Assembly (NCBI RefSeq): GCF_018885265.1
Contig: NZ_CP076538.1
Span: 1,152,001-1,216,000 of the forward strand
Direction of reading: 5' to 3'
Length of the DNA stretch: 64,000 nt
From: Amycolatopsis aidingensis
GTDB lineage: Bacteria > Actinomycetota > Actinomycetes > Mycobacteriales > Pseudonocardiaceae
Shown: positions 1 through 64,000 of the stretch, in pieces
Layout: every line of letters starts with the position of its first letter
Position numbering within the stretch: position 1 is the stretch's first letter
Position numbers and translations under genes: made by a program
Notes under the pieces: model-generated
Told to the model about the DNA's origin: nothing
The model's database searches: none
Seen by the model: only the letters and a program-made list of their open reading frames with translations

Positions 1-352
1 CGGTTGGGGCGTTCAGCACGCGGGTGCGCTCCCACGGCGCTTCGGCCAAAGTGGACGAAAGGACCACCTTTTCGGTGTCCACCAACCACTTCGCGTATCC
101 GCGATCCCGCGGATCGGCGTTCTCGTCCGCGGCGACCGAAGGCCAGAAGCCCAGGAACCCCTCGGCGTTGCGGCGGCCGAGCAGCGCCGTCGTAGCGGTC
201 TGCCAGATGCGGTCGAGGTGCCGCCTGCCGACCTCGGTGGTCGCGTAGGGCACGATCGCGCTCAGATCGCCGGGCCCGCCTGGGCCGTGGTAGCGCCCGT
301 CGAGGGTGAGGCTGATGTTCGCGGTCACCCTGCGGTCGGTGGAGGTGGTCAT
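1..352 (-). CDS. Dihydrofolate reductase / RibD C-terminal family protein (partial)
   Basis: On the reverse strand an open frame starts at ATG 352-350 and runs off the left edge of the window. The visible part is about 117 residues. It begins with a short beta strand followed by a segment reading ANISLTLDGRY, then a stretch rich in aromatic residues (GFLGFWPSVAA, YAKWLVDTEKVVLS). This resembles the small dihydrofolate-reductase-like proteins (RibD C-terminal fold) that are common in actinomycetes; most have no proven substrate. The start overlaps the stop of the upstream ArsR-SRPBCC gene in an ATGA, so the two are translationally coupled and probably form one operon under that regulator. Family call from sequence pattern only; the C-terminal half is not seen. 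Confidence 0.7.
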   Translation of the reverse strand, partial: MTTSTDRRVTANISLTLDGRYHGPGGPGDLSAIVPYATTEVGRRHLDRIWQTATTALLGRRNAEGFLGFWPSVAADENADPRDRGYAKWLVDTEKVVLSSTLAEAPWERTRVLNAPT

Positions 353-1164
353 GATCGATCTTCCTTTCCGTTGGCCGCGCCGACGGTGTCGGCGAGGTTG
401 TCGAGTACCTGACCCCAGCCGGTTGCGATCCCGGCGATGTAGGGCACGGCATCGACGGTGGTCTCGGCGATGCGCAGCTCCAGCCGTAGCCGGGTGCCGC
501 CATCGGCCGTGGCGAGCGTCAGGTCGTAGTGGCCGGTGAAGGAGACCGCGCCTGCCCCGTCCAGCACCGAAAGCTCGAACACGAGCCGCTCGGGCTCCCG
601 TGCGATGTGCACCGCTCCCGCGGAGCGGTACCGTCCCTCGGCATCGCGGTACTCCAGCACGGCACGCCCGCCCGACCGCGGTTCGAGGGCGCAGTCGGTG
701 ACGGTCAGTGAGGGCGGGGCCCACCAGGACGCCAGCAGCTCCGGATCGACCCAGTGCCGCCAGACATCCTCGCGGGGAGCAGGCAGCAGGCGCTCGAAGG
801 AGAAGGTGCGCCCGTCCGCCCAGCGGTCCCGGTCCGCGGCCGCGGACTCCGTTTCGATGGCGGCCCGGTACCGCGCGATGACGTCTCGCTCGCCCTGGTG
901 TGCCTCGGCGGTTTCGACCAGTGTGCGCAGCCGGTCCGCCAGCGATGCCAGCGGCGCCGTCTGGACCGCGTAGACCCGGCGCTGCCCCAGTGGGAAGGCC
1001 GTGACAAGGCCGGCGCGAGCGAGCGTTTGCAGGTGCTTGGTGGTCTGCGGCTGCCGCAGGCCGGTCAGTTCGGCCAGCTCACCGACGGACCGGGGGCGCT
1101 CGGCCAGCAGTTCCACCAGACGCCAGCGTGCGGCGTCTCCCAGGGCTGAGGCGATCCGATCCAT
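349..1164 (-). CDS. ArsR-type winged-helix regulator fused to an SRPBCC (AHSA1) domain
   Basis: A protein of 271 residues. Residues 1-90 form an ArsR-like winged helix (RIASALGDAARWRLVELL at the start, then a recognition helix around RQPQTTKHLQTLARAG). Residues 120-265 form an SRPBCC/AHSA1 ligand-binding domain (SFERLLPAPREDVWRHWVDP, later ELRIAETTVDAVPYIAG). Joining the two gives a one-component sensor in which a hydrophobic ligand could alter DNA binding. The gene is coupled to the downstream dihydrofolate-reductase-like gene by an ATGA overlap. The 82-bp gap to the divergent gene at 1247 holds a repeated TATTCA motif that may be its own operator. The domain fusion is a known actinobacterial architecture; the ligand is unknown. 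Confidence 0.85.
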   Translation of the reverse strand: MDRIASALGDAARWRLVELLAERPRSVGELAELTGLRQPQTTKHLQTLARAGLVTAFPLGQRRVYAVQTAPLASLADRLRTLVETAEAHQGERDVIARYRAAIETESAAADRDRWADGRTFSFERLLPAPREDVWRHWVDPELLASWWAPPSLTVTDCALEPRSGGRAVLEYRDAEGRYRSAGAVHIAREPERLVFELSVLDGAGAVSFTGHYDLTLATADGGTRLRLELRIAETTVDAVPYIAGIATGWGQVLDNLADTVGAANGKEDRS

Positions 1165-1173
1165 GAGCCAAAG

Positions 1174-1208
1174 TATTCACTGAACAGAATATTCATGTCA
1201 AGGAATAT
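1174..1208. promoter_or_regulatory. Candidate operator of the ArsR-SRPBCC regulator
   Basis: In the divergent gap the hexamer TATTCA occurs at 1174 and 1190 (16 bp apart) and an inverted TGAA (1181-1184) / TTCA (1192-1195) lies between. An AATAT follows at 1204. This AT-rich patch is conspicuous in a 70% GC region and sits just upstream of the regulator start. Role inferred from position and symmetry. Confidence 0.4.
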
Positions 1209-1246
1209 CTCGGTGACTCCGGTTCCGGGACGCTTAGACTCCGCGC

Positions 1247-2308
1247 ATGACCACGGTGTTGATCATTGGCGCGGGCGATATGGGCGAGCGGGTTGCCGAC
1301 GGGCTGGCCGCCGGTGGCCGGGTACGGCGGCTGTTGCTGGCGGGGCGTTCGGCCGTGGTCGATGCCGCCGCGGCGACCGTTGCCAGTGCCCGCGACTGCC
1401 TGGTCGAGGCGATCCGGCTGGACGCATCCCGGCAGGACGAGGTGGCCGAGCTGCTGAGCAGGGCCCGCCCCGATCTGGTCGTGCACTGCGCCTCGCTGCG
1501 CGGCCCCTGGGCGATGTCCGGCCGTTCCGATCCGGCTGCCCGCGCCATCGCGGCGGCCGGCCTCGGCCTGCGGCTGCCCTACCAGCTGCCGCTCGTGCTT
1601 TCGGTGCTGCGGGCCGCCCGCGACGCGGGCTATCAAGGGCCCGTGGCGAATCTGTCCTTTCCGGACGTGACCGGGCCGGTCCTCGCCCGCCTCGGCCTGG
1701 CGCCCACCATCGGCCTCGGCAACGCCGCCATGATGCAGCTGCGGGTACGTGCGGCCCTCCGCGCCGCGCGGCCGGAGCAGCCCGCGCCGCTGATCCGCGT
1801 GCTCGGGCACCACGCCCAGGTCTTCGACGTCATGCAGGCCAGGCCGCCCGCCGACCCGGACCAGCGTTGCCGGGTCTATCTCGGCGAGGACGGACAGCGC
1901 GACGACACGCTGGCCTACCAGGCGCCCCCGCTCGCTCCAGGGCCGCGCTACAACGTCGTCACCGCGGCCGCGGTCCTTCCCGTACTGGAAGCGTTGCTGC
2001 CCGGCGCCGCCCCGCTGCGGCACTCCACCGCCGCCCCGGCCGGCCTGCCCGGTGGCTACCCGGTGCGCATCGCGGACGGCGCGGTGACCCTGGACCTGCC
2101 GCCCGGGCTCACCGAGGCCGAGGCGATCGCCTGCAACGAGCGGATGGCCCACGGCGACGGTGTCGAGTCCATCGACGAAGACGGCACCGTCCACCTCACC
2201 GCCGCCAGCAGGCAGGCCGTCGCCGGGATCGCGCCGGAACTGGCCGAACCCGTTGCCGTCACCGATCTCGCGGACCGGGCGGCTCTGCTGGACTCCGTTC
2301 TCGCCTGA
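1247..2308 (+). CDS. NAD(P)-binding saccharopine dehydrogenase-like protein
   Basis: 353 residues. The N-terminus carries a Rossmann fingerprint (VLIIGAGDMGERVADGL, residues 4-20) and an acidic or polar second-strand end, as in the NADP-binding domain of saccharopine dehydrogenase-like proteins. The remainder (middle segment NLSFPDVTGPVLARLGLAP; C-terminal part rich in Ala/Leu/Pro) has no catalytic motif I recognise. No good ribosome-binding site is visible before ATG 1247, so the message could be leaderless. It is followed after 83 bp by the lyase gene at 2392. Function unknown; an oxidoreductase or a homoserine/saccharopine-type dehydrogenase is most likely. Confidence 0.6.
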   Translation: MTTVLIIGAGDMGERVADGLAAGGRVRRLLLAGRSAVVDAAAATVASARDCLVEAIRLDASRQDEVAELLSRARPDLVVHCASLRGPWAMSGRSDPAARAIAAAGLGLRLPYQLPLVLSVLRAARDAGYQGPVANLSFPDVTGPVLARLGLAPTIGLGNAAMMQLRVRAALRAARPEQPAPLIRVLGHHAQVFDVMQARPPADPDQRCRVYLGEDGQRDDTLAYQAPPLAPGPRYNVVTAAAVLPVLEALLPGAAPLRHSTAAPAGLPGGYPVRIADGAVTLDLPPGLTEAEAIACNERMAHGDGVESIDEDGTVHLTAASRQAVAGIAPELAEPVAVTDLADRAALLDSVLA

Positions 2309-2391
2309 TCCCACTCTCGTCCATCGCTGGTGCCGAACCGGTATGCGAGGATCGCTGCCGCCGCCCGCATTCGGCTTGTGAGGAGTACGTG

Positions 2392-3774
2392 ATGGCTGTG
2401 GACCATGGCCTGCTGGCCCCCGCCTGGGCCGGAACCGGCTCCGCCGACCTTGTCGACGATGTCGCGGTGCTGCGCGCCATGGTCGAGGTGGAGGTGGCCC
2501 TCGCCAGGGCGCAGGCCGAACTCGGTGTGGTCCCCGGCTCGGCGGCAAGGGCCATCGAGGCGGCCGCGACCGACCGGTTCGACCTGGCGGCCCTGGCCGA
2601 GGGGGTGCGGGACACCGCGAACCCGGTGGTGGCCTTCGTCGGCCAGTTCACCGCGGCGGTGGCGGCCGTGGACCCCGAGGCGGCCGAGTACGTGCACCGC
2701 GGCAGCACCAGCCAGGACATCCTGGACACCGCGCTGATGCTGGTTTGCCGCTCCGTGCTGGACCGGATCGGCGCCGATCTGGATGGCTGTGCCGCCTCCC
2801 TGGCCGGGCTCGCGCGGACGTACCGCGACACCCCGATGGTCGCCCGCACGCTGACCCAGCACGCCGTCCCCACGACCTTCGGGCTCAAGGCGGCCGGGTG
2901 GCTCAGCGGGGTCCTCGCCGCAGGCGACCGGGTGGCCGCGGCGCGGCGGTCGCTACCGGTGTCCCTCGGCGGTGCGGGCGGCACCCTCGCAGCCTACGAG
3001 CAGTACGCCGTGTTGCAGGGCGTCCCCGGCAGCACGGTCGCCCTGCCAGGGGCGCTGGCCCGGCAGCTCGGGCTGGCCGAGCCTGCGCTGCCATGGCACG
3101 GGATGCGGGCCCCGCTTGCGGATGTCGCGGCCGCGCTGTCCGTGGTCACCGGGACGCTGGGCAAGCTGGCCGCGGACGTGCTGGTGCTCACCCGGACCGA
3201 GATCGGCGAGGTCGCCGAGCCTGCCGAACCCGGCCGCGGCGCGTCCTCGGCGATGCCGCAGAAGCGCAACCCCGTGTTCGCCACACTCATCGCCACTGCC
3301 GCGCGGCAGCTGCCGCCGCTGGCGCAGGTGCTGTTGCAGTCCATGGCGGCCGAGGACGAACGCTCCGCGGGTGCCTGGCACGCCGAGTGGCAGCCACTGC
3401 GCGAGGCCCTGCGTGGCGCCGCTGGCGCGTCCGGCAACGCCGCCAAGCTGCTGGCCGGCCTGCAGGTGTTCCCGGACCGGATGACGGCCAACCTGTCCGC
3501 GACCGGCGGGGCGGTGGTATCCGAGCGCCTGAGTGCCGTGCTGGCGGGCCGGATCGGTAAGGGACCCGCAAAGCGGCTGCTCACCGAGGCCACCGCCGAG
3601 CAGCGCCCGCTGGCCGAGGCCGTGGCCGCGCACCCCGCCCTCGCCGGGCACGAGCTGCCTGCCGAGGAGGTGGCCGAACTGCTCGACCCGATGGGCTACC
3701 CCGGGATCGCGGCCGAGCTGGTGAACCGGGCGCTTGCCGGTTACGAAACCCGGCTGCCGCCCGCCGCGGAGTGA
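2392..3774 (+). CDS. Class II fumarase/aspartase superfamily lyase (PcaB/PurB-like)
   Basis: 460 residues. The superfamily signature is clear at about residues 283-293 (ASSAMPQKRNP), the flexible loop carrying the catalytic serine. A second conserved block, RGSTSQDILDTA, lies near residue 103. Length and the N-terminal segment fit 3-carboxy-cis,cis-muconate cycloisomerase (protocatechuate branch of the beta-ketoadipate pathway) better than adenylosuccinate lyase, but no other pca gene is nearby, so the substrate is uncertain. Start chosen at ATG 2392, which follows a GAGGAG box at 2380; an upstream extension would run through the preceding gene. Homotetramer with composite active sites expected from the family. 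Confidence 0.75.
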   Translation: MAVDHGLLAPAWAGTGSADLVDDVAVLRAMVEVEVALARAQAELGVVPGSAARAIEAAATDRFDLAALAEGVRDTANPVVAFVGQFTAAVAAVDPEAAEYVHRGSTSQDILDTALMLVCRSVLDRIGADLDGCAASLAGLARTYRDTPMVARTLTQHAVPTTFGLKAAGWLSGVLAAGDRVAAARRSLPVSLGGAGGTLAAYEQYAVLQGVPGSTVALPGALARQLGLAEPALPWHGMRAPLADVAAALSVVTGTLGKLAADVLVLTRTEIGEVAEPAEPGRGASSAMPQKRNPVFATLIATAARQLPPLAQVLLQSMAAEDERSAGAWHAEWQPLREALRGAAGASGNAAKLLAGLQVFPDRMTANLSATGGAVVSERLSAVLAGRIGKGPAKRLLTEATAEQRPLAEAVAAHPALAGHELPAEEVAELLDPMGYPGIAAELVNRALAGYETRLPPAAE

Positions 3775-3847
3775 ATTCAAGGCGCACTCGATTACCCGCT
3801 GCTACGCTGGGGAGAAGCGTTGGATTACTTCACGGAGGATCGTGCCG

Positions 3848-4270
3848 ATGGCCGGAATTGTCGCCAAGAAGATGGGCATCAAGGAAGGCGCGCGCGCATT
3901 CTTCGTCAACGCGCCGGCTGAGGCGATCGAGGCGGTGGATCCGCCAGAGATATCGGTGAGGTCGAGCCTGGAGGGCGAGTTCGACTACATCCATCTCTTC
4001 GTGCGCAGCCAGGCGGAACTCGACGAGACCTTTCCCAAGCTCAAACCGCATCTGGCGGCGAAGGGCTCGCTGTGGGTCTCCTGGCCGAAGGGCAAGCAGC
4101 TCGGCACCGATCTCAACCTCAAGATCGTCATCAACATCTGCTACAACTACGGCCTCGCCGAGAGCAAGTGCCTGAGCGTGGACTCGACGTGGACCGCGCT
4201 GAAGTTCACCCACCCGATCAAGGGCAAGGTCTACAACAACAGCTACGGGACGCTGAAGCTCGATCCCTGA
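3848..4270 (+). CDS. DUF3052 family protein
   Basis: 140 residues. The sequence matches the DUF3052 type (MAGIVAKKMGIKEG at the start, then a compact alpha/beta region with HLFVRSQAELDETFPKLKP and LWVSWPKGK). These small cytoplasmic proteins are conserved across actinobacteria and have no assigned biochemical activity. Start ATG 3848 is chosen because a GGAGGA box at 3834-3839 is at the right distance; a GTG at 3842 is too close to it. The gene stands alone and is closed by a strong terminator, so it is not part of the biosynthetic cluster that follows. Confidence 0.75.
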   Translation: MAGIVAKKMGIKEGARAFFVNAPAEAIEAVDPPEISVRSSLEGEFDYIHLFVRSQAELDETFPKLKPHLAAKGSLWVSWPKGKQLGTDLNLKIVINICYNYGLAESKCLSVDSTWTALKFTHPIKGKVYNNSYGTLKLDP

Positions 4271-4294
4271 GCGGCGCCGCCGGTGCCCACTCCC

Positions 4295-4329
4295 GCCCGC
4301 ACGGCGAATCATTGCCGTGCGGGCTTTTT
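4295..4329 (+). terminator. Intrinsic terminator after the DUF3052 gene
   Basis: A perfect 11-bp stem (GCCCGCACGGC at 4295-4305 and its complement at 4314-4324) with an 8-nt loop is followed by five T residues. This is a textbook intrinsic terminator and marks the left border of the biosynthetic region. The 228 bp that follow are AT-rich by local standards and hold no gene. Confidence 0.9.
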
Positions 4330-4557
4330 GTGTGCTCCGAAAAGACGAGTTATGAATTAATGTCAGCAGCATGAGAAATTCATAGATTTCGAATTCAAGG
4401 TTATCGCGAGCGCGGATCCAGCTGAATAAGGCACGATCGTCATCGACCGAAGCAGGGGGACTGATCGGCAGGGCACGCCGCAGCGTCACGTTTCTTTCCG
4501 ATGTCGCCGCTCGGTTGTGCATGCAGTTTTCTTCTTGCCTCGAAGGGTGGCTAAATT

Positions 4558-5469
4558 GTGACGACGACGTATGAGCTCACGCACCTGGGGATGCTCGAAG
4601 CGGAAGCGGTCCATATCTTCCGGGAGGTCGCCGCGACCTTCGAGAAGCCGGCGTTGCTGTTTTCCGGTGGCAAGGACTCCGTGGTGATGCTGCACCTGGC
4701 TGCCAAGGCGTTCTGGCCGGGACCGTTGCCGTTTCCGGTGATGCACGTGGACACCGGACACAACTTCGACGAGGTGATCGAGTACCGCGATCGCGTCGTC
4801 GCCCGGCACGGCGTCCGGCTGGTGGTCAGCAGCGTGCAGGAGGACATCGACGCGGGCCGGGTCGTGGAGGAGACCGGGCCCCGGGCCAGCCGTAACCGGT
4901 TGCAGACCACAGCACTCCTGCGCGGGATCGCCGAGCACGGCTTCACCGCGGTGTTCGGCGGCGCCCGGCGAGACGAGGAGAAGGCACGGGCGAAGGAGCG
5001 GGTGTTCAGCTTCCGCGACGAGTTCGGCCAGTGGGACCCGCGCAGCCAGCGCCCCGAGCTGTGGAACCTGTTCAACGGAAGGCACCGCAAGGGCGAGCAC
5101 ATCCGGGTGTTCCCGCTGTCCAACTGGACCGAGCTGGACATCTGGCAGTACATCCGGGACGAGCGGATCGAGCTGCCGTCCATCTACTACGCGCACCGCC
5201 GCCCGGTGATCCACCGGGACGGGATGCTGCTGGCGCACACCAGGTTCCTCACCCTGCTGGACGGCGAGGAACCGGCCGAGATGCTGGTCCGCTTCCGCAC
5301 CGTCGGGGACGCGACCTGCACCGGGTGCGTCGAGTCCGGCGCGACGACGCCGGAGGAAGTGGTCGCCGAGATCGCCGCGACCAGGGTCACCGAGCGCGGC
5401 GCGACCCGCGCGGACGACCGGATTTCCGAGGCGGGCATGGAAGACCGCAAGAAGGAGGGTTACTTCTGA
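4558..5469 (+). CDS. cysD: Sulfate adenylyltransferase subunit 2 (CysD)
   Basis: 303 residues starting at GTG 4558. The PP-loop motif [10 protein letters not shown] (about residues 37-46) and the later blocks [15 protein letters not shown] and [15 protein letters not shown] are diagnostic of CysD. With CysN it forms adenosine 5'-phosphosulfate from ATP and sulfate in the cytoplasm. The stop overlaps the start of cysNC by one base, giving a coupled pair. Because the next genes include a PAPS-dependent sulfotransferase at 10916-11836, and no sulfite or cysteine genes accompany it, I infer that this copy supplies PAPS to the cluster rather than serving general sulfur assimilation. Confidence 0.95.
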
Positions 5470-7292
5470 TGGGACCGCTAGTCCGGATAGCCACCGCGGG
5501 CAGTGTCGACGACGGCAAGTCCACGCTGATCGGCAGGTTGCTGTTCGACTCCAAATCCATCCTCACCGACCAGCTGGCCGCCGTGCAGCGGACCAGCGCG
5601 GAACGCAACGAGGAAACCCCGAACCTCGCCCTGCTGACCGACGGCCTGCGGGCGGAACGCGAGCAGGGCATCACCATCGACGTGGCATACCGCTACTTCG
5701 CAACGCCGAGGCGCAAGTTCATCATCGCCGACACCCCCGGCCATCTGCAGTACACCCGCAACATGGTGACCGGGGCCTCCACGGCCGACCTGGCGCTGGT
5801 ACTGGTGGACGCGCGCAAGGGCGTGCTGGAGCAGTCCCGGCGGCACGCGTTCCTCTCCTCCCTGCTCGGGCTGACCCATCTCGTGGTGTGCGTGAACAAG
5901 ATGGATCTCGTGGACTGGTCGCGGGAGCGGTTCGAGGAGATCCGCGAGGAGTTCCGCCGGTTCGCGATGAAGCTGGAGATACCCGACCTCACCTTCATCC
6001 CGATGTCCGCCCTGCACGGGGACAACGTGGTGAACCCCAGCGCGGAGATGCCGTGGTACGAGGGCACCTCGCTGCTGCAGCATCTGGAGCAGGTGCACGT
6101 CGCCTCCGACCAGAACCTGATCGACGTCCGGCTGCCGGTGCAGTACGTGATCCGGGCGGGCCAGGACTTCCGGGGGTACGCCGGCACGATGTCCGGCGGG
6201 GTGCTGAAGCGCGGGGACGAGGTCGCGGTGCTGCCTGCCGGGTTCAGCTCGCGGGTCAGCGCCATCTGGGGGCCCGGTGGCTCGGTGGTCGAGGAGGCCT
6301 TCCCGCCCCAGGCGGTGACCGTCGAACTGGCCGACCATGTGGACGTGGGCCGGGGCGACCTGATCTGCAGGCCGGGCAACCGCCCGCACACCGGGCAGGA
6401 CATCGACGCCATGGTGTGCTGGCTGACCGAGCAGTCCACGCTGACCCCGGGAGCCAAGTACACCGTGCAGCACACCTCCCGCCAGGTCCGGGGCTCGGTG
6501 CGCGAGCTGGACTACCGGCTGGACATCAACACCCTGCACCGGGACGAGTCGGCAGGCGCACTCGGGCTGAACGAGATCGGCCGCATCCGGCTGCGCACCC
6601 AGGCGCCGCTGCTGTTCGACCCCTACCGGCGCAACCGCGGCACCGGCTCGTTCGTGCTGATCGACGAGGCCACGAACAACACGGTGGCGGCCGGGATGAT
6701 CATCGGTCCGCGCGCGACGCACGCGAACGTGGCCTGGCACGCCACCGCGGTGACCAGGGAGCAGCGCGCGACCAGGGGGCTGACGCTCTGGCTGACCGGG
6801 CTTTCCGGCTCCGGTAAGTCGACCGTCGCGGTGGAACTGGAGCGGCGGCTGGTCGCCTCCGGCCGCCCCGCCTACCTGCTGGACGGGGACAACCTCCGGC
6901 ACGGCCTGAACGCCGATCTCGGTTTCGATCCCGCCGACCGGGCGGAGAACGTGCGCCGGGTCGGCGCGGTGGCGCAGTTGTTCGCCGACGCGGGCAATAT
7001 CGCGATCGTTTCGCTGATCAGTCCCTACGCCGCGGACCGCGACAAGGTCCGCGCCGCACACGAAGCGGCCGGACTGTCCTTTGTAGAAGTCCATGTGGAC
7101 ACCCCGCTCGCGGTCTGCGCGGCCCGCGATCCCAAGGGGTTGTACGCGAAGGCACGGGCGGGGGAGATCCGGGGCCTCACCGGGGTGGACGCGCCGTACC
7201 AGGCGCCGGTCCGTCCTGAGCTGGTGCTGCGGCACTCCGCGGGCGATCCGGCGGCACTGGCCGCAACCGTGCTGGCTTACCTCGATGAGTGA
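5469..7292 (+). CDS. cysNC: Bifunctional sulfate adenylyltransferase subunit 1 / adenylylsulfate kinase (CysN-CysC fusion)
   Basis: 607 residues. Residues 1-430 are the CysN GTPase with P-loop [15 protein letters not shown], switch motif [12 protein letters not shown] and NKMD. Residues from about 435 to the end are APS kinase with P-loop [12 protein letters not shown] and the downstream [15 protein letters not shown] block. The fusion (NodQ-like) makes PAPS, the sulfuryl donor for sulfotransferases, in one complex with CysD. Start ATG 5469 shares a base with the cysD stop. The LysR gene follows 23 bp later. A CysNC fusion beside an isolated sulfotransferase and without cysH or cysI supports a dedicated secondary-metabolic role (inference). 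Confidence 0.95.
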
Positions 7293-7315
7293 TCGGCCGC
7301 GCTGGAGGTGCACCG

Positions 7316-8188
7316 ATGTATCACGACTTGCAGATCAACCGGCTCAGAGCCCTGGTGACCGTGGTCGACCTCGGCGGTTTCCGCAGGGCGGCGGAGGCGC
7401 TGCATGTCACGCAGCCCGCGGTCAGCCAGCAGATCCGGCAGCTTGGCAGCCTCATCAAGGGCCCGATCTTCCTTTCCACTGGGCGCGAGCTACAGCTGAG
7501 CTCCCGGGGCGAGGAACTGCTCGGCTACGCCCGGCGCATCGTCGCGTTGAACGACGAGGCGGTGGACCGGTTCGTGCCGCCTGCCGGGACGATCCGGCTG
7601 TCCCTCGGGGTCGGTGACCAGCTGGCCGAGACTCTTCCGGACATCCTCGCCCTGCTGGCGAAGGGCATACCGAACGCGCAGGTCAGCGTGCGTACCGGGA
7701 TGAGCGAGTCGCTGGAGGCCCAGGTGGCTGCCGGCCGGCTCGATCTGGCGCTGCTGTTGCAGCCCCGCTCGCAGCTGGCCGCCACGATGAACCACGAGCT
7801 CGGCCGGATGCGGATGGACTGGTTCGGCGAACCTGCCTACGGCGAGGGGGCCGAGCTGCCGCTGACCCTGTTCACCGAACCGTGCTCGCTGCGCAGCCAC
7901 ATCCTGGAGACCTTCGACGCCTCCGAACTGCCGTGGCGGGTCGGGTACGAGGGCGCCGAGCTGGTGGGCCTGCGCGCGGCGACCAAGGCGGGCCTTGGGG
8001 TGACCTGCCTGGTGGCCAACAGCGACGAACTCTGGGGACTGCCCCGCACGCGACTCGAGCTGCCCGAACCACCGGGGCCGCTGCCGGTGACCATGGCGTT
8101 GTCGGCAGGCGCCTCCGCGCCGGGTTTCGTCCGGGTCGCCAAGCGGGCCCTGCAGAACGCCCTGCACGGCTACCCCTTCGCCGACTGA
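7316..8188 (+). CDS. LysR family transcriptional regulator
   Basis: 290 residues from ATG 7316, preceded by GGAGG at 7304-7308. An N-terminal LysR helix-turn-helix is plain (LRALVTVVDLGGFRRAAEAL, then HVTQPAVSQQIRQLG), followed by a periplasmic-binding-like effector domain (from about residue 95, IRLSLGVGDQL). It lies 23 bp behind cysNC on the same strand and is probably cotranscribed. It may sense sulfate status or a pathway intermediate and control cysD or the divergent AmCP and encapsulin promoters; this is inference. A long palindromic terminator separates it from the convergent kinase-hydrolase gene. Confidence 0.9.
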   Translation: MYHDLQINRLRALVTVVDLGGFRRAAEALHVTQPAVSQQIRQLGSLIKGPIFLSTGRELQLSSRGEELLGYARRIVALNDEAVDRFVPPAGTIRLSLGVGDQLAETLPDILALLAKGIPNAQVSVRTGMSESLEAQVAAGRLDLALLLQPRSQLAATMNHELGRMRMDWFGEPAYGEGAELPLTLFTEPCSLRSHILETFDASELPWRVGYEGAELVGLRAATKAGLGVTCLVANSDELWGLPRTRLELPEPPGPLPVTMALSAGASAPGFVRVAKRALQNALHGYPFAD

Positions 8189-8198
8189 AGGACACAGC

Positions 8199-8236
8199 TC
8201 GGGGGCGGGAACGTTGCGCAACGTTCCCGCCCCCGA
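8199..8236. terminator. Bidirectional palindromic terminator
   Basis: A perfect inverted repeat with 18-bp arms (8199-8216 and 8219-8236) and only CG between them lies between the LysR gene and the convergent lysZ-lysK gene. No U tract follows. The position between two converging stops suggests a bidirectional terminator of the kind frequent in high-GC actinomycetes. Confidence 0.75.
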
Positions 8237-8249
8237 ACTCGGTGCCTGT

Positions 8250-10124
8250 TCAGGCCGCGGAGGCGGGTGCCACCTGGGCGGCCCACTGCGCCACGGCCGC
8301 GGCCAGCACGGTGCGCGCGGTGCGGAACTCCGCGGCCGGGAGGTGTTCGTCCGGGGTGTGGTCCAGCCCGGCGTCCCCCGGGCCGTAGGCGATCATCGGC
8401 ACCTCCCGCCAGGTGGTGGCCAGCGTGTTCATGTCGCTGCTGCCCTTCTTGGCGAGGAACCGCGGGGTCACGCCCGCCTCCCGGAAGGCCCGGGAGAACG
8501 CCCGCACCAGCGGGCTGGTCCGCGCGGTCGCGTGTCCCGGGGTAGCGCGCAGCACCTCCACCCGCGCCGGTGCGGCCGCGCGGGTCACCACCGCGGCCAG
8601 CTCGTGCACATCGGTCGAATGCGGGACGCGTACGTCCAGCACCGCCTCGCCGATCTGCTCGTCTCCGCCGTTGCGCGCGTCCATGCCGAGTACCGCCGGC
8701 ATCGCGTCCTGGCTGGCCGCCGCGATCTCCGCGCGCAGCCGGTGCACCACGTCCACCAGCTGGTCGGCCGCGGTGGACACGCCGTTGCCCGCGGTGTGCC
8801 CCACCGGAGTGCGGACCGAGAGCCGGACCTTGAGCAGGCCGTTGTAGCTGATGGTCAACGCCCCCGCACCGGAGGGCTCGCCGATGATCACGGCATCGGC
8901 CGGGTAGTTGTCCCTTGCGAAGAACGCGCCAGCCGCGGTCATCTCCTCCTCCACCGCGCCGACCACGCGCACCTGCGCCCATGGCGGCACCTCCAGCTCC
9001 GCCAGCGTCTCCAGGAAGGTGACCAGGCTGCCCTTGGCGTCCACGCAGCCGCGGCCGGAGAGCGTGTCCCCGTCCCAGCGCGCGGGCCACCGGTGCGGCA
9101 CGGTGTCCAGGTGGCCCAGCATGAGCAACCGCTGGGGCCCATCGCCCCGCGTGGCCACCAGGTTGCCTGCGAGGTCGATCTCGGCGTCGATCCCGTACTC
9201 GGTGCACCAGTCCACCAGGTAGTCGGCGAGTTCCCGCTCGTCCCCGGACACCGAGGAGATCTCCACCGAGCGGGAAAGCAGCTGTACATCCGGTGCGGGT
9301 GGCGCGGCCCGCCAGAAGCGGGTTCCCGAGGCCGGGGCCAGCACATGCGGACCGGTGATCGCGACATCGGCGGCGCCGGTGAGCGCGATCTCCGCGGCCC
9401 GCACCTTGTGCCGCATCCGTCCCCGCGCGTATCGCGCGCCCTCCCCTGCGAGCAGGTGGGCCTGCCGGGAGGTGACATCGGCCGGATCGGCCAGCAGGCC
9501 GGGGGTGCCGGTGACCAGCCGCAGGTGGTCGGCGTCCAGCGCGTTCGCCAGCTCCGCGGCCAGCACGTCGGCGTCCACGTTCAGTGCCGAACCACCCGCG
9601 GCGCAGGCCACCGGGGGCGATACGCACACCACGTCGAAGGCATCCAGCAGCGCGTGCAGCCTGCTGGTATCCACATCGGACACCAGGCCGGCGCGGTGGT
9701 CGCGGACCAGCAGGGTCCGGCCGTCCCGCACCGCACGCAGCGGCGGGTTGGCCGTGCCGCAGACCAGCTCGCCCTCGGCGGCCACCGCGGTGTAGGAGCT
9801 GAGCCCGCGTGCGGCCAGCGCACGGCGCACCCGTGGCAGCGTGACCCGCTCGTAGGCGGAGACGATGTAGGGCATCTCCTCCGGCGGGCAGTAGCGGATC
9901 TCGTCGCCACCGCGCAGTTGCAGGGTGCGCATCGTGCGGCCGATCTCGGCGTAGTGCTCGGCGATCCCGGCCGCGCCACCCGCGACCAGCAGCACCCGCG
10001 CGCCGCGCTGGTAGATGGCGGCCAGCTCGTCGAACACGTTGTCGTGTTTCAGCGAGGCACTGCCGATCTTGACCACGTACAACGCCGCCCCGCGGGTGCT
10101 GGCGACATGCCCGAGTAAGGACAT
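8250..10124 (-). CDS. lysZ-lysK: Fused LysZ-like amino acid kinase and LysK-like M20 hydrolase of the amino-group carrier pathway
   Basis: 624 residues with two catalytic modules. Residues 1-265 resemble LysZ/ArgB amino acid kinases: VVKIG at 17-21, the NVDADVLAAELANALDADHL block at 182-201 and a C-terminal MRHKVRAAEIALTGAADV segment. Residues 285-624 are an M20 metallopeptidase like LysK/ArgE: GHLDTVP at 337-343, GRGCVDAKGSL with Asp362, VEEEMTAAGA with Glu392/Glu393, and a C-terminal His in GLDHTP. In carrier pathways LysZ phosphorylates the side-chain carboxylate of the LysW-bound amino acid and LysK cuts the finished amino acid from LysW. Having the second and last steps on one chain is unusual. 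The kinase glycine loop is divergent (VAGGAAGI instead of HGGG). Ends 13 bp before the SDR start region; reverse-strand operon with the SDR, sulfotransferase and encapsulin. Confidence 0.85.
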   Translation of the reverse strand: MSLLGHVASTRGAALYVVKIGSASLKHDNVFDELAAIYQRGARVLLVAGGAAGIAEHYAEIGRTMRTLQLRGGDEIRYCPPEEMPYIVSAYERVTLPRVRRALAARGLSSYTAVAAEGELVCGTANPPLRAVRDGRTLLVRDHRAGLVSDVDTSRLHALLDAFDVVCVSPPVACAAGGSALNVDADVLAAELANALDADHLRLVTGTPGLLADPADVTSRQAHLLAGEGARYARGRMRHKVRAAEIALTGAADVAITGPHVLAPASGTRFWRAAPPAPDVQLLSRSVEISSVSGDERELADYLVDWCTEYGIDAEIDLAGNLVATRGDGPQRLLMLGHLDTVPHRWPARWDGDTLSGRGCVDAKGSLVTFLETLAELEVPPWAQVRVVGAVEEEMTAAGAFFARDNYPADAVIIGEPSGAGALTISYNGLLKVRLSVRTPVGHTAGNGVSTAADQLVDVVHRLRAEIAAASQDAMPAVLGMDARNGGDEQIGEAVLDVRVPHSTDVHELAAVVTRAAAPARVEVLRATPGHATARTSPLVRAFSRAFREAGVTPRFLAKKGSSDMNTLATTWREVPMIAYGPGDAGLDHTPDEHLPAAEFRTARTVLAAAVAQWAAQVAPASAA

Positions 10125-10136
10125 TTTTCCTCCTGT

Positions 10137-10907
10137 TCAGCCGATACCACGGGTGTTGCCGCCGTCGGCGAGGAAGACCGTGCCGGTGACGTAGGCGGCC
10201 TGTTCACTGGCGAGGAACGTGGCCAGCGCGCCGAAGTCCGCGCAGTCCCCGATCCGTCCGAGCGGCAGCCGGTCGGCCACCTTGGCGAGTTCCTCATCCA
10301 CGGCCGCGCCGAACTGCTCGTCCAGGATCGGCGTGCGGTGGAATCCGGGCGCGAGCACGTTCACCGTGACCCCGTTCGGGCCAAGGGCGTGCACCAGGCC
10401 CTTCATGTGCCCGAGCAGGCCCAGCCTGGCCACGGAGGACAGCCCGCTCTCCGGGTGCGGCTGGCGGATCGACTCGGAGGCGATCATCAGCATCCGGCCC
10501 CAGCCGCGGGACTTCAGCAACGGCGTGGCCGCGAGGGTGATCGCCACATGTGGCAGCAGGTTCGCGTCGATCGCCTCGCGGTAGTCGGCGACCGTGAAGC
10601 TGTCGATCGGCCCGAACGGGACCCCGCCGCTGTTGGTCACCACGACGTCCAGCTCCCCGAAGGTCTCCGCGGTCTGCTGCACCCACGCGGCGGCCGCGTT
10701 CTCGTCCCGGATGTCCACGGCGACGCTGAGCACGTCGCCCGGCCCCACCGCGTTCACCTCTGCATGCGCCCTGGCCAGCCGGAGCTGGTCCCGGCCGCAG
10801 ATCGAGACATGCGCGCCTTCGGCCGCGAAGGCCTTGGCCGTGGCCAGGCCGAGTCCGCTGCTCGACGCGGCGACCAGTGCCACACGATCCTTCAGTCCGA
10901 GTTCCAT
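10137..10907 (-). CDS. Short-chain dehydrogenase/reductase with a degenerate active site
   Basis: 256 residues. Start ATG 10907 is set by an AGGAGAG box just upstream and by the N-terminal strand preceding the nucleotide loop ASSSGLGLATAKAF (residues about 14-27). The central TNSGG and the C-terminal APGFHRTPI blocks are SDR hallmarks. The usual catalytic YxxxK is absent: by alignment on the helix that follows, the position reads SSVAR, so Tyr becomes Ser and Lys becomes Arg. A Ser remains in IASES. SDRs with this pattern exist as a subgroup, so it may still act as a reductase, epimerase or isomerase. It sits between lysZ-lysK and the sulfotransferase, so its substrate is probably the transketolase-derived keto amino acid (inference). 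Confidence 0.8.
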   Translation of the reverse strand: MELGLKDRVALVAASSSGLGLATAKAFAAEGAHVSICGRDQLRLARAHAEVNAVGPGDVLSVAVDIRDENAAAAWVQQTAETFGELDVVVTNSGGVPFGPIDSFTVADYREAIDANLLPHVAITLAATPLLKSRGWGRMLMIASESIRQPHPESGLSSVARLGLLGHMKGLVHALGPNGVTVNVLAPGFHRTPILDEQFGAAVDEELAKVADRLPLGRIGDCADFGALATFLASEQAAYVTGTVFLADGGNTRGIG

Positions 10908-10915
10908 TACCTCTC

Positions 10916-11836
10916 CTAGGCGTTCGGCAGGAGCCGATACCCGTAGCGCGCGAGCATCGGCAGGGCGGTCATGGTCGCGGCGGCGATCCGCGGTGCGGGC
11001 AGTTGCGTGCGCCAGCGCTCGTCCGGGCTGATCCGGGTGTCTCCCTTGGCCAGCCGGTCGGGGTTGCCGGTGACGGTGTGGTTCTCCCCGAGCCGGACCA
11101 GCCCGGAATCCGCCACCGGCGGATCGTCGTCCAGTCCGGCGAACCGCAGCACCTCGGTGAGCACCTCCCGCGGCGCGCGGCACAGGTCCTCGTGCCGGAT
11201 GCGCAGGTAGCGCTCGGGTGCCGCCCGCCCGATCAGTTCCGAGGCCAGGTTGAAGGCTGTCCAGTAACCGCTGCTGCGGCTCGGGCTCATCGGGTCGATG
11301 TAGTCCTTCGCCCTTGCGTAGGACAGTGCGGTCGCGCGGGCGTCCCGCACCATGTGCAGCACGCGGACGTCCAGATCGGAGCGACCGAGCAGGGCCGCGG
11401 CCTCGGCGGGGTACTTCGAGCCGTCCACGATCAGGCGCTGCGCGCTCTGCGCGGCGAGCAGCCGGTAGATCTCGGCGGTGCGCCCGATGGCCTCGTCCAC
11501 CTCCGGTGGCCGTGCGGCCTTGCCGAGCGACTCGGCCAGCCGCCTTCTGGTGTGCCGGGTGCGCAGCAGGGCCCGTTGCTGGCCGACCATGGCCCGCGCC
11601 GCGCCCGGCTCCGCCGTGCCGTTGGCCGCCAGGATCGCCGACCAGATCTCACAGTCGTTCAGGTCCCGGCCGCAGCCGCAGGTGGAGTTGGTGCCAAGGT
11701 GCAGCACACCGTTGCGCCACAGGTAGTGCAGCTCGCCGACGTGCAGCACGCCCGGCAGCTCCCCGAGAATGTTGCCGAGCAGGGTGCTGCCGCTGCGCAT
11801 CCAGCCGGTGATGTAGAGGACGCGGGGCCGGTTCAT
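10916..11836 (-). CDS. PAPS-dependent sulfotransferase
   Basis: 306 residues. The 5'-phosphosulfate-binding loop is at the N-terminus (YITGWMRSGSTLLGNILGE, residues about 8-26) and the 3'-phosphate-binding segment is VLHMVRDARATALSYAR in the middle. Both are standard for cytosolic/sulfotransferase family 1-3 enzymes, which transfer sulfate from PAPS to a hydroxyl. A four-cysteine patch (CGCGRDLNDCEIW plus neighbours, residues about 58-70) is unusual and could bind metal or form disulfides. The stop is 8 bp before the SDR start and its own start overlaps the encapsulin stop by 4 bp (ATGA). With cysD-cysNC nearby this is likely the step that turns a hydroxyl of the carrier-bound amino acid into a leaving group. 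Confidence 0.9.
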   Translation of the reverse strand: MNRPRVLYITGWMRSGSTLLGNILGELPGVLHVGELHYLWRNGVLHLGTNSTCGCGRDLNDCEIWSAILAANGTAEPGAARAMVGQQRALLRTRHTRRRLAESLGKAARPPEVDEAIGRTAEIYRLLAAQSAQRLIVDGSKYPAEAAALLGRSDLDVRVLHMVRDARATALSYARAKDYIDPMSPSRSSGYWTAFNLASELIGRAAPERYLRIRHEDLCRAPREVLTEVLRFAGLDDDPPVADSGLVRLGENHTVTGNPDRLAKGDTRISPDERWRTQLPAPRIAAATMTALPMLARYGYRLLPNA

Positions 11837-12693
11837 CGCCCGGCCGCCCAGGACAGGGTCATCAGGTGCTGCGGAAGGTGCACCGCGAGCCCGATGCGGG
11901 TGCAGGCCTCCAGCCGATCGCCCTCCGTGCCGGAGCGCAGCGCGATATGCGCGACATTCGGCAGCAGCAGGGTGAACGCCGCGCGGAAGTCGCCGAGCAA
12001 CAGCCGGTCCCGCGCGATCATCCGGGTGCGGGACACGGTGATGCCCGCGACCTGTAGCCGCTCCAGCAGGCCGGTACGCACCATCTCCCAGTAGGTGAAC
12101 GGGTGCGCCACGATGCCGTCGCAGGATCCGCCGGTCTCCTCGACCTCGGCGGCCGCCTCGGTCACCGCGGCCTCCAGTCCGAGCTGGGATCCGGTGTGCC
12201 GGGTGCCGGGCAGGTTCAGCAGCCCGGTGATCGCGCCGTCCGCGGTGCCGTGCAGCAGCGACTGGTTCTCCACCACCGAAAGCCGCACCAGCAACCGGAA
12301 ATCGATGTACTGGGTGAGCAGTTCCGGCCAGTCGAGCAGGCCGAAGGGCAGCGGTACGGTTGCCGTGATGTCGGTCAGCTCCGCCTGCTCCAGCCGCGGG
12401 GCGAAGTGGGCCTCCGGGGTGGTCTCGTAGGAGGTACCGGAGGCGCCAAGCGCTCCCTTCGGCGGCTCGTGCACGTAGCAGGCCTCGGTGCCGGTGACCG
12501 GAGCGGTCTTCAGCAGGTGGCGCACGGGGTACCGGGGCCGGGAGGCGAAAAGCGGGAACGCCGCCGGCAGGTGCGTGTGGAACGGCACGACCAGTTCGCG
12601 CCGCGCCCGTGTATCGCGCACGGCGGCGGCGAACTCCTCGCCGGGTGTGCGCTCGACGGACTTGAGTTCGGCCAAGGCCGCGGTTGTTCGCAT
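11833..12693 (-). CDS. HK97-fold shell protein, family 3 (natural-product) encapsulin
   Basis: 286 residues. The sequence has the pattern of an HK97-type capsid protein: an N-terminal arm, an extended loop region (about 60-110), a P-domain helix with YIDFRLLVRLSVVENQSLL then a glycine-rich turn and GLLNLPG (about 130-165), an A-domain strand IVAHPFTYWEMV (about 200-211) and a C-terminal strand set with DRLLLGDFRAAFTLLLPN and VAHIALRSG. Length fits encapsulins (about 265-290). No terminase, portal, protease or tail gene is near, so it is not a prophage remnant. It is the first gene of a coupled reverse-strand operon with a sulfotransferase, SDR and lysZ-lysK, and faces lysW. From the published encapsulin survey I recall family 3 as embedded in clusters with sulfotransferases, SDRs and amino-group carrier proteins, exactly this set. 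Shell assembly and cargo are inferred. Confidence 0.85.
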   Translation of the reverse strand: MRTTAALAELKSVERTPGEEFAAAVRDTRARRELVVPFHTHLPAAFPLFASRPRYPVRHLLKTAPVTGTEACYVHEPPKGALGASGTSYETTPEAHFAPRLEQAELTDITATVPLPFGLLDWPELLTQYIDFRLLVRLSVVENQSLLHGTADGAITGLLNLPGTRHTGSQLGLEAAVTEAAAEVEETGGSCDGIVAHPFTYWEMVRTGLLERLQVAGITVSRTRMIARDRLLLGDFRAAFTLLLPNVAHIALRSGTEGDRLEACTRIGLAVHLPQHLMTLSWAAGR

Positions 12694-12935
12694 TGCCCCT
12701 CCAGGTGGCGGAACGTAAATATGAACCTGCTCATCGAGTTTAATCTTTGGTCATCGATTTCCGCCCCGTTCCGGCGAGAAGGGCTGCTTATCCGGTGGTG
12801 CCCGGCCGGTGATGGCCCGGCCGATAAGCCGCCCCGTGTGTTTCGAACACCGCTCATTATTGGATATCTTCACATTTCGGGGATAAATTTGTCCCGTCGC
12901 AACACACAGCAGATCACTACTGAGGGGTCGAGCTC
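12694..12935. promoter_or_regulatory. Divergent control region between encapsulin and lysW operons
   Basis: This 242-bp gap is far more AT-rich than its surroundings and must hold both promoters. It contains an imperfect inverted repeat built from GCTTATC (12786-12792) and GATAAGC (12823-12829), with a GC-rich inner part. A GAGGGG box (12922) serves lysW. The CTTATC/GATAAG element recurs in the gaps at 20.2 kb and 29.4 kb. No gene is seen in the gap. Regulator unknown; the LysR at 7316 is a candidate. Confidence 0.55.
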
Positions 12936-13118
12936 ATGCAGAAGATCACGTACGCGGCCGAGTGCCCGGAGTGCGCATCCGAGGTGACCATCGACGCGGA
13001 GGTCCGGGTCAGCGAGATCATCGAGTGCACGGACTGCCGGAGCGAGCTGGAGATCGTCTCGACCGAACCACCGGAGCTCGCGCTGGCTCCCGATGTCGAA
13101 GACGACTGGGGCGAGTAA
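12936..13118 (+). CDS. lysW: Amino-group carrier protein (LysW homologue)
   Basis: 60 residues. Two zinc-binding pairs (CPEC near residue 9 and CTDC near residue 31) make the N-terminal zinc domain, and the protein ends in the diagnostic acidic tail VEDDWGE, whose terminal glutamate side chain carries the substrate's alpha-amino group as an isopeptide. In Thermus this carrier serves lysine and arginine synthesis; in actinomycetes it is used for secondary metabolism. The acidic surface (pI clearly low by composition) is what lets LysX, LysZ, LysY and LysK recognise it. It is the first gene of a seven-gene operon. Actinomycetes make lysine by the diaminopimelate route, so a lysine role is unlikely. 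Confidence 0.97.
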   Translation: MQKITYAAECPECASEVTIDAEVRVSEIIECTDCRSELEIVSTEPPELALAPDVEDDWGE

Positions 13119-13134
13119 CAAAGGACATCATGAC

Positions 13135-13998
13135 ATGGATTCGGTGACCCCTCGTCTCGGCATTCTCGCCTCGCGGGTTCGGTACGAGGAAAAAAACATC
13201 ATGGCCGCGCTGGAGCGACGCGGTGCCGAGTTCGAGTATCTGGATCCTCGGTCATTGTTTGTCGTCGGTGCGGCGCAACGGGAAGCGCCGTCGTTCGTGT
13301 TCAACCGCGAGATCGGGCATTTCCGTGCCTACTATGCGGCCAGCGCGCTGGAAGCGGCGGGGGCGACGGTGCTGAACACCGCCGCCGCCACCCACGTGAC
13401 CGGGGACAAGTGGCACACCTCGGCGGCCCTGCTCGATGCCGGGCTGCCGACACCTGCCACCGCGCTGGCGATGACGCCGGATGCGGCGCTCAAGGCACTG
13501 GAGGAGATCGGCTACCCAGCGGTGATCAAGCCGCTGGTCGGCTCCTGGGGCCGGCTGGTCACCAGGGTGAGTGACCGGGCGATGGCCGCCGCGGTACTGG
13601 AGTACGTCGCGGCGCTGCCTTCCCCGCAGTCGCACGTTGTCTACGTGCAGGAACTGGTGCCCAAGGCCGACAGGGACATCCGCGTGGTCGTGGTGGGCGG
13701 CACCGCGCTCGGCGCGATGCACCGCCGTGGCACGGAATGGCGCACCAACGTGGCGCGGGGTGCGGTGAGCGAGCACTGCCCACTCAGCCCGGCGCACGCC
13801 GAACTGGCGGTGTCCGCTGCCGCCGCGGTCGGCGCCGATATCGCGGGCGTCGATCTCATCGAGGACGAGGAAGGACGTGTCACCGTGCTTGAGGTCAACG
13901 GCCAGGTGGAGTTCCGCGGCTTCCAGGAGGCCGAGGGCTCGAGGGTGGACGTCGCCGACGCCATCGCGTCCCTGCTGATCGCGAGGGCAGCCGCATGA
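13135..13998 (+). CDS. lysX: LysX-type ATP-grasp ligase (charges the carrier with an amino acid)
   Basis: 287 residues from ATG 13135 with an AAAGGA box at 13120. Architecture is that of the RimK/LysX ATP-grasp ligases: N-terminal Rossmann-like part (RLGILASRVRYEEKNIMAAL), central lid with PAVIKPLVGSWGRLVTRVSD, and C-terminal metal/ATP site VDLIEDEEGRVTVLEVNGQVEFRG (about 240-265; shortened here, key residues Asp, Glu and Asn). It joins the alpha-amino group of glutamate or 2-aminoadipate to the terminal glutamate of LysW. In secondary clusters glutamate is the usual substrate. It lies 16 bp behind lysW and overlaps lysY by four bases, so stoichiometric cotranslation is expected. Confidence 0.93.
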   Translation: MDSVTPRLGILASRVRYEEKNIMAALERRGAEFEYLDPRSLFVVGAAQREAPSFVFNREIGHFRAYYAASALEAAGATVLNTAAATHVTGDKWHTSAALLDAGLPTPATALAMTPDAALKALEEIGYPAVIKPLVGSWGRLVTRVSDRAMAAAVLEYVAALPSPQSHVVYVQELVPKADRDIRVVVVGGTALGAMHRRGTEWRTNVARGAVSEHCPLSPAHAELAVSAAAAVGADIAGVDLIEDEEGRVTVLEVNGQVEFRGFQEAEGSRVDVADAIASLLIARAAA

Positions 13999-15020
13999 TC
14001 AGGGTCGCGGTCGTCGGCGCCGCCGGGTACATCGGCGGCGAGCTGTTGCGCATTCTGGTCTCCCACCCCGAGGTGGAGGTCGCGGCGGCCACCTCCCGCT
14101 CCCTGCACGGGCGGCAGATCGACGGGGTGCATCCGAACCTGCGGGGCCGGACCAGGCTGGTGTTCAGCCCGGAGGAGGAGCTCGATCGCTACGACGTGCT
14201 GTTCCTTGCCACCCCGCATCGGGAGACGATGTCCCGGATGCCGGAGTTCCTCGCCATGGCGGACACGGTGATCGACCTTTCCGGGGACTTCCGGCTGCGC
14301 GACCCGGATACCTTCGCGGACTACTACGGGCTGGCACACCAGGCCCCCGAACTGCTCGAGACCTTCGTGACCGGCCTGCCGGAGCTGCACAGGGAACGAC
14401 TGCGCACGGCCGACCGGATCAGCGTGCCGGGATGCATGGCCAGCGCCGGGATGCTGTCGCTGGTGCCGCTGGCCGAGGCCGGCCTGATCACCGGTGAGGT
14501 CGCGGTGGACGCCCGCACGGGCTCCAGCGGCTCGGGCGCGAAGGCCGGGACGGAGAACCTGCACGCCGAGCGCAGCGGCGCCCTGCGGGTGTTCGCGCCG
14601 ACCCGGCACCGGCACGAGGCGGAGATCGCGCAGGCCACCGGGCTGCCGATCCGGATGACCGCCACCGGGATCGAGGCGGTGCGCGGGGTGCAGCTGGTCT
14701 GCCGGGCCTGGCTGGCCGATGGCGTGGACGAGCGGGCCATCCGGTCCACCTACCGCAAGCGGTACGGCGAGGAGCCGTTCGTTCGGGTGGTCGCCCAGCG
14801 GCGCGGCATGCACCGGTTCCCGGACGCGAAGATCCTTTCCGGCTCGAACTTCTGCGATGTCGGGTTCGCGCTTGAGCGGGGCTCGCCGCAGGTCACCGTC
14901 ATCGCCGCGCTGGACAACCTGGTCAAGGGCGGAGCAGGGAACGCGGTGCAGTGCATGAACGTGCGGTTCGGCCGCAACGAGCGGGCCGGGCTCGAGTTCA
15001 CCGGTTTGCACCCGAACTGA
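13995..15020 (+). CDS. lysY: LysY/ArgC-type semialdehyde dehydrogenase acting on the carrier-bound phosphate
   Basis: 341 residues. The N-terminal NADP fold begins VAVVGAAGYIGGELLRIL and the catalytic cysteine is in RISVPGCMASAG (about residue 149), matching N-acetylglutamyl-phosphate reductase and its LysW-dependent relative LysY. It reduces the acyl phosphate made by LysZ to the semialdehyde, giving LysW-gamma-glutamyl-glutamate semialdehyde if glutamate is the substrate. The start overlaps lysX by ATGA. Context (lysW, lysX) rather than sequence alone decides LysY over ArgC; no argJ, argB, argD or argF is near. Confidence 0.92.
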   Translation: MIRVAVVGAAGYIGGELLRILVSHPEVEVAAATSRSLHGRQIDGVHPNLRGRTRLVFSPEEELDRYDVLFLATPHRETMSRMPEFLAMADTVIDLSGDFRLRDPDTFADYYGLAHQAPELLETFVTGLPELHRERLRTADRISVPGCMASAGMLSLVPLAEAGLITGEVAVDARTGSSGSGAKAGTENLHAERSGALRVFAPTRHRHEAEIAQATGLPIRMTATGIEAVRGVQLVCRAWLADGVDERAIRSTYRKRYGEEPFVRVVAQRRGMHRFPDAKILSGSNFCDVGFALERGSPQVTVIAALDNLVKGGAGNAVQCMNVRFGRNERAGLEFTGLHPN

Positions 15021-15042
15021 CCCAGCGAAAGGAAACGGAGTC

Positions 15043-15909
15043 ATGAGCAGCATGTTCACGCTGCCGAGCAGTCCACCGGGCAGTCCGCACCTCGAACTGG
15101 CCCCGATCACGCACCGGATCCGCGAGCACATCGTCAACATGTGCGCGGGTCCGGAGGGCGGCCACGTTGGCGGCTCGATGTCCCTGGTCGAGATCCTGGC
15201 GACCCTGTACTTCCGGGTGATGTTCGTCGATCCGCGTTTCCCCGGCCTTCCCGAGCGGGACATCCTGCTGCTCAGTAAGGGACATGGCGGGATAGGGCTG
15301 TACGCGACCCTGTGCGAGGCCGGCTTCTTCCCCGAGCGCGAGCTGGCCGACTACGGGCGAGAGGGCAGCCATTTCATGGCTCACCCACATCCCGAGGTGC
15401 CCGGGGTGGAAATGCCGTCCGGTTCCCTCGGGCACGGCCTCGCCATCGGGATCGGCTGCGCGCTCGCGGCCAGGCTGGAGCAGGCCCCGCGCCGCACCTT
15501 CGTGGTCCTCGGCGACGGCGAGTTGCAGGAAGGTTCGGTGTGGGAGGCCGCCGCGGTCGCCGCCAGCCAGCGGCTGGACGGGCTGGTCGCCATCGTCGAC
15601 CGCAACCGGCTGCAGATCACCGGCGAGACCGACGAGGTGTGCAACCTGGAACCGCTGGCTGACCGGTGGCGTGCCTTCGGCTGGCGGGTGCACGAGGTGG
15701 ACGGGCACGACGTGGACGAGCTGACCGAGGTGCTGACCGCGCCACCGGATCCGGGCACGCCGACCGTGCTCATCGCGCACACCGTGAAGGGGAAGGGCCT
15801 GCCCTTCGTGGAGGGCCAGCCGCGCAGCCACTACGCCCGGCTGGGCGAGCGGCAGCACCGCCAGGCGCTTGCCGCGCTGCGCGCCTCGGTACGGAAGGCA
15901 CGCCGATGA
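15043..15909 (+). CDS. Transketolase, N-terminal (thiamine diphosphate-binding) subunit
   Basis: 288 residues. The thiamine diphosphate motif begins at VVLGDGELQEGSVWEAAAVA and ends with VDRNRLQ; the early HVGGSMSLVEIL and LSKGHGGIGLYATL blocks are typical of split transketolases. It pairs with the next gene, which supplies the other half. In azinomycin/vazabitide-type carrier pathways a split transketolase adds a two-carbon hydroxyacetyl unit to the glutamate semialdehyde on LysW, giving a C7 hydroxy-keto amino acid. Location directly after lysY makes the same role very likely here. Stop and next start overlap by four bases. Confidence 0.93.
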   Translation: MSSMFTLPSSPPGSPHLELAPITHRIREHIVNMCAGPEGGHVGGSMSLVEILATLYFRVMFVDPRFPGLPERDILLLSKGHGGIGLYATLCEAGFFPERELADYGREGSHFMAHPHPEVPGVEMPSGSLGHGLAIGIGCALAARLEQAPRRTFVVLGDGELQEGSVWEAAAVAASQRLDGLVAIVDRNRLQITGETDEVCNLEPLADRWRAFGWRVHEVDGHDVDELTEVLTAPPDPGTPTVLIAHTVKGKGLPFVEGQPRSHYARLGERQHRQALAALRASVRKARR

Positions 15910-16853
15910 CGACCCCGGCCAGCGCACCGCCGTCCTCGCGGGACGTGTACCGCGACATCGTCACCGAACTGCTGCCAGCCGACCAGCGACTGGTCTGCCT
16001 GGACAGCGACACCGGCCTGTTCAACGGGGTCGACTGGGGTACCGCGGCCGACCGCTACCTGAACATCGGGATCGCCGAGCACACCCTGATGGGGGCCGCG
16101 GCCGGCCTTGCCAAGCAGGGGCGGGTCCCCTTCGTGAACACCATGGCCGCCTTCGCGGCGTCCCGCGCGGTGGAGGCCGTCAAGATCGATATCGCGCTGA
16201 GCAACCTGCCGGTGCGCATCGCGGCGACCCACTCCGGGGTGTCCGCGGGCCATCTCGGCCCCACGCATCACGCGCTGGAGGACCTGGCCGCGATGCGCGC
16301 CCTGCCGAACATGACCGTCGTGGTCCCTGCCGACGCCGCCTCGGCCGATGAGCTGATCCGGCAGGCGATGGCGCTGCCGGGGCCGGTGTACCTGCGGCTC
16401 GGCCGAGGCGCCACCCCCGACCTGCCGGCGGGGCCGCCGATCGAGCTCGGCAGGGCACAGGTGCTGCGCGAGGGCGCCGACATCACGCTGGCCGCCTGCG
16501 GGGCGTACCCGGTGCTGGCCGCGCTGGAGGCCGCGGAACTGCTCGGCCGGGACGGGATCGAGGCCGGGGTACTGCATGTGCACACGGTCAAGCCGCTGGA
16601 CACGCCCGCGCTGGCGGCCGCGGCCAGCCGGACCGGCACCGTGGTCACCGTCGAGGAGCACTGGCATGCGGGTGGTTTCGGCGCGGCGGTCGCGGAAAGC
16701 CTCACCGGGCTGCTGCCGGTGCTGGTGCACAGGGTGGCGATGCCGGACGCGTTCGTGCCCGTCTCCGGCGGGCAACGATACCTGCTCGAACAGGCCGGCA
16801 TCACCGGCGCGGCCGTGGCCGATCGTGCCCGGCTGGCCCTGGACAAGGCATGA
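15906..16853 (+). CDS. Transketolase, C-terminal subunit
   Basis: 315 residues from ATG 15906. It holds the pyrimidine-binding domain (DRYLNIGIAEHTLMGAAAGL with the glutamate that activates the thiamine ring; then RIAATHSGVSAGHLGPTHHALEDLA, here given by its key residues His and Glu) and the C-terminal transketolase domain (VTVEEHWHAGGFGAAVAE). The two subunits together equal one classical transketolase. Overlap with the first subunit (ATGA) and with the next gene region suggests tight coupling. Product inferred: LysW-bound 2-amino-5,7-dihydroxy-6-oxoheptanoate. Confidence 0.93.
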   Translation: MTTPASAPPSSRDVYRDIVTELLPADQRLVCLDSDTGLFNGVDWGTAADRYLNIGIAEHTLMGAAAGLAKQGRVPFVNTMAAFAASRAVEAVKIDIALSNLPVRIAATHSGVSAGHLGPTHHALEDLAAMRALPNMTVVVPADAASADELIRQAMALPGPVYLRLGRGATPDLPAGPPIELGRAQVLREGADITLAACGAYPVLAALEAAELLGRDGIEAGVLHVHTVKPLDTPALAAAASRTGTVVTVEEHWHAGGFGAAVAESLTGLLPVLVHRVAMPDAFVPVSGGQRYLLEQAGITGAAVADRARLALDKA

Positions 16854-16864
16854 AGGGACCTGCG

Positions 16865-18475
16865 ATGAACGACGCCTATCGCGCCGCGGGCTGGTGGCGG
16901 GACGAGACCATCATGGACGATCTGCGGCGCGCGGCCGCGGCGACCCCGGACAAACCCGCGCTGGTGTGCTACCAGAACGGAACCGTGGCTGTGGTGTCCT
17001 ATGTAGACCTGCTGGCCAGGGTGGACCGGCTGGCGGCCAACCTGGTGCGGCTGGGAGTGCGGCCGGGTGAGGTCGTCACCCTGCAACTGCCGAACTCCTG
17101 GCAGTTCGTCGCGCTCTGCCTCGCCTGCGCGCGGATCGGCGCGATCGCCGGGCCTGCCGTGCCGATCCTGCGCCGCAGGGAGATCGAGCACATGACCAGG
17201 CTCACCGAGAGCCGGGTGTACATCGCGGCGGCCGAGTTCCGGGGTTTCGACTACGCCGAGATGAGCGCTCAGGTCGCGGCGGCGGTGCCGACGCTGGAAC
17301 ACCGGGTGCTGCTCGGCGGCGGACCAGGAGCACTGGACTTCGACCGGGACCTGCTGGAGCACGAGCCGCCACCGGTGGACCTCGACGCGCTGGAGGCCGC
17401 TCCCGACGACGCGGCCCAGGTCATGTTCACCTCCGGCACCACCGGCGAGCCGAAGGGTGTGCTGCACAGTCACAACACCCTGTACGCGATGAACAAGGCC
17501 CAGGCCGAGGTGCTGCACCTGGGGCCGGACGAGGTGACCGCGATGGGCTCACCGACCTCGCATCAGGCGGGCTACACCTGGAACTTCGTGATGCCCCTGC
17601 TGCTCGGCGCCACGGCGGTGCAGGTGGAGTCCTGGGACCCGCGGGCCATGCTGCGCATCCTGGAGGAGCGGCGGGTCACCTTCTTCATGGGCGCGCCCAC
17701 CTTCCTCGCCGACCTGATCGCGGCGCAGCGGGAGGACCCGCGTGACCTCGGCGCGCTGCACACCTTCGCCACCGGCAGCGCGCCGATCGCGCCGACCTTC
17801 GTGGAGCAGGCCCGCGACGTACTCGGCTGCCGGCTGTACGCGCTGTGGGGGATGACCGAGAACGGCTGCGTGACCATCACCCGGCCCGAGGACCCGCCGC
17901 TGCGCGCCGCCGAGAGCGACGGCACCGCCGTGCCCGGCATGGAGGTCCGCATCCGGCCAGGGGGCAACCTGCAGGTACGCGGCGCGGCGCAGTGCCTCGG
18001 CTACTTCCGGCGCGCGCGGGTGTACGCGAGCTCGCTGACCGAGGACGGCTGGTTCGACACCGGCGACCTGGCAAGGGACGACGGCCACGGCGGTATCCGG
18101 ATCACCGGGCGGGTCAAGGACCTGATCATCCGCGGGGCGGAGAACATCCCGGCGGTGGAGGTGGAGGCCGCGCTGGTGCGGCATGCCGCGATCAAGGACG
18201 TTGCCGTGGTGGGCTACCCGGACCAGCGCCTCGGCGAACGCGCCTGCGCGGTGCTGGTGACCACCGGCGAACCGCTCAGCCTTGACGACCTGCGCACTCA
18301 CCTGGACGGGCTGGGCATGGTCAAGCAGTACTGGCCCGAGCGGGTGGAGATCGTGCCCGAACTGCCGAGGACCCCCTCGGGAAAGATCCGGAAAACCGTG
18401 CTGCGCGACCGGCTTCGGGAGGGTTGCGCGCAGCCGCGTAAAGGGAGAGAAGATGGACTTCGAGTACACGGCTGA
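16865..18475 (+). CDS. Acyl-CoA synthetase / AMP-dependent ligase
   Basis: 536 residues. AMP-binding signature MFTSGTTGEPKGVL (about 183-196), A5-like YALWGMTENGC, the hinge TGRVKDLIIRGAENI and the C-terminal catalytic lysine in TPSGKIRKTVL. The overall type resembles cyclohexanecarboxylate-CoA ligases. ATG 16865 is preferred because AAGGGA lies at 16853-16858; an in-frame start at 16850 overlapping the transketolase stop is possible. The gene ends inside the start region of the acyl-CoA dehydrogenase (23-bp overlap), so the two probably act on the same acyl group. Whether this is a carboxylic starter or the new amino acid itself cannot be seen. Confidence 0.85.
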   Translation: MNDAYRAAGWWRDETIMDDLRRAAAATPDKPALVCYQNGTVAVVSYVDLLARVDRLAANLVRLGVRPGEVVTLQLPNSWQFVALCLACARIGAIAGPAVPILRRREIEHMTRLTESRVYIAAAEFRGFDYAEMSAQVAAAVPTLEHRVLLGGGPGALDFDRDLLEHEPPPVDLDALEAAPDDAAQVMFTSGTTGEPKGVLHSHNTLYAMNKAQAEVLHLGPDEVTAMGSPTSHQAGYTWNFVMPLLLGATAVQVESWDPRAMLRILEERRVTFFMGAPTFLADLIAAQREDPRDLGALHTFATGSAPIAPTFVEQARDVLGCRLYALWGMTENGCVTITRPEDPPLRAAESDGTAVPGMEVRIRPGGNLQVRGAAQCLGYFRRARVYASSLTEDGWFDTGDLARDDGHGGIRITGRVKDLIIRGAENIPAVEVEAALVRHAAIKDVAVVGYPDQRLGERACAVLVTTGEPLSLDDLRTHLDGLGMVKQYWPERVEIVPELPRTPSGKIRKTVLRDRLREGCAQPRKGREDGLRVHG

Positions 18476-19598
18476 GCAGCAGGCGCTGGCCAAACGGGTC
18501 GGCGAGTTCGCGGCCGAGCACATCGCCCCGTACCGCAAGGAGAACGACGCGCGGGGCAGCTACCGGCCTGGCCTGCTTCCCGAGCTGGCCGCCGCAGGCC
18601 TGTTCGGCCTGCGCGTCCCCGCGGCCTATGGCGGCCTCGAGCTGGACGCGGCGAGTGCGGGCATCGCGCTGGAGGAGCTGGCAGCCGCGGACCTGACGGT
18701 GTGCTTCCCGGTGCTGAACGCGGCACTGGTGGCCGGGGTGCTGGCAGGCAATGGCACGCCGGAGCAACTGTCCGGCTGGCTGCCGCCGATCGCGAGCGGT
18801 ACGGCGATCGTCGCGGTCTGCCTGACCGAGGCCGAGCACGGCACCGACGCCGCGGGGATCCAGATGCGCGCCACCCCGGAAGGGGACGGCTGGGTACTGA
18901 ACGGCGAGAAGACCTCCATCATGTCCACCGCCTACGCCACGCATGCCCTGGTCTTCGCGCGCACCGGTGGCCAGGGGGCACACGGCATCACGGCGTTCTA
19001 TGTGGACCTCGACTCGCCGGCGGTGAGCCGGGAGCGTCTGAGCGACCTCGGCTGCCGGGCCGGCGGCAGGGGCAGGCTGGTGTTCGATGGGCTGCGGGTG
19101 GGCCCCGAGGCCGTGGTCGGCAAGCCGGGTGCCGGGTTCGTCGAGGTGATGCGCGGGTTCGCCTTCTCGCGGGCGCTGATCGCGCTGATGGCGATCGCGG
19201 TCGGCAACGCGGCGATCGAAGAGGCCATCGCGCATGCCGGCAGCAGGGAGGCCTTCGGCCAGCCGATCGGCCGTTACCAGTCGGTCTCGTTCCCGCTGGT
19301 CGAGTACGCGACCCTGCTGCGCGGGGCGCGGCTGCTCGCCTACGAAGCCCTGTGCAAGGCCGACAACGGGCTGGACCCGCGCATTCCGTCCAATATGGCC
19401 AAATGGTGGGCACCGAAGGTGGCGATGGAGGCCGTGCACCAGGCCCTGCTGACCCTGGGTCATCTCGGCTGGTCCGAGGACGGGCCGATCGCCCAGCGGC
19501 TGCGGGACGTGATCGGGCTCCAGCTCGCGGACGGCACCGCGGGGGCGACCAAGCTCGTGGTCGCCAGGCACCTGCTGGGTAAGGAGAACGCGCCCTAG
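18453..19598 (+). CDS. Acyl-CoA dehydrogenase
   Basis: 381 residues from ATG 18453 with an AAGGGAGAGA box just before. The FAD-binding middle domain is clear (VCLTEAEHGTDAAG, later GWVLNGEKTSIMS) and the C-terminal helical domain has REAFGQPIGRYQSVSFPLVE. The catalytic base region is MEAVHQALLTLGHLGWSEDG. Acyl-CoA dehydrogenases in natural-product clusters desaturate or oxidise carrier- or CoA-bound acids. The 23-bp overlap with the ligase suggests that it desaturates the CoA ester made by it. Last gene of the lysW operon; its stop overlaps that of the convergent CGNR gene. Confidence 0.88.
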   Translation: MDFEYTAEQQALAKRVGEFAAEHIAPYRKENDARGSYRPGLLPELAAAGLFGLRVPAAYGGLELDAASAGIALEELAAADLTVCFPVLNAALVAGVLAGNGTPEQLSGWLPPIASGTAIVAVCLTEAEHGTDAAGIQMRATPEGDGWVLNGEKTSIMSTAYATHALVFARTGGQGAHGITAFYVDLDSPAVSRERLSDLGCRAGGRGRLVFDGLRVGPEAVVGKPGAGFVEVMRGFAFSRALIALMAIAVGNAAIEEAIAHAGSREAFGQPIGRYQSVSFPLVEYATLLRGARLLAYEALCKADNGLDPRIPSNMAKWWAPKVAMEAVHQALLTLGHLGWSEDGPIAQRLRDVIGLQLADGTAGATKLVVARHLLGKENAP

Positions 19599-20188
19599 CG
19601 TTCCGCGCCGGTTGTTCCGGCCCGCTTGCCCTCGCGGTACACGCGCATCTTGGCGCGGGCGCCGCAGACCGACATGGAACACCACCGGCTGGCGCGGTTA
19701 CGTGACCGGTCGTAGAAAACCCATTCACAACGATGCTCCTGGCAGGCCTTGAGGCGCTGCCAGGAGCCGTCGTGCACGGCGCCCATCAGCTCGGCGAGCA
19801 CCGTGCCCAGTGCCCCGCGCACATCCGGCTGCGCGGGGCCGAGCGCGGGCTCTCCCTTCTCCTCGGCGAAGTGCACCACCATCGGGCAGTTCCGCGCGAT
19901 GTGCTGCACCGTGCGGCGGGCCCGCGGATCCGCGGGCCCGCCGTTGTTCTCGCGCAGCAGCGCGCGCAGCGCCTCGCGCAGCGCGATGGCGTCCCGCCGG
20001 TCCAGCTCGTCCGGCTCGACCGGCCCGCGCACCAGCTCGTTGCGTTCCAGCCAGCGGCGCATTCCCGCCGTGGTGGCGAACTCGTCCGGTCCGAACTCGA
20101 CGTTCACGCTGTTGACGAAGGACTGCACCAGCGCGAGCCGTCCTGGTGCCTCCGCCCTGTTTCCCGGTTGCCCTTTCATCCTCGGCAT
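19595..20188 (-). CDS. CGNR zinc-finger / ABATE-domain transcriptional regulator
   Basis: 197 residues. The N-terminal part is the stress-sensing ABATE domain (LVQSFVNSVNVEFGPDEF, MRRWLERNELV). The C-terminal 45 residues are a CGNR finger: two cysteines after LKACQEHRCEWVFYDRSRN, then RWCSMSVCGARAKMRVYR, with the name motif changed to CGAR. Such proteins are DNA-binding regulators of unknown ligand. It is transcribed away from the aromatic arm, 85 bp from the first TGTTAC-N19-GTAACA site, so it is the best local candidate for the protein that binds those sites (inference). Confidence 0.85.
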   Translation of the reverse strand: MPRMKGQPGNRAEAPGRLALVQSFVNSVNVEFGPDEFATTAGMRRWLERNELVRGPVEPDELDRRDAIALREALRALLRENNGGPADPRARRTVQHIARNCPMVVHFAEEKGEPALGPAQPDVRGALGTVLAELMGAVHDGSWQRLKACQEHRCEWVFYDRSRNRASRWCSMSVCGARAKMRVYREGKRAGTTGAER

Positions 20189-20272
20189 CTTACCGGCGAA
20201 ATCCGTTTGCTGGTATCACGGCGGCCCGCCGGGCCGATAAGAACCGCTTACCGGCTTTCACTTGCTCCGCGA

Positions 20273-20303
20273 TGTTACCAGTCATAAATTATAGCTAGTA
20301 ACA
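20273..20303. promoter_or_regulatory. Operator-like inverted repeat 1 (TGTTAC-N19-GTAACA)
   Basis: TGTTAC at 20273-20278 and GTAACA at 20298-20303 are exact complements separated by 19 bp with an AT-rich core. The arms extend imperfectly (CAG against CTA). It sits 38 bp before the gene at 20342 and within the divergent promoter of the CGNR gene. A CCGATAAG/CTTACCGG inverted element lies just upstream at 20234-20254. The same spacing recurs at 29400 and, degenerate, at 20566. Confidence 0.65.
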
Positions 20304-20341
20304 CACGGAGTGCTTCGGGCACCGCGCCAAAGGGGCGACCG

Positions 20342-20563
20342 ATGAACTACCACATTCTTCGCGAGTTCGGTGAACTGACTCTCAACCGCCCCTGCCTTGA
20401 CGCGCCGCCCACGGTGGTGGCCGCTTGGTACGAGCGCAAAGCCGACCTGTTCGAGTGCATTGCCGCCGCCGAAGGGCATGACTCGGCCGGTGCGCTGCGG
20501 CAGGCGAGGCTGGCCCGCCGGCATGCGTTCCTGTTGGTGACCGCCGCCGGAAATGCGGCGTGA
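20342..20563 (+). CDS. Small protein of unknown function (73 aa)
   Basis: 73 residues, beginning MNYHILREFGELTLNRP and ending with an amphipathic helix (ALRQARLARRHAFLLVTAA). It has no signal peptide or membrane segment. An AAAGGGGC box precedes ATG 20342. Short proteins of this type (hydrophobic N-terminus, a WYERKADLFECIAAAE centre) occur singly in Pseudonocardiales genomes, but I know no function for them. It is the first gene after operator 1 and ends three bases before operator-like site 3, so it may be a small regulator or adaptor of the aromatic arm. Confidence 0.65.
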   Translation: MNYHILREFGELTLNRPCLDAPPTVVAAWYERKADLFECIAAAEGHDSAGALRQARLARRHAFLLVTAAGNAA

Positions 20564-20565
20564 AG

Positions 20566-20596
20566 CGTTGCCGCCAAATAAATATGGCCGGTAACA
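20566..20596. promoter_or_regulatory. Operator-like inverted repeat 3 (degenerate copy)
   Basis: CGTTGC at 20566-20571 and GTAACA at 20591-20596 have the same 19-bp spacing as sites 1 and 2. The right arm is exact and the left arm matches four of six. The AT-rich core resembles that of site 1. It lies 14 bp before the GTG of the amidohydrolase gene, between the small ORF and that gene, suggesting an internal regulated start or promoter. Confidence 0.45.
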
Positions 20597-20610
20597 ATGG
20601 AGAGGATGCT

Positions 20611-22104
20611 GTGCAGATGAATTCCTCGGGCCCCCTGCTGATCAGGGGCGGTTACCTGTACCCGGCGGACGAGCGGGAGCGGGTGATTCCGGACGGTGCC
20701 GTGCTCGTCGAGGACGGCCGGATCACCGCGGTCGGCGGCACGGCCGAGGTGGAGGCGGCGCTGACCGAACGGCCCCGCACGATCGAGGCGGCCGGGAAGC
20801 TGATCCTGCCAGGGTTCGTGAACCCGCACTGGCACGACATGTTCGCCACCCGGTTCCCGTTCAAGGGGACGCTGCGCGACCCGAGCGACCGGGAGGACCG
20901 GCCCGCGTTCATGGCGCTGGGCGGTGACATCCAGCAGATCTCGATGATGTTCGACTCGTTCTACGACCGGATCGACCTGCTCGGCCCGGACGAGGCCGCG
21001 GCCATCGCGAAGTACTCGATGTGGACTCAGCTGCGCTCCGGGGTGACCACGCTCGGCGACGTCGGCTCGTTCAACCGGCCGGAGGCACTCACCGCCGCCG
21101 CGCGGGAGCTTGGCATGCGCCTGATGGTCAGCACCTGGGCCAGTGACGCCGTCTGCGCCCCCGGCGAGACCCGGTTCCGCCGGACCAGGGATGCCGAGCT
21201 GGTGCTGGCCCGGATCGAGACCCTGCTCCAGGACTGTGCCGCCGACCCCGGCGGGCTGGTGCGGGCCCGGCCGACCTCGGTCTACGGGGTGAACATGACT
21301 GACGAGCTCGGCGCCGGGTTCGCCGGGCTGGTGGCCCGCTACGACGTCCCGTTCGCGACGCATCTCGGGGCACTGCGCAACGAGGTCGAGGTGATGCGCA
21401 CCTACTACGGCGCCACCCCGGTACGCCGGTTCGCCGAGCTCGGCCTGCTTTCGCCCCGGTTCATGGCTGTGCACTGCGCCTTCGCCGACGAGGACGAGCG
21501 CAAGCTGCTCGTCGAGGCGAACGCCCACATCAACTTCTCGCCCGCCAAGTACGGGCCCGCGGGGGAGTCCACCCTGACCGAGACCGGCGCCATGCCGGAG
21601 TTCCGGCGCCGCGGCCTGGACCTTTCCCTATCCACCGACGGGGCGCCGATGCCGGTCGGCGGGATGGCCGAGGCGATGCGGGCGGTCTGGCAGGCCTTCA
21701 ACGAGATGTCCGCCGACCCCACCGAGGTACGTCCCTCCGACGCGCTGGCCATGGCCACCCGCATTCCGGCCCGTGGCCTGGACTGGGCGGCCGAGATCGG
21801 CAGCCTCGAGGTCGGCAAGCAGGCGGACCTGCTGCTGGTCCCGGCGACGGACTGGCGTTACCTGCTCAACCCGCGGCCGCTGGAGGGGTTCCTCGCGCTC
21901 GGTGGCTCGATGGACGTCGACACGGTGCTGGTCGCGGGCCGGGTGCTGGTGGAGGGCGGCAGGCCGACCTGCTTCGACGAGCGCGAGGTCGAAACCGGCT
22001 ACCTGGAGGCGCTGGCCGCATTCTCGGTGCGCTGCCTCGGGGTCGATCCCGATCTGGTCGGCACCCATATCCGAAGGGCACGACGAGCAGTGAGGAGTGA
22101 CTGA
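20611..22104 (+). CDS. Amidohydrolase of the ATZ/TRZ (aminohydrolase) type
   Basis: 497 residues from GTG 20611, which follows a GAGAGGA box; an upstream frame to 20560 would cover the operator-like repeat. The metal motif is NPHWHDMF (about residue 73, HxH form), with PFATHLGAL, FMAVHCAF and LSLSTDGAP later, the residues that bind one zinc in the TrzN/AtzA and S-adenosylhomocysteine deaminase group. It hydrolyses an amino or other leaving group from a ring. Its place before an SDR, PhzD and PhzE suggests that it acts on a cluster intermediate, but no substrate can be read from the sequence. Stop and next start share one base. Confidence 0.8.
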   Translation: MQMNSSGPLLIRGGYLYPADERERVIPDGAVLVEDGRITAVGGTAEVEAALTERPRTIEAAGKLILPGFVNPHWHDMFATRFPFKGTLRDPSDREDRPAFMALGGDIQQISMMFDSFYDRIDLLGPDEAAAIAKYSMWTQLRSGVTTLGDVGSFNRPEALTAAARELGMRLMVSTWASDAVCAPGETRFRRTRDAELVLARIETLLQDCAADPGGLVRARPTSVYGVNMTDELGAGFAGLVARYDVPFATHLGALRNEVEVMRTYYGATPVRRFAELGLLSPRFMAVHCAFADEDERKLLVEANAHINFSPAKYGPAGESTLTETGAMPEFRRRGLDLSLSTDGAPMPVGGMAEAMRAVWQAFNEMSADPTEVRPSDALAMATRIPARGLDWAAEIGSLEVGKQADLLLVPATDWRYLLNPRPLEGFLALGGSMDVDTVLVAGRVLVEGGRPTCFDEREVETGYLEALAAFSVRCLGVDPDLVGTHIRRARRAVRSD

Positions 22105-22874
22105 TGCTGGGGAAGACGGCCCTGGTCACCGGGGCGGCGGGCGGAATCGGCGCGGCGGTGGTACGCGCGCTGGCCGCCGAGGGCGCGGCGGTCGCCGCGG
22201 TGGACGTGGACGCCGAGGCACTGCAGTTGCGGGTCAAGGCGCTGGTCGCCGAGGGCCACCGGGTGCGGGCCTTCGCCGCCGATGTGTCCACCGCCGCGTC
22301 GGTGGATGCCGCGGTCGACGCGGCCGAGCGGGAGCTGGGACCGCTGCGGTACCTGGTGAACGCCGCCGGGGTGCTGCGACCGGGCCCGGTGACCGAGTGC
22401 TCCGAACACGAGTGGAACACCACCTTCGCGGTCAACACCACCGGGGTCTTCCAGGTCAGCAGGGCGGTGGCCCTGCGGATGATCCCGCGCCGGGAGGGCG
22501 CGATCGTCACCGTGGCCTCCAACGCCGCCACGCTCCCGCGTCATGGCATGGCCGCGTACGCCGCCTCCAAGGCGGCGGCGGCCAGCTTCACCAAATCGCT
22601 CGGCCTCGAGCTGGCCGAGCACGGTATCCGGTGCAATGTGGTCGCCCCAGGCACCACCGAGACCCCGATGATCGCCTCGCTGTACACCGACGCGGACGCG
22701 CTGCGGGCGACCATCGAGGGCATGCCTGCCAGCTACCGGGTGGGCATCCCGCTGCGGAAGCTGGCGACCCCGGAGGACATCGCCGATGCGGTGCTGTTCC
22801 TGCTCTCCGAGCGCGCGGCGCACATCACCCTGCACGACCTCACCGTCGACGGCGGTGCCGGGCTGGGCCGCTGA
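22104..22874 (+). CDS. SDR, probable 2,3-dihydro-3-hydroxyanthranilate dehydrogenase
   Basis: 256 residues. Canonical SDR: NAD loop ALVTGAAGGIGAAVVRAL, the NAAG motif, catalytic Ser in VTVASNAAT and YAASK at the active site. The family type is that of EntA-like 2,3-dihydro-2,3-dihydroxybenzoate dehydrogenases. With PhzE and PhzD directly downstream, the logical reaction is oxidation of trans-2,3-dihydro-3-hydroxyanthranilate to 3-hydroxyanthranilate, as I recall for the chorismate-derived 3-hydroxyanthranilate route of the limazepines. It shares one base with the amidohydrolase stop, so the two are coupled. Substrate is inferred from context. Confidence 0.8.
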   Translation: MLGKTALVTGAAGGIGAAVVRALAAEGAAVAAVDVDAEALQLRVKALVAEGHRVRAFAADVSTAASVDAAVDAAERELGPLRYLVNAAGVLRPGPVTECSEHEWNTTFAVNTTGVFQVSRAVALRMIPRREGAIVTVASNAATLPRHGMAAYAASKAAAASFTKSLGLELAEHGIRCNVVAPGTTETPMIASLYTDADALRATIEGMPASYRVGIPLRKLATPEDIADAVLFLLSERAAHITLHDLTVDGGAGLGR

Positions 22875-22917
22875 GCCCCGGCCGAATCCCCACAACAGCC
22901 GAGAAAAGGGAGTCACG

Positions 22918-23565
22918 ATGGCCATCCCCGTGATCGAGCCGTACGCGATGCCGGCCGAACACGAGCTACCCGAGAACATCGCACCGTGGACGATCAGTCC
23001 GCGGCGGGCGTTGTTGCTCGTGCACGATATGCAGAACTACTTCCTGCGACCCTTCCAGCCGGAGCAGGAACCGATGCGCGAGCTGGTCAGGAACATCGTC
23101 GCGCTGCGCGCGGAGTGCGCGCGGCAGGGGGTCCCGGTGGCCTACACCGCGCAGCCCGGCGGGATGACCGACCAGCAACGCGGCCTGCTCAAGGATTTCT
23201 GGGGCCAGGGAATGAGTACCGATCCCGCGCACCGGCAGATCATCGAGCAGCTGAGCCCGGACACCGCGGACCTGGTGCTCACCAAATGGCGGCCCAGCGC
23301 GTTCTGCCGGACCGACCTGCTCGAGCTGATGCGCGCGCAGGGGCGGGACCAGCTGGTGATCTGCGGGGTGTACGCGCATGTCGGCATCCTGATGACCGCG
23401 CATGAGGGCTTCTCGCACGATATCGAGACCTTCCTGGTTGCCGACGCCGTGGCCGACTTCTCCTCGGACCACCACCGGCTGGCACTGGACTACGCCGCCT
23501 CCCGGTGTTCGGTGACGGTGTCCACCCGGTCCGCACTGGCCATGTTGGACGGAGGCGCTCGATGA
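22918..23565 (+). CDS. phzD: PhzD-like 2-amino-2-deoxyisochorismatase
   Basis: 215 residues from ATG 22918 (GGGAG at 22907). The isochorismatase fold is recognisable: LLVHDMQNYFLRPF with the catalytic Asp (about residue 38), LTKWRPSAFCRT with the Lys, and VICGVYAHVGILMTA, where the nucleophilic Cys of other cysteine hydrolases is replaced as in PhzD and EntB. PhzD removes pyruvate from 2-amino-2-deoxyisochorismate to give trans-2,3-dihydro-3-hydroxyanthranilate. Length agrees with PhzD (about 207). No EntB carrier domain is attached. Overlaps phzE by ATGA. Confidence 0.93.
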   Translation: MAIPVIEPYAMPAEHELPENIAPWTISPRRALLLVHDMQNYFLRPFQPEQEPMRELVRNIVALRAECARQGVPVAYTAQPGGMTDQQRGLLKDFWGQGMSTDPAHRQIIEQLSPDTADLVLTKWRPSAFCRTDLLELMRAQGRDQLVICGVYAHVGILMTAHEGFSHDIETFLVADAVADFSSDHHRLALDYAASRCSVTVSTRSALAMLDGGAR

Positions 23566-25469
23566 CCACTCCGGAATGGCTTGAACGCATCCTGGCGCCG
23601 CGGACCCCGCCGTTCGCCCTGCTGCACCGCCCGGTGGCGGCGGGCGCGCACCGGGTGGACCTGATCTTCGGGGAGACGGCCGAGGTGGACCGGATCGCCG
23701 ATATCCCGCTGGCGGCCGACGGCGGCCGGGACCGGCACGAGGTGCTGGCCCTGCTGCCGTTCCGGCAGATCGCCGAACGCGGCTTCGCGGCCCCTGACGA
23801 CGGCGCCGGGCTGCTCACGATGACCGTGACCGACCAGGCCGTGCTGCCCATCGCCGAGGTGCTGGACCAGCTTCCGGACGGGCCGATCGAGCTGACCGAA
23901 GGCGGGTTCGACCTGGCCGACGCGGAGTACGCCGAGCTCGTGCGCAGGGTGGTCACCGAGGAGATCGGCCAGGGTGCCGGGGCCAACTTCGTGCTCAAGC
24001 GCTCCTTCTCGGCCGAGATCACCAACTGGTCGGCGCGCACCGCCCTTTCCTTCTTCCGCCGCCTGCTCGGCCAGGCGGCCGGGGCCTACTGGACCTTCGT
24101 CATCCACACCGGCACCCGCACCTTCGTCGGCGCATCCCCCGAGCGGCACGTCAGCCTGGACGGCGGCACCGCGGTGATGAACCCGATCAGCGGCACCTAC
24201 CGCTACCCTGCCGAGGGGCTGGAACCCGGTGGGCTGTTGCGGTTCCTCGCCGACACCAAGGAAGCGAACGAGCTGTACATGGTGCTGGACGAGGAACTGA
24301 AGATGATGGGCAGGGTCTGTGACCTCGGTGCCCGCGCGCTCGGCCCGTACCTCAAGCAACTGGCCCGGATCGCGCACACCGAGTACCTGATCGAGGGGCA
24401 CAGCTCGCTGGATGCCAGGGACATCCTGCGGGAGACCATGTTCGCGCCCACGGTCACCGGCGGCCCGCTGGAAAGCGCCTGCCGGGTGATCAGCAGGTTC
24501 GAACCGGAAGGCAGGCAGTACTACGCCGGGGTGGTGGCCCTGCTCGGCAGGGACGGGTCGGGCCGCCAGGCCCTTGACTCCGCGATCCTCATCCGCACCG
24601 CGGACATCGAAGCCACCGGCCGGATGCGGATCGCGGTCGGCGCCACCCTGGTCCGCGACTCCGATCCGCTGTCCGAGGCCGAGGAGACCAGGGCGAAGGC
24701 GGCCGGGCTGCTGGCGGCCCTGCACGGCAACGGCGCGGTGGCGCCCGCCGCGGTACCCGACCTCAGTACCCATCTCGGCGTGCGCAGGGCACTGGCCGAG
24801 CGCAACGTGCCGCTCGCCGACTTCTGGCTGGCGGATCCGCGGGAGCGGGTGCGGCAGCGCTCTGACCTGGCGGGCCGCGGCGTGCTGGTGATCGACAACG
24901 AGGACATGTTCACCTCGATGATCAAGCACGTGCTGGTCGCGCTCGGGGCCGAGGTCGTGGTCAGGCAGTACCACGAGGACTTCTCGCCGACCGGGTACGA
25001 CCTGGTCATCGTGGGGCCGGGTCCCGGCGATCCCAGCGCGCACGAGGACGCCAAGATCTCCCGGATCCGGTCGTTCACCCGGCAGCTGCTCGCTGACGGC
25101 ACCCCCTTCCTCGCCGTCTGCCTCGGGCACCAGGTGCTCAGCGCGCTGCTCGGGCTGGAACTGCGCCGCAAGGAGGTGCCCAACCAGGGCGTGCAGCGCA
25201 AGGTCGACCTCTTCGGGCGGGCCGAACTGGTGGGCTTCTACAACACCTTCACCGCGGTGAGCGCGACCGACCGGATCCCGTGCACCGGCCGCGCGGGCGT
25301 GGTCGAGGTATTCAGCCAGGAATCCAGCGGCGAGGTGCATGCTCTACGCGGGCCCGGTTTCGTCTCGGTGCAGTTCCATCCCGAGTCGGTGCTGACCCGC
25401 AACGGCATCGAGGTCCTCGGTGAGGTCCTCGGTGGTCTGCTGGACGCGAAGGGAGCTCTGGCGGCTTGA
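23562..25469 (+). CDS. phzE: PhzE-like 2-amino-2-deoxyisochorismate synthase
   Basis: 635 residues from ATG 23562. The first 430 residues are the chorismate-binding TrpE-type domain (GASPERHVSL, MNPISGTYRYPAEG, IRTADIEATGRMRIAVGAT), and the last 180 the glutamine amidotransferase with nucleophile in VCLGHQVLSALLG and the FHPESV end motif. Fusion order and length match PhzE, which makes 2-amino-2-deoxyisochorismate from chorismate and glutamine; anthranilate synthase fusions are longer and keep the lyase residues. The neighbouring phzD and SDR settle the PhzE call. Phenazine genes phzF, phzB and phzG are absent, so the end product is not a phenazine. Confidence 0.93.
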   Translation: MTTPEWLERILAPRTPPFALLHRPVAAGAHRVDLIFGETAEVDRIADIPLAADGGRDRHEVLALLPFRQIAERGFAAPDDGAGLLTMTVTDQAVLPIAEVLDQLPDGPIELTEGGFDLADAEYAELVRRVVTEEIGQGAGANFVLKRSFSAEITNWSARTALSFFRRLLGQAAGAYWTFVIHTGTRTFVGASPERHVSLDGGTAVMNPISGTYRYPAEGLEPGGLLRFLADTKEANELYMVLDEELKMMGRVCDLGARALGPYLKQLARIAHTEYLIEGHSSLDARDILRETMFAPTVTGGPLESACRVISRFEPEGRQYYAGVVALLGRDGSGRQALDSAILIRTADIEATGRMRIAVGATLVRDSDPLSEAEETRAKAAGLLAALHGNGAVAPAAVPDLSTHLGVRRALAERNVPLADFWLADPRERVRQRSDLAGRGVLVIDNEDMFTSMIKHVLVALGAEVVVRQYHEDFSPTGYDLVIVGPGPGDPSAHEDAKISRIRSFTRQLLADGTPFLAVCLGHQVLSALLGLELRRKEVPNQGVQRKVDLFGRAELVGFYNTFTAVSATDRIPCTGRAGVVEVFSQESSGEVHALRGPGFVSVQFHPESVLTRNGIEVLGEVLGGLLDAKGALAA

Positions 25470-26050
25470 TGAGTCCCGCTCACACGTTCACCTCGATCGC
25501 CGAGTTCGAGGACTGGCTGGAAACCCACCACCGGAGCACGGACGAGATCTGGGTGGCCCTGCCCAAGATCGGCACCGAGGTTCCGTCGATCACCAGGGGG
25601 CAGGCCCTTGACGTGGCGCTGTGCTTCGGCTGGATCGACGGCAAGGCCACCTCGCAGACCACCCCGGAAGGCTGGTGGGCGCAGCGGTTCACCCCGCGTG
25701 GCCGGCGCAGCAAGTGGTCGAAGATCAACCGGGTCAAGGTGGAACGGCTGATCCGCGAGGGCCGGATGCGCCAGGCCGGGCTGGACCAGATCGAGCTGGC
25801 CAAGTCCGACGGCAGGTGGGCGGCCGCGTACGACTCGCCGAGCAGGGCACAGGTCCCCGAGGAGCTGCAGGTGGCGCTGGCCGCGAACCCCGCGGCCGGC
25901 GCGGCCTTCGCCGAACTCGGCGCCGGAGCAAGGTACCAGCTGTTGCACAGCCTGCAGACCGTGAAGAAGGCGGAGACCAGGGCCCGCAAGATCGCCGGTT
26001 ATGTCGAACGGCTCGCGGCCGGACAGCCGCCCCACCCCAAGGAGAAGTGA
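25469..26050 (+). CDS. YdeI/OmpD-associated family protein
   Basis: 193 residues. It matches the YdeI/OmpD-associated type: FTSIAEFEDWLETHH at the start, then DEIWVALPKIG, ALCFGWIDGKATSQ and a C-terminal helical segment. The molecular role is unknown; some members are annotated as bacteriocin-protection proteins. Lies between phzE (TGATG overlap) and the ligase (one-base overlap), so it is translated with them. Possibly a resistance or stress protein of the cluster, without direct support. Confidence 0.75.
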   Translation: MSPAHTFTSIAEFEDWLETHHRSTDEIWVALPKIGTEVPSITRGQALDVALCFGWIDGKATSQTTPEGWWAQRFTPRGRRSKWSKINRVKVERLIREGRMRQAGLDQIELAKSDGRWAAAYDSPSRAQVPEELQVALAANPAAGAAFAELGAGARYQLLHSLQTVKKAETRARKIAGYVERLAAGQPPHPKEK

Positions 26051-27357
26051 TGCAGCGCGTACTACCGCAGATCGGGGACTGGTCCAGCCTCGACGAGCTG
26101 CGCGACCTGCAGGCAAAGCAGGTCCCGCAGGTACTGGCGTGGGCCGCGCGTGCCCCCTTCTACCGGGCGCGGTTCGGCTCCGGGCTGCCGCCACTGACCG
26201 CGGCGGACCTGGAATCGCTGCCGCTGGTGACCAAACAGGACCTGCGGGACGCGTACCCGTTCGGAATGCTGGCCGTGGACCGCGCCGAGCTGGCCACCTA
26301 CCACGAGTCCAGCGGTACCGTCGGGCAGTCCACCCCCTCGTACTACACCGAACGGGACTGGGTCGACCTCGCCGAGCGCTATGCCCGTAAATGGGTCGGG
26401 CTCACCGCGCGGGACACCCTGCTGGTGCGGACCCCGTACGCCCTGATGATCACCGGGCACCTCGCCCAGGCCGCGGCCCGGCTGCGGGGCGCCATGGTGG
26501 TTCCCGCGGACTACCGCTCGCTGGCGATGCCGTACCCGCGGTTCATCCGCGCGCTGCACAACCTCGGTGTCACCCTCACCTGGTCGATCCCCACCGAACC
26601 GCTGGTGTGGGCGGCCGCGGCCAGGGCGGCCGGGCTGGATCCCGGCACGGACTTCCCATCGTTGCGGGCATTGTTTGTGGCAGGGGAGCCGCTGTCGGCG
26701 GCCCGGCGCAAGCGGCTCGGCGAGATCTGGGGCGTGCCCGTGGTCGAGGAGTACGGCTCCACCGAGACCGGCACCCTGGCAGGGGAATGCGCGCACGGCC
26801 GGATGCACCTGTGGGCGGACCGGGCCCTGTTCGAGGTGTACGACCCGCGGACCGGGCGGCTGAGCGCCGAGGGTAACGGCCAGCTGGTGGTGACCCCGCT
26901 GTACCGCGAGGCGATGCCGTTGCTGCGGTACAACCTCGAGGACGACGTCGAAGTGTCCTATGCGGACTGCCCGTGTGGCTGGCAGCTGCCGTCGGTGCGG
27001 GTGCTCGGCCGGGCCTCGGCCGGTTTTCCGGTGGGCGACCGGAAGGTCACCCAGCATGGGCTGGAGGAGCTGGTGTTCAGCCTGCCAAGTGGCTACGGCG
27101 TGTTGTTCTGGCGGGCCAGGGCCGAACCCGCCGTGCTCAGGGTGGAGATCGAGGTCGCAGAGGAGCATGCGGCGGCGGCGCGCGACGAGCTCACCGCGGC
27201 GATCACCCGCGAGCTTGCGGTGCCCTGCGAGGTCGTCCCGATGCCGCCGGGAAGCCTGCTGCCACCCGAGGTGCTGAGCAAGCCACGGGACATCGTGAAG
27301 CCGCGCACCCTCTGGGGCGCGGACGAGGACTGGAACCAGGCCTCGCTCTACAACTGA
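26050..27357 (+). CDS. Phenylacetate-CoA ligase-like adenylate-forming enzyme
   Basis: 435 residues. The PaaK-type pattern is present: an N-terminal helical part (LAWAARAPFYRARFGSGLP), the P-loop YHESSGTVGQSTPS, and VVEEYGSTETGTLAGEC. The C-terminal part is shortened relative to the large ANL family, as usual for PaaK. It activates an aryl or arylacetic acid as adenylate and then thioester. Position after PhzE suggests 3-hydroxyanthranilate as substrate (inference). RBS lies within the 3' end of the preceding gene; stop is 30 bp before the methyltransferase. Confidence 0.85.
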   Translation: MQRVLPQIGDWSSLDELRDLQAKQVPQVLAWAARAPFYRARFGSGLPPLTAADLESLPLVTKQDLRDAYPFGMLAVDRAELATYHESSGTVGQSTPSYYTERDWVDLAERYARKWVGLTARDTLLVRTPYALMITGHLAQAAARLRGAMVVPADYRSLAMPYPRFIRALHNLGVTLTWSIPTEPLVWAAAARAAGLDPGTDFPSLRALFVAGEPLSAARRKRLGEIWGVPVVEEYGSTETGTLAGECAHGRMHLWADRALFEVYDPRTGRLSAEGNGQLVVTPLYREAMPLLRYNLEDDVEVSYADCPCGWQLPSVRVLGRASAGFPVGDRKVTQHGLEELVFSLPSGYGVLFWRARAEPAVLRVEIEVAEEHAAAARDELTAAITRELAVPCEVVPMPPGSLLPPEVLSKPRDIVKPRTLWGADEDWNQASLYN

Positions 27358-27386
27358 CTCCCGGTATCGGACACGGAGGAACGGCA

Positions 27387-28409
27387 ATGTCAGTACCCGT
27401 CAGCGTGCAGGCCTCGCCCCAGGATCGCGACCGGATCGCCCAGCTGGTCTGCGGGCATATGGCGACCAGGGTCGTCGGCGCCGCGGCGAGCCTCGGCCTC
27501 GCCGACCTGATCGGCAGCGAACCGGTGCCGGCCAGCGAGCTGGCCGGGGCACTGGGCTGCCATCCGGGCGCGCTGCTGCGGCTGTTGCGCGCGATGGCCG
27601 CGCTGGAGCTGCTAACCGAGACCGAGGCGGGGGTCTTCCGGCTCACCGGAGCGGGTTCCTTGCTGCGCACCGACCACGAGGACTCGATGCACTCCTTCGT
27701 CGGTATGACAACGCACCCGGCGATGCTGGACGCCTGGCGGTTGCTGGACGAGGCGGTGCGTGCCGGAAGCACCGTGTTCGACCGGGTGTTCGGCACCGAC
27801 TTCTTCCGGCACCTCGGCCAGGACGGGCAGCTGTCCGAGCAGTTCAACACCGCCATGCGGCAGAGCGCGCGGATCGCCGCGCGGGTGCTGCCATCGGCCT
27901 TCGACTTCGGGCGCTACGGCACCCTCGCCGATATCGGTGGCGGCAACGGCACGCTGCTTTCCGCGATCCTGGCCGAACACCCCCGGCTGCGCGGCATTCT
28001 CTTCGACACCCCGGAGGGCATCGCGCAGGCGCGGCTGCCGCGGCGGTGTGAGCGGCAGTCCGGTGACTTCTTTGCCGCGGTTCCCGCAGGCGCCGAGCTG
28101 TATCTGCTGAAGAGCATCCTGCACGACTGGGATGACGCGCGTAGTGCGTCCATTCTGGACAACATTCGCGCGGTCATCCCGGAGCACGGGCGGCTGCTGG
28201 TGGTGGAGCCGGTGCTGCCGGAGGTCGTCGAGCCTGGCGAGTCCGCGCTGGCCTACCTGAGCGATCTCAACATGCTGGTCAACCTTGGCGGGCAGGAGCG
28301 CACCGGCGCGGAGTTCGCAAGGTTGTTCGCCGGGTCCGGGTTCGAGCTCGCCGACGTCACCCCGCTGCCGCCCGCCAGGTTCAGCCTGATCGAAGCGGTC
28401 CCGGTGTGA
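27387..28409 (+). CDS. SAM-dependent O-methyltransferase (hydroxyneurosporene/acetylserotonin type)
   Basis: 340 residues from ATG 27387, preceded by GGAGGA at 27375. An N-terminal dimerisation winged helix (residues 10-100) is followed by the methyltransferase fold with LADIGGGNGTLLSAIL (SAM loop), LKSILHDWDDARS (the motif with the catalytic His of this family, HDW) and a C-terminal NLGGQERTGAEF block. These enzymes methylate phenolic hydroxyls in aromatic natural products. Here it probably methylates the 3-hydroxyl of the anthranilate unit. It could also act on a different phenol. Confidence 0.88.
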   Translation: MSVPVSVQASPQDRDRIAQLVCGHMATRVVGAAASLGLADLIGSEPVPASELAGALGCHPGALLRLLRAMAALELLTETEAGVFRLTGAGSLLRTDHEDSMHSFVGMTTHPAMLDAWRLLDEAVRAGSTVFDRVFGTDFFRHLGQDGQLSEQFNTAMRQSARIAARVLPSAFDFGRYGTLADIGGGNGTLLSAILAEHPRLRGILFDTPEGIAQARLPRRCERQSGDFFAAVPAGAELYLLKSILHDWDDARSASILDNIRAVIPEHGRLLVVEPVLPEVVEPGESALAYLSDLNMLVNLGGQERTGAEFARLFAGSGFELADVTPLPPARFSLIEAVPV

Positions 28410-28447
28410 CCGCGGGCCGCTGTACGCACGAGAAAGGTCGGTAGCCG

Positions 28448-29284
28448 ATGCAGACCCTGATCACGGCCGAGGTGCGCCCCGTCCTTGACCACGCCGAGGT
28501 GGACTCCTACCTGCGCCGGATCGGTGCCGAGCGGCCGGTGGCCGCGGATGCCGGCTCGCTGCGCGAACTGCATCGGCGGCATCTGGTCACGGTGCCGTAC
28601 AACAACCTCGCCATCCACCTCGACCAGGACGTGCGGCTCGACCAGCGCTGGCTGTTCGAGTGGATCGTGCCGGGGAACCGGGGCGGGATGTGCTACGAGC
28701 TGAACGGGGCCTTCGCCGCGCTGCTGGCGGGCCTTGGTTACCGGGTGGAACTGCTGGCCGCGCGGGTGTTCCTCGGCAGGCGGCGGCTGGCGTTGCCGTA
28801 CAGCCATGTGGCGCTGCGGGTCGAGGCCGCGGACGGCTCGCGCTGGCTGGCCGATGTCGGCTTCGGCAAGCACAGCCACTACCCGCTGGCCCTGGACGAC
28901 CGGGGTGAGCAGGCCGAACCCGGCGGCCGGTTCCGGCTGGCCGAGGCAGGGGACGGCGACCTGGACGTACTGCGTGCCGGTGTGCCGATTTACCGGCTCG
29001 ACCAGCGGGCCCGGGAGCTCGGGGAGTTCGCAGGGACCTACTGGTGGACCCGCACGGCACCGGACTCGCCGTACGTGCGGGCGCCGCTGTGTTCCCGGCT
29101 CACCGCGGACGGCGGGCGGGTCACGCTGAGCGGGCGGGTGCTGACCGTCACCGACGCGCGGGGTGGCCGGGCCAAGCGCGAGCTCACCGATGCCGATGTG
29201 CTGGACACCTACCGCACGCTGTTCGGACTGCCGGTGGACCGGTTGCCGAACAAAACGGACGCGCGGATGCCGGCCTGGTTCTGA
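28448..29284 (+). CDS. Arylamine N-acetyltransferase-like amide synthase
   Basis: 278 residues. The catalytic triad of arylamine N-acetyltransferases is visible: Cys in RGGMCYELNGAF (about residue 81), His in LPYSHVALRVEA and Asp in WLADVGFGKHS. In clusters such as rifamycin this fold releases an acyl chain from a carrier by forming an amide. Since the cluster has an aryl amine (3-hydroxyanthranilate) and a lone A-PCP protein but no condensation or thioesterase domain, this enzyme is a natural candidate for the amide-forming step. Detoxification of aryl amines is the alternative. Spaced 38 bp from the methyltransferase. Confidence 0.9.
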   Translation: MQTLITAEVRPVLDHAEVDSYLRRIGAERPVAADAGSLRELHRRHLVTVPYNNLAIHLDQDVRLDQRWLFEWIVPGNRGGMCYELNGAFAALLAGLGYRVELLAARVFLGRRRLALPYSHVALRVEAADGSRWLADVGFGKHSHYPLALDDRGEQAEPGGRFRLAEAGDGDLDVLRAGVPIYRLDQRARELGEFAGTYWWTRTAPDSPYVRAPLCSRLTADGGRVTLSGRVLTVTDARGGRAKRELTDADVLDTYRTLFGLPVDRLPNKTDARMPAWF

Positions 29285-29298
29285 AACAACAGGCTTCT

Positions 29299-29336
29299 TC
29301 GGGGCCGCTTCGAGCTTTTTGCCCGGGCGGCCCCGA
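29299..29336 (+). terminator. Candidate terminator after the acetyltransferase gene
   Basis: TCGGGGCCGC (29299-29308) pairs with GCGGCCCCGA (29327-29336) across an 18-nt loop that itself contains a T run. No U tract follows the right arm. It lies in the 170-bp gap before the next operator-controlled unit, so an operon break is plausible. Confidence 0.45.
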
Positions 29337-29399
29337 ATTGTGTTCGCACCGCTAATTCAACGAGAAGGAACCCTTATCGCGGGAGCGTTGTTCGACCCT

Positions 29400-29430
29400 T
29401 GTTACTGGCATAGTCTCGTTGTTGGTAACA
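29400..29430. promoter_or_regulatory. Operator-like inverted repeat 2 (TGTTAC-N19-GTAACA)
   Basis: TGTTAC at 29400-29405 and GTAACA at 29425-29430 are exact complements with 19 bp between, the same arms and spacing as at 20273. It ends 24 bp before the GTG of the aldehyde dehydrogenase gene. A CTTATCG element lies 22 bp upstream. A repressor bound here would block transcription of the 29.4-36 kb operon. Confidence 0.65.
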
Positions 29431-29454
29431 GGAAGGCGCGGCGGAGGGAACAAC

Positions 29455-31026
29455 GTGAAACCCAGGGTCTATCCCGCCTACATCGGTGGCAAGGACGTCA
29501 CCGGCGACAATGGACAGTTCGTCCATACCGTCAGCACGCGGGCCATTCTCGAGAACACCTTTCCCAGCCTCCGGCTCAAGCAGGATCTGGACCAGGGAAT
29601 CATCGACCTGGAATCGGCGGGGGATGCCGTCGTCGGCGCGTGTGCGGTGGCGGACGAGCGGATGGCGGACCTGGCGCTGGAGTCGGCGGCCAAGGCCGCC
29701 CCGGAGTGGGCGCGCCGCCCGCTGGCCGAGCGGATCGAGATCGGTCACCGCATCTCGCAGTCGCTGATCGAGCACGGGGACCCCCTGGTGGAGATCCTGG
29801 TGGCCGAGGGCATGCCGGTATCCATGGCCGAGGGCATGATCAAGGGCATCCCGCACACCGGGTGGAGCAGGGAGACCCTGGAGTTCTGCGCCGCGCAGCT
29901 GGAGATCACCCGGACCGACGGGGCGCGCACGCGGACCGTACGGCGGGTGCCGGACGGCGTGGTGTGCATCAACCCGCCGCAGAACGCGGCCACGCCGAAC
30001 GCGCTGGCCGGTATCACCGCGCTGCTTTCCGGGAACACCGCGGTGGTCCGCGCGCCCCGCGGCGTCGCGCTCAGCTGCATGTACACCATGCGCGAGGTCG
30101 TCGCGCCGGTGCTGGAAGAAGCCGGCGCGCCGCCAGGAACGCTGAACGCCTTCTGCGGCGCACCGATGCTCGACCAGTGGCTGGAAAGCCCGCATGTGAA
30201 CGACATCGTCTTCTACGGCGGCAGCAAGATGGGCCTGGAATTCGAGCGCAAGTGCATCGCCGCAGGGAAGAAGCCGATCCTTGAGCTGGCAGGCAACGAC
30301 TGCTGCGTGGTGTGGCGGGACGCGGACCTGGACCTCGCGGTGGAGTCGCTGACCGCGTTCTTCGCCAACTCCGGCCAGATCTGCAACGTGCCGAACCAGG
30401 TGATCGTGCACCCGGCGATCGCCGAGGAACTGCTCGCCAAGCTGGTGGTGGCCACGCAGAAGATTCAGCCGGGGTATCCGGACGAGCCGGGAGTGGTGCT
30501 CACCCCGGTGCTCGGCGCCGACTGGTTCGAGGGCTGCCTCGGCGAGGCGCTGGCCAAGGGCGCGACCCTGGTGCACGGCGGCCGCCGCCTCGAGGTGGAC
30601 GGCACGCCGTCGGACACCGGGTTCTTCATCGAGCCCGCGATCATCCGGGTGGACGGCCTTGACGGCGCACGCTCGCTGTCGGTGGTCCGGGACGAGACCT
30701 TCTTCCCCCTGCTGCCGGTCATCGTGCCGACGACCGATACCGGGGACGAGGAGCTGTTCGAGCAGGTGCTGGCCTTCGTCAACAGCAACGGCTACGGCCT
30801 GCGCAACTCGGTGTTCGTCCGGGACTCCGCGATGATCGACCGTTTTCTGGCCGGCGTGGTCAACGGTGGCACCTTGATGATCAACGACCAGCACACCGGC
30901 TTCCTCCCGTTCCTGCCCAACCAGGGCGGCCCCGGCCTCACCGGCGGCGTATTCGGCGAGGCGAACTACTTCATGTTGCGGACCTCGCGCCTGCAGGGCG
31001 CCAGCATCGTCCGCCCGGCGCAGTGA
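29455..31026 (+). CDS. Aldehyde dehydrogenase family protein
   Basis: 523 residues from GTG 29455 with GGAGGGAA at 29442-29449. The ALDH pattern is clear: VVCINPPQNAATPNAL region, FYGGSKMGLEFER, the glutamate in PILELAGNDCC and the catalytic Cys in FFANSGQICNVPNQ, then an oligomerisation tail ending RLQGASIV. Length is somewhat above the common 480-500. It oxidises an aldehyde, or reduces an acyl-CoA or acyl-carrier, with NAD(P). First gene of the second aromatic-arm unit, under operator 2. Which aldehyde is handled is not clear; a carrier-derived semialdehyde is one option. Confidence 0.88.
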   Translation: MKPRVYPAYIGGKDVTGDNGQFVHTVSTRAILENTFPSLRLKQDLDQGIIDLESAGDAVVGACAVADERMADLALESAAKAAPEWARRPLAERIEIGHRISQSLIEHGDPLVEILVAEGMPVSMAEGMIKGIPHTGWSRETLEFCAAQLEITRTDGARTRTVRRVPDGVVCINPPQNAATPNALAGITALLSGNTAVVRAPRGVALSCMYTMREVVAPVLEEAGAPPGTLNAFCGAPMLDQWLESPHVNDIVFYGGSKMGLEFERKCIAAGKKPILELAGNDCCVVWRDADLDLAVESLTAFFANSGQICNVPNQVIVHPAIAEELLAKLVVATQKIQPGYPDEPGVVLTPVLGADWFEGCLGEALAKGATLVHGGRRLEVDGTPSDTGFFIEPAIIRVDGLDGARSLSVVRDETFFPLLPVIVPTTDTGDEELFEQVLAFVNSNGYGLRNSVFVRDSAMIDRFLAGVVNGGTLMINDQHTGFLPFLPNQGGPGLTGGVFGEANYFMLRTSRLQGASIVRPAQ

Positions 31027-31043
31027 CGAGGGAGCGAAACACG

Positions 31044-31511
31044 ATGACTACTCGCACGTTGAAGGCCACCGCGCGGTGCAGCACGGCCGAACTCTTCGGG
31101 CGGCTCGGCGATGACCTTTCCTTCCCCGAACTCGCCACCGATGTGCTGTCCGTCTCGGCAGGCGAGGACGGGCTGCGTAACTGGGTGCTGGCCTTCCGCG
31201 GCGGCACCGCCGAGTGGGTGCAGCGCAACCAGGTCACTCCGGGCCGGATCGAGTTCGAGCAGGTGACCGGCGACTTCCAGACGCTGCGTGGCTCATGGTC
31301 CGGCACCGACACCGCGGACGGCTGCGAGGTCGCGTTCGAGGTCAGCTACCGCACCAGCGTTCCGCATCTGGCGGGGGCGATCGACTCGGCGGTGGGCAGG
31401 GTGCTGCTGCGCGGCGCGCACCAGATCCTGACCGGTATCGCCGAGGTCGAGGTCACCGAGGGGCGGCATTTCCTGCGGGACCCGAACAAGGGAAGGGGAC
31501 CGGGGCAATGA
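31044..31511 (+). CDS. SRPBCC (polyketide cyclase/COQ10-like) protein
   Basis: 155 residues from ATG 31044 (GAGGGA at 31028). Single START-like fold: an N-terminal strand and helix (KATARCSTAELFGRLGDDL), then beta strands with WVLAFRGGTAEWVQR and a long C-terminal helix (AIDSAVGRVLLRGAHQIL). In type II polyketide clusters such proteins are aromatases or cyclases; without a ketosynthase pair here it more likely binds or cyclises a small acyl intermediate. Overlaps the KASIII gene by four bases. Confidence 0.75.
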   Translation: MTTRTLKATARCSTAELFGRLGDDLSFPELATDVLSVSAGEDGLRNWVLAFRGGTAEWVQRNQVTPGRIEFEQVTGDFQTLRGSWSGTDTADGCEVAFEVSYRTSVPHLAGAIDSAVGRVLLRGAHQILTGIAEVEVTEGRHFLRDPNKGRGPGQ

Positions 31512-32533
31512 GGTTCGAGGACGTCTGGATCGCCGGAACCGGCGGTACGTATGGCGAGCTGGTGCCGATCGAGCAGGCCGTCGCCGACGGCGCCTACGAG
31601 CGCATCGCGGCGGACAGCACGGGCATGGTGACCGTCTCCCAGTCAGCGGAGGCCCCGCCGGAGATGGCGGTGACCGCGGGCAGGCAGGCGCTCAAGGAGG
31701 CCGCCGAGCTCGGGATCGAGGTCGGGCCGGATGCCCAGGTGCTGCACGGCTGCGCCAGCTTCCAGGGAATCGACATGTGGTCCGCCGCCTCCTGGATCGG
31801 CGGTGAGCTGCTGGGCACCCAGCTCGGCTGCCTGCCGACCACCGTGCAGGCCTGGTCGAATGGTTCCCTTGCCTCGCTGGCGGTGGCCGCGAACACGCTC
31901 ACCGCCCAGCCCGGGGTGCCGGCCGCGTTGCTCACGGTTGCCGACCGCTTCGCCCCGCCAACGGACCGGTACTACGCCTCGCCCGGCATGGTCTTCGGAG
32001 ACGGGGGAGCGGCCGCGGTGGTCACCCGTGGCGGGGGCAGGCTGCGCCTGCTCTCCTGCGTGTCCGAGACCGACACCGTCCTCGGTGGACTGTCCAAGGG
32101 TGAGGAGAAGTTCCGGTCGGCTCCTTCGGGTGAGCCGCCGGACGCCCGGCGCCGCACCAGGGAGTTCCTCGCCAGGGGTGAGGTTTCGCTGCGAGACGTG
32201 CAGCAGCGCAGCGCCGAACGTACGCGTAGCGTGGTCGCCCGTGCGCTGGCCGAGGCCGGGCTGTCCACCGAGGAGGTCGACTGGTTCGTGCCCCCGTTCG
32301 TCGGGCGGATGCTGTACCGGGAGGCCTTCGTCCGGCCGTCCGGAGTCACCCCGCGCAACACACTGCTGGACCTGGGGCTCAGCATCGGCCACCTCGGCGC
32401 GGGCGACGGGCTCTTCGCGCTGAACCACCTGATCTCCGCCGACCTGCTCGAACCGGGAGCCACGGTGCTCCTGATCGGCACCGGTATGGGCTTCACCTTC
32501 TCCGCGGCGGTGCTCGCGGCGTCGCGCGGCTGA
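31508..32533 (+). CDS. KASIII-like acyltransferase with a Ser-His-Asp triad (DpsC type)
   Basis: 341 residues. Overall KASIII fold, but the usual Cys-His-Asn triad is gone: the nucleophile position reads QAWSNGSLASL with Ser117; the segment normally holding IPHQAN reads VPPFVGRM, so that His is lost; and GHLGAGD at 294-300 places His295 and Asp300. Ser117-His295-Asp300 matches the spacing I recall for DpsC (Ser118, His297, Asp302), which transfers propionyl groups instead of condensing. I therefore expect acyl transfer rather than C-C condensation. Acyl donor and acceptor unknown. Sits between the SRPBCC protein and DAHP synthase in one operon. Confidence 0.85.
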   Translation: MRFEDVWIAGTGGTYGELVPIEQAVADGAYERIAADSTGMVTVSQSAEAPPEMAVTAGRQALKEAAELGIEVGPDAQVLHGCASFQGIDMWSAASWIGGELLGTQLGCLPTTVQAWSNGSLASLAVAANTLTAQPGVPAALLTVADRFAPPTDRYYASPGMVFGDGGAAAVVTRGGGRLRLLSCVSETDTVLGGLSKGEEKFRSAPSGEPPDARRRTREFLARGEVSLRDVQQRSAERTRSVVARALAEAGLSTEEVDWFVPPFVGRMLYREAFVRPSGVTPRNTLLDLGLSIGHLGAGDGLFALNHLISADLLEPGATVLLIGTGMGFTFSAAVLAASRG

Positions 32534-32556
32534 CCACTCCACAGGAAGGAACATCC

Positions 32557-33642
32557 ATGCACACCGTCCGGACCGCGAACTTTCGCGTCACGGGGGTCGA
32601 CCCGCTGCCCACGCCGGCGCAGCTCCGGGACGAGATCCCGGTCCCGCTCGCCGCGCAGCAGATGGTCGAGGCCACCCGGCACGACATCACCATGATCAAC
32701 GCGGGTGAGGACGACCGGCTCGTCGTCGTCACCGGACCGTGCTCCGTGCACGACCCCGACGCCGCCCTGAACTACGCCGAGCGGCTGGCCCACCTCGCGC
32801 AGGAGGTCTCCGACCAGCTGCTGGTCGTGATGCGGGTGTACGTGGAGAAGCCGCGCACCCGGCTGGGCTGGAAGGGCCTGGTCAGCGACCCGGGGCTGGA
32901 CGGCTCGCACGATGTCCACAGTGGACTGCGGCTGGCTCGCAGCCTGATGGTACGCATTCTGGAGATCGGGCTGCCGGTCGGCTGCGAGTTCCTTGACCCC
33001 GCCGTGCCAAGGTACCTCTCCGACACGGTTTCCTGGGCCTCGATCGGTGCGCGCACCGTGCAGAGCCAGGTGCACCGGCAGTTCGCCAGCGGGCTCAGCA
33101 TGCCGGTGGGGATCAAGAACTCCACGACCGGCAGCGTCGAGGACGCGATCGACGCGATCGTGGCGGCCGGTTCCGGGCATGTGTTCCCCGGTATCGACGA
33201 CGAGGGCGTCGCCGCGGTCCTCACCACGAGCGGTAACCCTGACTGTCACATCGTCCTGCGCGGCAGCAGCGCGGGCCCGAACTACGGAGCGATGCACGTG
33301 GCGAAAACCCTGGACCTGCTGGAAGCCGCGAACCTGCGGCGCAGCCTTTTCATCGACGCGAGCCACGGCAACAGCGGCAAGGACCACAACCGGCAGCCGC
33401 ATGTGGTCGCGGACCTGGCCGGGCGCATCGGCGAGGGGGAGAACGGCATCACCGGCGTGATGCTGGAGAGCTTCCTCGCCGCGGGCAGGCAGGACCTGCG
33501 GCGCGCGGACCAACTGTCCTACGGGCAGAGCATCACCGACGCCTGTGTGGGCTGGGGTGACACCGTGCACATGATCTCCGAGCTCGCGGACGCGGTCGCG
33601 ACCAGGCGGTCGGCCCCGGCACACCTGTCGCTGGTCAGCTAG
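32557..33642 (+). CDS. 3-deoxy-D-arabino-heptulosonate 7-phosphate synthase (class I)
   Basis: 361 residues. Signature blocks of the AroF/G/H type: GPCSVHDPDAALNYAERL near residue 60 (with Cys and His for the metal site), GCEFLDPAVPRYLSDTVSW, GARTVQSQVHRQFASGL and the late SFLAAGRQDL. It joins phosphoenolpyruvate and erythrose 4-phosphate at the entry of the shikimate pathway. Actinomycetes usually rely on a class II enzyme for primary needs, so a class I copy inside the cluster probably raises chorismate supply for PhzE and may be less feedback-sensitive (inference). Confidence 0.93.
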   Translation: MHTVRTANFRVTGVDPLPTPAQLRDEIPVPLAAQQMVEATRHDITMINAGEDDRLVVVTGPCSVHDPDAALNYAERLAHLAQEVSDQLLVVMRVYVEKPRTRLGWKGLVSDPGLDGSHDVHSGLRLARSLMVRILEIGLPVGCEFLDPAVPRYLSDTVSWASIGARTVQSQVHRQFASGLSMPVGIKNSTTGSVEDAIDAIVAAGSGHVFPGIDDEGVAAVLTTSGNPDCHIVLRGSSAGPNYGAMHVAKTLDLLEAANLRRSLFIDASHGNSGKDHNRQPHVVADLAGRIGEGENGITGVMLESFLAAGRQDLRRADQLSYGQSITDACVGWGDTVHMISELADAVATRRSAPAHLSLVS

Positions 33643-33669
33643 AAAACCGAACCGAGAGGATTGATTCCG

Positions 33670-35967
33670 GTGGCTAGCACACTTCCACTCGCCCGGTCGC
33701 TCTCCGGACCGCGGACCGGCGAGCCACAGCGAAACACCATTACCGTCCCGGAAGGGGCCCGGCGGCAGCCCGAGCGGTTCGCGGTGGCCGCACTGGCGGC
33801 ACTGATCCACCGCTACACCGGGCAGTCCCGGCCGGTCGTCGGCGACCGCCAGCCGCTGGTGTCCGGGGACACCACGGTGGGCGAACTGCTGGCGGAGGTC
33901 GCCGCGGCTCCGCCAGCGGCGGAACCGGACGGCCACGGGGTTGTACTCCCGGCCGGGGCGATGCCCCCGGTGGCTCCGGCGGCGCTGACCCTCGTGCTTT
34001 CCGCGGATGCGGAGTGGCAGCTGTGCACGGCACCGGCGGAGCTGTCCGCCGAGGCCGCAGCCCAGTACGCCCGGCACCTCGAGCGGATCCTGCACGCGCT
34101 GCCAGGGGACCAGGAGGTGCCGCTGCGCGATATCGCCCTGCTGGACGCCGCGGAGACCCGGCGGGCCCTGTTCGAGTGGAACGCCAACGACGAGGCCATC
34201 CCGGAGCCGTTCCTGCACGAGCTGGTCGCGGAGTACGCCCGCAAAACCCCGGACGCGGTCGCGGTGGCCCTGCCCGGCTCCCAGGTGACCTACCGGGAGC
34301 TGGACCAGGCGGCCAACCAGTTGGCGCACCGGCTGGTGAAACTCGGGGTGCGCCCCCGGGACCGGGTCGGTGTCTGCTTCCCGCGCGGGTCCGAGGCCCT
34401 GATCGCGCAGCTGGCCTGTTTCAAACTGGCGGTCGGCGTGATCCTGATGGACCCGGACTTCCCAGCCGACCGGCTGCGGTTCATGCTCACCGACGCCGAT
34501 GCGACCGCCGTGCTCACCATGCGAGCACATGAGTCCGTTGTGGACGGCGTGAGCAAGGTGATCTCCCTTGACGGCAGCGACTGGCGCACCGAGCCGACGA
34601 CCTTCGAAGCCGAACCGGTGACCGCCGACGACATCATCCACATCGGCTACACCTCCGGGTCGACCGGTACGCCCAAGGGGGTGCTGGCGCGCTACGGCTC
34701 CTGCCGCAACCTGATCCACAGTATGCGGGCCCTGTGCGAGCTGACCGGCGAGTCCAACGGAACCTGGTTGGCCGCCCCCGGTTACGGGATGATCCAGGTC
34801 GAGTGCTTCCCGGTGCTCGCGGCGGGCGCCACGGTGCACATCCCGGAGATCTCCGTGGTCGCCTCGCCGCAGCGGTTGCAGGAGTGGCTGCTTGCCAACC
34901 GGATCGACAGCACCCTGTTGATGAAGCCGATGGCGGAGCGACTGTGGGGGCTGGACTGGCCTGCGGACACCCCGTTGCGCAACATCCGGGTGTGCGGGGA
35001 GCGGATCCAGTCCTGGCCGCCGTCCGGGCTGCCGTTCCGGCTGATCAACCTGTACGGCTCCACGGAGGCCACCACGGTGGCGGGCTGCGATATCACCTCG
35101 CTCGGTGCCGAACTCGGGGAGCGGGGGCGGGCCCTGCGGCTGCCCCCGATCGGCAGGCCGATCGCGAACGTCAAGACCTATGTGCTGGACGACTCCCTGC
35201 GGCCGGTGCCACCCGGCGTCGTCGGCGAACTGTGCGTATCCGGGGACGGGCTTTCGGCCGGGTATCTGAACCGGGCTGAGCTGACCGAGCAGCGCTGGAT
35301 CGCCAACCCGATCGACCCCGGCCGCAGCCCGGTGCTGTACCGCACCGGCGATATGGCGCGGTACTGGCCGGACGGCAGCATCGAGCTCATCGGGCGCACC
35401 GACAACCAGATCAAGGTGCGCGGCAACACCGTGCACCTCGGCGAGATCGAGGTCGTGCTGACCGGGCAGCCCGGCGTCCGGCAGGCCGCAGTGCTGGCGC
35501 ATCCGGACAGCTACGGGGACACCCAGCTGGTGGCCTACCTGGAGCCGAGCCCCGGGCTGGTGCCCGCGGTACCGGACATCCGGCGCGCGGTGCAGCAGCG
35601 GCTGCCCTCCTTCATGGTGCCCGGTTCCTATGTGGTCGGCGTGTTCCCGACCTCGACCAACGGCAAGATCGACCGCGCCGCACTGCCCGAACCACCGCGC
35701 TCGCGCCCGGAGGTCGACACCCCGTACCAGGAGCCGCGCACCGACATCGAGCGAACCCTGCGCGACCTGTGGCAGTCCGAGCTCGAGGTGGACGGCGTCG
35801 GCATCCTGGACAACTTCTTCGAGCTGGGCGGCGACTCGTTGCGCGCGGCCAGGCTGACGGAGGAACTGCGGGATCGCTATTCCATCGAGCTCGAACTCGG
35901 GGACCTGTTCGACGAGCCGAGCGTGGAACGGATGGCGGCGCTGGTGCAGCAAGCGCTTGCCGCGTGA
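33670..35967 (+). CDS. Stand-alone NRPS protein: truncated condensation remnant, adenylation, peptidyl carrier
   Basis: 765 residues from GTG 33670 (GAGAGGA at 33654). Residues 1-165 look like the tail of a condensation domain but lack HHxxxDG. The adenylation domain spans about 180-680: core YTSGSTGTPKGVL, NLYGSTEATT, and TNGKID near the end. The carrier domain (690-760) has the phosphopantetheine serine in LGGDSL. In the region that normally starts the binding-pocket code (FDxS), the sequence reads GYGMIQVE, so the usual Asp that holds the alpha-amino group appears to be Gly. That argues against a normal alpha-amino acid substrate. Product release has no thioesterase. Confidence 0.85.
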   Translation: MASTLPLARSLSGPRTGEPQRNTITVPEGARRQPERFAVAALAALIHRYTGQSRPVVGDRQPLVSGDTTVGELLAEVAAAPPAAEPDGHGVVLPAGAMPPVAPAALTLVLSADAEWQLCTAPAELSAEAAAQYARHLERILHALPGDQEVPLRDIALLDAAETRRALFEWNANDEAIPEPFLHELVAEYARKTPDAVAVALPGSQVTYRELDQAANQLAHRLVKLGVRPRDRVGVCFPRGSEALIAQLACFKLAVGVILMDPDFPADRLRFMLTDADATAVLTMRAHESVVDGVSKVISLDGSDWRTEPTTFEAEPVTADDIIHIGYTSGSTGTPKGVLARYGSCRNLIHSMRALCELTGESNGTWLAAPGYGMIQVECFPVLAAGATVHIPEISVVASPQRLQEWLLANRIDSTLLMKPMAERLWGLDWPADTPLRNIRVCGERIQSWPPSGLPFRLINLYGSTEATTVAGCDITSLGAELGERGRALRLPPIGRPIANVKTYVLDDSLRPVPPGVVGELCVSGDGLSAGYLNRAELTEQRWIANPIDPGRSPVLYRTGDMARYWPDGSIELIGRTDNQIKVRGNTVHLGEIEVVLTGQPGVRQAAVLAHPDSYGDTQLVAYLEPSPGLVPAVPDIRRAVQQRLPSFMVPGSYVVGVFPTSTNGKIDRAALPEPPRSRPEVDTPYQEPRTDIERTLRDLWQSELEVDGVGILDNFFELGGDSLRAARLTEELRDRYSIELELGDLFDEPSVERMAALVQQALAA

Positions 35968-35975
35968 CCGGGTCC

Positions 35976-36017
35976 GCTTGCCTTCCCGGCCAGGATCGGC
36001 CAGCCGGGAAGGCAAGC
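35976..36017. terminator. Terminator at the right end of the encapsulin/AmCP cluster
   Basis: A perfect 15-bp stem (35976-35990 and 36003-36017) with a 12-nt loop lies nine bases after the NRPS stop and just before the stop of the convergent HNH gene (36030). Placed to end both transcripts. Confidence 0.85.
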
Positions 36018-36029
36018 ACCGTCTCGGCT

Positions 36030-37280
36030 TCATGTGATCCCCTTTCCTTGGCGGTGGAGGAGGTTGCGTCTGGGTCTTCGCTCGGGGTCCAGGAACGCGG
36101 GTGGGATGAACTCTGGCAACCCGTTGCGTATGCGCATCGACCAGTCGGTGTGGTGGATGAGGTTGTGGTGGTACCAGCACAGCAGGGTGAGGTTGTGTAG
36201 GGCTGTGGGTCCTCCGAGGGCCCAGGGGATGACGTGGTGGGCTTGGCATTGTTTGGGTTTTCTGCGGCAGCCGGGGAAGGTGCATCCGCGGTCGCGCAGG
36301 ATCAAGGCTCTGCGGATGGCCAGGGGTACGGTGCGGGTGCGTTGTCCGATGTCGAGGATCTCGCCTGTGCTGCCCAGGACGGCGGGCACGAGGTAGGAGT
36401 CGCAGGCCATGCGGCGGATTTGGGCGGCGGAGTAGGACTCCTGTCCGTGTAGTAGCCCGTATCCGGTGCCGTGTTTGAGGTCGTCGAGGGTGATGGTCAC
36501 CATGACGGTGAAGGGTTCCCCGGTCTCGGTGGGTCCTTCTTCGGGGCATCCGGCCGCGACGCGCAGCACGTCGGCGAACGCGTCGCCCTGGCGTTGGTAC
36601 TTGCTCCGGCGGTCGGGTTCGTCTGTGGTGCTGGCGGGTTTGGCGCGGGGTTCGATCAGCCCGGTCAGTACCGCCGCGGTTTCGGCGTCCAGGTCGAAGG
36701 TGCCGCGGAGTCGTCCGCCGCGGGTTTGTCGCCAGTCCAGGGAGCGTTCCGGCCGGGCCAGTTCCTCCTCGCTCGGTGGATTCCCGTCTTGATCCAGGCG
36801 GGCCAGGATCTCCCGGCCCAGGGTGGTGACGGTGTGGGGTTCGTACTCCCGCGCCGCCTTGGTCAACAGTGCTTCGGCATGCTCGCGGTCGGGGAGGCTG
36901 ACCGGCTGGGGGAAGCGGGTGATGGTGGCGCGGATGGTCTCGATGTGTTCCGGCCCGATCGCGCCTTCGGCCGCGGCCGCGCCGACTTCGGGCAGGTCGG
37001 GTTCCAAAGGTATGCCGCCCGGGCCGTGCCGCCGCACGACCGCCCGGGCGTGGGCCACGCGCTGGCGGGCGTCATACGGGTTGATCCGCAGGATCTCCCG
37101 GGTCAAGGTCGGCAGGTCGCGGTAGCCCTGCTGGCTGGCGGTGCCGCGGCCGTCGAGTTCGGCCAGGACCGCCAGCTCCCGGGCATACAGAACTCGCCGC
37201 TGCTGTTCGAGGTCACCCAGCGCGGTCAGGAGTTCCTCCTCGCTCATGCGGGAGGTGTCGATGCCGAAAGTCCTGGTCAC
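36030..37280 (-). CDS. DUF222 / HNH endonuclease family protein (13E12-type)
   Basis: 416 residues. The N-terminal two thirds are the DUF222 region (MSEEELLTALGDLEQQRR, then helical repeats), and the C-terminus has the HNH nuclease motif: CTFPGCRRKPKQCQAHHVIP, LHNLTLLCWYHHNLIH, with the metal His and Asn residues intact. Such genes are multicopy, mobile-looking elements in actinobacteria (the REP13E12 family of mycobacteria). It is intact and stands alone between the NRPS terminator and the RiPP part. It has T-rich, G/T-skewed wobble use different from the neighbours, consistent with later arrival. No target repeats are obvious. Confidence 0.88.
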   Translation of the reverse strand: MTRTFGIDTSRMSEEELLTALGDLEQQRRVLYARELAVLAELDGRGTASQQGYRDLPTLTREILRINPYDARQRVAHARAVVRRHGPGGIPLEPDLPEVGAAAAEGAIGPEHIETIRATITRFPQPVSLPDREHAEALLTKAAREYEPHTVTTLGREILARLDQDGNPPSEEELARPERSLDWRQTRGGRLRGTFDLDAETAAVLTGLIEPRAKPASTTDEPDRRSKYQRQGDAFADVLRVAAGCPEEGPTETGEPFTVMVTITLDDLKHGTGYGLLHGQESYSAAQIRRMACDSYLVPAVLGSTGEILDIGQRTRTVPLAIRRALILRDRGCTFPGCRRKPKQCQAHHVIPWALGGPTALHNLTLLCWYHHNLIHHTDWSMRIRNGLPEFIPPAFLDPERRPRRNLLHRQGKGIT

Positions 37281-37347
37281 AACCCCAGATTACCGCGGTA
37301 TCGACCACATGTTCGATACACGATCGGGTGACGATCTGGCCAGATGA

Positions 37348-38004
37348 TCAGCCGAGGACGAAGGGGAGCTTCCCGGTCAGTTCGCCCAGTTCGGCCCGCT
37401 CCGCGTCGGTCGGGGCACGCCTCCCGGTGCCGACCAGCAGCACGTCCCTGTCGGACCATGAACCGGGGAACGCGGTGCCCGCGATCTGCTCCAGCATCTC
37501 GCGGCACCGGGCCATGCTCTCGGCAGGCGGTTCAGCCGCGCCGGGAAGGTGCGCGATCAGGTCGAGGTGGTGCAGGGTCCATTCCAGGACGTATGCGCGG
37601 AGATAGTCGCCCGCGGTGAGCACCTCGTCCTTGGTGCTGACCCGCAGGCGCGGGTCGGCGAGGTCGGCGGCGCGCCCGGCCGCGGAGCCGACGTCATCGA
37701 GGTGGAACTTCAGCAGCCACGGCTCCTGGTAGGCGGCGGCCAGCCGGACGATCAGCGCGTCGAGCGGGTCATCACCGGTCGGCGGCGTGTCAGCGACCTC
37801 CCAGTAGGTCAGCGCATTCCGGGTCGGTGCCGTTTCGGCGGGAGTCACCAGGGTGATCAGGACGTCCTGCGCGTCGATGATCAGATGGCACACCAGATCC
37901 CGCACGAGCCAGCCGGCACAACCGGACGGCTGTGCCAGGTCCTCGTCCCGGAGTTCGGCGACCGCTCCGCGCAACGCGCTCCACGAGCGTGCGAAAAGAT
38001 CCAC
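37348..38004 (-). CDS. Maleylpyruvate isomerase-type (MDMPI/DinB-like) protein
   Basis: 218 residues. The N-terminal part is a four-helix bundle of the mycothiol-dependent maleylpyruvate isomerase/DinB type: SWSALRGAVAELRDEDLAQP, GWLVRDLVCHLIIDAQD (first metal His) and LEWTLHHLDLIAHL (second and third His). Family members are metal-dependent thiol-transferring or mycothiol-linked enzymes, and most are uncharacterised. It may detoxify an electrophilic product with mycothiol, which would fit an aziridine or similar product, but the gene lies outside the operon and this is speculation. Confidence 0.75.
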   Translation of the reverse strand: MDLFARSWSALRGAVAELRDEDLAQPSGCAGWLVRDLVCHLIIDAQDVLITLVTPAETAPTRNALTYWEVADTPPTGDDPLDALIVRLAAAYQEPWLLKFHLDDVGSAAGRAADLADPRLRVSTKDEVLTAGDYLRAYVLEWTLHHLDLIAHLPGAAEPPAESMARCREMLEQIAGTAFPGSWSDRDVLLVGTGRRAPTDAERAELGELTGKLPFVLG

Positions 38005-38047
38005 AACCGCAAGCTAGCAGCGCCAGGACAAGCCAACCAGGCATTAA

Positions 38048-38833
38048 CTAGCCGAGCATCTGCTGTAGTTCCCTGCTCTCAACGCGGTCCAGCTCGGCGT
38101 CCGCGGTGAGGATCGCCCGTTGCAGGTCGCGCAGCCGGGTGGAGGGCTCCACCCCCAGCTCACCGGTCAGCGTGTTCCGCAGTGAGGTGAAGGCGTCCAG
38201 CGCCTGCCACTGCCTGCCGCAGCGGAACAGGGAGATCATGTACAGCGCGCAGAGGTTCTCGTTCATCGGGTTGCGGGCGGTCAGCATGGCGAGCTCGCTG
38301 AGCAGGGTGTGGTGCCTGCCGAGGTGCATCTCGGTCTCGATACGGTTCTCCACCACGTTGAGCCTGCTTTCCTCCAGTCTGGTGACCTCGACCGCCAGCA
38401 TCTCCCCGGTCGGGATGTCGACCAGGGCGGGGCCGCGCCACAGTTCGAGGGCGGCCTTCAGCAACCGGGCCGCCGAGCGGTGGTCCCCGGCCTCGGCCGC
38501 CCGCCTGCCCGTGGTGGCGAGCCGGTCGTACTCGTGCACGTCCACCTGCTCGGGGTCGATGTTCAGCAGGTACCCGTTGAACTGGGTGACCAGCAACTCG
38601 TTCGCGTCCGCGCCGAGTTTGCGGCGCAGCTGCATGATGTAGGTGTGCAGCGTGGCCCGCGCGCTGCGCGGCGGGCAGTCGCCCCACAGTTCCTCGATCA
38701 GTGTCGCGACCGGCACCACCTGACCGGGGCGGAGGGCGAGCAAGGCGAAGATCCGCCGCGGTTTGGCCGCGGTCGGCAGCGCCGGGCGGCCGTTCATCGT
38801 CGCCGCAAGCGGCCCAAGGACCTTGATCTGCAT
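38048..38833 (-). CDS. SARP family transcriptional activator 1 (BTAD domain)
   Basis: 261 residues. ATG 38833 is chosen because AGAGGAGG lies just upstream; a longer in-frame reading has no such box. N-terminal OmpR-like DNA-binding domain (MQIKVLGPLAATMNGRPALP, then LRRKLGADANELLVTQFNG) and C-terminal BTAD tetratricopeptide domain from about residue 100 (DRLATTGRRAAEAGDHR, LESRLNVVENRIETE). Typical small SARP length, so no ATPase domain. It is divergent from the RiPP precursor gene and is the likely pathway-specific activator. It closely resembles the second SARP at 45422. Confidence 0.92.
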   Translation of the reverse strand: MQIKVLGPLAATMNGRPALPTAAKPRRIFALLALRPGQVVPVATLIEELWGDCPPRSARATLHTYIMQLRRKLGADANELLVTQFNGYLLNIDPEQVDVHEYDRLATTGRRAAEAGDHRSAARLLKAALELWRGPALVDIPTGEMLAVEVTRLEESRLNVVENRIETEMHLGRHHTLLSELAMLTARNPMNENLCALYMISLFRCGRQWQALDAFTSLRNTLTGELGVEPSTRLRDLQRAILTADAELDRVESRELQQMLG

Positions 38834-39056
38834 CGCTGCCTCCTCTGGAGTCCGGCTGTAGTGCGTAGGAGTCAAGTTGACCGCATCGGCGGGGGAGAAC
38901 GGCAGTGCGCCGGACACCAGTCTCGGATGAACTATCCCCGTCCCGGGGTATGAGGAGTTCATATTCGCTGACGTTAAGCGGTAACTACCGAGGTCCTTGC
39001 CCGCGCATCAAGAATCACAGCCAGCGTTGCGACACCAATCGACAAGGAGAGCCGAG
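38834..39056. promoter_or_regulatory. Divergent promoter region between SARP 1 and the RiPP precursor
   Basis: This 223-bp gap is comparatively AT-rich near 38940-39000. TCAAGTT at 38872-38878, inside the palindrome GTCAAGTTGAC, resembles SARP heptamers; the same heptamer is found 46 bp before SARP 2. An AAGGAG box (39044-39049) serves the precursor. No gene is present. Autoregulation by the SARP is inferred. Confidence 0.5.
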
Positions 39057-39224
39057 ATGTTCGAGAGCCACACCATCGACGCGTTCGCCCCGGCCGAGGA
39101 TGCCGACCTGAGAATCGACGAGTTCGACGGCTCGGCAGGCCAGAACCTCGCCATCGCGGCGTTCTGCTACTGCAGCCGCCCGTTCGGCGTGGTCGCCGCC
39201 GGGCACGCGCTGGTCGCGGGCTGA
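39057..39224 (+). CDS. RiPP precursor peptide for a thiazole/oxazole-modified product
   Basis: 55 residues. The first 30 form an acidic leader (EDADLRIDEFDGSAG at 14-28). The C-terminal part carries the only Cys residues, at 37 and 39, with Ser40, in AAFCYCSRPFG, followed by a short hydrophobic tail ending GHALVAG. Two Cys and one Ser are the azole-forming residues expected of a YcaO substrate. The gene directly precedes the cyclodehydratase, with 37 bp between. A bis-thiazole from CYC would be the minimal product, possibly with an oxazole. Cleavage site unknown; a Gly-Gln junction at 28-29 is a guess. Being short, it is easily missed. Confidence 0.85.
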   Translation: MFESHTIDAFAPAEDADLRIDEFDGSAGQNLAIAAFCYCSRPFGVVAAGHALVAG

Positions 39225-39261
39225 CCCGAGGGAACGGACCCGAAGAATGGGGGAGCGAGCC

Positions 39262-41505
39262 ATGCACACACACGAGCGCATCGGGTTCAAACGCCACCTG
39301 CGCCCGGAAGTCGTTCCGGGCGAGGCGGTCTACCTGTTCGCCGAAGGCGGAGTGACCGCGCTCCAGGGGCCACGGGTGGAACTGCTGGCTTCGCTCCTCG
39401 ACGGGAGCAGGGACGTCCCCACCCTGTTCCGGGACCTGCCGGACGACCTGCCCGCGGAACAGGCAGGTCGTCTGCTGGCCCGGCTCGGCGCCGCAGGGCT
39501 GATCGGCACCAGGGCCGGGGAGGAACCCAGCGACCCGGCCGCACTTGCCTACTGGGAGGCCGCGGGCCTGGACGCGGTGCAGGCCGTCCAGGGCACCCGC
39601 GACGCCAGCGTACGGGTGCGCTCGGTGGGCGGGAGCAGGCCAGACGGGGTCGCCGCCGCGCTACGCCGCGCCGAACTCGAGGTGGCGGCCGATGCCGCCG
39701 GGGCGAGCGCGGCCGACCTCACCGTGGTGGTGTGCCCCGACTACCTCGCCCCCGAGCTGGCGGCGGTGGATATCGAGCAGCGGCGGGCAGGCAGGCCGTG
39801 GCTGCTGGTCAAGCCCACCGGTGCGCAAGTCTGGGTCGGGCCGATCTTCACCCCGGGGCAGGGGGCATGCTGGCGTTGCCTGGCGACCCGGCTGGCGGCC
39901 AACCGCCCCGCCGAGGCACATGTGCAGGCCAGCAGGGGGCAGTCCGGGCCGGTGGCCCGGCCGGGCGTCGGCCTGCACTCCGTCTCCGCCAGTGCGGGCG
40001 AGGTGGCCGCACTGGAGGCGAGCAAGTGGCTGGCCGGCTACCGGCACCCCGGCCAGCAGGAGATCTGGGCCCTGGACACCTTCGAACTCAAGGTGAGTCA
40101 CCACCGGGTGCAGGCGCTGCCGCAGTGCCCCGCCTGCGGCGAACCCGCCCGCGGGCGCAGGGCTGCCCCGCGCCCGGTGACCCTGGAGTCCCGGCCGAAG
40201 CGGTCGGTGGACGGCGGCGGGCACCGGTCCGCGCCCCCGCAGGAGGTACTGGACCGCTACCGGCACCTGATCAGCCCGATCACCGGCATCGTCCGGGACA
40301 TCCAGCGCGACACCCGGGGACACGAGCTCTTCCACTCCTACCGCTCCGGCACGAATGTCGCGGCGGCGGCAGGCGGCATCGACGGCCTGCGTTCCACCTT
40401 GCGCTGTGAGAACGGCGGCAAGGGCATCACCCCGCTGCACGCCGAGGTCAGCGCGTTGTGTGAGGCGCTGGAACGCTACAGCGGCACCCGGCACGGCGAC
40501 GAGACCACCGTACGGGCCAGCTTCCGCGCCCTCGGCGAGCAGGCCGTGCACCCGGACAGTTTCCAGCTCTACCACCCGCACCAGTTCGCGAACCGGGCCG
40601 GCTGGAACGCCGAGCACGCGGCCTTCCAGCACGTCCCGGAACCCTTCGACGAGGCCGCCGAGCTGGACTGGACCCCGGTGTGGTCGCTGACCCAGGGACG
40701 GCACCGGCTGCTGCCCACCGGCGCCCTGTATTACGGCGCGCCCGCTCCGGCCTCGATCACAGCGGACTCCAACGGGTGCGCGGCCGGATCGAGTCTCGAG
40801 GACGCGGTGCTGCAGGGCCTGCTCGAGGTGATCGAGCGGGACGCGGTGGCGCTGTGGTGGTACAACCGCACCCCGATGCCCGGCTTCGACCTGGACACCC
40901 TCGGTGACCCGCTGGTGGCCGAGCTCCGTGAGGCCTATCGCGAGCTGGGCCGGGAGCTGTGGGTGCTCGACCTGACCGCGGACCTCGCGGTGCCGGTTGC
41001 GGTGGCCATCTCCCGGCGGATCGAAGGGCCCCGCGAGGACATCATGTTCGGTTTCGGCGCCCACCTCGACCCGCGGCTGGCGGTGCGGCGCGCGCTGACC
41101 GAGCTGAACCAGGTGATGCCGGCCGTCCTCGCGCTGCGCGAACCGGACTGGCAAGGCCTGGATCCCGACCTGCGCCGCTGGCTGCGCACCGCGACGGTGG
41201 CGAACCAGCCGTACCTGCTGCCGACCGCCATGCGACCGGTGCCGGAGTACCTGCCGACCAGGGATCTGCTCGAGGACGTCCGGCTGCTGCAACGGCGGCT
41301 GGAGGCCGCGGGCATGGAACTGCTCGTGCTCGACCAGACCCGTCAGGACGTGGGGCTCGCGGTGGTCAAGGTGATCGTGCCGGGGATGCGGCACTTCTGG
41401 TCCAGACTGGCTCCAGGGCGGCTGTACGACGTTCCGGTAAACCTGGGAAGAATCGAGCGACCGGCCGCGCTCGACGAACTCAACCCGGTACCGATGTTCC
41501 TGTGA
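39262..41505 (+). CDS. Fused E1-like / YcaO cyclodehydratase of a TOMM pathway
   Basis: 747 residues from ATG 39262, which has GGGGGAG at the right distance; ATG 39247 is possible. The N-terminal third is the leader-binding E1-like (ocin-ThiF) domain: a winged-helix start (RLLARLGAAGLIGTR) and two zinc pairs, CWRC and CPAC. The rest is YcaO: HSYRSGTNVAAAAGG, the ATP-binding SALCEALERYSG, GCAAGSSLEDAVLQGLLEVI and IERDAVALWW. The protein ends NPVPMFL, a shortened form of the proline-rich C-terminus common in such enzymes. It uses ATP to activate the backbone amide and close Cys/Ser rings in the precursor. Confidence 0.95.
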   Translation: MHTHERIGFKRHLRPEVVPGEAVYLFAEGGVTALQGPRVELLASLLDGSRDVPTLFRDLPDDLPAEQAGRLLARLGAAGLIGTRAGEEPSDPAALAYWEAAGLDAVQAVQGTRDASVRVRSVGGSRPDGVAAALRRAELEVAADAAGASAADLTVVVCPDYLAPELAAVDIEQRRAGRPWLLVKPTGAQVWVGPIFTPGQGACWRCLATRLAANRPAEAHVQASRGQSGPVARPGVGLHSVSASAGEVAALEASKWLAGYRHPGQQEIWALDTFELKVSHHRVQALPQCPACGEPARGRRAAPRPVTLESRPKRSVDGGGHRSAPPQEVLDRYRHLISPITGIVRDIQRDTRGHELFHSYRSGTNVAAAAGGIDGLRSTLRCENGGKGITPLHAEVSALCEALERYSGTRHGDETTVRASFRALGEQAVHPDSFQLYHPHQFANRAGWNAEHAAFQHVPEPFDEAAELDWTPVWSLTQGRHRLLPTGALYYGAPAPASITADSNGCAAGSSLEDAVLQGLLEVIERDAVALWWYNRTPMPGFDLDTLGDPLVAELREAYRELGRELWVLDLTADLAVPVAVAISRRIEGPREDIMFGFGAHLDPRLAVRRALTELNQVMPAVLALREPDWQGLDPDLRRWLRTATVANQPYLLPTAMRPVPEYLPTRDLLEDVRLLQRRLEAAGMELLVLDQTRQDVGLAVVKVIVPGMRHFWSRLAPGRLYDVPVNLGRIERPAALDELNPVPMFL

Positions 41506-41549
41506 CCGGCGCCGGATCGGCGCGGCCCTGGCAGAGCTGGAGAAGCGCC

Positions 41550-42209
41550 ATGGCGTCCCATGTCCCCTTCGGGCGACCGCTGTTCTCACTGTTGGAAGAC
41601 GCCATCGTGCTCACCGAAGGTGATCGTCGGCTGATCGTGTCCGGTCCATGGGGTGACGTCGAGGTCGCCGACCGGAGCCCGCTGGTGCGCGAGGCACTGC
41701 ACCGGATGAGCCTGGGGCCGGTATCACTGGGGAACATCCCCGCGCTGGCCCAGGAGTTCGACCACTGGCAGGCAACCGGGGCGCCGGGTACACAGTGGAT
41801 GCGGCTGAAGGCCACCCTGGACGCGCTCGGCGGATGCGTGGTGAATTCCCTCGGCCTCTTCGACGGCGGCGGGCCGATCCTGTCGCTGGTGGCCGAGGTC
41901 CCCGATGCCGTGTTCGACTGCGTGTCGGTACCCCATCGGGCGGAGGTCAGGGTCCGCGCCGGGACCGCGCTCGAGGACATCCGGGCCGAGCAGGTGCTCC
42001 GTTGCCCCGGCCTCGCCTACCGGGTGGTCCTGCACCGCGCCCCGGCGACCGAGATCGCGAAATGCCTGTTGTCCGGCCGGACAACGATTACCGAGGTCGC
42101 GGACGGCCTCCAGTTGGCGCCCCCGGTGGTCGGTGACGTGGTCGCCTACCTTGCCGGGATCGGTTTTCTCCTGGTCGAAGCTGCACCAAACGGCTCATCG
42201 GACATATAG
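41550..42209 (+). CDS. SagB-like leading-domain protein without a nitroreductase domain
   Basis: 219 residues from ATG 41550 (GGAGAAG at 41539); a GTG at 41502 overlapping the YcaO stop is possible. The pattern is two winged-helix-like halves (VREALHRMSLGPVSLGNI; EVADGLQLAPPVVGDVVAYL ending GFLLVEA). This resembles the N-terminal domain that precedes the FMN nitroreductase domain in SagB-type azoline dehydrogenases. The protein stops there: no FMN-binding arginine-serine motif or nitroreductase fold is visible. If the family call is right, the enzyme is split or the dehydrogenase is elsewhere, or azolines stay unoxidised. Confidence 0.5.
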   Translation: MASHVPFGRPLFSLLEDAIVLTEGDRRLIVSGPWGDVEVADRSPLVREALHRMSLGPVSLGNIPALAQEFDHWQATGAPGTQWMRLKATLDALGGCVVNSLGLFDGGGPILSLVAEVPDAVFDCVSVPHRAEVRVRAGTALEDIRAEQVLRCPGLAYRVVLHRAPATEIAKCLLSGRTTITEVADGLQLAPPVVGDVVAYLAGIGFLLVEAAPNGSSDI

Positions 42210-42267
42210 GATTCCGGTACTATCACCCCAGCGCGGCGCAGTTCCGCACACGACATGGGGGCCGGCT

Positions 42268-44568
42268 GTGGCAACGGTGAACAGCGACAACACGGGGCGG
42301 GCGGCCGGGCTCGCGCCGCGCTTGGCGCTTGTCGTGGTCGCCGTGGTGTTCACCGGGTTCGTGGTGAATGCTTTTCAGTACGTGCTCGCGCAAAGTACCG
42401 ATCTTTCCCATGTGCTGCCCGCGGTGGCCGCCCTTGGCGCGATGATGTACCTGCAGCTGGGCATCTTCAGCAACCCGCGCGCCGACCTGCACGGACCGCG
42501 CGGTTACCTGGCGCTGGCGGCGCAGGTCGCACTGGGGTTCGCGCCGATCGCGGTCTACGGCGAGGCGTGGATGGGCCTGCTCGGCTTCGTCGCCGGGGAC
42601 GCGCTGCTGGTGCTGCGACCGCTGGCGGGCTGGCTTTCCTTCGCCTGCATCGCGGCGGTTAGCGGGCTCGTGCGGTGGAACCTGACCGGCATCGGCATCG
42701 AGACCGGGTACGTGGTCAACCTGACTATGGTGATCGGCCTGGTGGTGTACGGGTTGTCCCGGCTGCGGTCGCTGGTGGCCGAACTGGCCGAGGCCCGGTC
42801 CGAGCTCGCCGATCTCGCCGTGGCCGCGGAACGCCTGCGGTTCGCGCGGGACCTGCACGACCTGCTCGGCTTCAGCCTGTCCGCGATCACGCTCAAGGCC
42901 GAGCTGACCCACCGCCTGATCGTGCAGCAGCCCGAGCGCGCCGCACAGGAGCTCGGCGAGATCCTGGACATCTCCCGGCAGGCCCATTCCGATGTCCGCA
43001 CGATCGCCTCCAGCTACCGTGAGCTCTCCTTCGAGGAGGAGCTGGCTTCGGCCCGCTCGGTGCTGACCGCGGCAGATGTGCTGGTCACCGTGCACGGCAC
43101 CACCGCGGAGCTGCCCCCACGGACCAGCACAGTGCTGGCGACGGTGTTGCGCGAGGCCGTCACCAACCTGCTGCGGCACAGTAAGGCGGAGCACTGCGAG
43201 ATCACCTTCGCCAGGCAGGGCGACACGGTGTCCGTCGAGCTCGTCAACGACGGGGTGCGCGCGGCGGCCGAGCAGGGCCGGGACCCTGGTGAGGGCCAGG
43301 GCAACGGCATCGGCAACCTGACCTCCAGGGTCGAGGCGATCGGCGGGACGCTGTCGGCGGGCGCCGATGACGACACCTTCCGCCTGCGGGTATCGGTACC
43401 GGCCACGGGGGACGGCACGACCCCGGCACCCGAACGGAAGGCGGCCGAGCGTGGCCCCTCGATGGTGCCCCGCCTCGGCCAGGTGATCGCGGCCGCGGTG
43501 TTCACCGGCTACGCGATCAGCGCGCTGGTTTTCGTCGCCGCGGCGAACCTCGGACCGCTCGCGGCGACCGTGTCCGTGGCCTGCGTGCTGGCCTCCCTGG
43601 CCCTGATGGCCGGCTTCTTCGGCCGCCCGGACGCCCCGGTGCGGTCCCCGCTCGGCCGTGGGGCCCTGCTCGTCCAGACGGTGCTGTCCTTCCTGCCGAT
43701 CGCGGTGGCCCAGGATCCGTATGTCGGCCTGCCAGGGTTCGCGGCAGGCGCGGCCCTGCTGGCGCTGCCGGCCCGTGCCGGGCTGCCGCTCTTCCTCACC
43801 TTCGTGGCGGCGGCAGGCGGGGCGCACTGGCTGCTCGGCGGTGACCCGATCGGCATCGTCTACGGGTTCCTGGTCAGTATCAACCAGGGATTGGTCCTTT
43901 TCGGACTGACCAGGCTGACGAGCATGGTGCGGGAGCTGCACGCCGCCCGTTCCGAGCTCGCCGACCTGGTGGTGTTCAAGGAACGGCTGCGCTTCGCCCG
44001 CGACCTGCACGACCTGCTCGGCTACAGCCTGTCCGCGATCACGCTGAAGAGCGAGCTGGCGCACCGGCTGGTGGCAAGGGATCCGGAGCGGGCGCAGCAG
44101 GAGTTGTCCGGGATCCTGGACATCTCCCGGCAGGCGCTCGTGGACGTCCGTGCGGTGGCCTCCAGTTACCGGGAGCTCTCCCTCGACGAGGAGGCGGCAT
44201 CGGCGCGGGACCTGCTGACGGCCGCGAACATCGAGGTCACGTTGCGGCTGGAACGATGCGAGCTGCCGCCGGAGGTGCGGACCACCCTGGCCACCGTGCT
44301 ACGCGAGGGGGTGACCAACACGTTGCGGCACAGCAGCGCGCGTCGTTGTGAGATCACGCTCCGCAGGCAGGGGGAGGGGCTGATGCTGGAGATCGTCAAC
44401 GACGGGGTTCCCGGTGCCGGGTCCCGGAGCACCGAGGGCGGAAGCGGCATCCGCAACCTGGCCGCGCGGGTGTCCGCGCTGGGCGGCACCCTGCGTGCAG
44501 GGACCAGCGAAGGCAGGCACCGCTTGCTGGCCGAGCTCCCCGTGTCGGTGGAATCGGTCCGGTCCTGA
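42268..44568 (+). CDS. Tandem-duplicated sensor histidine kinase (two DesK-like modules)
   Basis: 766 residues from GTG 42268. The protein is two complete copies of one sensor-kinase. Copy 1 (about 1-390) has a hydrophobic multi-helix membrane part, then RLRFARDLHDLLGFSLSAI with His197, and an ATPase domain with REAVTNLLRHSKAEH and GNGIGNLTSRV. Copy 2 (about 400-766) repeats this: membrane helices, RLRFARDLHDLLGYSLSAI with His581, REGVTNTLRHSSARR and GSGIRNLAARV. These are HisKA_3 kinases of the NarL/DesK group. Two response regulators of the NarL type lie nearby, so each module could serve one. The gene is closely behind the RiPP genes. Membrane helix number should be predicted by program. 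Confidence 0.92.
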   Translation: MATVNSDNTGRAAGLAPRLALVVVAVVFTGFVVNAFQYVLAQSTDLSHVLPAVAALGAMMYLQLGIFSNPRADLHGPRGYLALAAQVALGFAPIAVYGEAWMGLLGFVAGDALLVLRPLAGWLSFACIAAVSGLVRWNLTGIGIETGYVVNLTMVIGLVVYGLSRLRSLVAELAEARSELADLAVAAERLRFARDLHDLLGFSLSAITLKAELTHRLIVQQPERAAQELGEILDISRQAHSDVRTIASSYRELSFEEELASARSVLTAADVLVTVHGTTAELPPRTSTVLATVLREAVTNLLRHSKAEHCEITFARQGDTVSVELVNDGVRAAAEQGRDPGEGQGNGIGNLTSRVEAIGGTLSAGADDDTFRLRVSVPATGDGTTPAPERKAAERGPSMVPRLGQVIAAAVFTGYAISALVFVAAANLGPLAATVSVACVLASLALMAGFFGRPDAPVRSPLGRGALLVQTVLSFLPIAVAQDPYVGLPGFAAGAALLALPARAGLPLFLTFVAAAGGAHWLLGGDPIGIVYGFLVSINQGLVLFGLTRLTSMVRELHAARSELADLVVFKERLRFARDLHDLLGYSLSAITLKSELAHRLVARDPERAQQELSGILDISRQALVDVRAVASSYRELSLDEEAASARDLLTAANIEVTLRLERCELPPEVRTTLATVLREGVTNTLRHSSARRCEITLRRQGEGLMLEIVNDGVPGAGSRSTEGGSGIRNLAARVSALGGTLRAGTSEGRHRLLAELPVSVESVRS

Positions 44569-44578
44569 CCCGCGCGGG

Positions 44579-45184
44579 TTACAGCCAGCCCGCGTCCGAC
44601 GCGATCCGGATCGCGTCCACCCGGTTGCGCGCGTCGAGCTTGGCCACCGAGGTGGTGAGGTAGTTGCGTACTGTCCCGGCGGAAAGGGACAGCGTCCTGG
44701 CGATATCCGGGACGTCGGTGCCCTTGGCCGCAAGGCGCAGCACCTCGAGTTCTCGTTCGGTCAGCGGGCATTCACCGCGATCCCATGCGGCCAGTGCCAT
44801 CTGGCTGTCCACAACGCGCTTGCCCGCGGCGACGTCCCGGATCGCCGCGGCCAGCTTCGCCGGGGGCGCGTCCTTGAGGATGAACCCGTCCACCCCCGCG
44901 GCGAGCGCGCGGCGCAGCGTGCCGGGCCGGGCAAGGCTGGTCAGCATCAGGGTATGCACCCCTGGCAGGTCGGACCGGATGGTGGCGGCCGCGGTGAGCC
45001 CGTCCAGCACCGGGAGGTCGATGTCGATGACGGCGACATCGGGCTGCTGCTCGCGCACGAGTTCGACCAGGTGCTCCCCGGACTCGACCTCGGCGACCAC
45101 TTCGATATCGGGCTCGAGTTCGAGCAGGGCGACCAGTGCACCACGGACCATATGCATGTCCTCGGCCAGCAAAACCCTGATCAT
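44579..45184 (-). CDS. LuxR/NarL family response regulator 1
   Basis: 201 residues. Receiver domain with acidic pocket EDM and phosphoacceptor Asp54 in VAVIDIDLPVLDG, conserved Thr/Lys in LMLTSLARPGTLRR and GFILKDAPP, and a C-terminal LuxR helix-turn-helix (CPLTERELEVLRLAAKG, then LSLSAGTVRNYLTT). Convergent with the tandem kinase, with only a short ACCCGCGCGGGT palindrome between. It is a close paralogue of the regulator at 46382. Expected to bind DNA as a dimer on phosphorylation. Confidence 0.92.
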   Translation of the reverse strand: MIRVLLAEDMHMVRGALVALLELEPDIEVVAEVESGEHLVELVREQQPDVAVIDIDLPVLDGLTAAATIRSDLPGVHTLMLTSLARPGTLRRALAAGVDGFILKDAPPAKLAAAIRDVAAGKRVVDSQMALAAWDRGECPLTERELEVLRLAAKGTDVPDIARTLSLSAGTVRNYLTTSVAKLDARNRVDAIRIASDAGWL

Positions 45185-45252
45185 CGCCGCCGTTCCCCTC
45201 CGTCTGCTCGGCTCACCATAGCGTTAGGTGTGTACTGACGCCCGGCCGGTGA

Positions 45253-45354
45253 GGGTTGTTCAGAACGACCCAGCGACCGCGGGCCGCCAGGCCCGTGCGA
45301 GCGGTCGTTGCAGGTGACTGCACTGGCGACGCACGCTGCGGACCTGAACAACCC
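45253..45354. repeat. Structured intergenic element with nested inverted repeats
   Basis: An 11-bp pair, GGGTTGTTCAG (45253-45263) and CTGAACAACCC (45344-45354), encloses 80 nt. Inside are a hairpin CGACCGC/GCGGTCG (45274-45280, 45301-45307) continued by GGGC/GCCC (45281-45284, 45291-45294), a TGCAG-GTGA-CTGCA hairpin with a GNRA-type loop, and a CGCA-CGC-TGCG hairpin. As RNA this would be a three-armed structure on a closing stem. It lies between SARP 2 (stop 45422) and response regulator 1 (start 45184) on the reverse strand, so it may be a terminator, leader or small RNA. Confidence 0.5.
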
Positions 45355-45421
45355 GACCGTTGAATAAGACACGGTGAGGGTGGTGCGCAATCCGGGTAAG
45401 GCGCGCCGTACCAGCCCGCGT

Positions 45422-46192
45422 TTATACCGGCACGGAAAGGCCCGGATCGGCTTGCAGAATCGCCTCCCGCAGCCTGCGCAGCCGTTCGGAGGGGGTGAGG
45501 CCCAGCCGGTCGACGAGTTCGTCATGCAAGGAGCGATATGCCTCGAGCGCGAGTCGTTGCTGCCCGCAGCGGTAGAGCGCGATCATGTGCTGCGCACAGA
45601 AGTTCTCGTGCATCGGGTGTTGCTCGGTCAGCGTCGCGAGTTCCGCGAGCAGCGTCCGGTGCCTGCCGAGGCGAAGGTCGGCGTCCATCAGGGCCTCCAG
45701 CGCCCCCAGCCTGCTTTCCTCCAGCCGGGTGAGTTCCATGGCCAGGCGCATCCCGATTCGCACCTCGGCCAGCGCAGGCCCGCGCCACATCTCCAGCGCC
45801 GCGCGCAGCAGGTCGGAGCCACGCCCCAGCAGCCCGGCCTGCAGCGCGCGATGTCCACGTTCGGCCAGGTGCTCGTAGGTGCGTACGTCCACGGTCGCCT
45901 CCGTGACGTTCAGCAGATAGCCGCCGTAAGTGGTGACCAGCAGGTCCTTGACCGCCGGATGGCCTGCCGTCTGCACCCGCTTGCGGAGGTGGCAGACGTA
46001 GGTCTGCAGGGTGGTCAGTGCGCTCCGCGGCGGGGTCGTGCCCCAGAGCTCCTCGAGCAGGGTGGTGGCGGTGACGACATGGCCTGCCTGCAGCCCGAGC
46101 AAGGCCAGCAACTGCCGTGGCTTGCTCGCGGTCGGCGTAATCGGATTCCCATTCTGCAGGGCCTCCAGCGGGCCCAGCACCCTGATCTCCAT
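45422..46192 (-). CDS. SARP family transcriptional activator 2 (BTAD domain)
   Basis: 256 residues from ATG 46192 (GGAGGAG upstream). Same two-domain plan as SARP 1: MEIRVLGPLEALQNGNPITP and LRKRVQTAG in the DNA-binding part, then BTAD repeats (LAERGHRALQAGLLGRGSDL, LEESRLGALEALMDADL). Many positions are shared with the protein at 38048, so they are paralogues, probably from a local duplication. It lies between the two response regulators. TCAAGTT at 46238-46244 upstream equals the heptamer before SARP 1. Confidence 0.92.
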   Translation of the reverse strand: MEIRVLGPLEALQNGNPITPTASKPRQLLALLGLQAGHVVTATTLLEELWGTTPPRSALTTLQTYVCHLRKRVQTAGHPAVKDLLVTTYGGYLLNVTEATVDVRTYEHLAERGHRALQAGLLGRGSDLLRAALEMWRGPALAEVRIGMRLAMELTRLEESRLGALEALMDADLRLGRHRTLLAELATLTEQHPMHENFCAQHMIALYRCGQQRLALEAYRSLHDELVDRLGLTPSERLRRLREAILQADPGLSVPV

Positions 46193-46381
46193 GGGAATGC
46201 TCCTCCCCAGTTGTTTTGCTCCGCTTCGATTCGTCCTTCAAGTTCAGCGGAGCGCAGGCTGGGAGGCCACGTATCTCGGCATGAATCGGGGTTGACGCAC
46301 TACCGGTTGGTGAATGAGAGATTCACGGTGTGCCCGGTTCGGCGCGCTGCGTGAGCATCGGGCTCCTGCTTTGGAAACCGA

Positions 46382-46987
46382 CTAGAGCCAGCCCGATTTC
46401 TTGGCGATCCGCACGGCGTCGATGCGGTTGCGGGCGTCGAGCTTCGTGGTGACCGTGGTCAGATAGTTACGGATGGTGCCGACCGAGAGGTACAGGCTAC
46501 CGGCGATTTCCGCCGCGTCGGCACCGTCCGCGGTCAGCCGCAGCACCTCCAGCTCGCGCGGCGTGAGCGGGCACTGGTCACCGTCCCACGCGGACAGGGC
46601 GAGCTGAGTGTCGATCACCCGGCGGCCCACCGAGACGGCCCGGATCGCGTCGGTGAGCTGGGAGATGGGTGCGTCCTTGAGAATGAAGCCGTTGACCCGT
46701 GCGTCCAGCGCCCGGCGCAGCGTCCCCGGGCGGCCGAGACTGGTCAGGATGAGGGTGCGGGTACCGGGGGCGATGTCGTGGATCTGTGCCGCCGCGGAAA
46801 GGCCGTCGAGTCCGGGAAGGTCGATGTCGAGCACGGCGACGTTCGGTTCCTTCTCCTTGACCGCGGGCAGGATTTCGTCGCCATTGGCGATGGAAGCGAC
46901 GACTTCGATATCCTGTTCCAGGCCCAGCAGCGCTACGAGGGCACCGCGCACCATCTGCACGTCTTCGGCCAGTAAGACCTTAATCAT
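46382..46987 (-). CDS. LuxR/NarL family response regulator 2
   Basis: 201 residues from ATG 46987. Receiver with Asp54 in VAVLDIDLPGLDG and the LILTSLGRPGTLRR / NGFILKDAPI pattern, then a LuxR DNA-binding domain (CPLTPRELEVLRLTADG, LSVGTIRNYLTTVTTKL). Same length and very similar to regulator 1, including the terminal GWL. A longer in-frame reading upstream to 47500 has no ribosome-binding signal and would run through the MFS gene. Together with the duplicated kinase it suggests a doubled two-component system. Confidence 0.92.
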   Translation of the reverse strand: MIKVLLAEDVQMVRGALVALLGLEQDIEVVASIANGDEILPAVKEKEPNVAVLDIDLPGLDGLSAAAQIHDIAPGTRTLILTSLGRPGTLRRALDARVNGFILKDAPISQLTDAIRAVSVGRRVIDTQLALSAWDGDQCPLTPRELEVLRLTADGADAAEIAGSLYLSVGTIRNYLTTVTTKLDARNRIDAVRIAKKSGWL

Positions 46988-47193
46988 CGCGCCCCCATGC
47001 GTCGCCACGATCGTATTACTGAGTCTTACATCCCGTGCACAGTACTCACAAGGAATTGATCCGAACGGACGATGATCTGTCGGCCGGGTGCCGGAATCTG
47101 TCGAGAGGTAAGGTAATCGGAGCGTAGCTGTCGGTAGGGGTACAGAAAGGTCACTTAGCAAGGCTAAATGGTGGCTTTGTTTCCACGCGAGGA

Positions 47194-47254
47194 TGTTCCC
47201 GATGCTCGCCTCCCACGCGGGGGAGTGGGCGGGGGCAGGCGAGCATCGGGAACA
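47194..47254. terminator. Long hairpin terminator after the MFS gene
   Basis: An 18-bp perfect inverted repeat (47194-47211 and 47237-47254) with a 25-nt loop lies five bases beyond the MFS stop on the reverse strand. On that strand a weakly T-rich stretch follows further on. The 200 bp between here and the response regulator start contain no gene. Confidence 0.75.
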
Positions 47255-47258
47255 GGTT

Positions 47259-48806
47259 TCAGACCGGCTCCGCGGCGGTTGCCGCCTTGCCGACGGTTTC
47301 CGGGACCGCCGGCTCGGGTTCCGCTTCGGTCTCCGGCTCGGGTGGGGGCGCGATCCACTGGGGCATGGCACGCATCGGCAGCGCGAACATGATGAGGAAG
47401 GTCGCGACCAGGATGCCGGCCACCCACCACAGGGTGTTCTGGAAGGCGGCGACGAAGGCCGGTCCCAGTGTGGCCGGGGTGAGCTGGTCACCCAGCACAC
47501 CGAAGAAGAACACCGAGGTCAGGCCGAGGCCGAGCGCCATTCCCATCTGCTGGGTGGTGCTGATCAGCCCAGAAGCCGAGCCGGAGTGCTGTACCGGCAC
47601 ATCGCCGAGTACCGCGTTGGCCAGCGGGGCCACGATCAGGCCCATGCCGGCGCCGACCACGATGAGCGGCAGGAACATGTGCCACGAGGTGATCTCCTGG
47701 CCGAACAGCTCGGTGGCGCCCAGGTAGAGCAGCATCCCCGCGGCCATGATCAACGCGCCGGCCTGGAGCACCTTGCGGCCGAAGCGCGGCACCAGCTTCT
47801 CCACCGATACCCCGGCCAGCGCTGCGGTGGCCAGCGAGAACGGGATCCCGGTCAGGCCGGCCTGCAGCACGCTCCAGCCGAGGCCCACCTGCATGTACAG
47901 CGACCAGACCAGGAAGAAGATCCCGCTCACGATGCCGAAGGCGATCTGCACGACGATGCCTGCGGAGAAGCTCTTCACCGAGAACAGGGAGAGCTCGATG
48001 AGCGGTGAACCGTCCCGGCGGGTCTTCACCCGCTCGTAGGCCACCAGCCCGGCGAACACCACCAGCGACAGCGCCATCAACACGAAGGTCCAGGCCGGCC
48101 AGCCGATCTCCTCACCGAGGGTGAGCGGGTACAGCAACATCAGCAGGCCCAGCGTGCCGAGCAGGACGCCGACCAGGTCGAGCCGCAGCCGGTACGGCGC
48201 CTTGGTCTCGGTGATGTACTTCGCGCCAAGGATCAGCGCGGCGATGCCGACCGGGAGGTTGATCAGGAAGATCGGCCGCCAGGCCAGGTCGAACACGTTC
48301 CACGCGGTGAGCAGGGCACCCAGCAGCGGTCCGGTCAGGCCGCCGAGGCCGACGATCGCGCCCCACATCCCGAACACCTTGCCGCGCTCCTGCGGCGGGA
48401 AGGTGGCGTGCACCGTGGACAGGATCTGCGGCACCATCACGGCGGCCGCCGCGCCCTGCAGGATGCGCGAGGCGACGAGCATCTCGGCACTGGTGGCCAG
48501 CCCGCACAGCGCCGAGGCGATGGTGAAGCCCGCGACGCCGAGCAGGAAGACCCGCTTGCGGCCGTAGATGTCCCCTAGCCTGCCGCCGGTGATCAGGCCG
48601 ACCGCGAAGGCGAGGACGTAGCCGGCGACGATCCACTGGATCTGGCTGGCCGAGGCGTCCAGCGTCCCGCGGATCGACGGAATGGCGATGTTGACAATCG
48701 TGACGTCGAGTAGGTCCATGAAACCGGCGGCCATCATGATGGCGAGGGCGATCCATCGCCTTCGATCCGTCTGACCCACCGCCGGCTGAGGGTTGGTTGT
48801 GGTCAT
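47259..48806 (-). CDS. MFS drug exporter (DHA2, 14-helix type)
   Basis: 515 residues. Fourteen hydrophobic segments are expected from the pattern. The signature motifs of DHA2 drug/proton antiporters are seen: LDVTIVNIAIPSIRG in helix 1, GRLGDIYGRKRVFLLG after helix 2, and the motif C block IVGLGGLTGPLLGALL. The C-terminus is an acidic, proline-rich cytoplasmic tail (PEPETEAEPEPAVPE). It probably exports the RiPP product or gives self-resistance; its place next to the regulators fits. It is divergent from the P450 gene. Confidence 0.92.
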   Translation of the reverse strand: MTTTNPQPAVGQTDRRRWIALAIMMAAGFMDLLDVTIVNIAIPSIRGTLDASASQIQWIVAGYVLAFAVGLITGGRLGDIYGRKRVFLLGVAGFTIASALCGLATSAEMLVASRILQGAAAAVMVPQILSTVHATFPPQERGKVFGMWGAIVGLGGLTGPLLGALLTAWNVFDLAWRPIFLINLPVGIAALILGAKYITETKAPYRLRLDLVGVLLGTLGLLMLLYPLTLGEEIGWPAWTFVLMALSLVVFAGLVAYERVKTRRDGSPLIELSLFSVKSFSAGIVVQIAFGIVSGIFFLVWSLYMQVGLGWSVLQAGLTGIPFSLATAALAGVSVEKLVPRFGRKVLQAGALIMAAGMLLYLGATELFGQEITSWHMFLPLIVVGAGMGLIVAPLANAVLGDVPVQHSGSASGLISTTQQMGMALGLGLTSVFFFGVLGDQLTPATLGPAFVAAFQNTLWWVAGILVATFLIMFALPMRAMPQWIAPPPEPETEAEPEPAVPETVGKAATAAEPV

Positions 48807-49050
48807 GCGCCGATGCTAATGAGCGGGGTGCGGAAATGGCAGTGAGCCACTCACCAAGGCCGAAGTGAAAATACAGCATTCGCCGTATGAATTATTCATA
48901 CTCCGGCCTGTGAATTATCCACTTTCGCCAGGTGGTCGTGGCCCTTCCGGGCTGGTTTCACGTTTGTGGAAAACAAACTATCACTAGCAGGATTCCGTTA
49001 ACTCCATTACGTTGATCGTCGCAGTTATTCATACCAGGAGAGGAGTTGCC

Positions 49051-50283
49051 GTGCTTGCTGACGTGACCGTGGACCTGGCGGAACTGGCCGCCCGGCAGGG
49101 CGTGGACATCACCACCGACCCGTTCGCGCTGTACGCCGCGCTGTGCGCGCAGGGGCCGGTGCACCGGGTACGGCTGCCGGTGACCGGTGAGGAGTGCTGG
49201 CTGGTCGTCGGGGCCGAGCAGGCGCGGGCCGCGCTGGTGGACGAGCGGCTGAGCAGTGACGTGCGGGTCTCCGCGCGGTGGCCGGACGGCGGCGAAACCG
49301 GGGGCATCTCCGTCGGGGTGAATATGCTCCAGGTGGATGCCGCGCAGCACAGGAGACTGCGCAGGCTCATCGCGAAGGAATTCACTGCCCGCCGCGTGCA
49401 GGGATTGCGCCCGCGGGTCGAGCAACTCACCGGCGAACTGATCGAAACCCTCGTATCAAGGGACCGGGTCGATCTCGTCGAGTCATTCTCCGTCCCCCTT
49501 CCGCTCGCGGTCATCTGCGAGCTGCTCGGCGTGCCTACGGCGGAGCGCAAGGATTTCCACGCCTGGTCGGAGGAAATGCTCAAACCGCGGAGCCCGGATT
49601 CCGCCGGTCAGGCGATGCGGTCGATGACCGAATTTTTCGTGCGGCTCATCGAGCGGAAGAAGCAGCACGCCGGCGAGGACCTGCTGAGCGCGTTGATCCG
49701 GGTGAACGAGGACGGGGACGGGCTCTCCGACGACGAGCTGCTTGGCATGGTCTTCCTGCTGTTCGTCGCCGGACACGAGACCTCGGCCAGCCTGATCTCC
49801 AACTGTGTGCTGTCCCTGCTGCGTCACCCCGCACAGCTGGCCGCGCTCCGCGCCGACTGGTCGCTGCTGGACGGCGCGATCGAGGAGACCCTGCGGCACA
49901 GCGCTCCCGTGCAGGCGACGGCGTTCCGGTTCGCCACCGAGACGATCACGATCGCGGGCACTCCGATCCCGGCGGGGGACCCGGTGCTGGTCAGCCTGGC
50001 AGCGGTGGCCCGCGCGCCGGACCGGTTCGCCGATCCGGACCGGTTCGACATCCACCGCCCGCAGGCGGAGAGCCGCGGGCACCTCGCCTTCGGCCACGGC
50101 GCGCACCACTGTATCGGCGCACCGCTGGCCCGGATGGAGGCCGCGATCGCGGTGCGGGCGCTGCTGGAGCGCTACCCCGGACTGCGGATCGACCCCGAGG
50201 CCGCCGCGCCCGCCGAGGAGGTGGTCTGGCGGCCCAACGCCATGTTGCGCGGGCCGGGCAGGCTCCCGCTCCGGCTGCGTTGA
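49051..50283 (+). CDS. Cytochrome P450
   Basis: 410 residues from GTG 49051, preceded by AGGAGAGGAG (49036-49045). Class I bacterial P450: oxygen-binding helix LFVAGHETSASLI, ETLRHSAP, and heme loop FGHGAHHCIGAPLARME with Cys ligand near residue 355. Length is normal. It needs external ferredoxin and reductase, which are not encoded here. The family resembles macrolide- and steroid-modifying CYP107/CYP105-like enzymes, but the substrate cannot be read. It is divergent from the MFS gene across 244 bp, so it could be the oxidative tailoring step of the RiPP or belong to the next gene group. Confidence 0.93.
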   Translation: MLADVTVDLAELAARQGVDITTDPFALYAALCAQGPVHRVRLPVTGEECWLVVGAEQARAALVDERLSSDVRVSARWPDGGETGGISVGVNMLQVDAAQHRRLRRLIAKEFTARRVQGLRPRVEQLTGELIETLVSRDRVDLVESFSVPLPLAVICELLGVPTAERKDFHAWSEEMLKPRSPDSAGQAMRSMTEFFVRLIERKKQHAGEDLLSALIRVNEDGDGLSDDELLGMVFLLFVAGHETSASLISNCVLSLLRHPAQLAALRADWSLLDGAIEETLRHSAPVQATAFRFATETITIAGTPIPAGDPVLVSLAAVARAPDRFADPDRFDIHRPQAESRGHLAFGHGAHHCIGAPLARMEAAIAVRALLERYPGLRIDPEAAAPAEEVVWRPNAMLRGPGRLPLRLR

Positions 50284-50406
50284 TCCGGGGTTGATCCGGC
50301 CGGGCCGGAGCGCGAATGCGCCAGCCACCGTACTTGGCCCCTTATGGGCGAACCGGGCCGAGCCGGAGGATGACATGACCGGTGGACGCAGGCGGTAGGA
50401 GGAAAG

Positions 50407-51042
50407 ATGTCCCACACCCTTGCCCTGCCAGCGGCTTTCCTGGCGTTGGCGGCAGTTGTACCCGGGCACGGTGCACAGGAGGGCCCGGGCCCGGTCGTCG
50501 GTGGTACGGCACCGGCCGCGCCGTCCTCATGCGTGGTGATCAACGAGGTCGCATCGAGCGGCCCCTCGGGTCCTTTCGACGAGTTCGTGGAAGTCCGCAA
50601 CGTCTGCGATCGGTTCGTCGACGTCTCGTCGTACGAGCTTCGCGGCTACGACGAGACCGGCCTGCCGACGGGTCCACCCGTCAGTATTCCCAGCTACGTG
50701 GTCCTGTTGCCACGAGGCAGTACCGGTGAGTTCCTCACGTTCGTCAAAGCCGACTTCAGCGGCACCGTCGCGGACCGGGTGTTCGTCGTGGTGTTGAACC
50801 GGGGCCTGCTGAATATTCCGGACAACGGCGGGCTGTGTCTGTTCGACGCGGCAGGACGCAAGGTCGACTGCGTGGGAATGGGGGTTCGCCCTGCCGTTGG
50901 CGAAGGTCCCCCCGCGCAGGCCATGACGGCGGAGCTGGCGCAGCTCGGCGCGGCGAACGCCCGTGACATCCTCAGCACCGACACCGACCACAACCAGCGG
51001 GATTTCTCCCTGCACCGGCGGTCCGCCGGGGCGGTGAACTAG
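50407..51042 (+). CDS. Secreted lamin-tail-domain (LTD) protein
   Basis: 211 residues. A cleavable signal peptide is likely (MSHTLALPAAFLALAAVVPG, hydrophobic core, cleavage near residue 24). It is followed by a lamin tail domain: VVINEVASSGPSGPFDEFVE, then strand pairs ending GGLCLFDAAGRKVDCVGMG. The two Cys pairs suggest disulfides, as in secreted proteins. LTD proteins are found at the cell surface or secreted; function unknown, binding or structural. Closed by an 18-bp hairpin. Confidence 0.85.
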   Translation: MSHTLALPAAFLALAAVVPGHGAQEGPGPVVGGTAPAAPSSCVVINEVASSGPSGPFDEFVEVRNVCDRFVDVSSYELRGYDETGLPTGPPVSIPSYVVLLPRGSTGEFLTFVKADFSGTVADRVFVVVLNRGLLNIPDNGGLCLFDAAGRKVDCVGMGVRPAVGEGPPAQAMTAELAQLGAANARDILSTDTDHNQRDFSLHRRSAGAVN

Positions 51043-51050
51043 CCCGGTTC

Positions 51051-51093
51051 GGGTGAACTGACCCGGGGCCGACGTCCCCGGGTCAGTTCACCC
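51051..51093. terminator. Bidirectional hairpin terminator
   Basis: A perfect 18-bp stem (51051-51068 and 51076-51093) with a 7-nt loop lies between two converging stops (51042 and 51099). No U tract on either side, as is usual for high-GC terminators in this group. Confidence 0.85.
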
Positions 51094-51098
51094 GGTGC

Positions 51099-51911
51099 TC
51101 ACGCGTCCACGGTCTCGGTGGGCAGAGTGGACCACTCGGCCCAGGTCTGCAGCCGGGTGGCGTAGACGTGCTTGATCATCTCGTTCGGCTGCTCGCCGAG
51201 GATGACCCGCAGCGGCGGGTTCTCCGCGTCAACGATCCGCAGCAGTGCGGGCCCGATGGTGGCCGGGTCGGACTGGTGGATCTCCACCTGGGCCATCCCC
51301 GCCCGCAGCCCGTCGTAGGCGGCGATCGGAGCCGACCAGGTGGCCGAGGCGCCACCCCAGTCGGTGGCGAACCCACCGGGCTCGACCAGGGTCACCTTGA
51401 TACCGAAGCCGGCGACCTCCTGCGCCAGCGACTCGCTGAAGCCCTCCAGCGCCCATTTGCTCGCGTGGTAGCCGCCCAGCAGCGGGAAGGACATCACGCC
51501 GCCCGCGCTGGAGATCTGCACGATGTGGCCGCTGCCCTGCTCGCGCAGGTACGGCAGCACCTCCTGGGTCACCCACAGCGCGCCGAACACATTGGTCTCG
51601 AACTGGTCCCGTACGTCCTGCTCACTGAGTTCCTCGACGCCGCCGAACAGGCCGTAGCCAGCGTTGTTCACCACGACGTCCAGGCGTCCGAAGTGGTCGG
51701 CCGCGCGTTTCACCGCCTCGGTCACCGCGGCGCGGTCGGTCACGTCCAGTGCCAGCGGCAGCACGGCGTCGCCGTGGGCAGCCACCAGATCGGCGAGGGC
51801 GTCGGCATTGCGCGCGGTTGCGGCAACCTTGTCCCCGCGCTCCAGCGCGGATTCGACGAATCGGCGGCCGAAGCCGCGGGACGAACCGGTGACGAACCAG
51901 ATTTTCTGCAT
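51099..51911 (-). CDS. Classical short-chain dehydrogenase
   Basis: 270 residues. NADP loop VTGSSRGFGRRFVESAL, NNAG in VVVNNAGYG, Ser in IVQISSAGG and YHASK at the active site. The proline/glycine-rich C-terminal part (LVEPGGFATDW) is typical of the retinol dehydrogenase-like oxidoreductases common in actinomycetes. It follows the quinone oxidoreductase gene with 29 bp between, so the two are probably one unit. No specific substrate can be assigned. Confidence 0.88.
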   Translation of the reverse strand: MQKIWFVTGSSRGFGRRFVESALERGDKVAATARNADALADLVAAHGDAVLPLALDVTDRAAVTEAVKRAADHFGRLDVVVNNAGYGLFGGVEELSEQDVRDQFETNVFGALWVTQEVLPYLREQGSGHIVQISSAGGVMSFPLLGGYHASKWALEGFSESLAQEVAGFGIKVTLVEPGGFATDWGGASATWSAPIAAYDGLRAGMAQVEIHQSDPATIGPALLRIVDAENPPLRVILGEQPNEMIKHVYATRLQTWAEWSTLPTETVDA

Positions 51912-51940
51912 CTTCCGACCTCACTTTTTCTGCGTCTGAG

Positions 51941-52930
51941 TTACGCGTTATCCGATTGCGAACGGATGGAAAGAACCACCCTTTTTCCGTGCAGTTCGCC
52001 CGCCTCCAGCCTGCGATGCACCTCGGCCGCGGCGGAAAGCGGCCGGACCTCCTTCGCCCGTGGCCACAGCCGCCCGGCGCGCAGCAGCCGGTTGATCACC
52101 CCGGCGGCTTCCGCCAGTTCTGGCGGGGTGGCGTGCGAGATGACGAACCCGTGGATCGAGCCGTCCTTCAGGTACAACCGGCCCGCGGGCAGCACCGGGG
52201 TACTCGTGGCGCCCGCCAGCAGTACGATCCGGCCGCGGTGGGCGAGCAGGTCGACCGCCGCGGTGAGATCGTTGCGACCCGAGGTGTCCAGGTGCAGGTC
52301 CACACCCTCCGGCGCGGCGGCCCGCAGTCGCCCGGTCAGGTCCGGGTGCGCGTAGTCGAAGACCTCGGCGGCGCCCAGCGCGCGGCAGTGGTCCGCGTCC
52401 ATGGGCGCGGCGGTGGCGAGCACCCGCGCGCCCGCCGCGGCGGCCATGGTCACCAGTGCCGAGCCGACGTTGCCCGCGGCACCCGCGACCAGCACCGTGT
52501 CGCCCATGCGCAGCCCGCCGTGGGTGAACAGGGCAAGGTAGGCCGTCGCCGCCGGGTGGACCACGGCCACCGCCTGGTAGGGATCCACCTGCTCCGGCAG
52601 CCGGTAGAGCCGGTCGGCGGCCACCACCGCGCGTGCGGCCGCCGCGCCCTGCCTGCCCCCGTGCCCGAGGCTGTTGGCCCACACCAGCTCGCCCGCTGCG
52701 AACCCGCCCGCGCCGGTCTCCGCCACCCTGCCGACCAGGTCCCTGCCGATCACGAAGGGGAAGGGAACCGGGGTGCGGAACCGTCCGGAACGGACGAAGG
52801 TGTCCACCGGGTTCACCGTGGTGGCCAGTACGTCCACCAGCACGTCGGTGGGTCCAGGGCGCGGCTCGGCGAGTTCGCCGACGCGGATCTCCTCCGGGCC
52901 ACCGAGGCGTTCGATGTATGCGGCCAGCAT
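51941..52930 (-). CDS. Zinc-independent alcohol dehydrogenase / quinone oxidoreductase
   Basis: 329 residues from ATG 52930. Medium-chain dehydrogenase fold without catalytic zinc ligands, as in quinone oxidoreductases: N-terminal GELAEPRPGPTDVLVDVLAT, VKPVDTFVRSG-like segment (here TVNPVDTFVRSG) and nucleotide loop VLVAGAAGNVGSALVTMA. NADPH-dependent reduction of quinones or enones is typical. Same strand as the SDR, divergent from the SRPBCC-ligase operon. An upstream in-frame extension to 53113 is not credible, as it overlaps the SRPBCC gene. Confidence 0.85.
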   Translation of the reverse strand: MLAAYIERLGGPEEIRVGELAEPRPGPTDVLVDVLATTVNPVDTFVRSGRFRTPVPFPFVIGRDLVGRVAETGAGGFAAGELVWANSLGHGGRQGAAAARAVVAADRLYRLPEQVDPYQAVAVVHPAATAYLALFTHGGLRMGDTVLVAGAAGNVGSALVTMAAAAGARVLATAAPMDADHCRALGAAEVFDYAHPDLTGRLRAAAPEGVDLHLDTSGRNDLTAAVDLLAHRGRIVLLAGATSTPVLPAGRLYLKDGSIHGFVISHATPPELAEAAGVINRLLRAGRLWPRAKEVRPLSAAAEVHRRLEAGELHGKRVVLSIRSQSDNA

Positions 52931-53082
52931 GCCGCCAGCGTGCCACGCCGCGCTCGAGTCGACCTTTAGCCGCGCGTTATTCGCATTCCGAGAAGACATT
53001 CTTATCGCCGAACCGTCGCAGTTCCCGCGGCCCCAGCCGTACCGTGGGCAAAGAATCTGGTAACCGGAAAAGGAATGAGTCC

Positions 53083-53643
53083 ATGGCGAAGACATCCGTT
53101 GTGAATGCGCCACTGTTCCAGCTTTCCGCCGAGGTGCACATCGCCGCCTCGCCCGCCGAGGTGTACGCCGTCGTCGGCGATCTCGCCCGCAGCGGCGAGT
53201 GGAGCCCGGAATGTGTCGGCGGGTCCTGGATCTCCGGCGAACCGGGCACGGTGGGCGCGGTCTTCCGCGGTGAGAACCTGCGCAGCACGGAGGTGGTCGC
53301 GTGGGCGCCGGTGGTGCGGGGCACCTGGTTCACGGAGTCCGAGGTCGTCGCGGCCGAACCCGGGCGCACCTTCCAGTGGTCCATGCGCACCCGGTCCGGC
53401 GCGAAGCAGGACAGCATCTGGGCCTACGACATCGAGCCTGCCGATGGTGGCAGCGTGCTGACCCACCGGTTCCGCATGGGCTCGCCGACCGAGGGCATCC
53501 GTGGCATCACCGCGGAGATGAGCGAGGAACAGAAGTCGGCCTTCTTCGCCGAATGGAGCGAGAAGCTCGCCGGTGATCTCGCGATCACGCTGGAGCGGAT
53601 CAAGCGGGTCGTGGAGAACCGGCCCACCGAGGAGAGGGGCTAG
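53083..53643 (+). CDS. SRPBCC family protein
   Basis: 186 residues from ATG 53083 (AAAAGGA at 53068). START-like fold: FQLSAEVHIAASPAEVYAVV, DLARSGEWSPECVGGSW, GENLRSTEVVAW and a long C-terminal helix (KLAGDLAITLERIKRVVE). Members bind hydrophobic ligands or act as cyclases. It is followed after four bases by an adenylate-forming enzyme and two flavoproteins, a set I have seen repeated in actinomycete clusters; the common function is unclear. Confidence 0.82.
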   Translation: MAKTSVVNAPLFQLSAEVHIAASPAEVYAVVGDLARSGEWSPECVGGSWISGEPGTVGAVFRGENLRSTEVVAWAPVVRGTWFTESEVVAAEPGRTFQWSMRTRSGAKQDSIWAYDIEPADGGSVLTHRFRMGSPTEGIRGITAEMSEEQKSAFFAEWSEKLAGDLAITLERIKRVVENRPTEERG

Positions 53644-53647
53644 CCAC

Positions 53648-55222
53648 ATGTTTCTGCAACGCCTTGGCAACCGCGGTATCCGGCTGGGAACCCTGTTCGA
53701 ACGCGCCGCCGCCAAGCACCCGGCCAACGTGCTGATCCTGGACCACGACCTGGACCTCGCACCCGGCCTCGGGCGCCGCGCCACCATCGCGGAGGTCGCC
53801 GATCTGGTGGACGACCTCGCCGCCCGGCTGTGGGCCGCGCGGGTGCGGCCTGCCGACCGGGTGGTGGTACACAAGTCCAACGGTTTCGATATCACGCTGC
53901 TGGCCTGCGCGGCGGCCAGGATCGGTGCCGTGCCCGTGCTGCTGTCACCCAAGCTGGACGGGGACACCGTCGCCGAACTGGTGCGCCGCACCGACCGGCC
54001 GTTCCTGGTCACCGACGGGGCGAAGCTGGCGGGACTGCCGGGTTCGGTATTCGAGCGGGCGGAGCGGGTGCTGCTGACCTCCGGCAGCCACGCTGGTGCC
54101 ACCGAGCTGGCCGGCCTGGCCGGGGTGCCGCGGATCCCCGCGGTGACCATGCCGCCGGACCACCCGACACTGGTCACGCACACCTCGGGCACGACGGGCA
54201 TCCCGAAGCTCGCGGTGCACACCAGCCGTACCCTGCAGGCGCGCTACCGGCCGCAGCGGGCCGCGGTCACCCCGGTGCTGCGCGGGCGGGAGACCGTGGC
54301 GATCCATGTCTCCTTCGTGCATTCCCGGTTGATGACCGCGCTCGCCATCTCGCTGCTGCGCGGGTTCCCGATCGTGGTGCTTGCCGACTCCGACCCGAAG
54401 CGGGCCGCCGACCTGTTCGCCCGGCTGCGGCCCGGGGTACTGGAGGCCCATCCGAACACCTTCATGGAATGGGAGGAACTGGCCGACGATCCGCGGGAGC
54501 CGCTGGCCGGGGTGAAGCTGTTCAGCTCCACCTTCGACGCGATCCACCCGCGGACGGTGCGCAAGCTGCTGGCCGCCACCCGCCGCAGGTCCCCGGTGTT
54601 CGGGCAGCTGTACGGGCAGAGTGAGGTCGGCCCGATCGTGGTGAAGGCGTTCACCCCCGGCCGGGTCCCGGACTCGGGTGGCCGCTGTGTCGGCATCCCG
54701 TTCCCCGGGATGACCGGCGTCCGGGTGGTGAGCCGCAACGGCAGGCCGCCCTCCGCGGACAACCCCGGATACATCGAGGTCCGCAGCGACGGCCGGATCG
54801 TGACCTACCTCGGCGAGCAGCAACGCTACGACGCGCAGCTCTCCGCTGGCGGCTGGTGGCGGATGGGGGATGTCGGCTTCCGCACCAAATGGGGCTGCGT
54901 GCACCTGCTGGACCGGGAGGTCGACCTGATCGACGGTTTCGGCTCGACCCTGGCCGCCGAGGACACCCTGTTCGGCAAGCTGCCCGACCTTGCCGAGGTC
55001 GTCATCGTGCCGAGCGCCGACGGCGCGCCCGTTCCGGTGGTGTGCACCCGGAACAACCGGCCGCTCGACCCGCGGGAGTGGCGGGCCGCCGCGGCGAGCC
55101 TCCCGCCGATGGCCGAACCGGTGCAGTGGCGGATCGAGGACCTGCCGCAGACCGCCACCACCAAGATCAAGCGGCTGGAGCTGGCCCGGCTGCTCGCCAC
55201 GGAAGGCCGGAGGGCCGCCTGA
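53648..55222 (+). CDS. Class I adenylate-forming enzyme (acyl-CoA synthetase-like)
   Basis: 524 residues from ATG 53648. AMP loop [16 protein letters not shown] (about 178-193), [14 protein letters not shown], and the hinge/catalytic end [12 protein letters not shown] and [11 protein letters not shown] with the final lysine. In place of the usual GRxKD motif it has DREVDLID, so the hinge is divergent. Probably makes an acyl-adenylate or CoA thioester. Its stop shares one base with the monooxygenase start. Substrate unknown. Confidence 0.85.
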
Positions 55223-56418
55223 TGGCCGTGATCGTCATCGCCGGTGGCGGGATCGGCGGGCTGGCGACCGCGCTGGCCGTCGCCGCGGGCGGGCACCGCG
55301 CGGTGGTGCTGGAGCGCGCGGAGGAGTTCGCCGAGATCGGCGCCGGCATCCAGCTGGCCCCCAACGGCCTGCACGCCCTGGACGCGCTGGGGGTCGGGGC
55401 ACGGGTGCGCGGGTCGGCGGTGCACATGGACGAACTGCGGTTCATGGACGGGGTGACCGGTGAGCATGTCACCAGCCTCGGGCTCACCGCGGACTACCGC
55501 GACCGCTTCGGCAGCCCGTACGTGGTCGTGCACCGCGCGGAACTCCACCAGGTGTTGCTGGATGCCTGCCTTGCGGCCGATTCCGTCGAGCTGGTCGCGG
55601 GCGCCACGGTGACCGGGTACGAGCAGGACGACCGGACCGCCACCGTGCTCCTGGCGGATGGCAGGCGGATCAGCGGCACGGCGGTGATCGGGGCGGACGG
55701 GATCCACTCCGCGATCCGTGGCCGGCTGGTCGGCGACGGCGAGCCGCGGGTCTCCGGGATCACCGTGTACCGCGCGGTGATCCCGATGGAACGGGTGCCG
55801 GTGCACCTGCGCTTCCCGCGTTCCGTGGTCTGGTGGGCGGGCCCCGGCTGCCATTTCGTGCACTACCCGATCGCGGGCGGCCGGTACCTCAACCTCGCGG
55901 CGAGCAGCGACGACGGCCGCACCGAAGCCTTCGCGGGAGTGCCGGTGGACACGCAACGGGCGCGGCGGGAGTTCGCCACCCTGCGCGCCGCGCGGGAACT
56001 GCTGGAGCTCGGCGAGGACTGGAAAACCTGGATGCTGGTGGACCGCGACCCTGTTCCACAGTGGACCGACGGCAGGGTGGCCCTGCTCGGCGACGCGGCG
56101 CACCCGATGTTGCACTACGCGGCCCAGGGGGCCTGCCAGGCGCTGGAGGACGCCGTCACCCTCGGTTGCCTGCTGGAGGGCGGAACGAACTCGGCGATAC
56201 CGGGGCGGCTGACAGCCTACGCGCGGCTGCGCCGCGAGCGGACCGCGCGGATCCAGCACATCGCGAGGGAAAGCACCCGGTTGTGGCATCCGGCCGGTGC
56301 CGCCGCCACGGCACGCAACGCGATGCTCTCCGAGCTCTCCCCGCGGGAACTACAGGACCAGGTGGCCTGGATGCACGGTTTCCAGGTGGCCCAGCCGGGG
56401 AAGGAAGTGGCGGCATGA
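55222..56418 (+). CDS. FAD-dependent monooxygenase (salicylate/3-hydroxybenzoate hydroxylase type)
   Basis: 398 residues. Three FAD hallmarks: [17 protein letters not shown] at 8-24, the DG motif [11 protein letters not shown] and GD in [17 protein letters not shown]. These belong to class A aromatic hydroxylases, which use NAD(P)H and O2 to hydroxylate phenols and often decarboxylate. Sequence is nearest to 3-hydroxybenzoate 6-hydroxylase-like enzymes. Coupled to the ligase gene. Substrate could be an aryl acid activated by the neighbour. Confidence 0.9.
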
Positions 56419-56480
56419 CACCCCTTGTGTCAACCCGCGGCAGTCAGGGTGACCACGCGTAAAACCGCGAAGGAGAAAGC

Positions 56481-58433
56481 ATGACCGGCAAGCGCATCGA
56501 GGTCGGCATCGTCGGCGCGGGCCCGCGCGGACTTTCCGTACTGGAGCGGTTGTGCGCCAACGAACGCACCGCAGCCACGCATGACGAGGTGATCGTGCAC
56601 GTGGTGGACCCGGCCGCGGCAGGCGCGGGCGCGGTGTGGCGCTGGGACCAGTCCCGCCAGCTGCTGATGAACACGGTGGCCGCGCAGATCACCGTCTACA
56701 CCGACGCGAGCTCCCGCATCGAGGGGCCGATCGAGCCGGGCCCCAGCCTGTACGAATGGGCCCGGTCGCTGGCGTTGCTCGGCAGGCCGGGCGACTACGG
56801 GGAGGAGACCCTGGCCGAGGCGCGCGTACTGGGCCCGGACAGCTACCCGACAAGGGCCTTCTACGGGCGGTACCTGCACGATGCCTTCCAGCAGGTGGTG
56901 AGCAGGGCCCCGGCCCATGTCCAGGTGCGGGTGCACCGGTCGCGGGCGGTGGCGCTCGCGGACACGCACGGGGTACCCGGTGGGCCGCAGGGCGTGAGGC
57001 TGGCCGACGGCACCAGGTTGCACGGGCTGGACGCGGTGGTGCTGGCGCTCGGCCACGTTCCGGCCAAACCCTCGGCACGGGAGGCGCGTACGGCCAGCCT
57101 CGCCCGCATCCATCACCTGACCTACCTCGCGCCTGCGAATCCGGCCGACCTGGATCTGGACGGGATCCGGCCGGGGGAGAACGTGCTGCTGCGCGGGCTC
57201 GGGCTGAACTTCTTCGACCATATGGCGTTGTTCACCACCGGAAGGGGTGGCCGGTTCGAGCGCGAAGGCGAAGGGCTGGTGTACCGCGCCTCCGGGCGGG
57301 AACCCGTGCTGTACGCCAGTTCCCGGCGCGGCGTGCCGTACCACGCGCGCGGGGAGAACCAGAAGGGCGCCTACGGCAGGTACTTGCCGAGGTTGCTGAC
57401 GCCGGAACGCATCGCGCGGCTGCGTTCCCGGTCCGCCCCGGTGCGCTTCGCCGAGGACCTGTGGCCGTTGATCGCCCGCGAGGTGGAGAGCGTCTACTAC
57501 GCGGCGTTGCTGGCTGAGCCCGACCGGGAGGACTTCCTCGCGGCCTACCTCGGCGGCGCGGACTCGGCGCTGGAGCGCTACGGCATCGGGCCGGACCGGC
57601 GCTGGGACTGGGAGCGGATCGCGCAGCCCTGCCGGAACCGGACGTTCGCCTCCCGCGAGGACTTCCAGGACTGGCTGGTGGACCATCTCGCCGAGGATGT
57701 CGCCGCGGCCCGGCAGGGTAATGTGGACGGTCCGCTGAAGGCCGCCCTGGACGTGCTGCGCGATCTGCGCAACGAGATCAGGCTCGCGGTGGACCATGGC
57801 GGCCTGGAGGGCAACTCGCACCGTGACGACCTGGAGGGCTGGTACACCCCGCTGAACGCCTTCCTTTCCATCGGCCCGCCGGCCTCCCGGATCGAGGAGA
57901 TGATCGCGCTGATCAGGGCCGGGGTGCTGACGGTGACCGGTCCAGGAACGGTGATCTGCCTCGATGTCGCCGACTCGGCGTTCGTGGCGGCCTCCACCGT
58001 GGTCCCAGGGCCGCCGGTGCGGGCGCGGGTGCTGATCGAGGCGCGGCTACCCGAGCCGGATCTGCGGCGTGCCGGGGACCCGCTGCTGGAGCATCTGCTC
58101 AGCACCGATCAGGCGGCCCCGTACCGCATCCAGGGCACGCACGACACCAGCTACGAGACCGGTGGGCTGGCGGTCACCGAGCGGCCGTACCGGGTGATCG
58201 ACGGGCGTGGCCAGGCACATCCGCGCCGGTTCGCCTATGGCGTGCCCACCGAGTCGGTGCACTGGGTGACCGCCGCGGGCATCCGTCCCGGGGTCGACTC
58301 GGTGACCCTCGGCGACTCCGACGCGATCGCCAGGGCGGTACTGGCGCTGCCGCCTGCCTCGCAGGTGCCGGAGACGGTACGGCGGGCGCAGCAACCGGAG
58401 ATCGCCCCCGAACTGACCGGAATCATCGTCTGA
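56481..58433 (+). CDS. FAD/NAD(P)-binding protein (flavin oxidoreductase-like)
   Basis: 650 residues. The N-terminal FAD loop is VGIVGAGPRGLSVLERL, and the first 200 residues match the FAD/NAD(P)-binding domain typical of the large HI0933/KtzI-unrelated family annotated simply as FAD-NAD(P)-binding. A second conserved block is LGLNFFDHMALFTTGRGG, and the C-terminal half has TGPGTVICLDVADSAF. Several are found with amino acid- or peptide-modifying clusters, but no reaction is proven to my knowledge. Last gene of the 53-58 kb operon. Confidence 0.8.
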   Translation: MTGKRIEVGIVGAGPRGLSVLERLCANERTAATHDEVIVHVVDPAAAGAGAVWRWDQSRQLLMNTVAAQITVYTDASSRIEGPIEPGPSLYEWARSLALLGRPGDYGEETLAEARVLGPDSYPTRAFYGRYLHDAFQQVVSRAPAHVQVRVHRSRAVALADTHGVPGGPQGVRLADGTRLHGLDAVVLALGHVPAKPSAREARTASLARIHHLTYLAPANPADLDLDGIRPGENVLLRGLGLNFFDHMALFTTGRGGRFEREGEGLVYRASGREPVLYASSRRGVPYHARGENQKGAYGRYLPRLLTPERIARLRSRSAPVRFAEDLWPLIAREVESVYYAALLAEPDREDFLAAYLGGADSALERYGIGPDRRWDWERIAQPCRNRTFASREDFQDWLVDHLAEDVAAARQGNVDGPLKAALDVLRDLRNEIRLAVDHGGLEGNSHRDDLEGWYTPLNAFLSIGPPASRIEEMIALIRAGVLTVTGPGTVICLDVADSAFVAASTVVPGPPVRARVLIEARLPEPDLRRAGDPLLEHLLSTDQAAPYRIQGTHDTSYETGGLAVTERPYRVIDGRGQAHPRRFAYGVPTESVHWVTAAGIRPGVDSVTLGDSDAIARAVLALPPASQVPETVRRAQQPEIAPELTGIIV

Positions 58434-58464
58434 TCTGGTTGCCGTGGGTCGGTCCGGGGTGACG

Positions 58465-59196
58465 TCACCATGTCCAGTGTGAACGGAGGTCGGCGCGCCA
58501 GTGTTTCGGGTGCCACTGCTGGATGGTGAACGCCATCCCGATCCCGCTGGCGATGAGCTGCTCCCGCTCGAGCCTGCGTTTGATCGGCTCTCCGGGCGAG
58601 CCGTTGTTGTCCCACCACGACTCCCACTGCTTGACGCATCGTTGCCGACCGTAGTACGGGTTCGAACACTCTGCAGGCGGGTACCAGATCTGGGTGTGTC
58701 CGAAGTCGATCTGCTTGCCGGTCGACTGTTCGGTGATCGTGCCGTGCGCCTTGAGACAGTATGCCCGGTCCTGAATCGTCCACTGTGTATAGTGTTGCCT
58801 GCCATCGGCATCCGGTAGCTCGCGCAGGTTGTGGCAGTCGGCGTCGCCGACCCGTTCCGAGGTCACGTTCAGCGAGTAGTACGTGCCGTTGCTGTACCAG
58901 CCATCCAGCAGCACCCAGTCACCGGAGCGCACGAACTTCTCGTGGTACGACGGCGGCCAGTTCTTCGGGTCGCCCCAGCTGATCCGCGACTCGCCTGCCG
59001 AGCGTGGATCCCACGCCCATTGACCCGCGGCTTGCCCGTCCGCCCAGAACTGACCCGCGCTGCGCTCGAACATGCGCGAGTACTGGCCGTAGGTTTCGGT
59101 GGTGGTACCGGCCGCGGCCTGCGGTACCGCTATCGACATTCCCGCCAGCACCAGCACCAGGATGCCTGCGACCGGGCGTCCCCTCTTCGTCTGCAT
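58465..59196 (-). CDS. Secreted protein of unknown function
   Basis: 243 residues. A signal peptide is likely: MQTKRGRPVAGILVLVLAGM then AVPQAAA, with cleavage near residue 29. The mature part is rich in Trp, Tyr and Gly (WADGQAAGQWAWDPRSAGES, YSNGTYYSLNV) and contains four Cys, as in disulfide-stabilised extracellular proteins. No family recognised; convergent with the operon on its right side (stop at 58465). It may be an extracellular binding protein. Confidence 0.7.
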   Translation of the reverse strand: MQTKRGRPVAGILVLVLAGMSIAVPQAAAGTTTETYGQYSRMFERSAGQFWADGQAAGQWAWDPRSAGESRISWGDPKNWPPSYHEKFVRSGDWVLLDGWYSNGTYYSLNVTSERVGDADCHNLRELPDADGRQHYTQWTIQDRAYCLKAHGTITEQSTGKQIDFGHTQIWYPPAECSNPYYGRQRCVKQWESWWDNNGSPGEPIKRRLEREQLIASGIGMAFTIQQWHPKHWRADLRSHWTW

Positions 59197-59285
59197 GTGG
59201 CCAACCTAGCGCCGATTGCTTGACATGACGTGAGACATCGCTATGTTCGTAGGTGTACGGCGTACACTTATGCGGGAGGGCCGGG

Positions 59286-59843
59286 ATGGTTGCGCACGAG
59301 CGGGTCGGAACCGTGGTCGCCCGACGGGAGCTGACCAGCGTGTCGGGTGCCCCGGTGCCGGTTCCGGCCCCGGGTTACCTGGTTCACCTGCAGTTCCGCC
59401 GGTTCGCGGGCTGCCCGGTGTGCAGTCTGCATCTGCGGTCGGTGGTCCAGCGGTATGCCGAGATCGAGGCCGCGGGGGTGCGCGAGGTCGTGGTGTTCCA
59501 TTCCCCTGCCGATGAGCTGCGTGCGCATGTGGCCGACCTGCCGTTCGCCGTGGTCGCCGACCCGGACAAGCGGCTCTACCGGGAGTTCGGCGTGGAGTCG
59601 GCGCCCCGGTCGCTGCTGAACCCGACGGCATGGCCCGCGATCGCGGCGGCCGTGCTGCGCAGCGGCTGGGCCATCCTCCGCGGCCGGGAACGCGCACCCG
59701 CTGCCGTCCCGCATGGCGGGCGGTTCGGGCTGCCTGCCGATTTCCTGATCGCGGATGACGGCAGCGTGCTCGCTCACAAGTACGGTGCCCACGTGTACGA
59801 CCAGTGGCCGGTGGACGAACTGCTGCGGCTCGCCGCCCGGTAG
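59286..59843 (+). CDS. Peroxiredoxin-like (AhpC/TSA, PRXL2-type) protein
   Basis: 185 residues. Thioredoxin-like fold with the CPVC pair in RRFAGCPVCSLHLRSV (about residue 40), then VVFHSPADEL and FAVVADPDKRLYREFGVESA. This is the pattern of the AhpC/TSA-like, peroxiredoxin-related family (PRXL2), which may act as disulfide or peroxide reductase. ATG 59286 chosen; an upstream start at 59253 lacks a box. Downstream TetR gene follows after 14 bases. Confidence 0.82.
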   Translation: MVAHERVGTVVARRELTSVSGAPVPVPAPGYLVHLQFRRFAGCPVCSLHLRSVVQRYAEIEAAGVREVVVFHSPADELRAHVADLPFAVVADPDKRLYREFGVESAPRSLLNPTAWPAIAAAVLRSGWAILRGRERAPAAVPHGGRFGLPADFLIADDGSVLAHKYGAHVYDQWPVDELLRLAAR

Positions 59844-59857
59844 GTGCCAGCCGCGTC

Positions 59858-60484
59858 ATGCCCCGCCCTCGCTCGGTCACGCACACCGAAATCGCCACCG
59901 CCGCACTGGCCGTTGCCGACCGGGACGGTCTCGACGCGCTGTCCATGCGCACCGTGGCACGGGAGCTCGGGTTCAGCACGATGGCTCTGTACCGTTATGT
60001 CACCGATCGCGGCCATCTCGAGCGGCTGATGGTCGAGGCCGTGCTGGGCGAGCTCCCCCTCGCGGTCCCGCACGGCTCCTGGCTGGAACGCGTCAGCGTG
60101 CTGGTGAGCCGCCTGTACGCGGCCGCGGCCGCGCACCCCGCCACGGTGCCGTTGCTGGTGGCGCACCGGCATACCGTGCCCTCCTCGTTGCGCTGGATCG
60201 AAGCCATGCTCGGTGTGCTCACGGAGGCCGGTTTCACCGGCAGCGGGCGGGTGCTCGCGCAGCGCACGATCATGAACTTCCTGTTGGGAGCGCTGCAGTC
60301 CGAGCGGTTCGGCTCGCTCGCGGGGCCGGGCACGGCCGCGATGGCCGAGCTGCCGCCAGGGGAGTATCCGCACCTCAGTGACACCGCGGGTGAGGCTCGG
60401 CGGGTCAGCCCGCTGGAGGAGTTCCATGGCGGCCTCGACGCGGTGCTCCGCGGGCTCGCCGAGCTGTACCGCTCGTCAGCATGA
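59858..60484 (+). CDS. TetR family transcriptional regulator
   Basis: 208 residues from ATG 59858. N-terminal helix-turn-helix: TEIATAALAVADRDGLDALS then MRTVARELGFSTMALYRYVT, followed by a C-terminal helical TetR_C ligand domain (residues about 75-205). It lies directly behind the peroxiredoxin-like gene and probably controls it. The ligand is unknown. Divergent or convergent sites were not identified. Confidence 0.88.
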   Translation: MPRPRSVTHTEIATAALAVADRDGLDALSMRTVARELGFSTMALYRYVTDRGHLERLMVEAVLGELPLAVPHGSWLERVSVLVSRLYAAAAAHPATVPLLVAHRHTVPSSLRWIEAMLGVLTEAGFTGSGRVLAQRTIMNFLLGALQSERFGSLAGPGTAAMAELPPGEYPHLSDTAGEARRVSPLEEFHGGLDAVLRGLAELYRSSA

Positions 60485-60564
60485 GCGGCCTTGGGCGGAA
60501 TGGCGCCAAACTGCCCGCACGGCTGCCGCGCCGGTTGTCCGCCTACCAGCTCCGCTGATTGGGC

Positions 60565-61365
60565 TCAGGGCAGGGGGTAGTGCTCGAGATCGGTGACGCG
60601 TTCCAGCTCCACCGACTCGACCGGGAAGTCGCGCGCCTGTAGGAGCAGCAGGTGGCCGTCCACTTCGGCCAGCGCGGCCCAGTGCCGCCCACCTGCCAGC
60701 CATTCGAAGGTGACCGGCCTGCCGTCGACCGGGATGGTGACCGTGGACCACGCCGGAGCCTCCCCGCCGCCCAGACTGTCCACGTTGTCCAGGCCCTCCA
60801 GCCACAGCTCCTCGGCGAGTTCGTCCTTGGCCGCGCCGGACAGGTGCTTGTGCCGGACCTCCACCCGCAACCGCGGACCGTCCTCGGCGCCGAGCCGCCC
60901 GTGTCCGAGGCCGAGCCCGAGCGCGGAACCGGCGCTGGCCCAGCCCGCGATATACCGGTCACCCGGCCACTGCGGCGGCAGCCCGTACAGCGCGAACGGC
61001 GCACTCCTGAAACGTTCCAGGGTCAGGTGGCGCTGCCGCTCGTGCGCGCGCCGGGGGCTGAGCACCCACAGCCACTCCTCGGCAAGCGGCACCCCGGTCC
61101 GGTCCGGACCCCAGAACGCGGTGGAGAGAAAGAACACAGCCACCGCGGCTACAAAACCCGCGGCGAACAGCCACCAGGGCCAGTCGAACAGCAGTTGCAT
61201 GCCGAAACCCAGCGCCGACCCGACCGCGGCGGCCAGCAGGTAGAGGCCGGGGGAGGGGATGAGCCTGCGCCGCCTGCGCACCACCTGCACCAGCCGGACC
61301 GGAGCCGACCAGGCGCTCTGGCTGGCCGGCCGCAGCAAGACGAAGCGTCCGTAGCTCGTCTCCAT
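60565..61365 (-). CDS. Membrane protein of unknown function
   Basis: 266 residues. Two adjacent hydrophobic helices near residues 38-60 and 65-87 (LYLLAAAVGSALGFGMQLLF, WWLFAAGFVAAVAVFFLS) suggest a membrane anchor, with the rest cytoplasmic. The C-terminal part (residues 150-266) is a soluble domain rich in acidic residues and Trp. No family recognised. Same strand as nothing else nearby; it faces the gap before the betaine operon. Confidence 0.65.
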   Translation of the reverse strand: METSYGRFVLLRPASQSAWSAPVRLVQVVRRRRRLIPSPGLYLLAAAVGSALGFGMQLLFDWPWWLFAAGFVAAVAVFFLSTAFWGPDRTGVPLAEEWLWVLSPRRAHERQRHLTLERFRSAPFALYGLPPQWPGDRYIAGWASAGSALGLGLGHGRLGAEDGPRLRVEVRHKHLSGAAKDELAEELWLEGLDNVDSLGGGEAPAWSTVTIPVDGRPVTFEWLAGGRHWAALAEVDGHLLLLQARDFPVESVELERVTDLEHYPLP

Positions 61366-62042
61366 GCCGCCAGTCTCTCACGTGGATCTCACATACCACC
61401 GGTTGGCGGTTGCGAGCCGTCGTCAAGACGGAACGACTGCAGGTGTCCGCGTTGAACACTCTGTGAACTCGGGTGGAGTGATGCCGTCAAGCGCGCGGGC
61501 TAAGAAACGGGCCAAATATCGACCCAGGGCAACATTGAGTACCGATCGCTGGGCCAAACGGGTGACGGCCGCCTCGTGCGTGCGGTAGTGTGCGATTCGG
61601 GCGCCGGGCGGCGGCCCGGTGTGCCGGTCGCAGCGCGACTACCTCGCCGTATACAACTTCCCGGTTGCCGTGACACCCGTGTGCGCGGTGCGCCCACGGG
61701 TGCGGATGGTGGCGGCTCCGGCTATACAACGGGTGAAACCGCACGTCACGCCATCGACCCATTGCTATCTGGAGCTTTCCTCCATAGGTTGAGTGCAGGC
61801 GGTTTTGCGGTCGGTCAGCGTCGACCTGCCGCAAGGCTGCCCCGGTCGGGGTGAAGAGGCGAGTTCGACGACTCGGCGGTTGAGCGCGCGCCAGGCGCGG
61901 CTGTGCTGCGATTCACCGGATCCGGGTCGCGACGCTACGCGCATTCCTGGACGGATTTCGGTGGATCATGTTGCTCTGACCACATGGCGGTGCGCGGTGT
62001 ACCGGTCTTTGTGTATCCGGCCGACCCCTGGAGGGAAACGTA
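61366..62042. other. Long gene-free leader before the betaine/SAM operon
   Basis: About 680 bases without a convincing gene. It probably holds the promoter of the operon at 62043 and, if transcription starts early, a long 5' leader. A hairpin with TTGCGG (61805-61810) and CCGCAA (61829-61834), inner GGTC/GACC, is followed by a GC-rich repeat. A GGAGGGA box (62030-62036) serves the first gene. I could not match it to a known riboswitch. Short open frames here look like noise. Confidence 0.5.
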
Positions 62043-63764
62043 ATGAACGAAACGACGCCCAGCGGAACGGACGTGGTGATGGCTGAAAAGCCCGGTACCG
62101 GCGTCAATGGAGTCAATGGGGACATCCAGGCTCACCCGGAACAAGAATTTGGTGCAGATCCGTTACTCGTTCGAGACACGGACCACTACACCGACGAGTA
62201 CGTTAAAGGGTTCGTTGACAAGTGGGACGATCTCATCGACTGGAAGAAGCGCTACGAAAGTGAAGGTCGCTTCTTCGTCGATCTGCTCAAGTCCCGTGGT
62301 GTGAAGTCCGTTCTGGACGTCGCGACGGGCACGGGGTTCCACTCGGTACGGTTGATCGAGGAAGGCTTCGACACGGTCAGCGTCGACGGCAGCCCGGAGA
62401 TGCTGGTGAAGGCCTTCGAGAACGGGCAGAACTACGGTGGTCACGTCCTGCGGGTCGTGCACGCCGACTGGCGGTGGCTCAACCGGGACGTGCACGGTGA
62501 GTTCGACGCGGTGATCTGCCTCGGCAACTCGTTCACCCACCTGTTCTCCGAGCGGGACCGGCGCAAGGCACTGGCGGAGTTCTACGCCGTGCTCAAGCAC
62601 GACGGCATCCTGATCCTGGACCAGCGCAACTACGACGCGATCCTGGACAACGGATTCTCCAGCAAGCACACCTACTACTACTGCGGTGACTCGGTGAGCG
62701 CCGAGCCGGAGTACGTGGACGAGGGGCTCGCGCGTTTCCGCTACAGCTTCCCGGACAAGTCGCAGTACCACCTGAACATGTACCCGCTGCGCAAGGACTA
62801 CACCCGCAGGCTGCTGCGCGAGGTGGGTTTCCAGCGGGTGGAGACCTACGGTGACTTCCAGGACACCTTCGCCGCGGACGAGCCGGACTTCCTCGTCCAC
62901 GTCGCGGAGAAGAACTACATCAAGACCACCGACGACCGGCTGAACTACTCCACGGCCGTCAACGTCGCGCGGGACTACTACAACTCCCAGGATGCGGACA
63001 ACTTTTACTTCACCATCTGGGGCGGCGAGGATATCCACGTCGGGTTGTACAACACCCCGGATGAGGACATCGCGCCGGCGAGTGTCCGCACCGTGGAGCG
63101 GATGGCGAGCAAGTTGCAGTTGTCCAAGGACAGTTACGTGCTGGACGTCGGCGCGGGCTACGGCGGCGCCGCCAGGTATCTCGCGAAGACCTACGGCTGC
63201 AGGGTGGCCTGCCTCAACCTCAGTGAGGTGGAGAACACCCGTAACCGGCAGATGAACGAGCAGCAGGGCCTGAGCCACCTGATCGACGTGGTGGACGGCT
63301 CGTTCGAGGACCTCCCGTTCGAGGACAACCAGTTCACGGTGATCTGGTCCCAGGACGCGATGCTGCACAGCGGCGACCGGGTGCGGGTGCTGCAGGAGAT
63401 CGTGCGGGTGCTCAAGCCCCGGGGTGAGATCGTCTTCACCGACCCGATGGCCGCGGACGGCGCCGACAAGTCCGCGCTTCGACCGATCCTCGATCGGCTG
63501 CACCTAGAATCCATGGGGTCGCCCGCGTTCTACCGGCGCGAACTGAACCGGCTGGGCGTCGACTCGATCGAGTTCGAGGACCACACCCAGCAGTTGTCGA
63601 CCCACTACGGTCGTGTCCTGCAGGAAACGGAACGACGGGAGGCGGAAATCGCCGACAATGTGAGTGTCGAATACATCACACGGATGAAGCTGGGCTTGCA
63701 GCACTGGGTCGACGGTGGTCAGGCAGGAAACCTCGCCTGGGGAATCTTCTACGTGCGTGCCTGA
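62043..63764 (+). CDS. Fused glycine/sarcosine and sarcosine/dimethylglycine N-methyltransferase
   Basis: 573 residues with two SAM methyltransferase domains. Residues about 30-295 have the SAM loop VLDVATGTGFHSVRL and match glycine sarcosine N-methyltransferase. Residues about 305-573 have VLDVGAGYGGAARYLAKTYG and SQDAMLHSGDRVRVL, matching sarcosine dimethylglycine N-methyltransferase. Together they convert glycine to glycine betaine with three SAM per molecule. Fused forms are known from halophilic Actinopolyspora. The metK gene starts 51 bp downstream, so SAM supply is coupled to its use. Betaine is an osmoprotectant. Strong RBS at 62030. Confidence 0.93.
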   Translation: MNETTPSGTDVVMAEKPGTGVNGVNGDIQAHPEQEFGADPLLVRDTDHYTDEYVKGFVDKWDDLIDWKKRYESEGRFFVDLLKSRGVKSVLDVATGTGFHSVRLIEEGFDTVSVDGSPEMLVKAFENGQNYGGHVLRVVHADWRWLNRDVHGEFDAVICLGNSFTHLFSERDRRKALAEFYAVLKHDGILILDQRNYDAILDNGFSSKHTYYYCGDSVSAEPEYVDEGLARFRYSFPDKSQYHLNMYPLRKDYTRRLLREVGFQRVETYGDFQDTFAADEPDFLVHVAEKNYIKTTDDRLNYSTAVNVARDYYNSQDADNFYFTIWGGEDIHVGLYNTPDEDIAPASVRTVERMASKLQLSKDSYVLDVGAGYGGAARYLAKTYGCRVACLNLSEVENTRNRQMNEQQGLSHLIDVVDGSFEDLPFEDNQFTVIWSQDAMLHSGDRVRVLQEIVRVLKPRGEIVFTDPMAADGADKSALRPILDRLHLESMGSPAFYRRELNRLGVDSIEFEDHTQQLSTHYGRVLQETERREAEIADNVSVEYITRMKLGLQHWVDGGQAGNLAWGIFYVRA

Positions 63765-63815
63765 TTCGTGGTATTGATCGGTTCCGTCGCTTTCTAGAGA
63801 CAAAGGGTAGAGACA

Positions 63816-64000
63816 TTGAGTACTAATCGCAGGCTGTTCACCAGCGAGTCGGTCACCGAGGGCCACCCGGACAAGATGGCCGACGCGATCAGCGACACCA
63901 TCCTGGACGCGATGCTGGCCTCCGACCCGCGTAGCCGGGTCGCGGTCGAGACGCTGATCACCACGGGCCAGGTGCACATCGCGGGTGAGGTCACCACCGA
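63816..64000 (+). CDS. metK: S-adenosylmethionine synthetase (partial)
   Basis: The first 61 codons are visible before the window ends: residues [19 protein letters not shown] give the MetK signature. Translation probably starts at TTG 63816, with an AAAGGG box (63802-63807) before it; a rare start codon that may lower expression. It makes SAM from ATP and methionine, serving the betaine methyltransferase directly upstream. This is probably an operon-specific copy, but whether a second metK exists cannot be seen from this window. Confidence 0.93.

What the first reader, a model, noticed from the sequence alone, without database searches (positions are those of the whole stretch)
8250..12693. 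Natural-product encapsulin coupled to a sulfotransferase, an SDR and a carrier-protein hydrolase
An HK97-fold shell protein with no phage genes around it starts a reverse-strand operon whose next genes (sulfotransferase overlapping it by four bases, SDR, lysZ-lysK) act on an amino-group carrier pathway encoded divergently. From the published encapsulin survey I recall family 3 encapsulins in clusters with sulfotransferases, SDRs and amino-group carrier proteins. This looks like a full example. A shell could retain an unstable sulfated or strained intermediate, or enclose LysW-loaded substrates. The cargo and the reaction enclosed are, to my knowledge, not established.
Basis: partly seen in the sequence, partly recalled or inferred. 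Interest (0 to 1): 0.95.

Follow-up and report, generated by a model that had tools for sequence, protein, structure and literature searches.

The report
Encapsulin shell wedded to a sulfotransferase
An actinobacterium carries a virus-derived protein shell of a known but unexplained family inside a small-molecule gene cluster, and comparison with 60 related loci shows that the shell's constant partner there is a sulfate-adding enzyme rather than the carrier-protein pathway beside it, which narrows the search for what the shell does.

Summary
ORF 11833-12693(-) has an HK97 fold and passes NCBI's family 3 encapsulin model at 343.8 bits against a cut-off of 180. It overlaps a sulfotransferase with intact motifs by 4 bases, and an SDR and a fused LysZ-LysK follow. 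LysW, LysX, LysY and a split transketolase are divergent. I found no phage context. NCBI already names close homologues, so this is a new member of a known kind.

The comparison adds more. In 61 shell loci, all from Actinomycetota, the sulfotransferase is present in 61; the LysX cassette is in 35, and 24 carry one of three other precursor gene sets. In 394 sampled genomes of the class, the 8 with a shell (this genome included) are the 8 with the closest sulfotransferases. LysW-type shell clusters lack the aminotransferase and the AziU3/AziU2 pair of the azinomycin pathway.

My best explanation: the shell serves the sulfation step. Sulfate is added to a seven-carbon amino-polyol, probably as a leaving group, and the shell confines that step. 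Assembly, cargo and product are inferred. I saw no conserved targeting peptide on the sulfotransferase, SDR or LysZ-LysK. Enclosing LysW-loaded substrates is not supported as a general role.

The parts
11833..12693 (-). family 3 encapsulin shell protein, 286 aa
   Evidence: NF041188 343.8 bits, cut-off 180; HK97 fold
10916..11836 (-). PAPS-dependent sulfotransferase, 306 aa, start overlaps shell stop by 4 bases; constant partner of the shell in the loci examined
   Evidence: PF13469 3e-11; R14, G16, T18, R164, D165, R167, S172 invariant in 59 of 59 aligned; 61 of 61 shell loci
10137..10907 (-). short-chain dehydrogenase/reductase, 256 aa
   Evidence: PF13561 2.4e-43; 56 of 61 shell loci
8250..10124 (-). 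fused LysZ (amino acid kinase) - LysK (M20 LysW-hydrolase-like), 624 aa
12936..13118 (+). LysW-like amino-group carrier protein, 60 aa
   Evidence: TIGR01206 50.6 bits, cut-off 53.2
13093..13998 (+). LysX-like ATP-grasp ligase (an internal start is possible)
   Evidence: TIGR02144 249.5 bits, cut-off 275.6; RimK family TIGR00768 239.2, cut-off 143.4
13995..15020 (+). LysY/ArgC-like acyl-phosphate reductase
   Evidence: TIGR01850 348 bits, cut-off 233.6
15043..15909 (+). split transketolase, N-terminal half
   Evidence: NF004559 262 bits over model positions 18-281 (cut-off 488 is for the whole enzyme)
15906..16853 (+). split transketolase, C-terminal half
   Evidence: PF02779 and PF02780
16865..18475 (+). 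CoA ligase, best model cyclohexanecarboxylate-CoA ligase (below cut-off)
   Evidence: TIGR03208 527.7 bits, cut-off 792; relative in 46 of 61 shell loci
18453..19598 (+). acyl-CoA dehydrogenase, best model cyclohexanecarboxyl-CoA dehydrogenase (below cut-off)
   Evidence: TIGR03207 335.8 bits, cut-off 575; relative in 41 of 61 shell loci
4558..5469 (+). CysD-like sulfate adenylyltransferase small subunit (PAPS supply)
   Evidence: PF01507 3e-46 (CysD reading from its CysN-CysC partner); relative within 11 kb of the shell in 33 of 61 loci
5469..7292 (+). CysN-CysC fusion (GTPase subunit plus APS kinase; PAPS supply)
   Evidence: PF01583 2e-66, PF00009 4e-42
7316..8188 (+). LysR-type regulator
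   Evidence: PF00126 and PF03466; relative within 11 kb of the shell in 14 of 37 type A loci, window included

Best explanation
This is a family 3 encapsulin system whose functional core is shell plus sulfotransferase, usually with the SDR. In this cluster the LysW, LysX, LysY, LysZ and transketolase genes would build, on the carrier, a C7 chain: 2-amino-5,7-dihydroxy-6-oxoheptanoate. No aminotransferase follows, so after LysK releases the amine the ketone can close to a six-membered cyclic imine. The SDR would reduce this to 5-hydroxy-6-(hydroxymethyl)pipecolate, and the CoA ligase and acyl-CoA dehydrogenase would act on the ring acid. The sulfotransferase, fed by the cluster's own CysD and CysN-C, sulfates a hydroxyl next to the amine, and the sulfate is a leaving group for displacement (aziridinium, aziridine or halide). 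The shell assembles around or docks the sulfotransferase and keeps this alkylating intermediate from the cytosol. Shown: gene identities, predicted HK97 fold, intact sulfotransferase motifs, constant shell-sulfotransferase pairing in the actinobacterial loci examined, exchange of precursor pathways, absence of the aminotransferase and AziU3/AziU2 matches. Inferred: shell assembly, sulfotransferase as cargo, C7 pipecolate substrate, leaving-group role.
For: Sulfotransferase beside the shell in 61 of 61 loci across four precursor types; SDR in 56 of 61. In 394 class genomes the 8 with a shell, this one included, are the 8 with the top-scoring sulfotransferases (218.9 bits or more; next best 172.5), 0-3 kb apart. 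Precursor type changes 6 times on the shell tree and 4 on the sulfotransferase tree by parsimony while the pair stays. PAPS motifs invariant in 59 of 59 aligned. By sequence the nearest solved relatives are the olefin synthase and CurM sulfotransferases, described as activating (PMC3903477 passages). 1,2-Aminosulfates close to aziridines in AziU3/U2 chemistry (PMC12559475 passages). AziU3, AziU2 and azinomycin-type sulfotransferase not detected in 61 of 61 shell loci; DegT aminotransferase not detected in 37 of 37 type A loci. C7 convergence: type A 5+2; type B aspartokinase plus ADH-synthase-like aldolase, whose GriI relative joins C4 and C3 (PMC8697445 passages). The one experimentally studied family 3 cluster makes a 6-chloromethyl-5-methoxypipecolic acid peptide, a C7 ring acid (PMC8346489 section 9). 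Ligase and dehydrogenase resemble cyclohexanecarboxylate enzymes.
Confidence: 0.4

Rival explanations
1. The sulfotransferase is the shell's partner, but sulfation is decoration: the SDR makes a hydroxyl, the sulfotransferase sulfates it, and the final product carries a stable sulfate. This is the reading offered in the 2021 survey.
For: Survey text (PMC8346489 section 9); SDR in 56 of 61 loci; by fold the sulfotransferase is as close to tyrosylprotein sulfotransferases as to the activating ones.
Against: By sequence the nearest solved relatives are activating sulfotransferases. The sister AmCP-transketolase pathway uses sulfate as a leaving group (PMC9570651 passages; PMC12559475 passages). 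The chloromyxamide building block is named without a sulfate.
Confidence: 0.27
2. The shell encloses an earlier step: the SDR or other enzymes handling a reactive aldehyde or ketone, or LysW-loaded substrates.
For: The survey proposes sequestered aldehydes or ketones and notes disordered termini on many tailoring enzymes of such clusters; LysX lies within 11 kb in 35 of 61 loci and SDR in 56 of 61.
Against: LysX is absent near 26 of 61 shells, and 17 of 20 searched genomes of that kind have no strong LysX match anywhere. Type D (3 loci) has no shell-type SDR. The precursor genes are exchanged while shell and sulfotransferase stay.
Confidence: 0.13
3. The HK97-fold protein does not act as an enzyme container: it takes the place of AziU3/AziU2 as the post-sulfation partner, or acts as a sink or sheath for self-protection, perhaps as a smaller oligomer.
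For: Shell and AziU3/AziU2 were never found together: 0 of 61 shell loci have AziU3 or AziU2, and 3 of 9 shell-free LysX loci do. No cargo peptide was seen.
Against: The fold elements of an assembling capsid (N-arm, E-loop, spine helix, A-domain) appear to be present in the model (domain labels from general knowledge of the fold). The exclusivity could be mere lineage splitting, and 6 of the 9 shell-free loci show no AziU3/AziU2 within their 20 kb either.
Confidence: 0.1
4. A decaying prophage capsid gene that happens to sit by a gene cluster.
For: Closest folds are phage HK97 heads.
Against: No Phage_portal in the genome, no phage or viral-contig relative at the sensitivity used, 251 homologues, many named family 3 encapsulin, constant sulfotransferase pairing.
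Confidence: 0.01

Closest known systems
Family 3 (natural product) encapsulins, Andreas and Giessen 2021 (PMC8346489), NCBIfam NF041188
   Same: Sequence family, HK97 fold, location in a biosynthetic cluster, sulfotransferase, SDR and AmCP neighbours
   Different: Nothing found in this member departs from the family. The survey's main text calls sulfotransferases commonly found; here they are in 61 of 61 actinobacterial loci, which is a statement about the family and not about this member. Its supplementary figures S8-S12 were not seen.
Azinomycin/vazabitide amino-group carrier pathway with AziU3/AziU2
   Same: LysW, LysX, LysY, LysZ, LysK and split transketolase; a sulfotransferase; CysD and CysN- or CysC-like genes in the shell-free loci L086 and L087
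   Different: No aminotransferase, AziU3/AziU2 or azinomycin-type sulfotransferase match in the window; LysZ-LysK fused; a shell, a different sulfotransferase subfamily and an SDR instead
Activating sulfotransferases of olefin synthase (4gox) and CurM (4gbm)
   Different: Stand-alone enzyme, not a polyketide synthase domain with a thioesterase; substrate unknown; tyrosylprotein sulfotransferases score as well by fold
GriI/BagB/FevI-type ADH-synthase-like aldolases (type B shell loci, not this window)
   Same: Aldolase family (NF005556 301 bits, cut-off 241) whose member GriI joins C4 and C3 units (PMC8697445 passages)
   Different: 3 of 5 searched type B genomes have no GriH-like DHQS (PF01959), so the chain is unlikely to be aromatised that way there

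Membership tests
Family 3 encapsulin | passes the curated sequence model NF041188 | tested here: met
   343.8 bits, cut-off 180
Family 3 encapsulin | HK97 fold | tested here: met
Family 3 encapsulin | embedded in a biosynthetic cluster, no phage structural genes | tested here: met
   no phage family among the 40 of 56 called window genes scanned with Pfam, no Phage_portal in the genome, no structural PHROG among 10 window proteins
Family 3 encapsulin | self-assembly into an icosahedral shell | not testable with these tools
   needs expression and electron microscopy
Family 3 encapsulin | dedicated cargo loading | tested here: inconclusive
   no conserved terminal peptide seen on sulfotransferase, SDR or LysZ-LysK; termini of the other cluster proteins were not inspected
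Azinomycin/vazabitide-type aziridine pathway | LysW carrier cassette plus split transketolase | tested here: met
Azinomycin/vazabitide-type aziridine pathway | aminotransferase giving the diamino acid | tested here: not met
   no DegT match at 1e-10 in the 64-kb window; no aminotransferase Pfam hit in 40 of 56 called window genes
Azinomycin/vazabitide-type aziridine pathway | AziU3/AziU2 pair | tested here: not met
   no tblastn match at 1e-10 in the window; the L086 queries were verified against PDB AziU3/AziU2
Activating (OLS/CurM-type) sulfotransferase | sequence and fold relation | tested here: inconclusive
   best by sequence but tied with tyrosylprotein sulfotransferases by fold
Activating (OLS/CurM-type) sulfotransferase | sulfate is lost in the next step | not testable with these tools
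   needs enzyme assay
Prophage capsid remnant | other phage structural genes nearby or sequence relatives in phages | tested here: not met

The most novel reading that the evidence does not exclude
Family 3 encapsulins are dedicated compartments for sulfation-activated alkylating chemistry. Shell plus sulfotransferase replaces the AziU3/AziU2 aziridine synthase as a portable module that has been joined several times (4 to 6 changes by parsimony) to different precursor routes, at least two of which (types A and B, 43 of 61 loci) lead by gene content to a C7 2-amino-6-oxo acid that could close to a 6-(activated methyl)pipecolate. The shell confines an aziridinium or nitrogen-mustard-like intermediate, and chloromyxamide's chloromethylpipecolate would be the halide-trapped product of the same logic.
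Probability: 0.2. Interest if true: 0.9.

Novelty: new member of a known kind. Interest (0 to 1): 0.6.

Why it matters
The survey that defined family 3 encapsulins says their role is unknown and offers only hypotheses. Finding that one enzyme, the sulfotransferase, accompanies the shell in all 61 actinobacterial loci examined, while the precursor pathways come and go, turns an open question into a short experiment: is the sulfotransferase inside, and what happens to its product without the shell? If the leaving-group reading is right, bacteria use a virus-derived shell to handle an alkylating intermediate, and clusters with family 3 shells become predictable sources of alkylating natural products.

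Tried and rejected
1. Terminal targeting peptides. I looked at all C-termini of 55 sulfotransferases and at every fourth row of the sulfotransferase, SDR and LysZ-LysK alignments with the column conservation of their last 60 columns. Four Streptomyces sulfotransferases (L022, L023, L024, L027) end in a low-complexity tail closing with a WPGE-like motif, which looked like a cargo tag. The DNA there is CCGGGTGA(G/A), a ribosome-binding-site-like sequence just before the overlapping GTG start of the SDR gene, so I reject it as evidence. The WTSD endings in L037 and L047 likewise overlap the SDR start. The window's sulfotransferase has no such tail, and its model has no segment under pLDDT 50.

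2. LysW loading as the general role. Three of the 20 do have a strong LysX elsewhere in the genome.

3. Aromatisation of the type B chain by a GriH-like enzyme. 2 of 5 type B genomes hold PF01959, on contigs numbered C5 that I take to differ from the shell contigs, though contig numbering is not proof; 3 of 5 hold none (L049 not included).

4. Direct look at the chloromyxamide cluster of Myxococcus. Not possible: the single genome-contig scan returned only records with actinobacterial titles. The 2018 chloromyxamide paper was not looked up; I saw it only in reference lists. PMC10435759 passages did not describe the pathway.

5. Rows dropped. The tally included L003, a 3.8-kb fragment; I dropped it, and the same genome is represented by L099. 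L030 and L043 were counted as type A on LysZ-LysK alone. In one search weak matches were excluded by identity floors (SDR 40%, CoA ligase 38%, LysX 30%), which removes a 31% SDR in L068 and a 27% LysX in L061.

6. Limits of the genome samples. In some searches only the best 5 or 6 candidates per genome were scored. In one search, 53 further genomes of the 394 hold a more distant sulfotransferase (172.5 bits or less) without a shell. In one search, 10 of 396 genomes match the shell model only below its cut-off; I did not check whether these are phage capsids.

7. Literature searches listed no paper in the held library on the function of family 3 encapsulins beyond PMC8346489, or on sulfotransferase as their cargo; only listed rows were seen. 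Supplements could not be read.

8. The trees were built without checking branch support, and the mirror-tree correlation (r 0.80, n 59) shows co-inheritance; I do not use the correlation as evidence of contact.
Full report

THE CLUSTER. Minus strand: shell, sulfotransferase (4-base overlap), SDR, fused LysZ-LysK. Plus strand: LysW, LysX, LysY, transketolase N and C halves, a CoA ligase and an acyl-CoA dehydrogenase. Upstream on the plus strand: a CysD-like protein and a CysN-CysC fusion, which would supply the sulfotransferase's donor PAPS, and a LysR regulator. Of 56 genes called in the window, 40 were scanned with Pfam and none is an aminotransferase; 5 more were scanned with NCBIfam or PHROGs only and 11 with nothing. 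No DegT, AziU3 or AziU2 match at 1e-10 exists anywhere in the 64 kb.

RELATED LOCI. One scan of GTDB contigs with a 30-sequence alignment returned 56 shell loci, all with actinobacterial titles. This set is biased to near relatives. An evenly drawn sample of 394 genomes of the class gave 8 with a shell at E <= 1e-15, this genome included, in 8 of 138 genera. Four of these are only about 30% identical and were fetched as L096-L099. In a 396-genome phylum sample only 2 genomes, this one included, passed the curated cut-off and 10 more matched below it, so the family is rare.

THE CONSTANT PARTNER. With the window that makes 61 distinct shell loci (three further fetched loci, L084, L085 and L089, duplicate others and were dropped). 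A relative of the window's sulfotransferase lies within 11 kb of the shell in 61 of 61; the SDR in 56 of 61 (missing in the three type D loci, in L064, and in L067, which is cut by the contig end); LysX in 35; transketolase N half in 34; the CoA ligase in 46; the acyl-CoA dehydrogenase in 41; CysD in 33. In the class sample the 8 highest-scoring sulfotransferase matches (218.9 to 681.8 bits) are in exactly the 8 shell genomes, 0-3 kb from the shell; the next best, 172.5 bits, has no shell, and 53 genomes in all hold only such more distant relatives. The cut between 218.9 and 172.5 was drawn after seeing the scores; for that cut the chance of the overlap is 7e-17, ignoring relatedness. Sulfotransferase residues R14, G16, T18 and R164, D165, R167, S172 (the two PAPS-binding motifs; motif names recalled) are invariant in 59 of 59 aligned sequences (L059 and L070 were missing from the gene calls and are not in the alignment).

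CHANGING PRECURSORS. Each locus falls into one of four types. A (37): LysW/LysX and split transketolase (35 with LysX, 2 with LysZ-LysK only). B (6): aspartokinase plus a DhnA/ADH-synthase-like aldolase. C (15): DegT aminotransferase. D (3): transaldolase-like protein plus a saccharopine-dehydrogenase-like protein. By parsimony the type changes 6 times on the shell tree (n 61) and 4 times on the sulfotransferase tree (n 59) (branch support not checked). Of 20 searched genomes whose shell locus lacks LysX, 3 have a strong LysX match elsewhere and 17 none. So the shell goes with the sulfotransferase, not with the carrier pathway.

COMPARISON WITH AZINOMYCIN-TYPE PATHWAYS. In the class sample 13 of 394 genomes carry LysX at 1e-40. 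Four are shell genomes. In the fetched 20 kb the other nine loci show neither shell nor shell-type sulfotransferase nor shell-type SDR. Instead 6 of 9 have a DegT aminotransferase, 5 of 9 an azinomycin-type sulfotransferase and 3 of 9 AziU3 and AziU2; those of L086 were verified against the solved AziU3 and AziU2 (E 1.5e-70 and 7.4e-52). Genes beyond the 20 kb could be missed. None of these genes was found in the 37 type A shell loci. Between the shell operon and the LysW/transketolase genes no unassigned gene remains in 32 of 34 type A loci examined (the two exceptions, L057 and L070, hold a transporter and a separate LysK, and a transketolase gene, judged by eye). In azinomycin biosynthesis the transketolase product is aminated, then sulfated, and the sulfate is displaced to form the aziridine (PMC9570651 passages; PMC12559475 passages).

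VERDICT. Observation confirmed; family assignment firm by sequence model and predicted fold. New member of a known kind. What seems new, as far as the held literature shows (searches; supplements of the survey not seen), is the strict pairing of shell and sulfotransferase, the exchange of precursor pathways and the mutual exclusion with AziU3/AziU2.

Noticed in passing
window 20617-35967 (+): A chorismate-derived aromatic cassette next to the shell cluster: amidohydrolase, 2,3-dihydro-DHB-type dehydrogenase (341 bits, cut-off 300), isochorismatase, anthranilate-synthase-like protein with fused glutaminase, BagE/FevW-like ligase (573 bits, cut-off 800), O-methyltransferase, KSIII-like protein, DAHP synthase, stand-alone adenylation-PCP. 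The set recalls benzoxazole or 3-hydroxyanthranilate pathways (recalled). Whether it belongs to the shell pathway is open.
   Followed up: partly
window 39057-41505 (+): A TOMM-type YcaO maturase (TIGR03604 265.6 bits, cut-off 219) with a small upstream ORF holding FCYC. YcaO relatives lie 7-9 kb from the shell in 7 of the 56 scanned loci, 4 of them with called peptides of a TCICW-type core, so a ribosomal peptide may be part of some shell clusters.
   Followed up: partly
window 1247-4270 (+): Saccharopine-dehydrogenase-like protein, nitrosuccinate-lyase/pcaB-like lyase (560 bits, cut-off 650, for the former; 364, cut-off 356, for the latter) and a 140-aa protein with no family hit in Pfam, NCBIfam or PHROGs. 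30-31% relatives of the first lie beside the three type D shells.
   Followed up: no
L022, L023, L024, L027 sulfotransferase C-termini: A WPGE-like C-terminal peptide that mimics a cargo tag but is encoded by a ribosome-binding-site-like sequence of the overlapping SDR gene; a trap for searches of terminal peptides in overlapping operons.
   Followed up: yes
L087, L088 and L090-L093 are further shell-free LysX loci of uncertain product.
   Followed up: partly
   Followed up: partly
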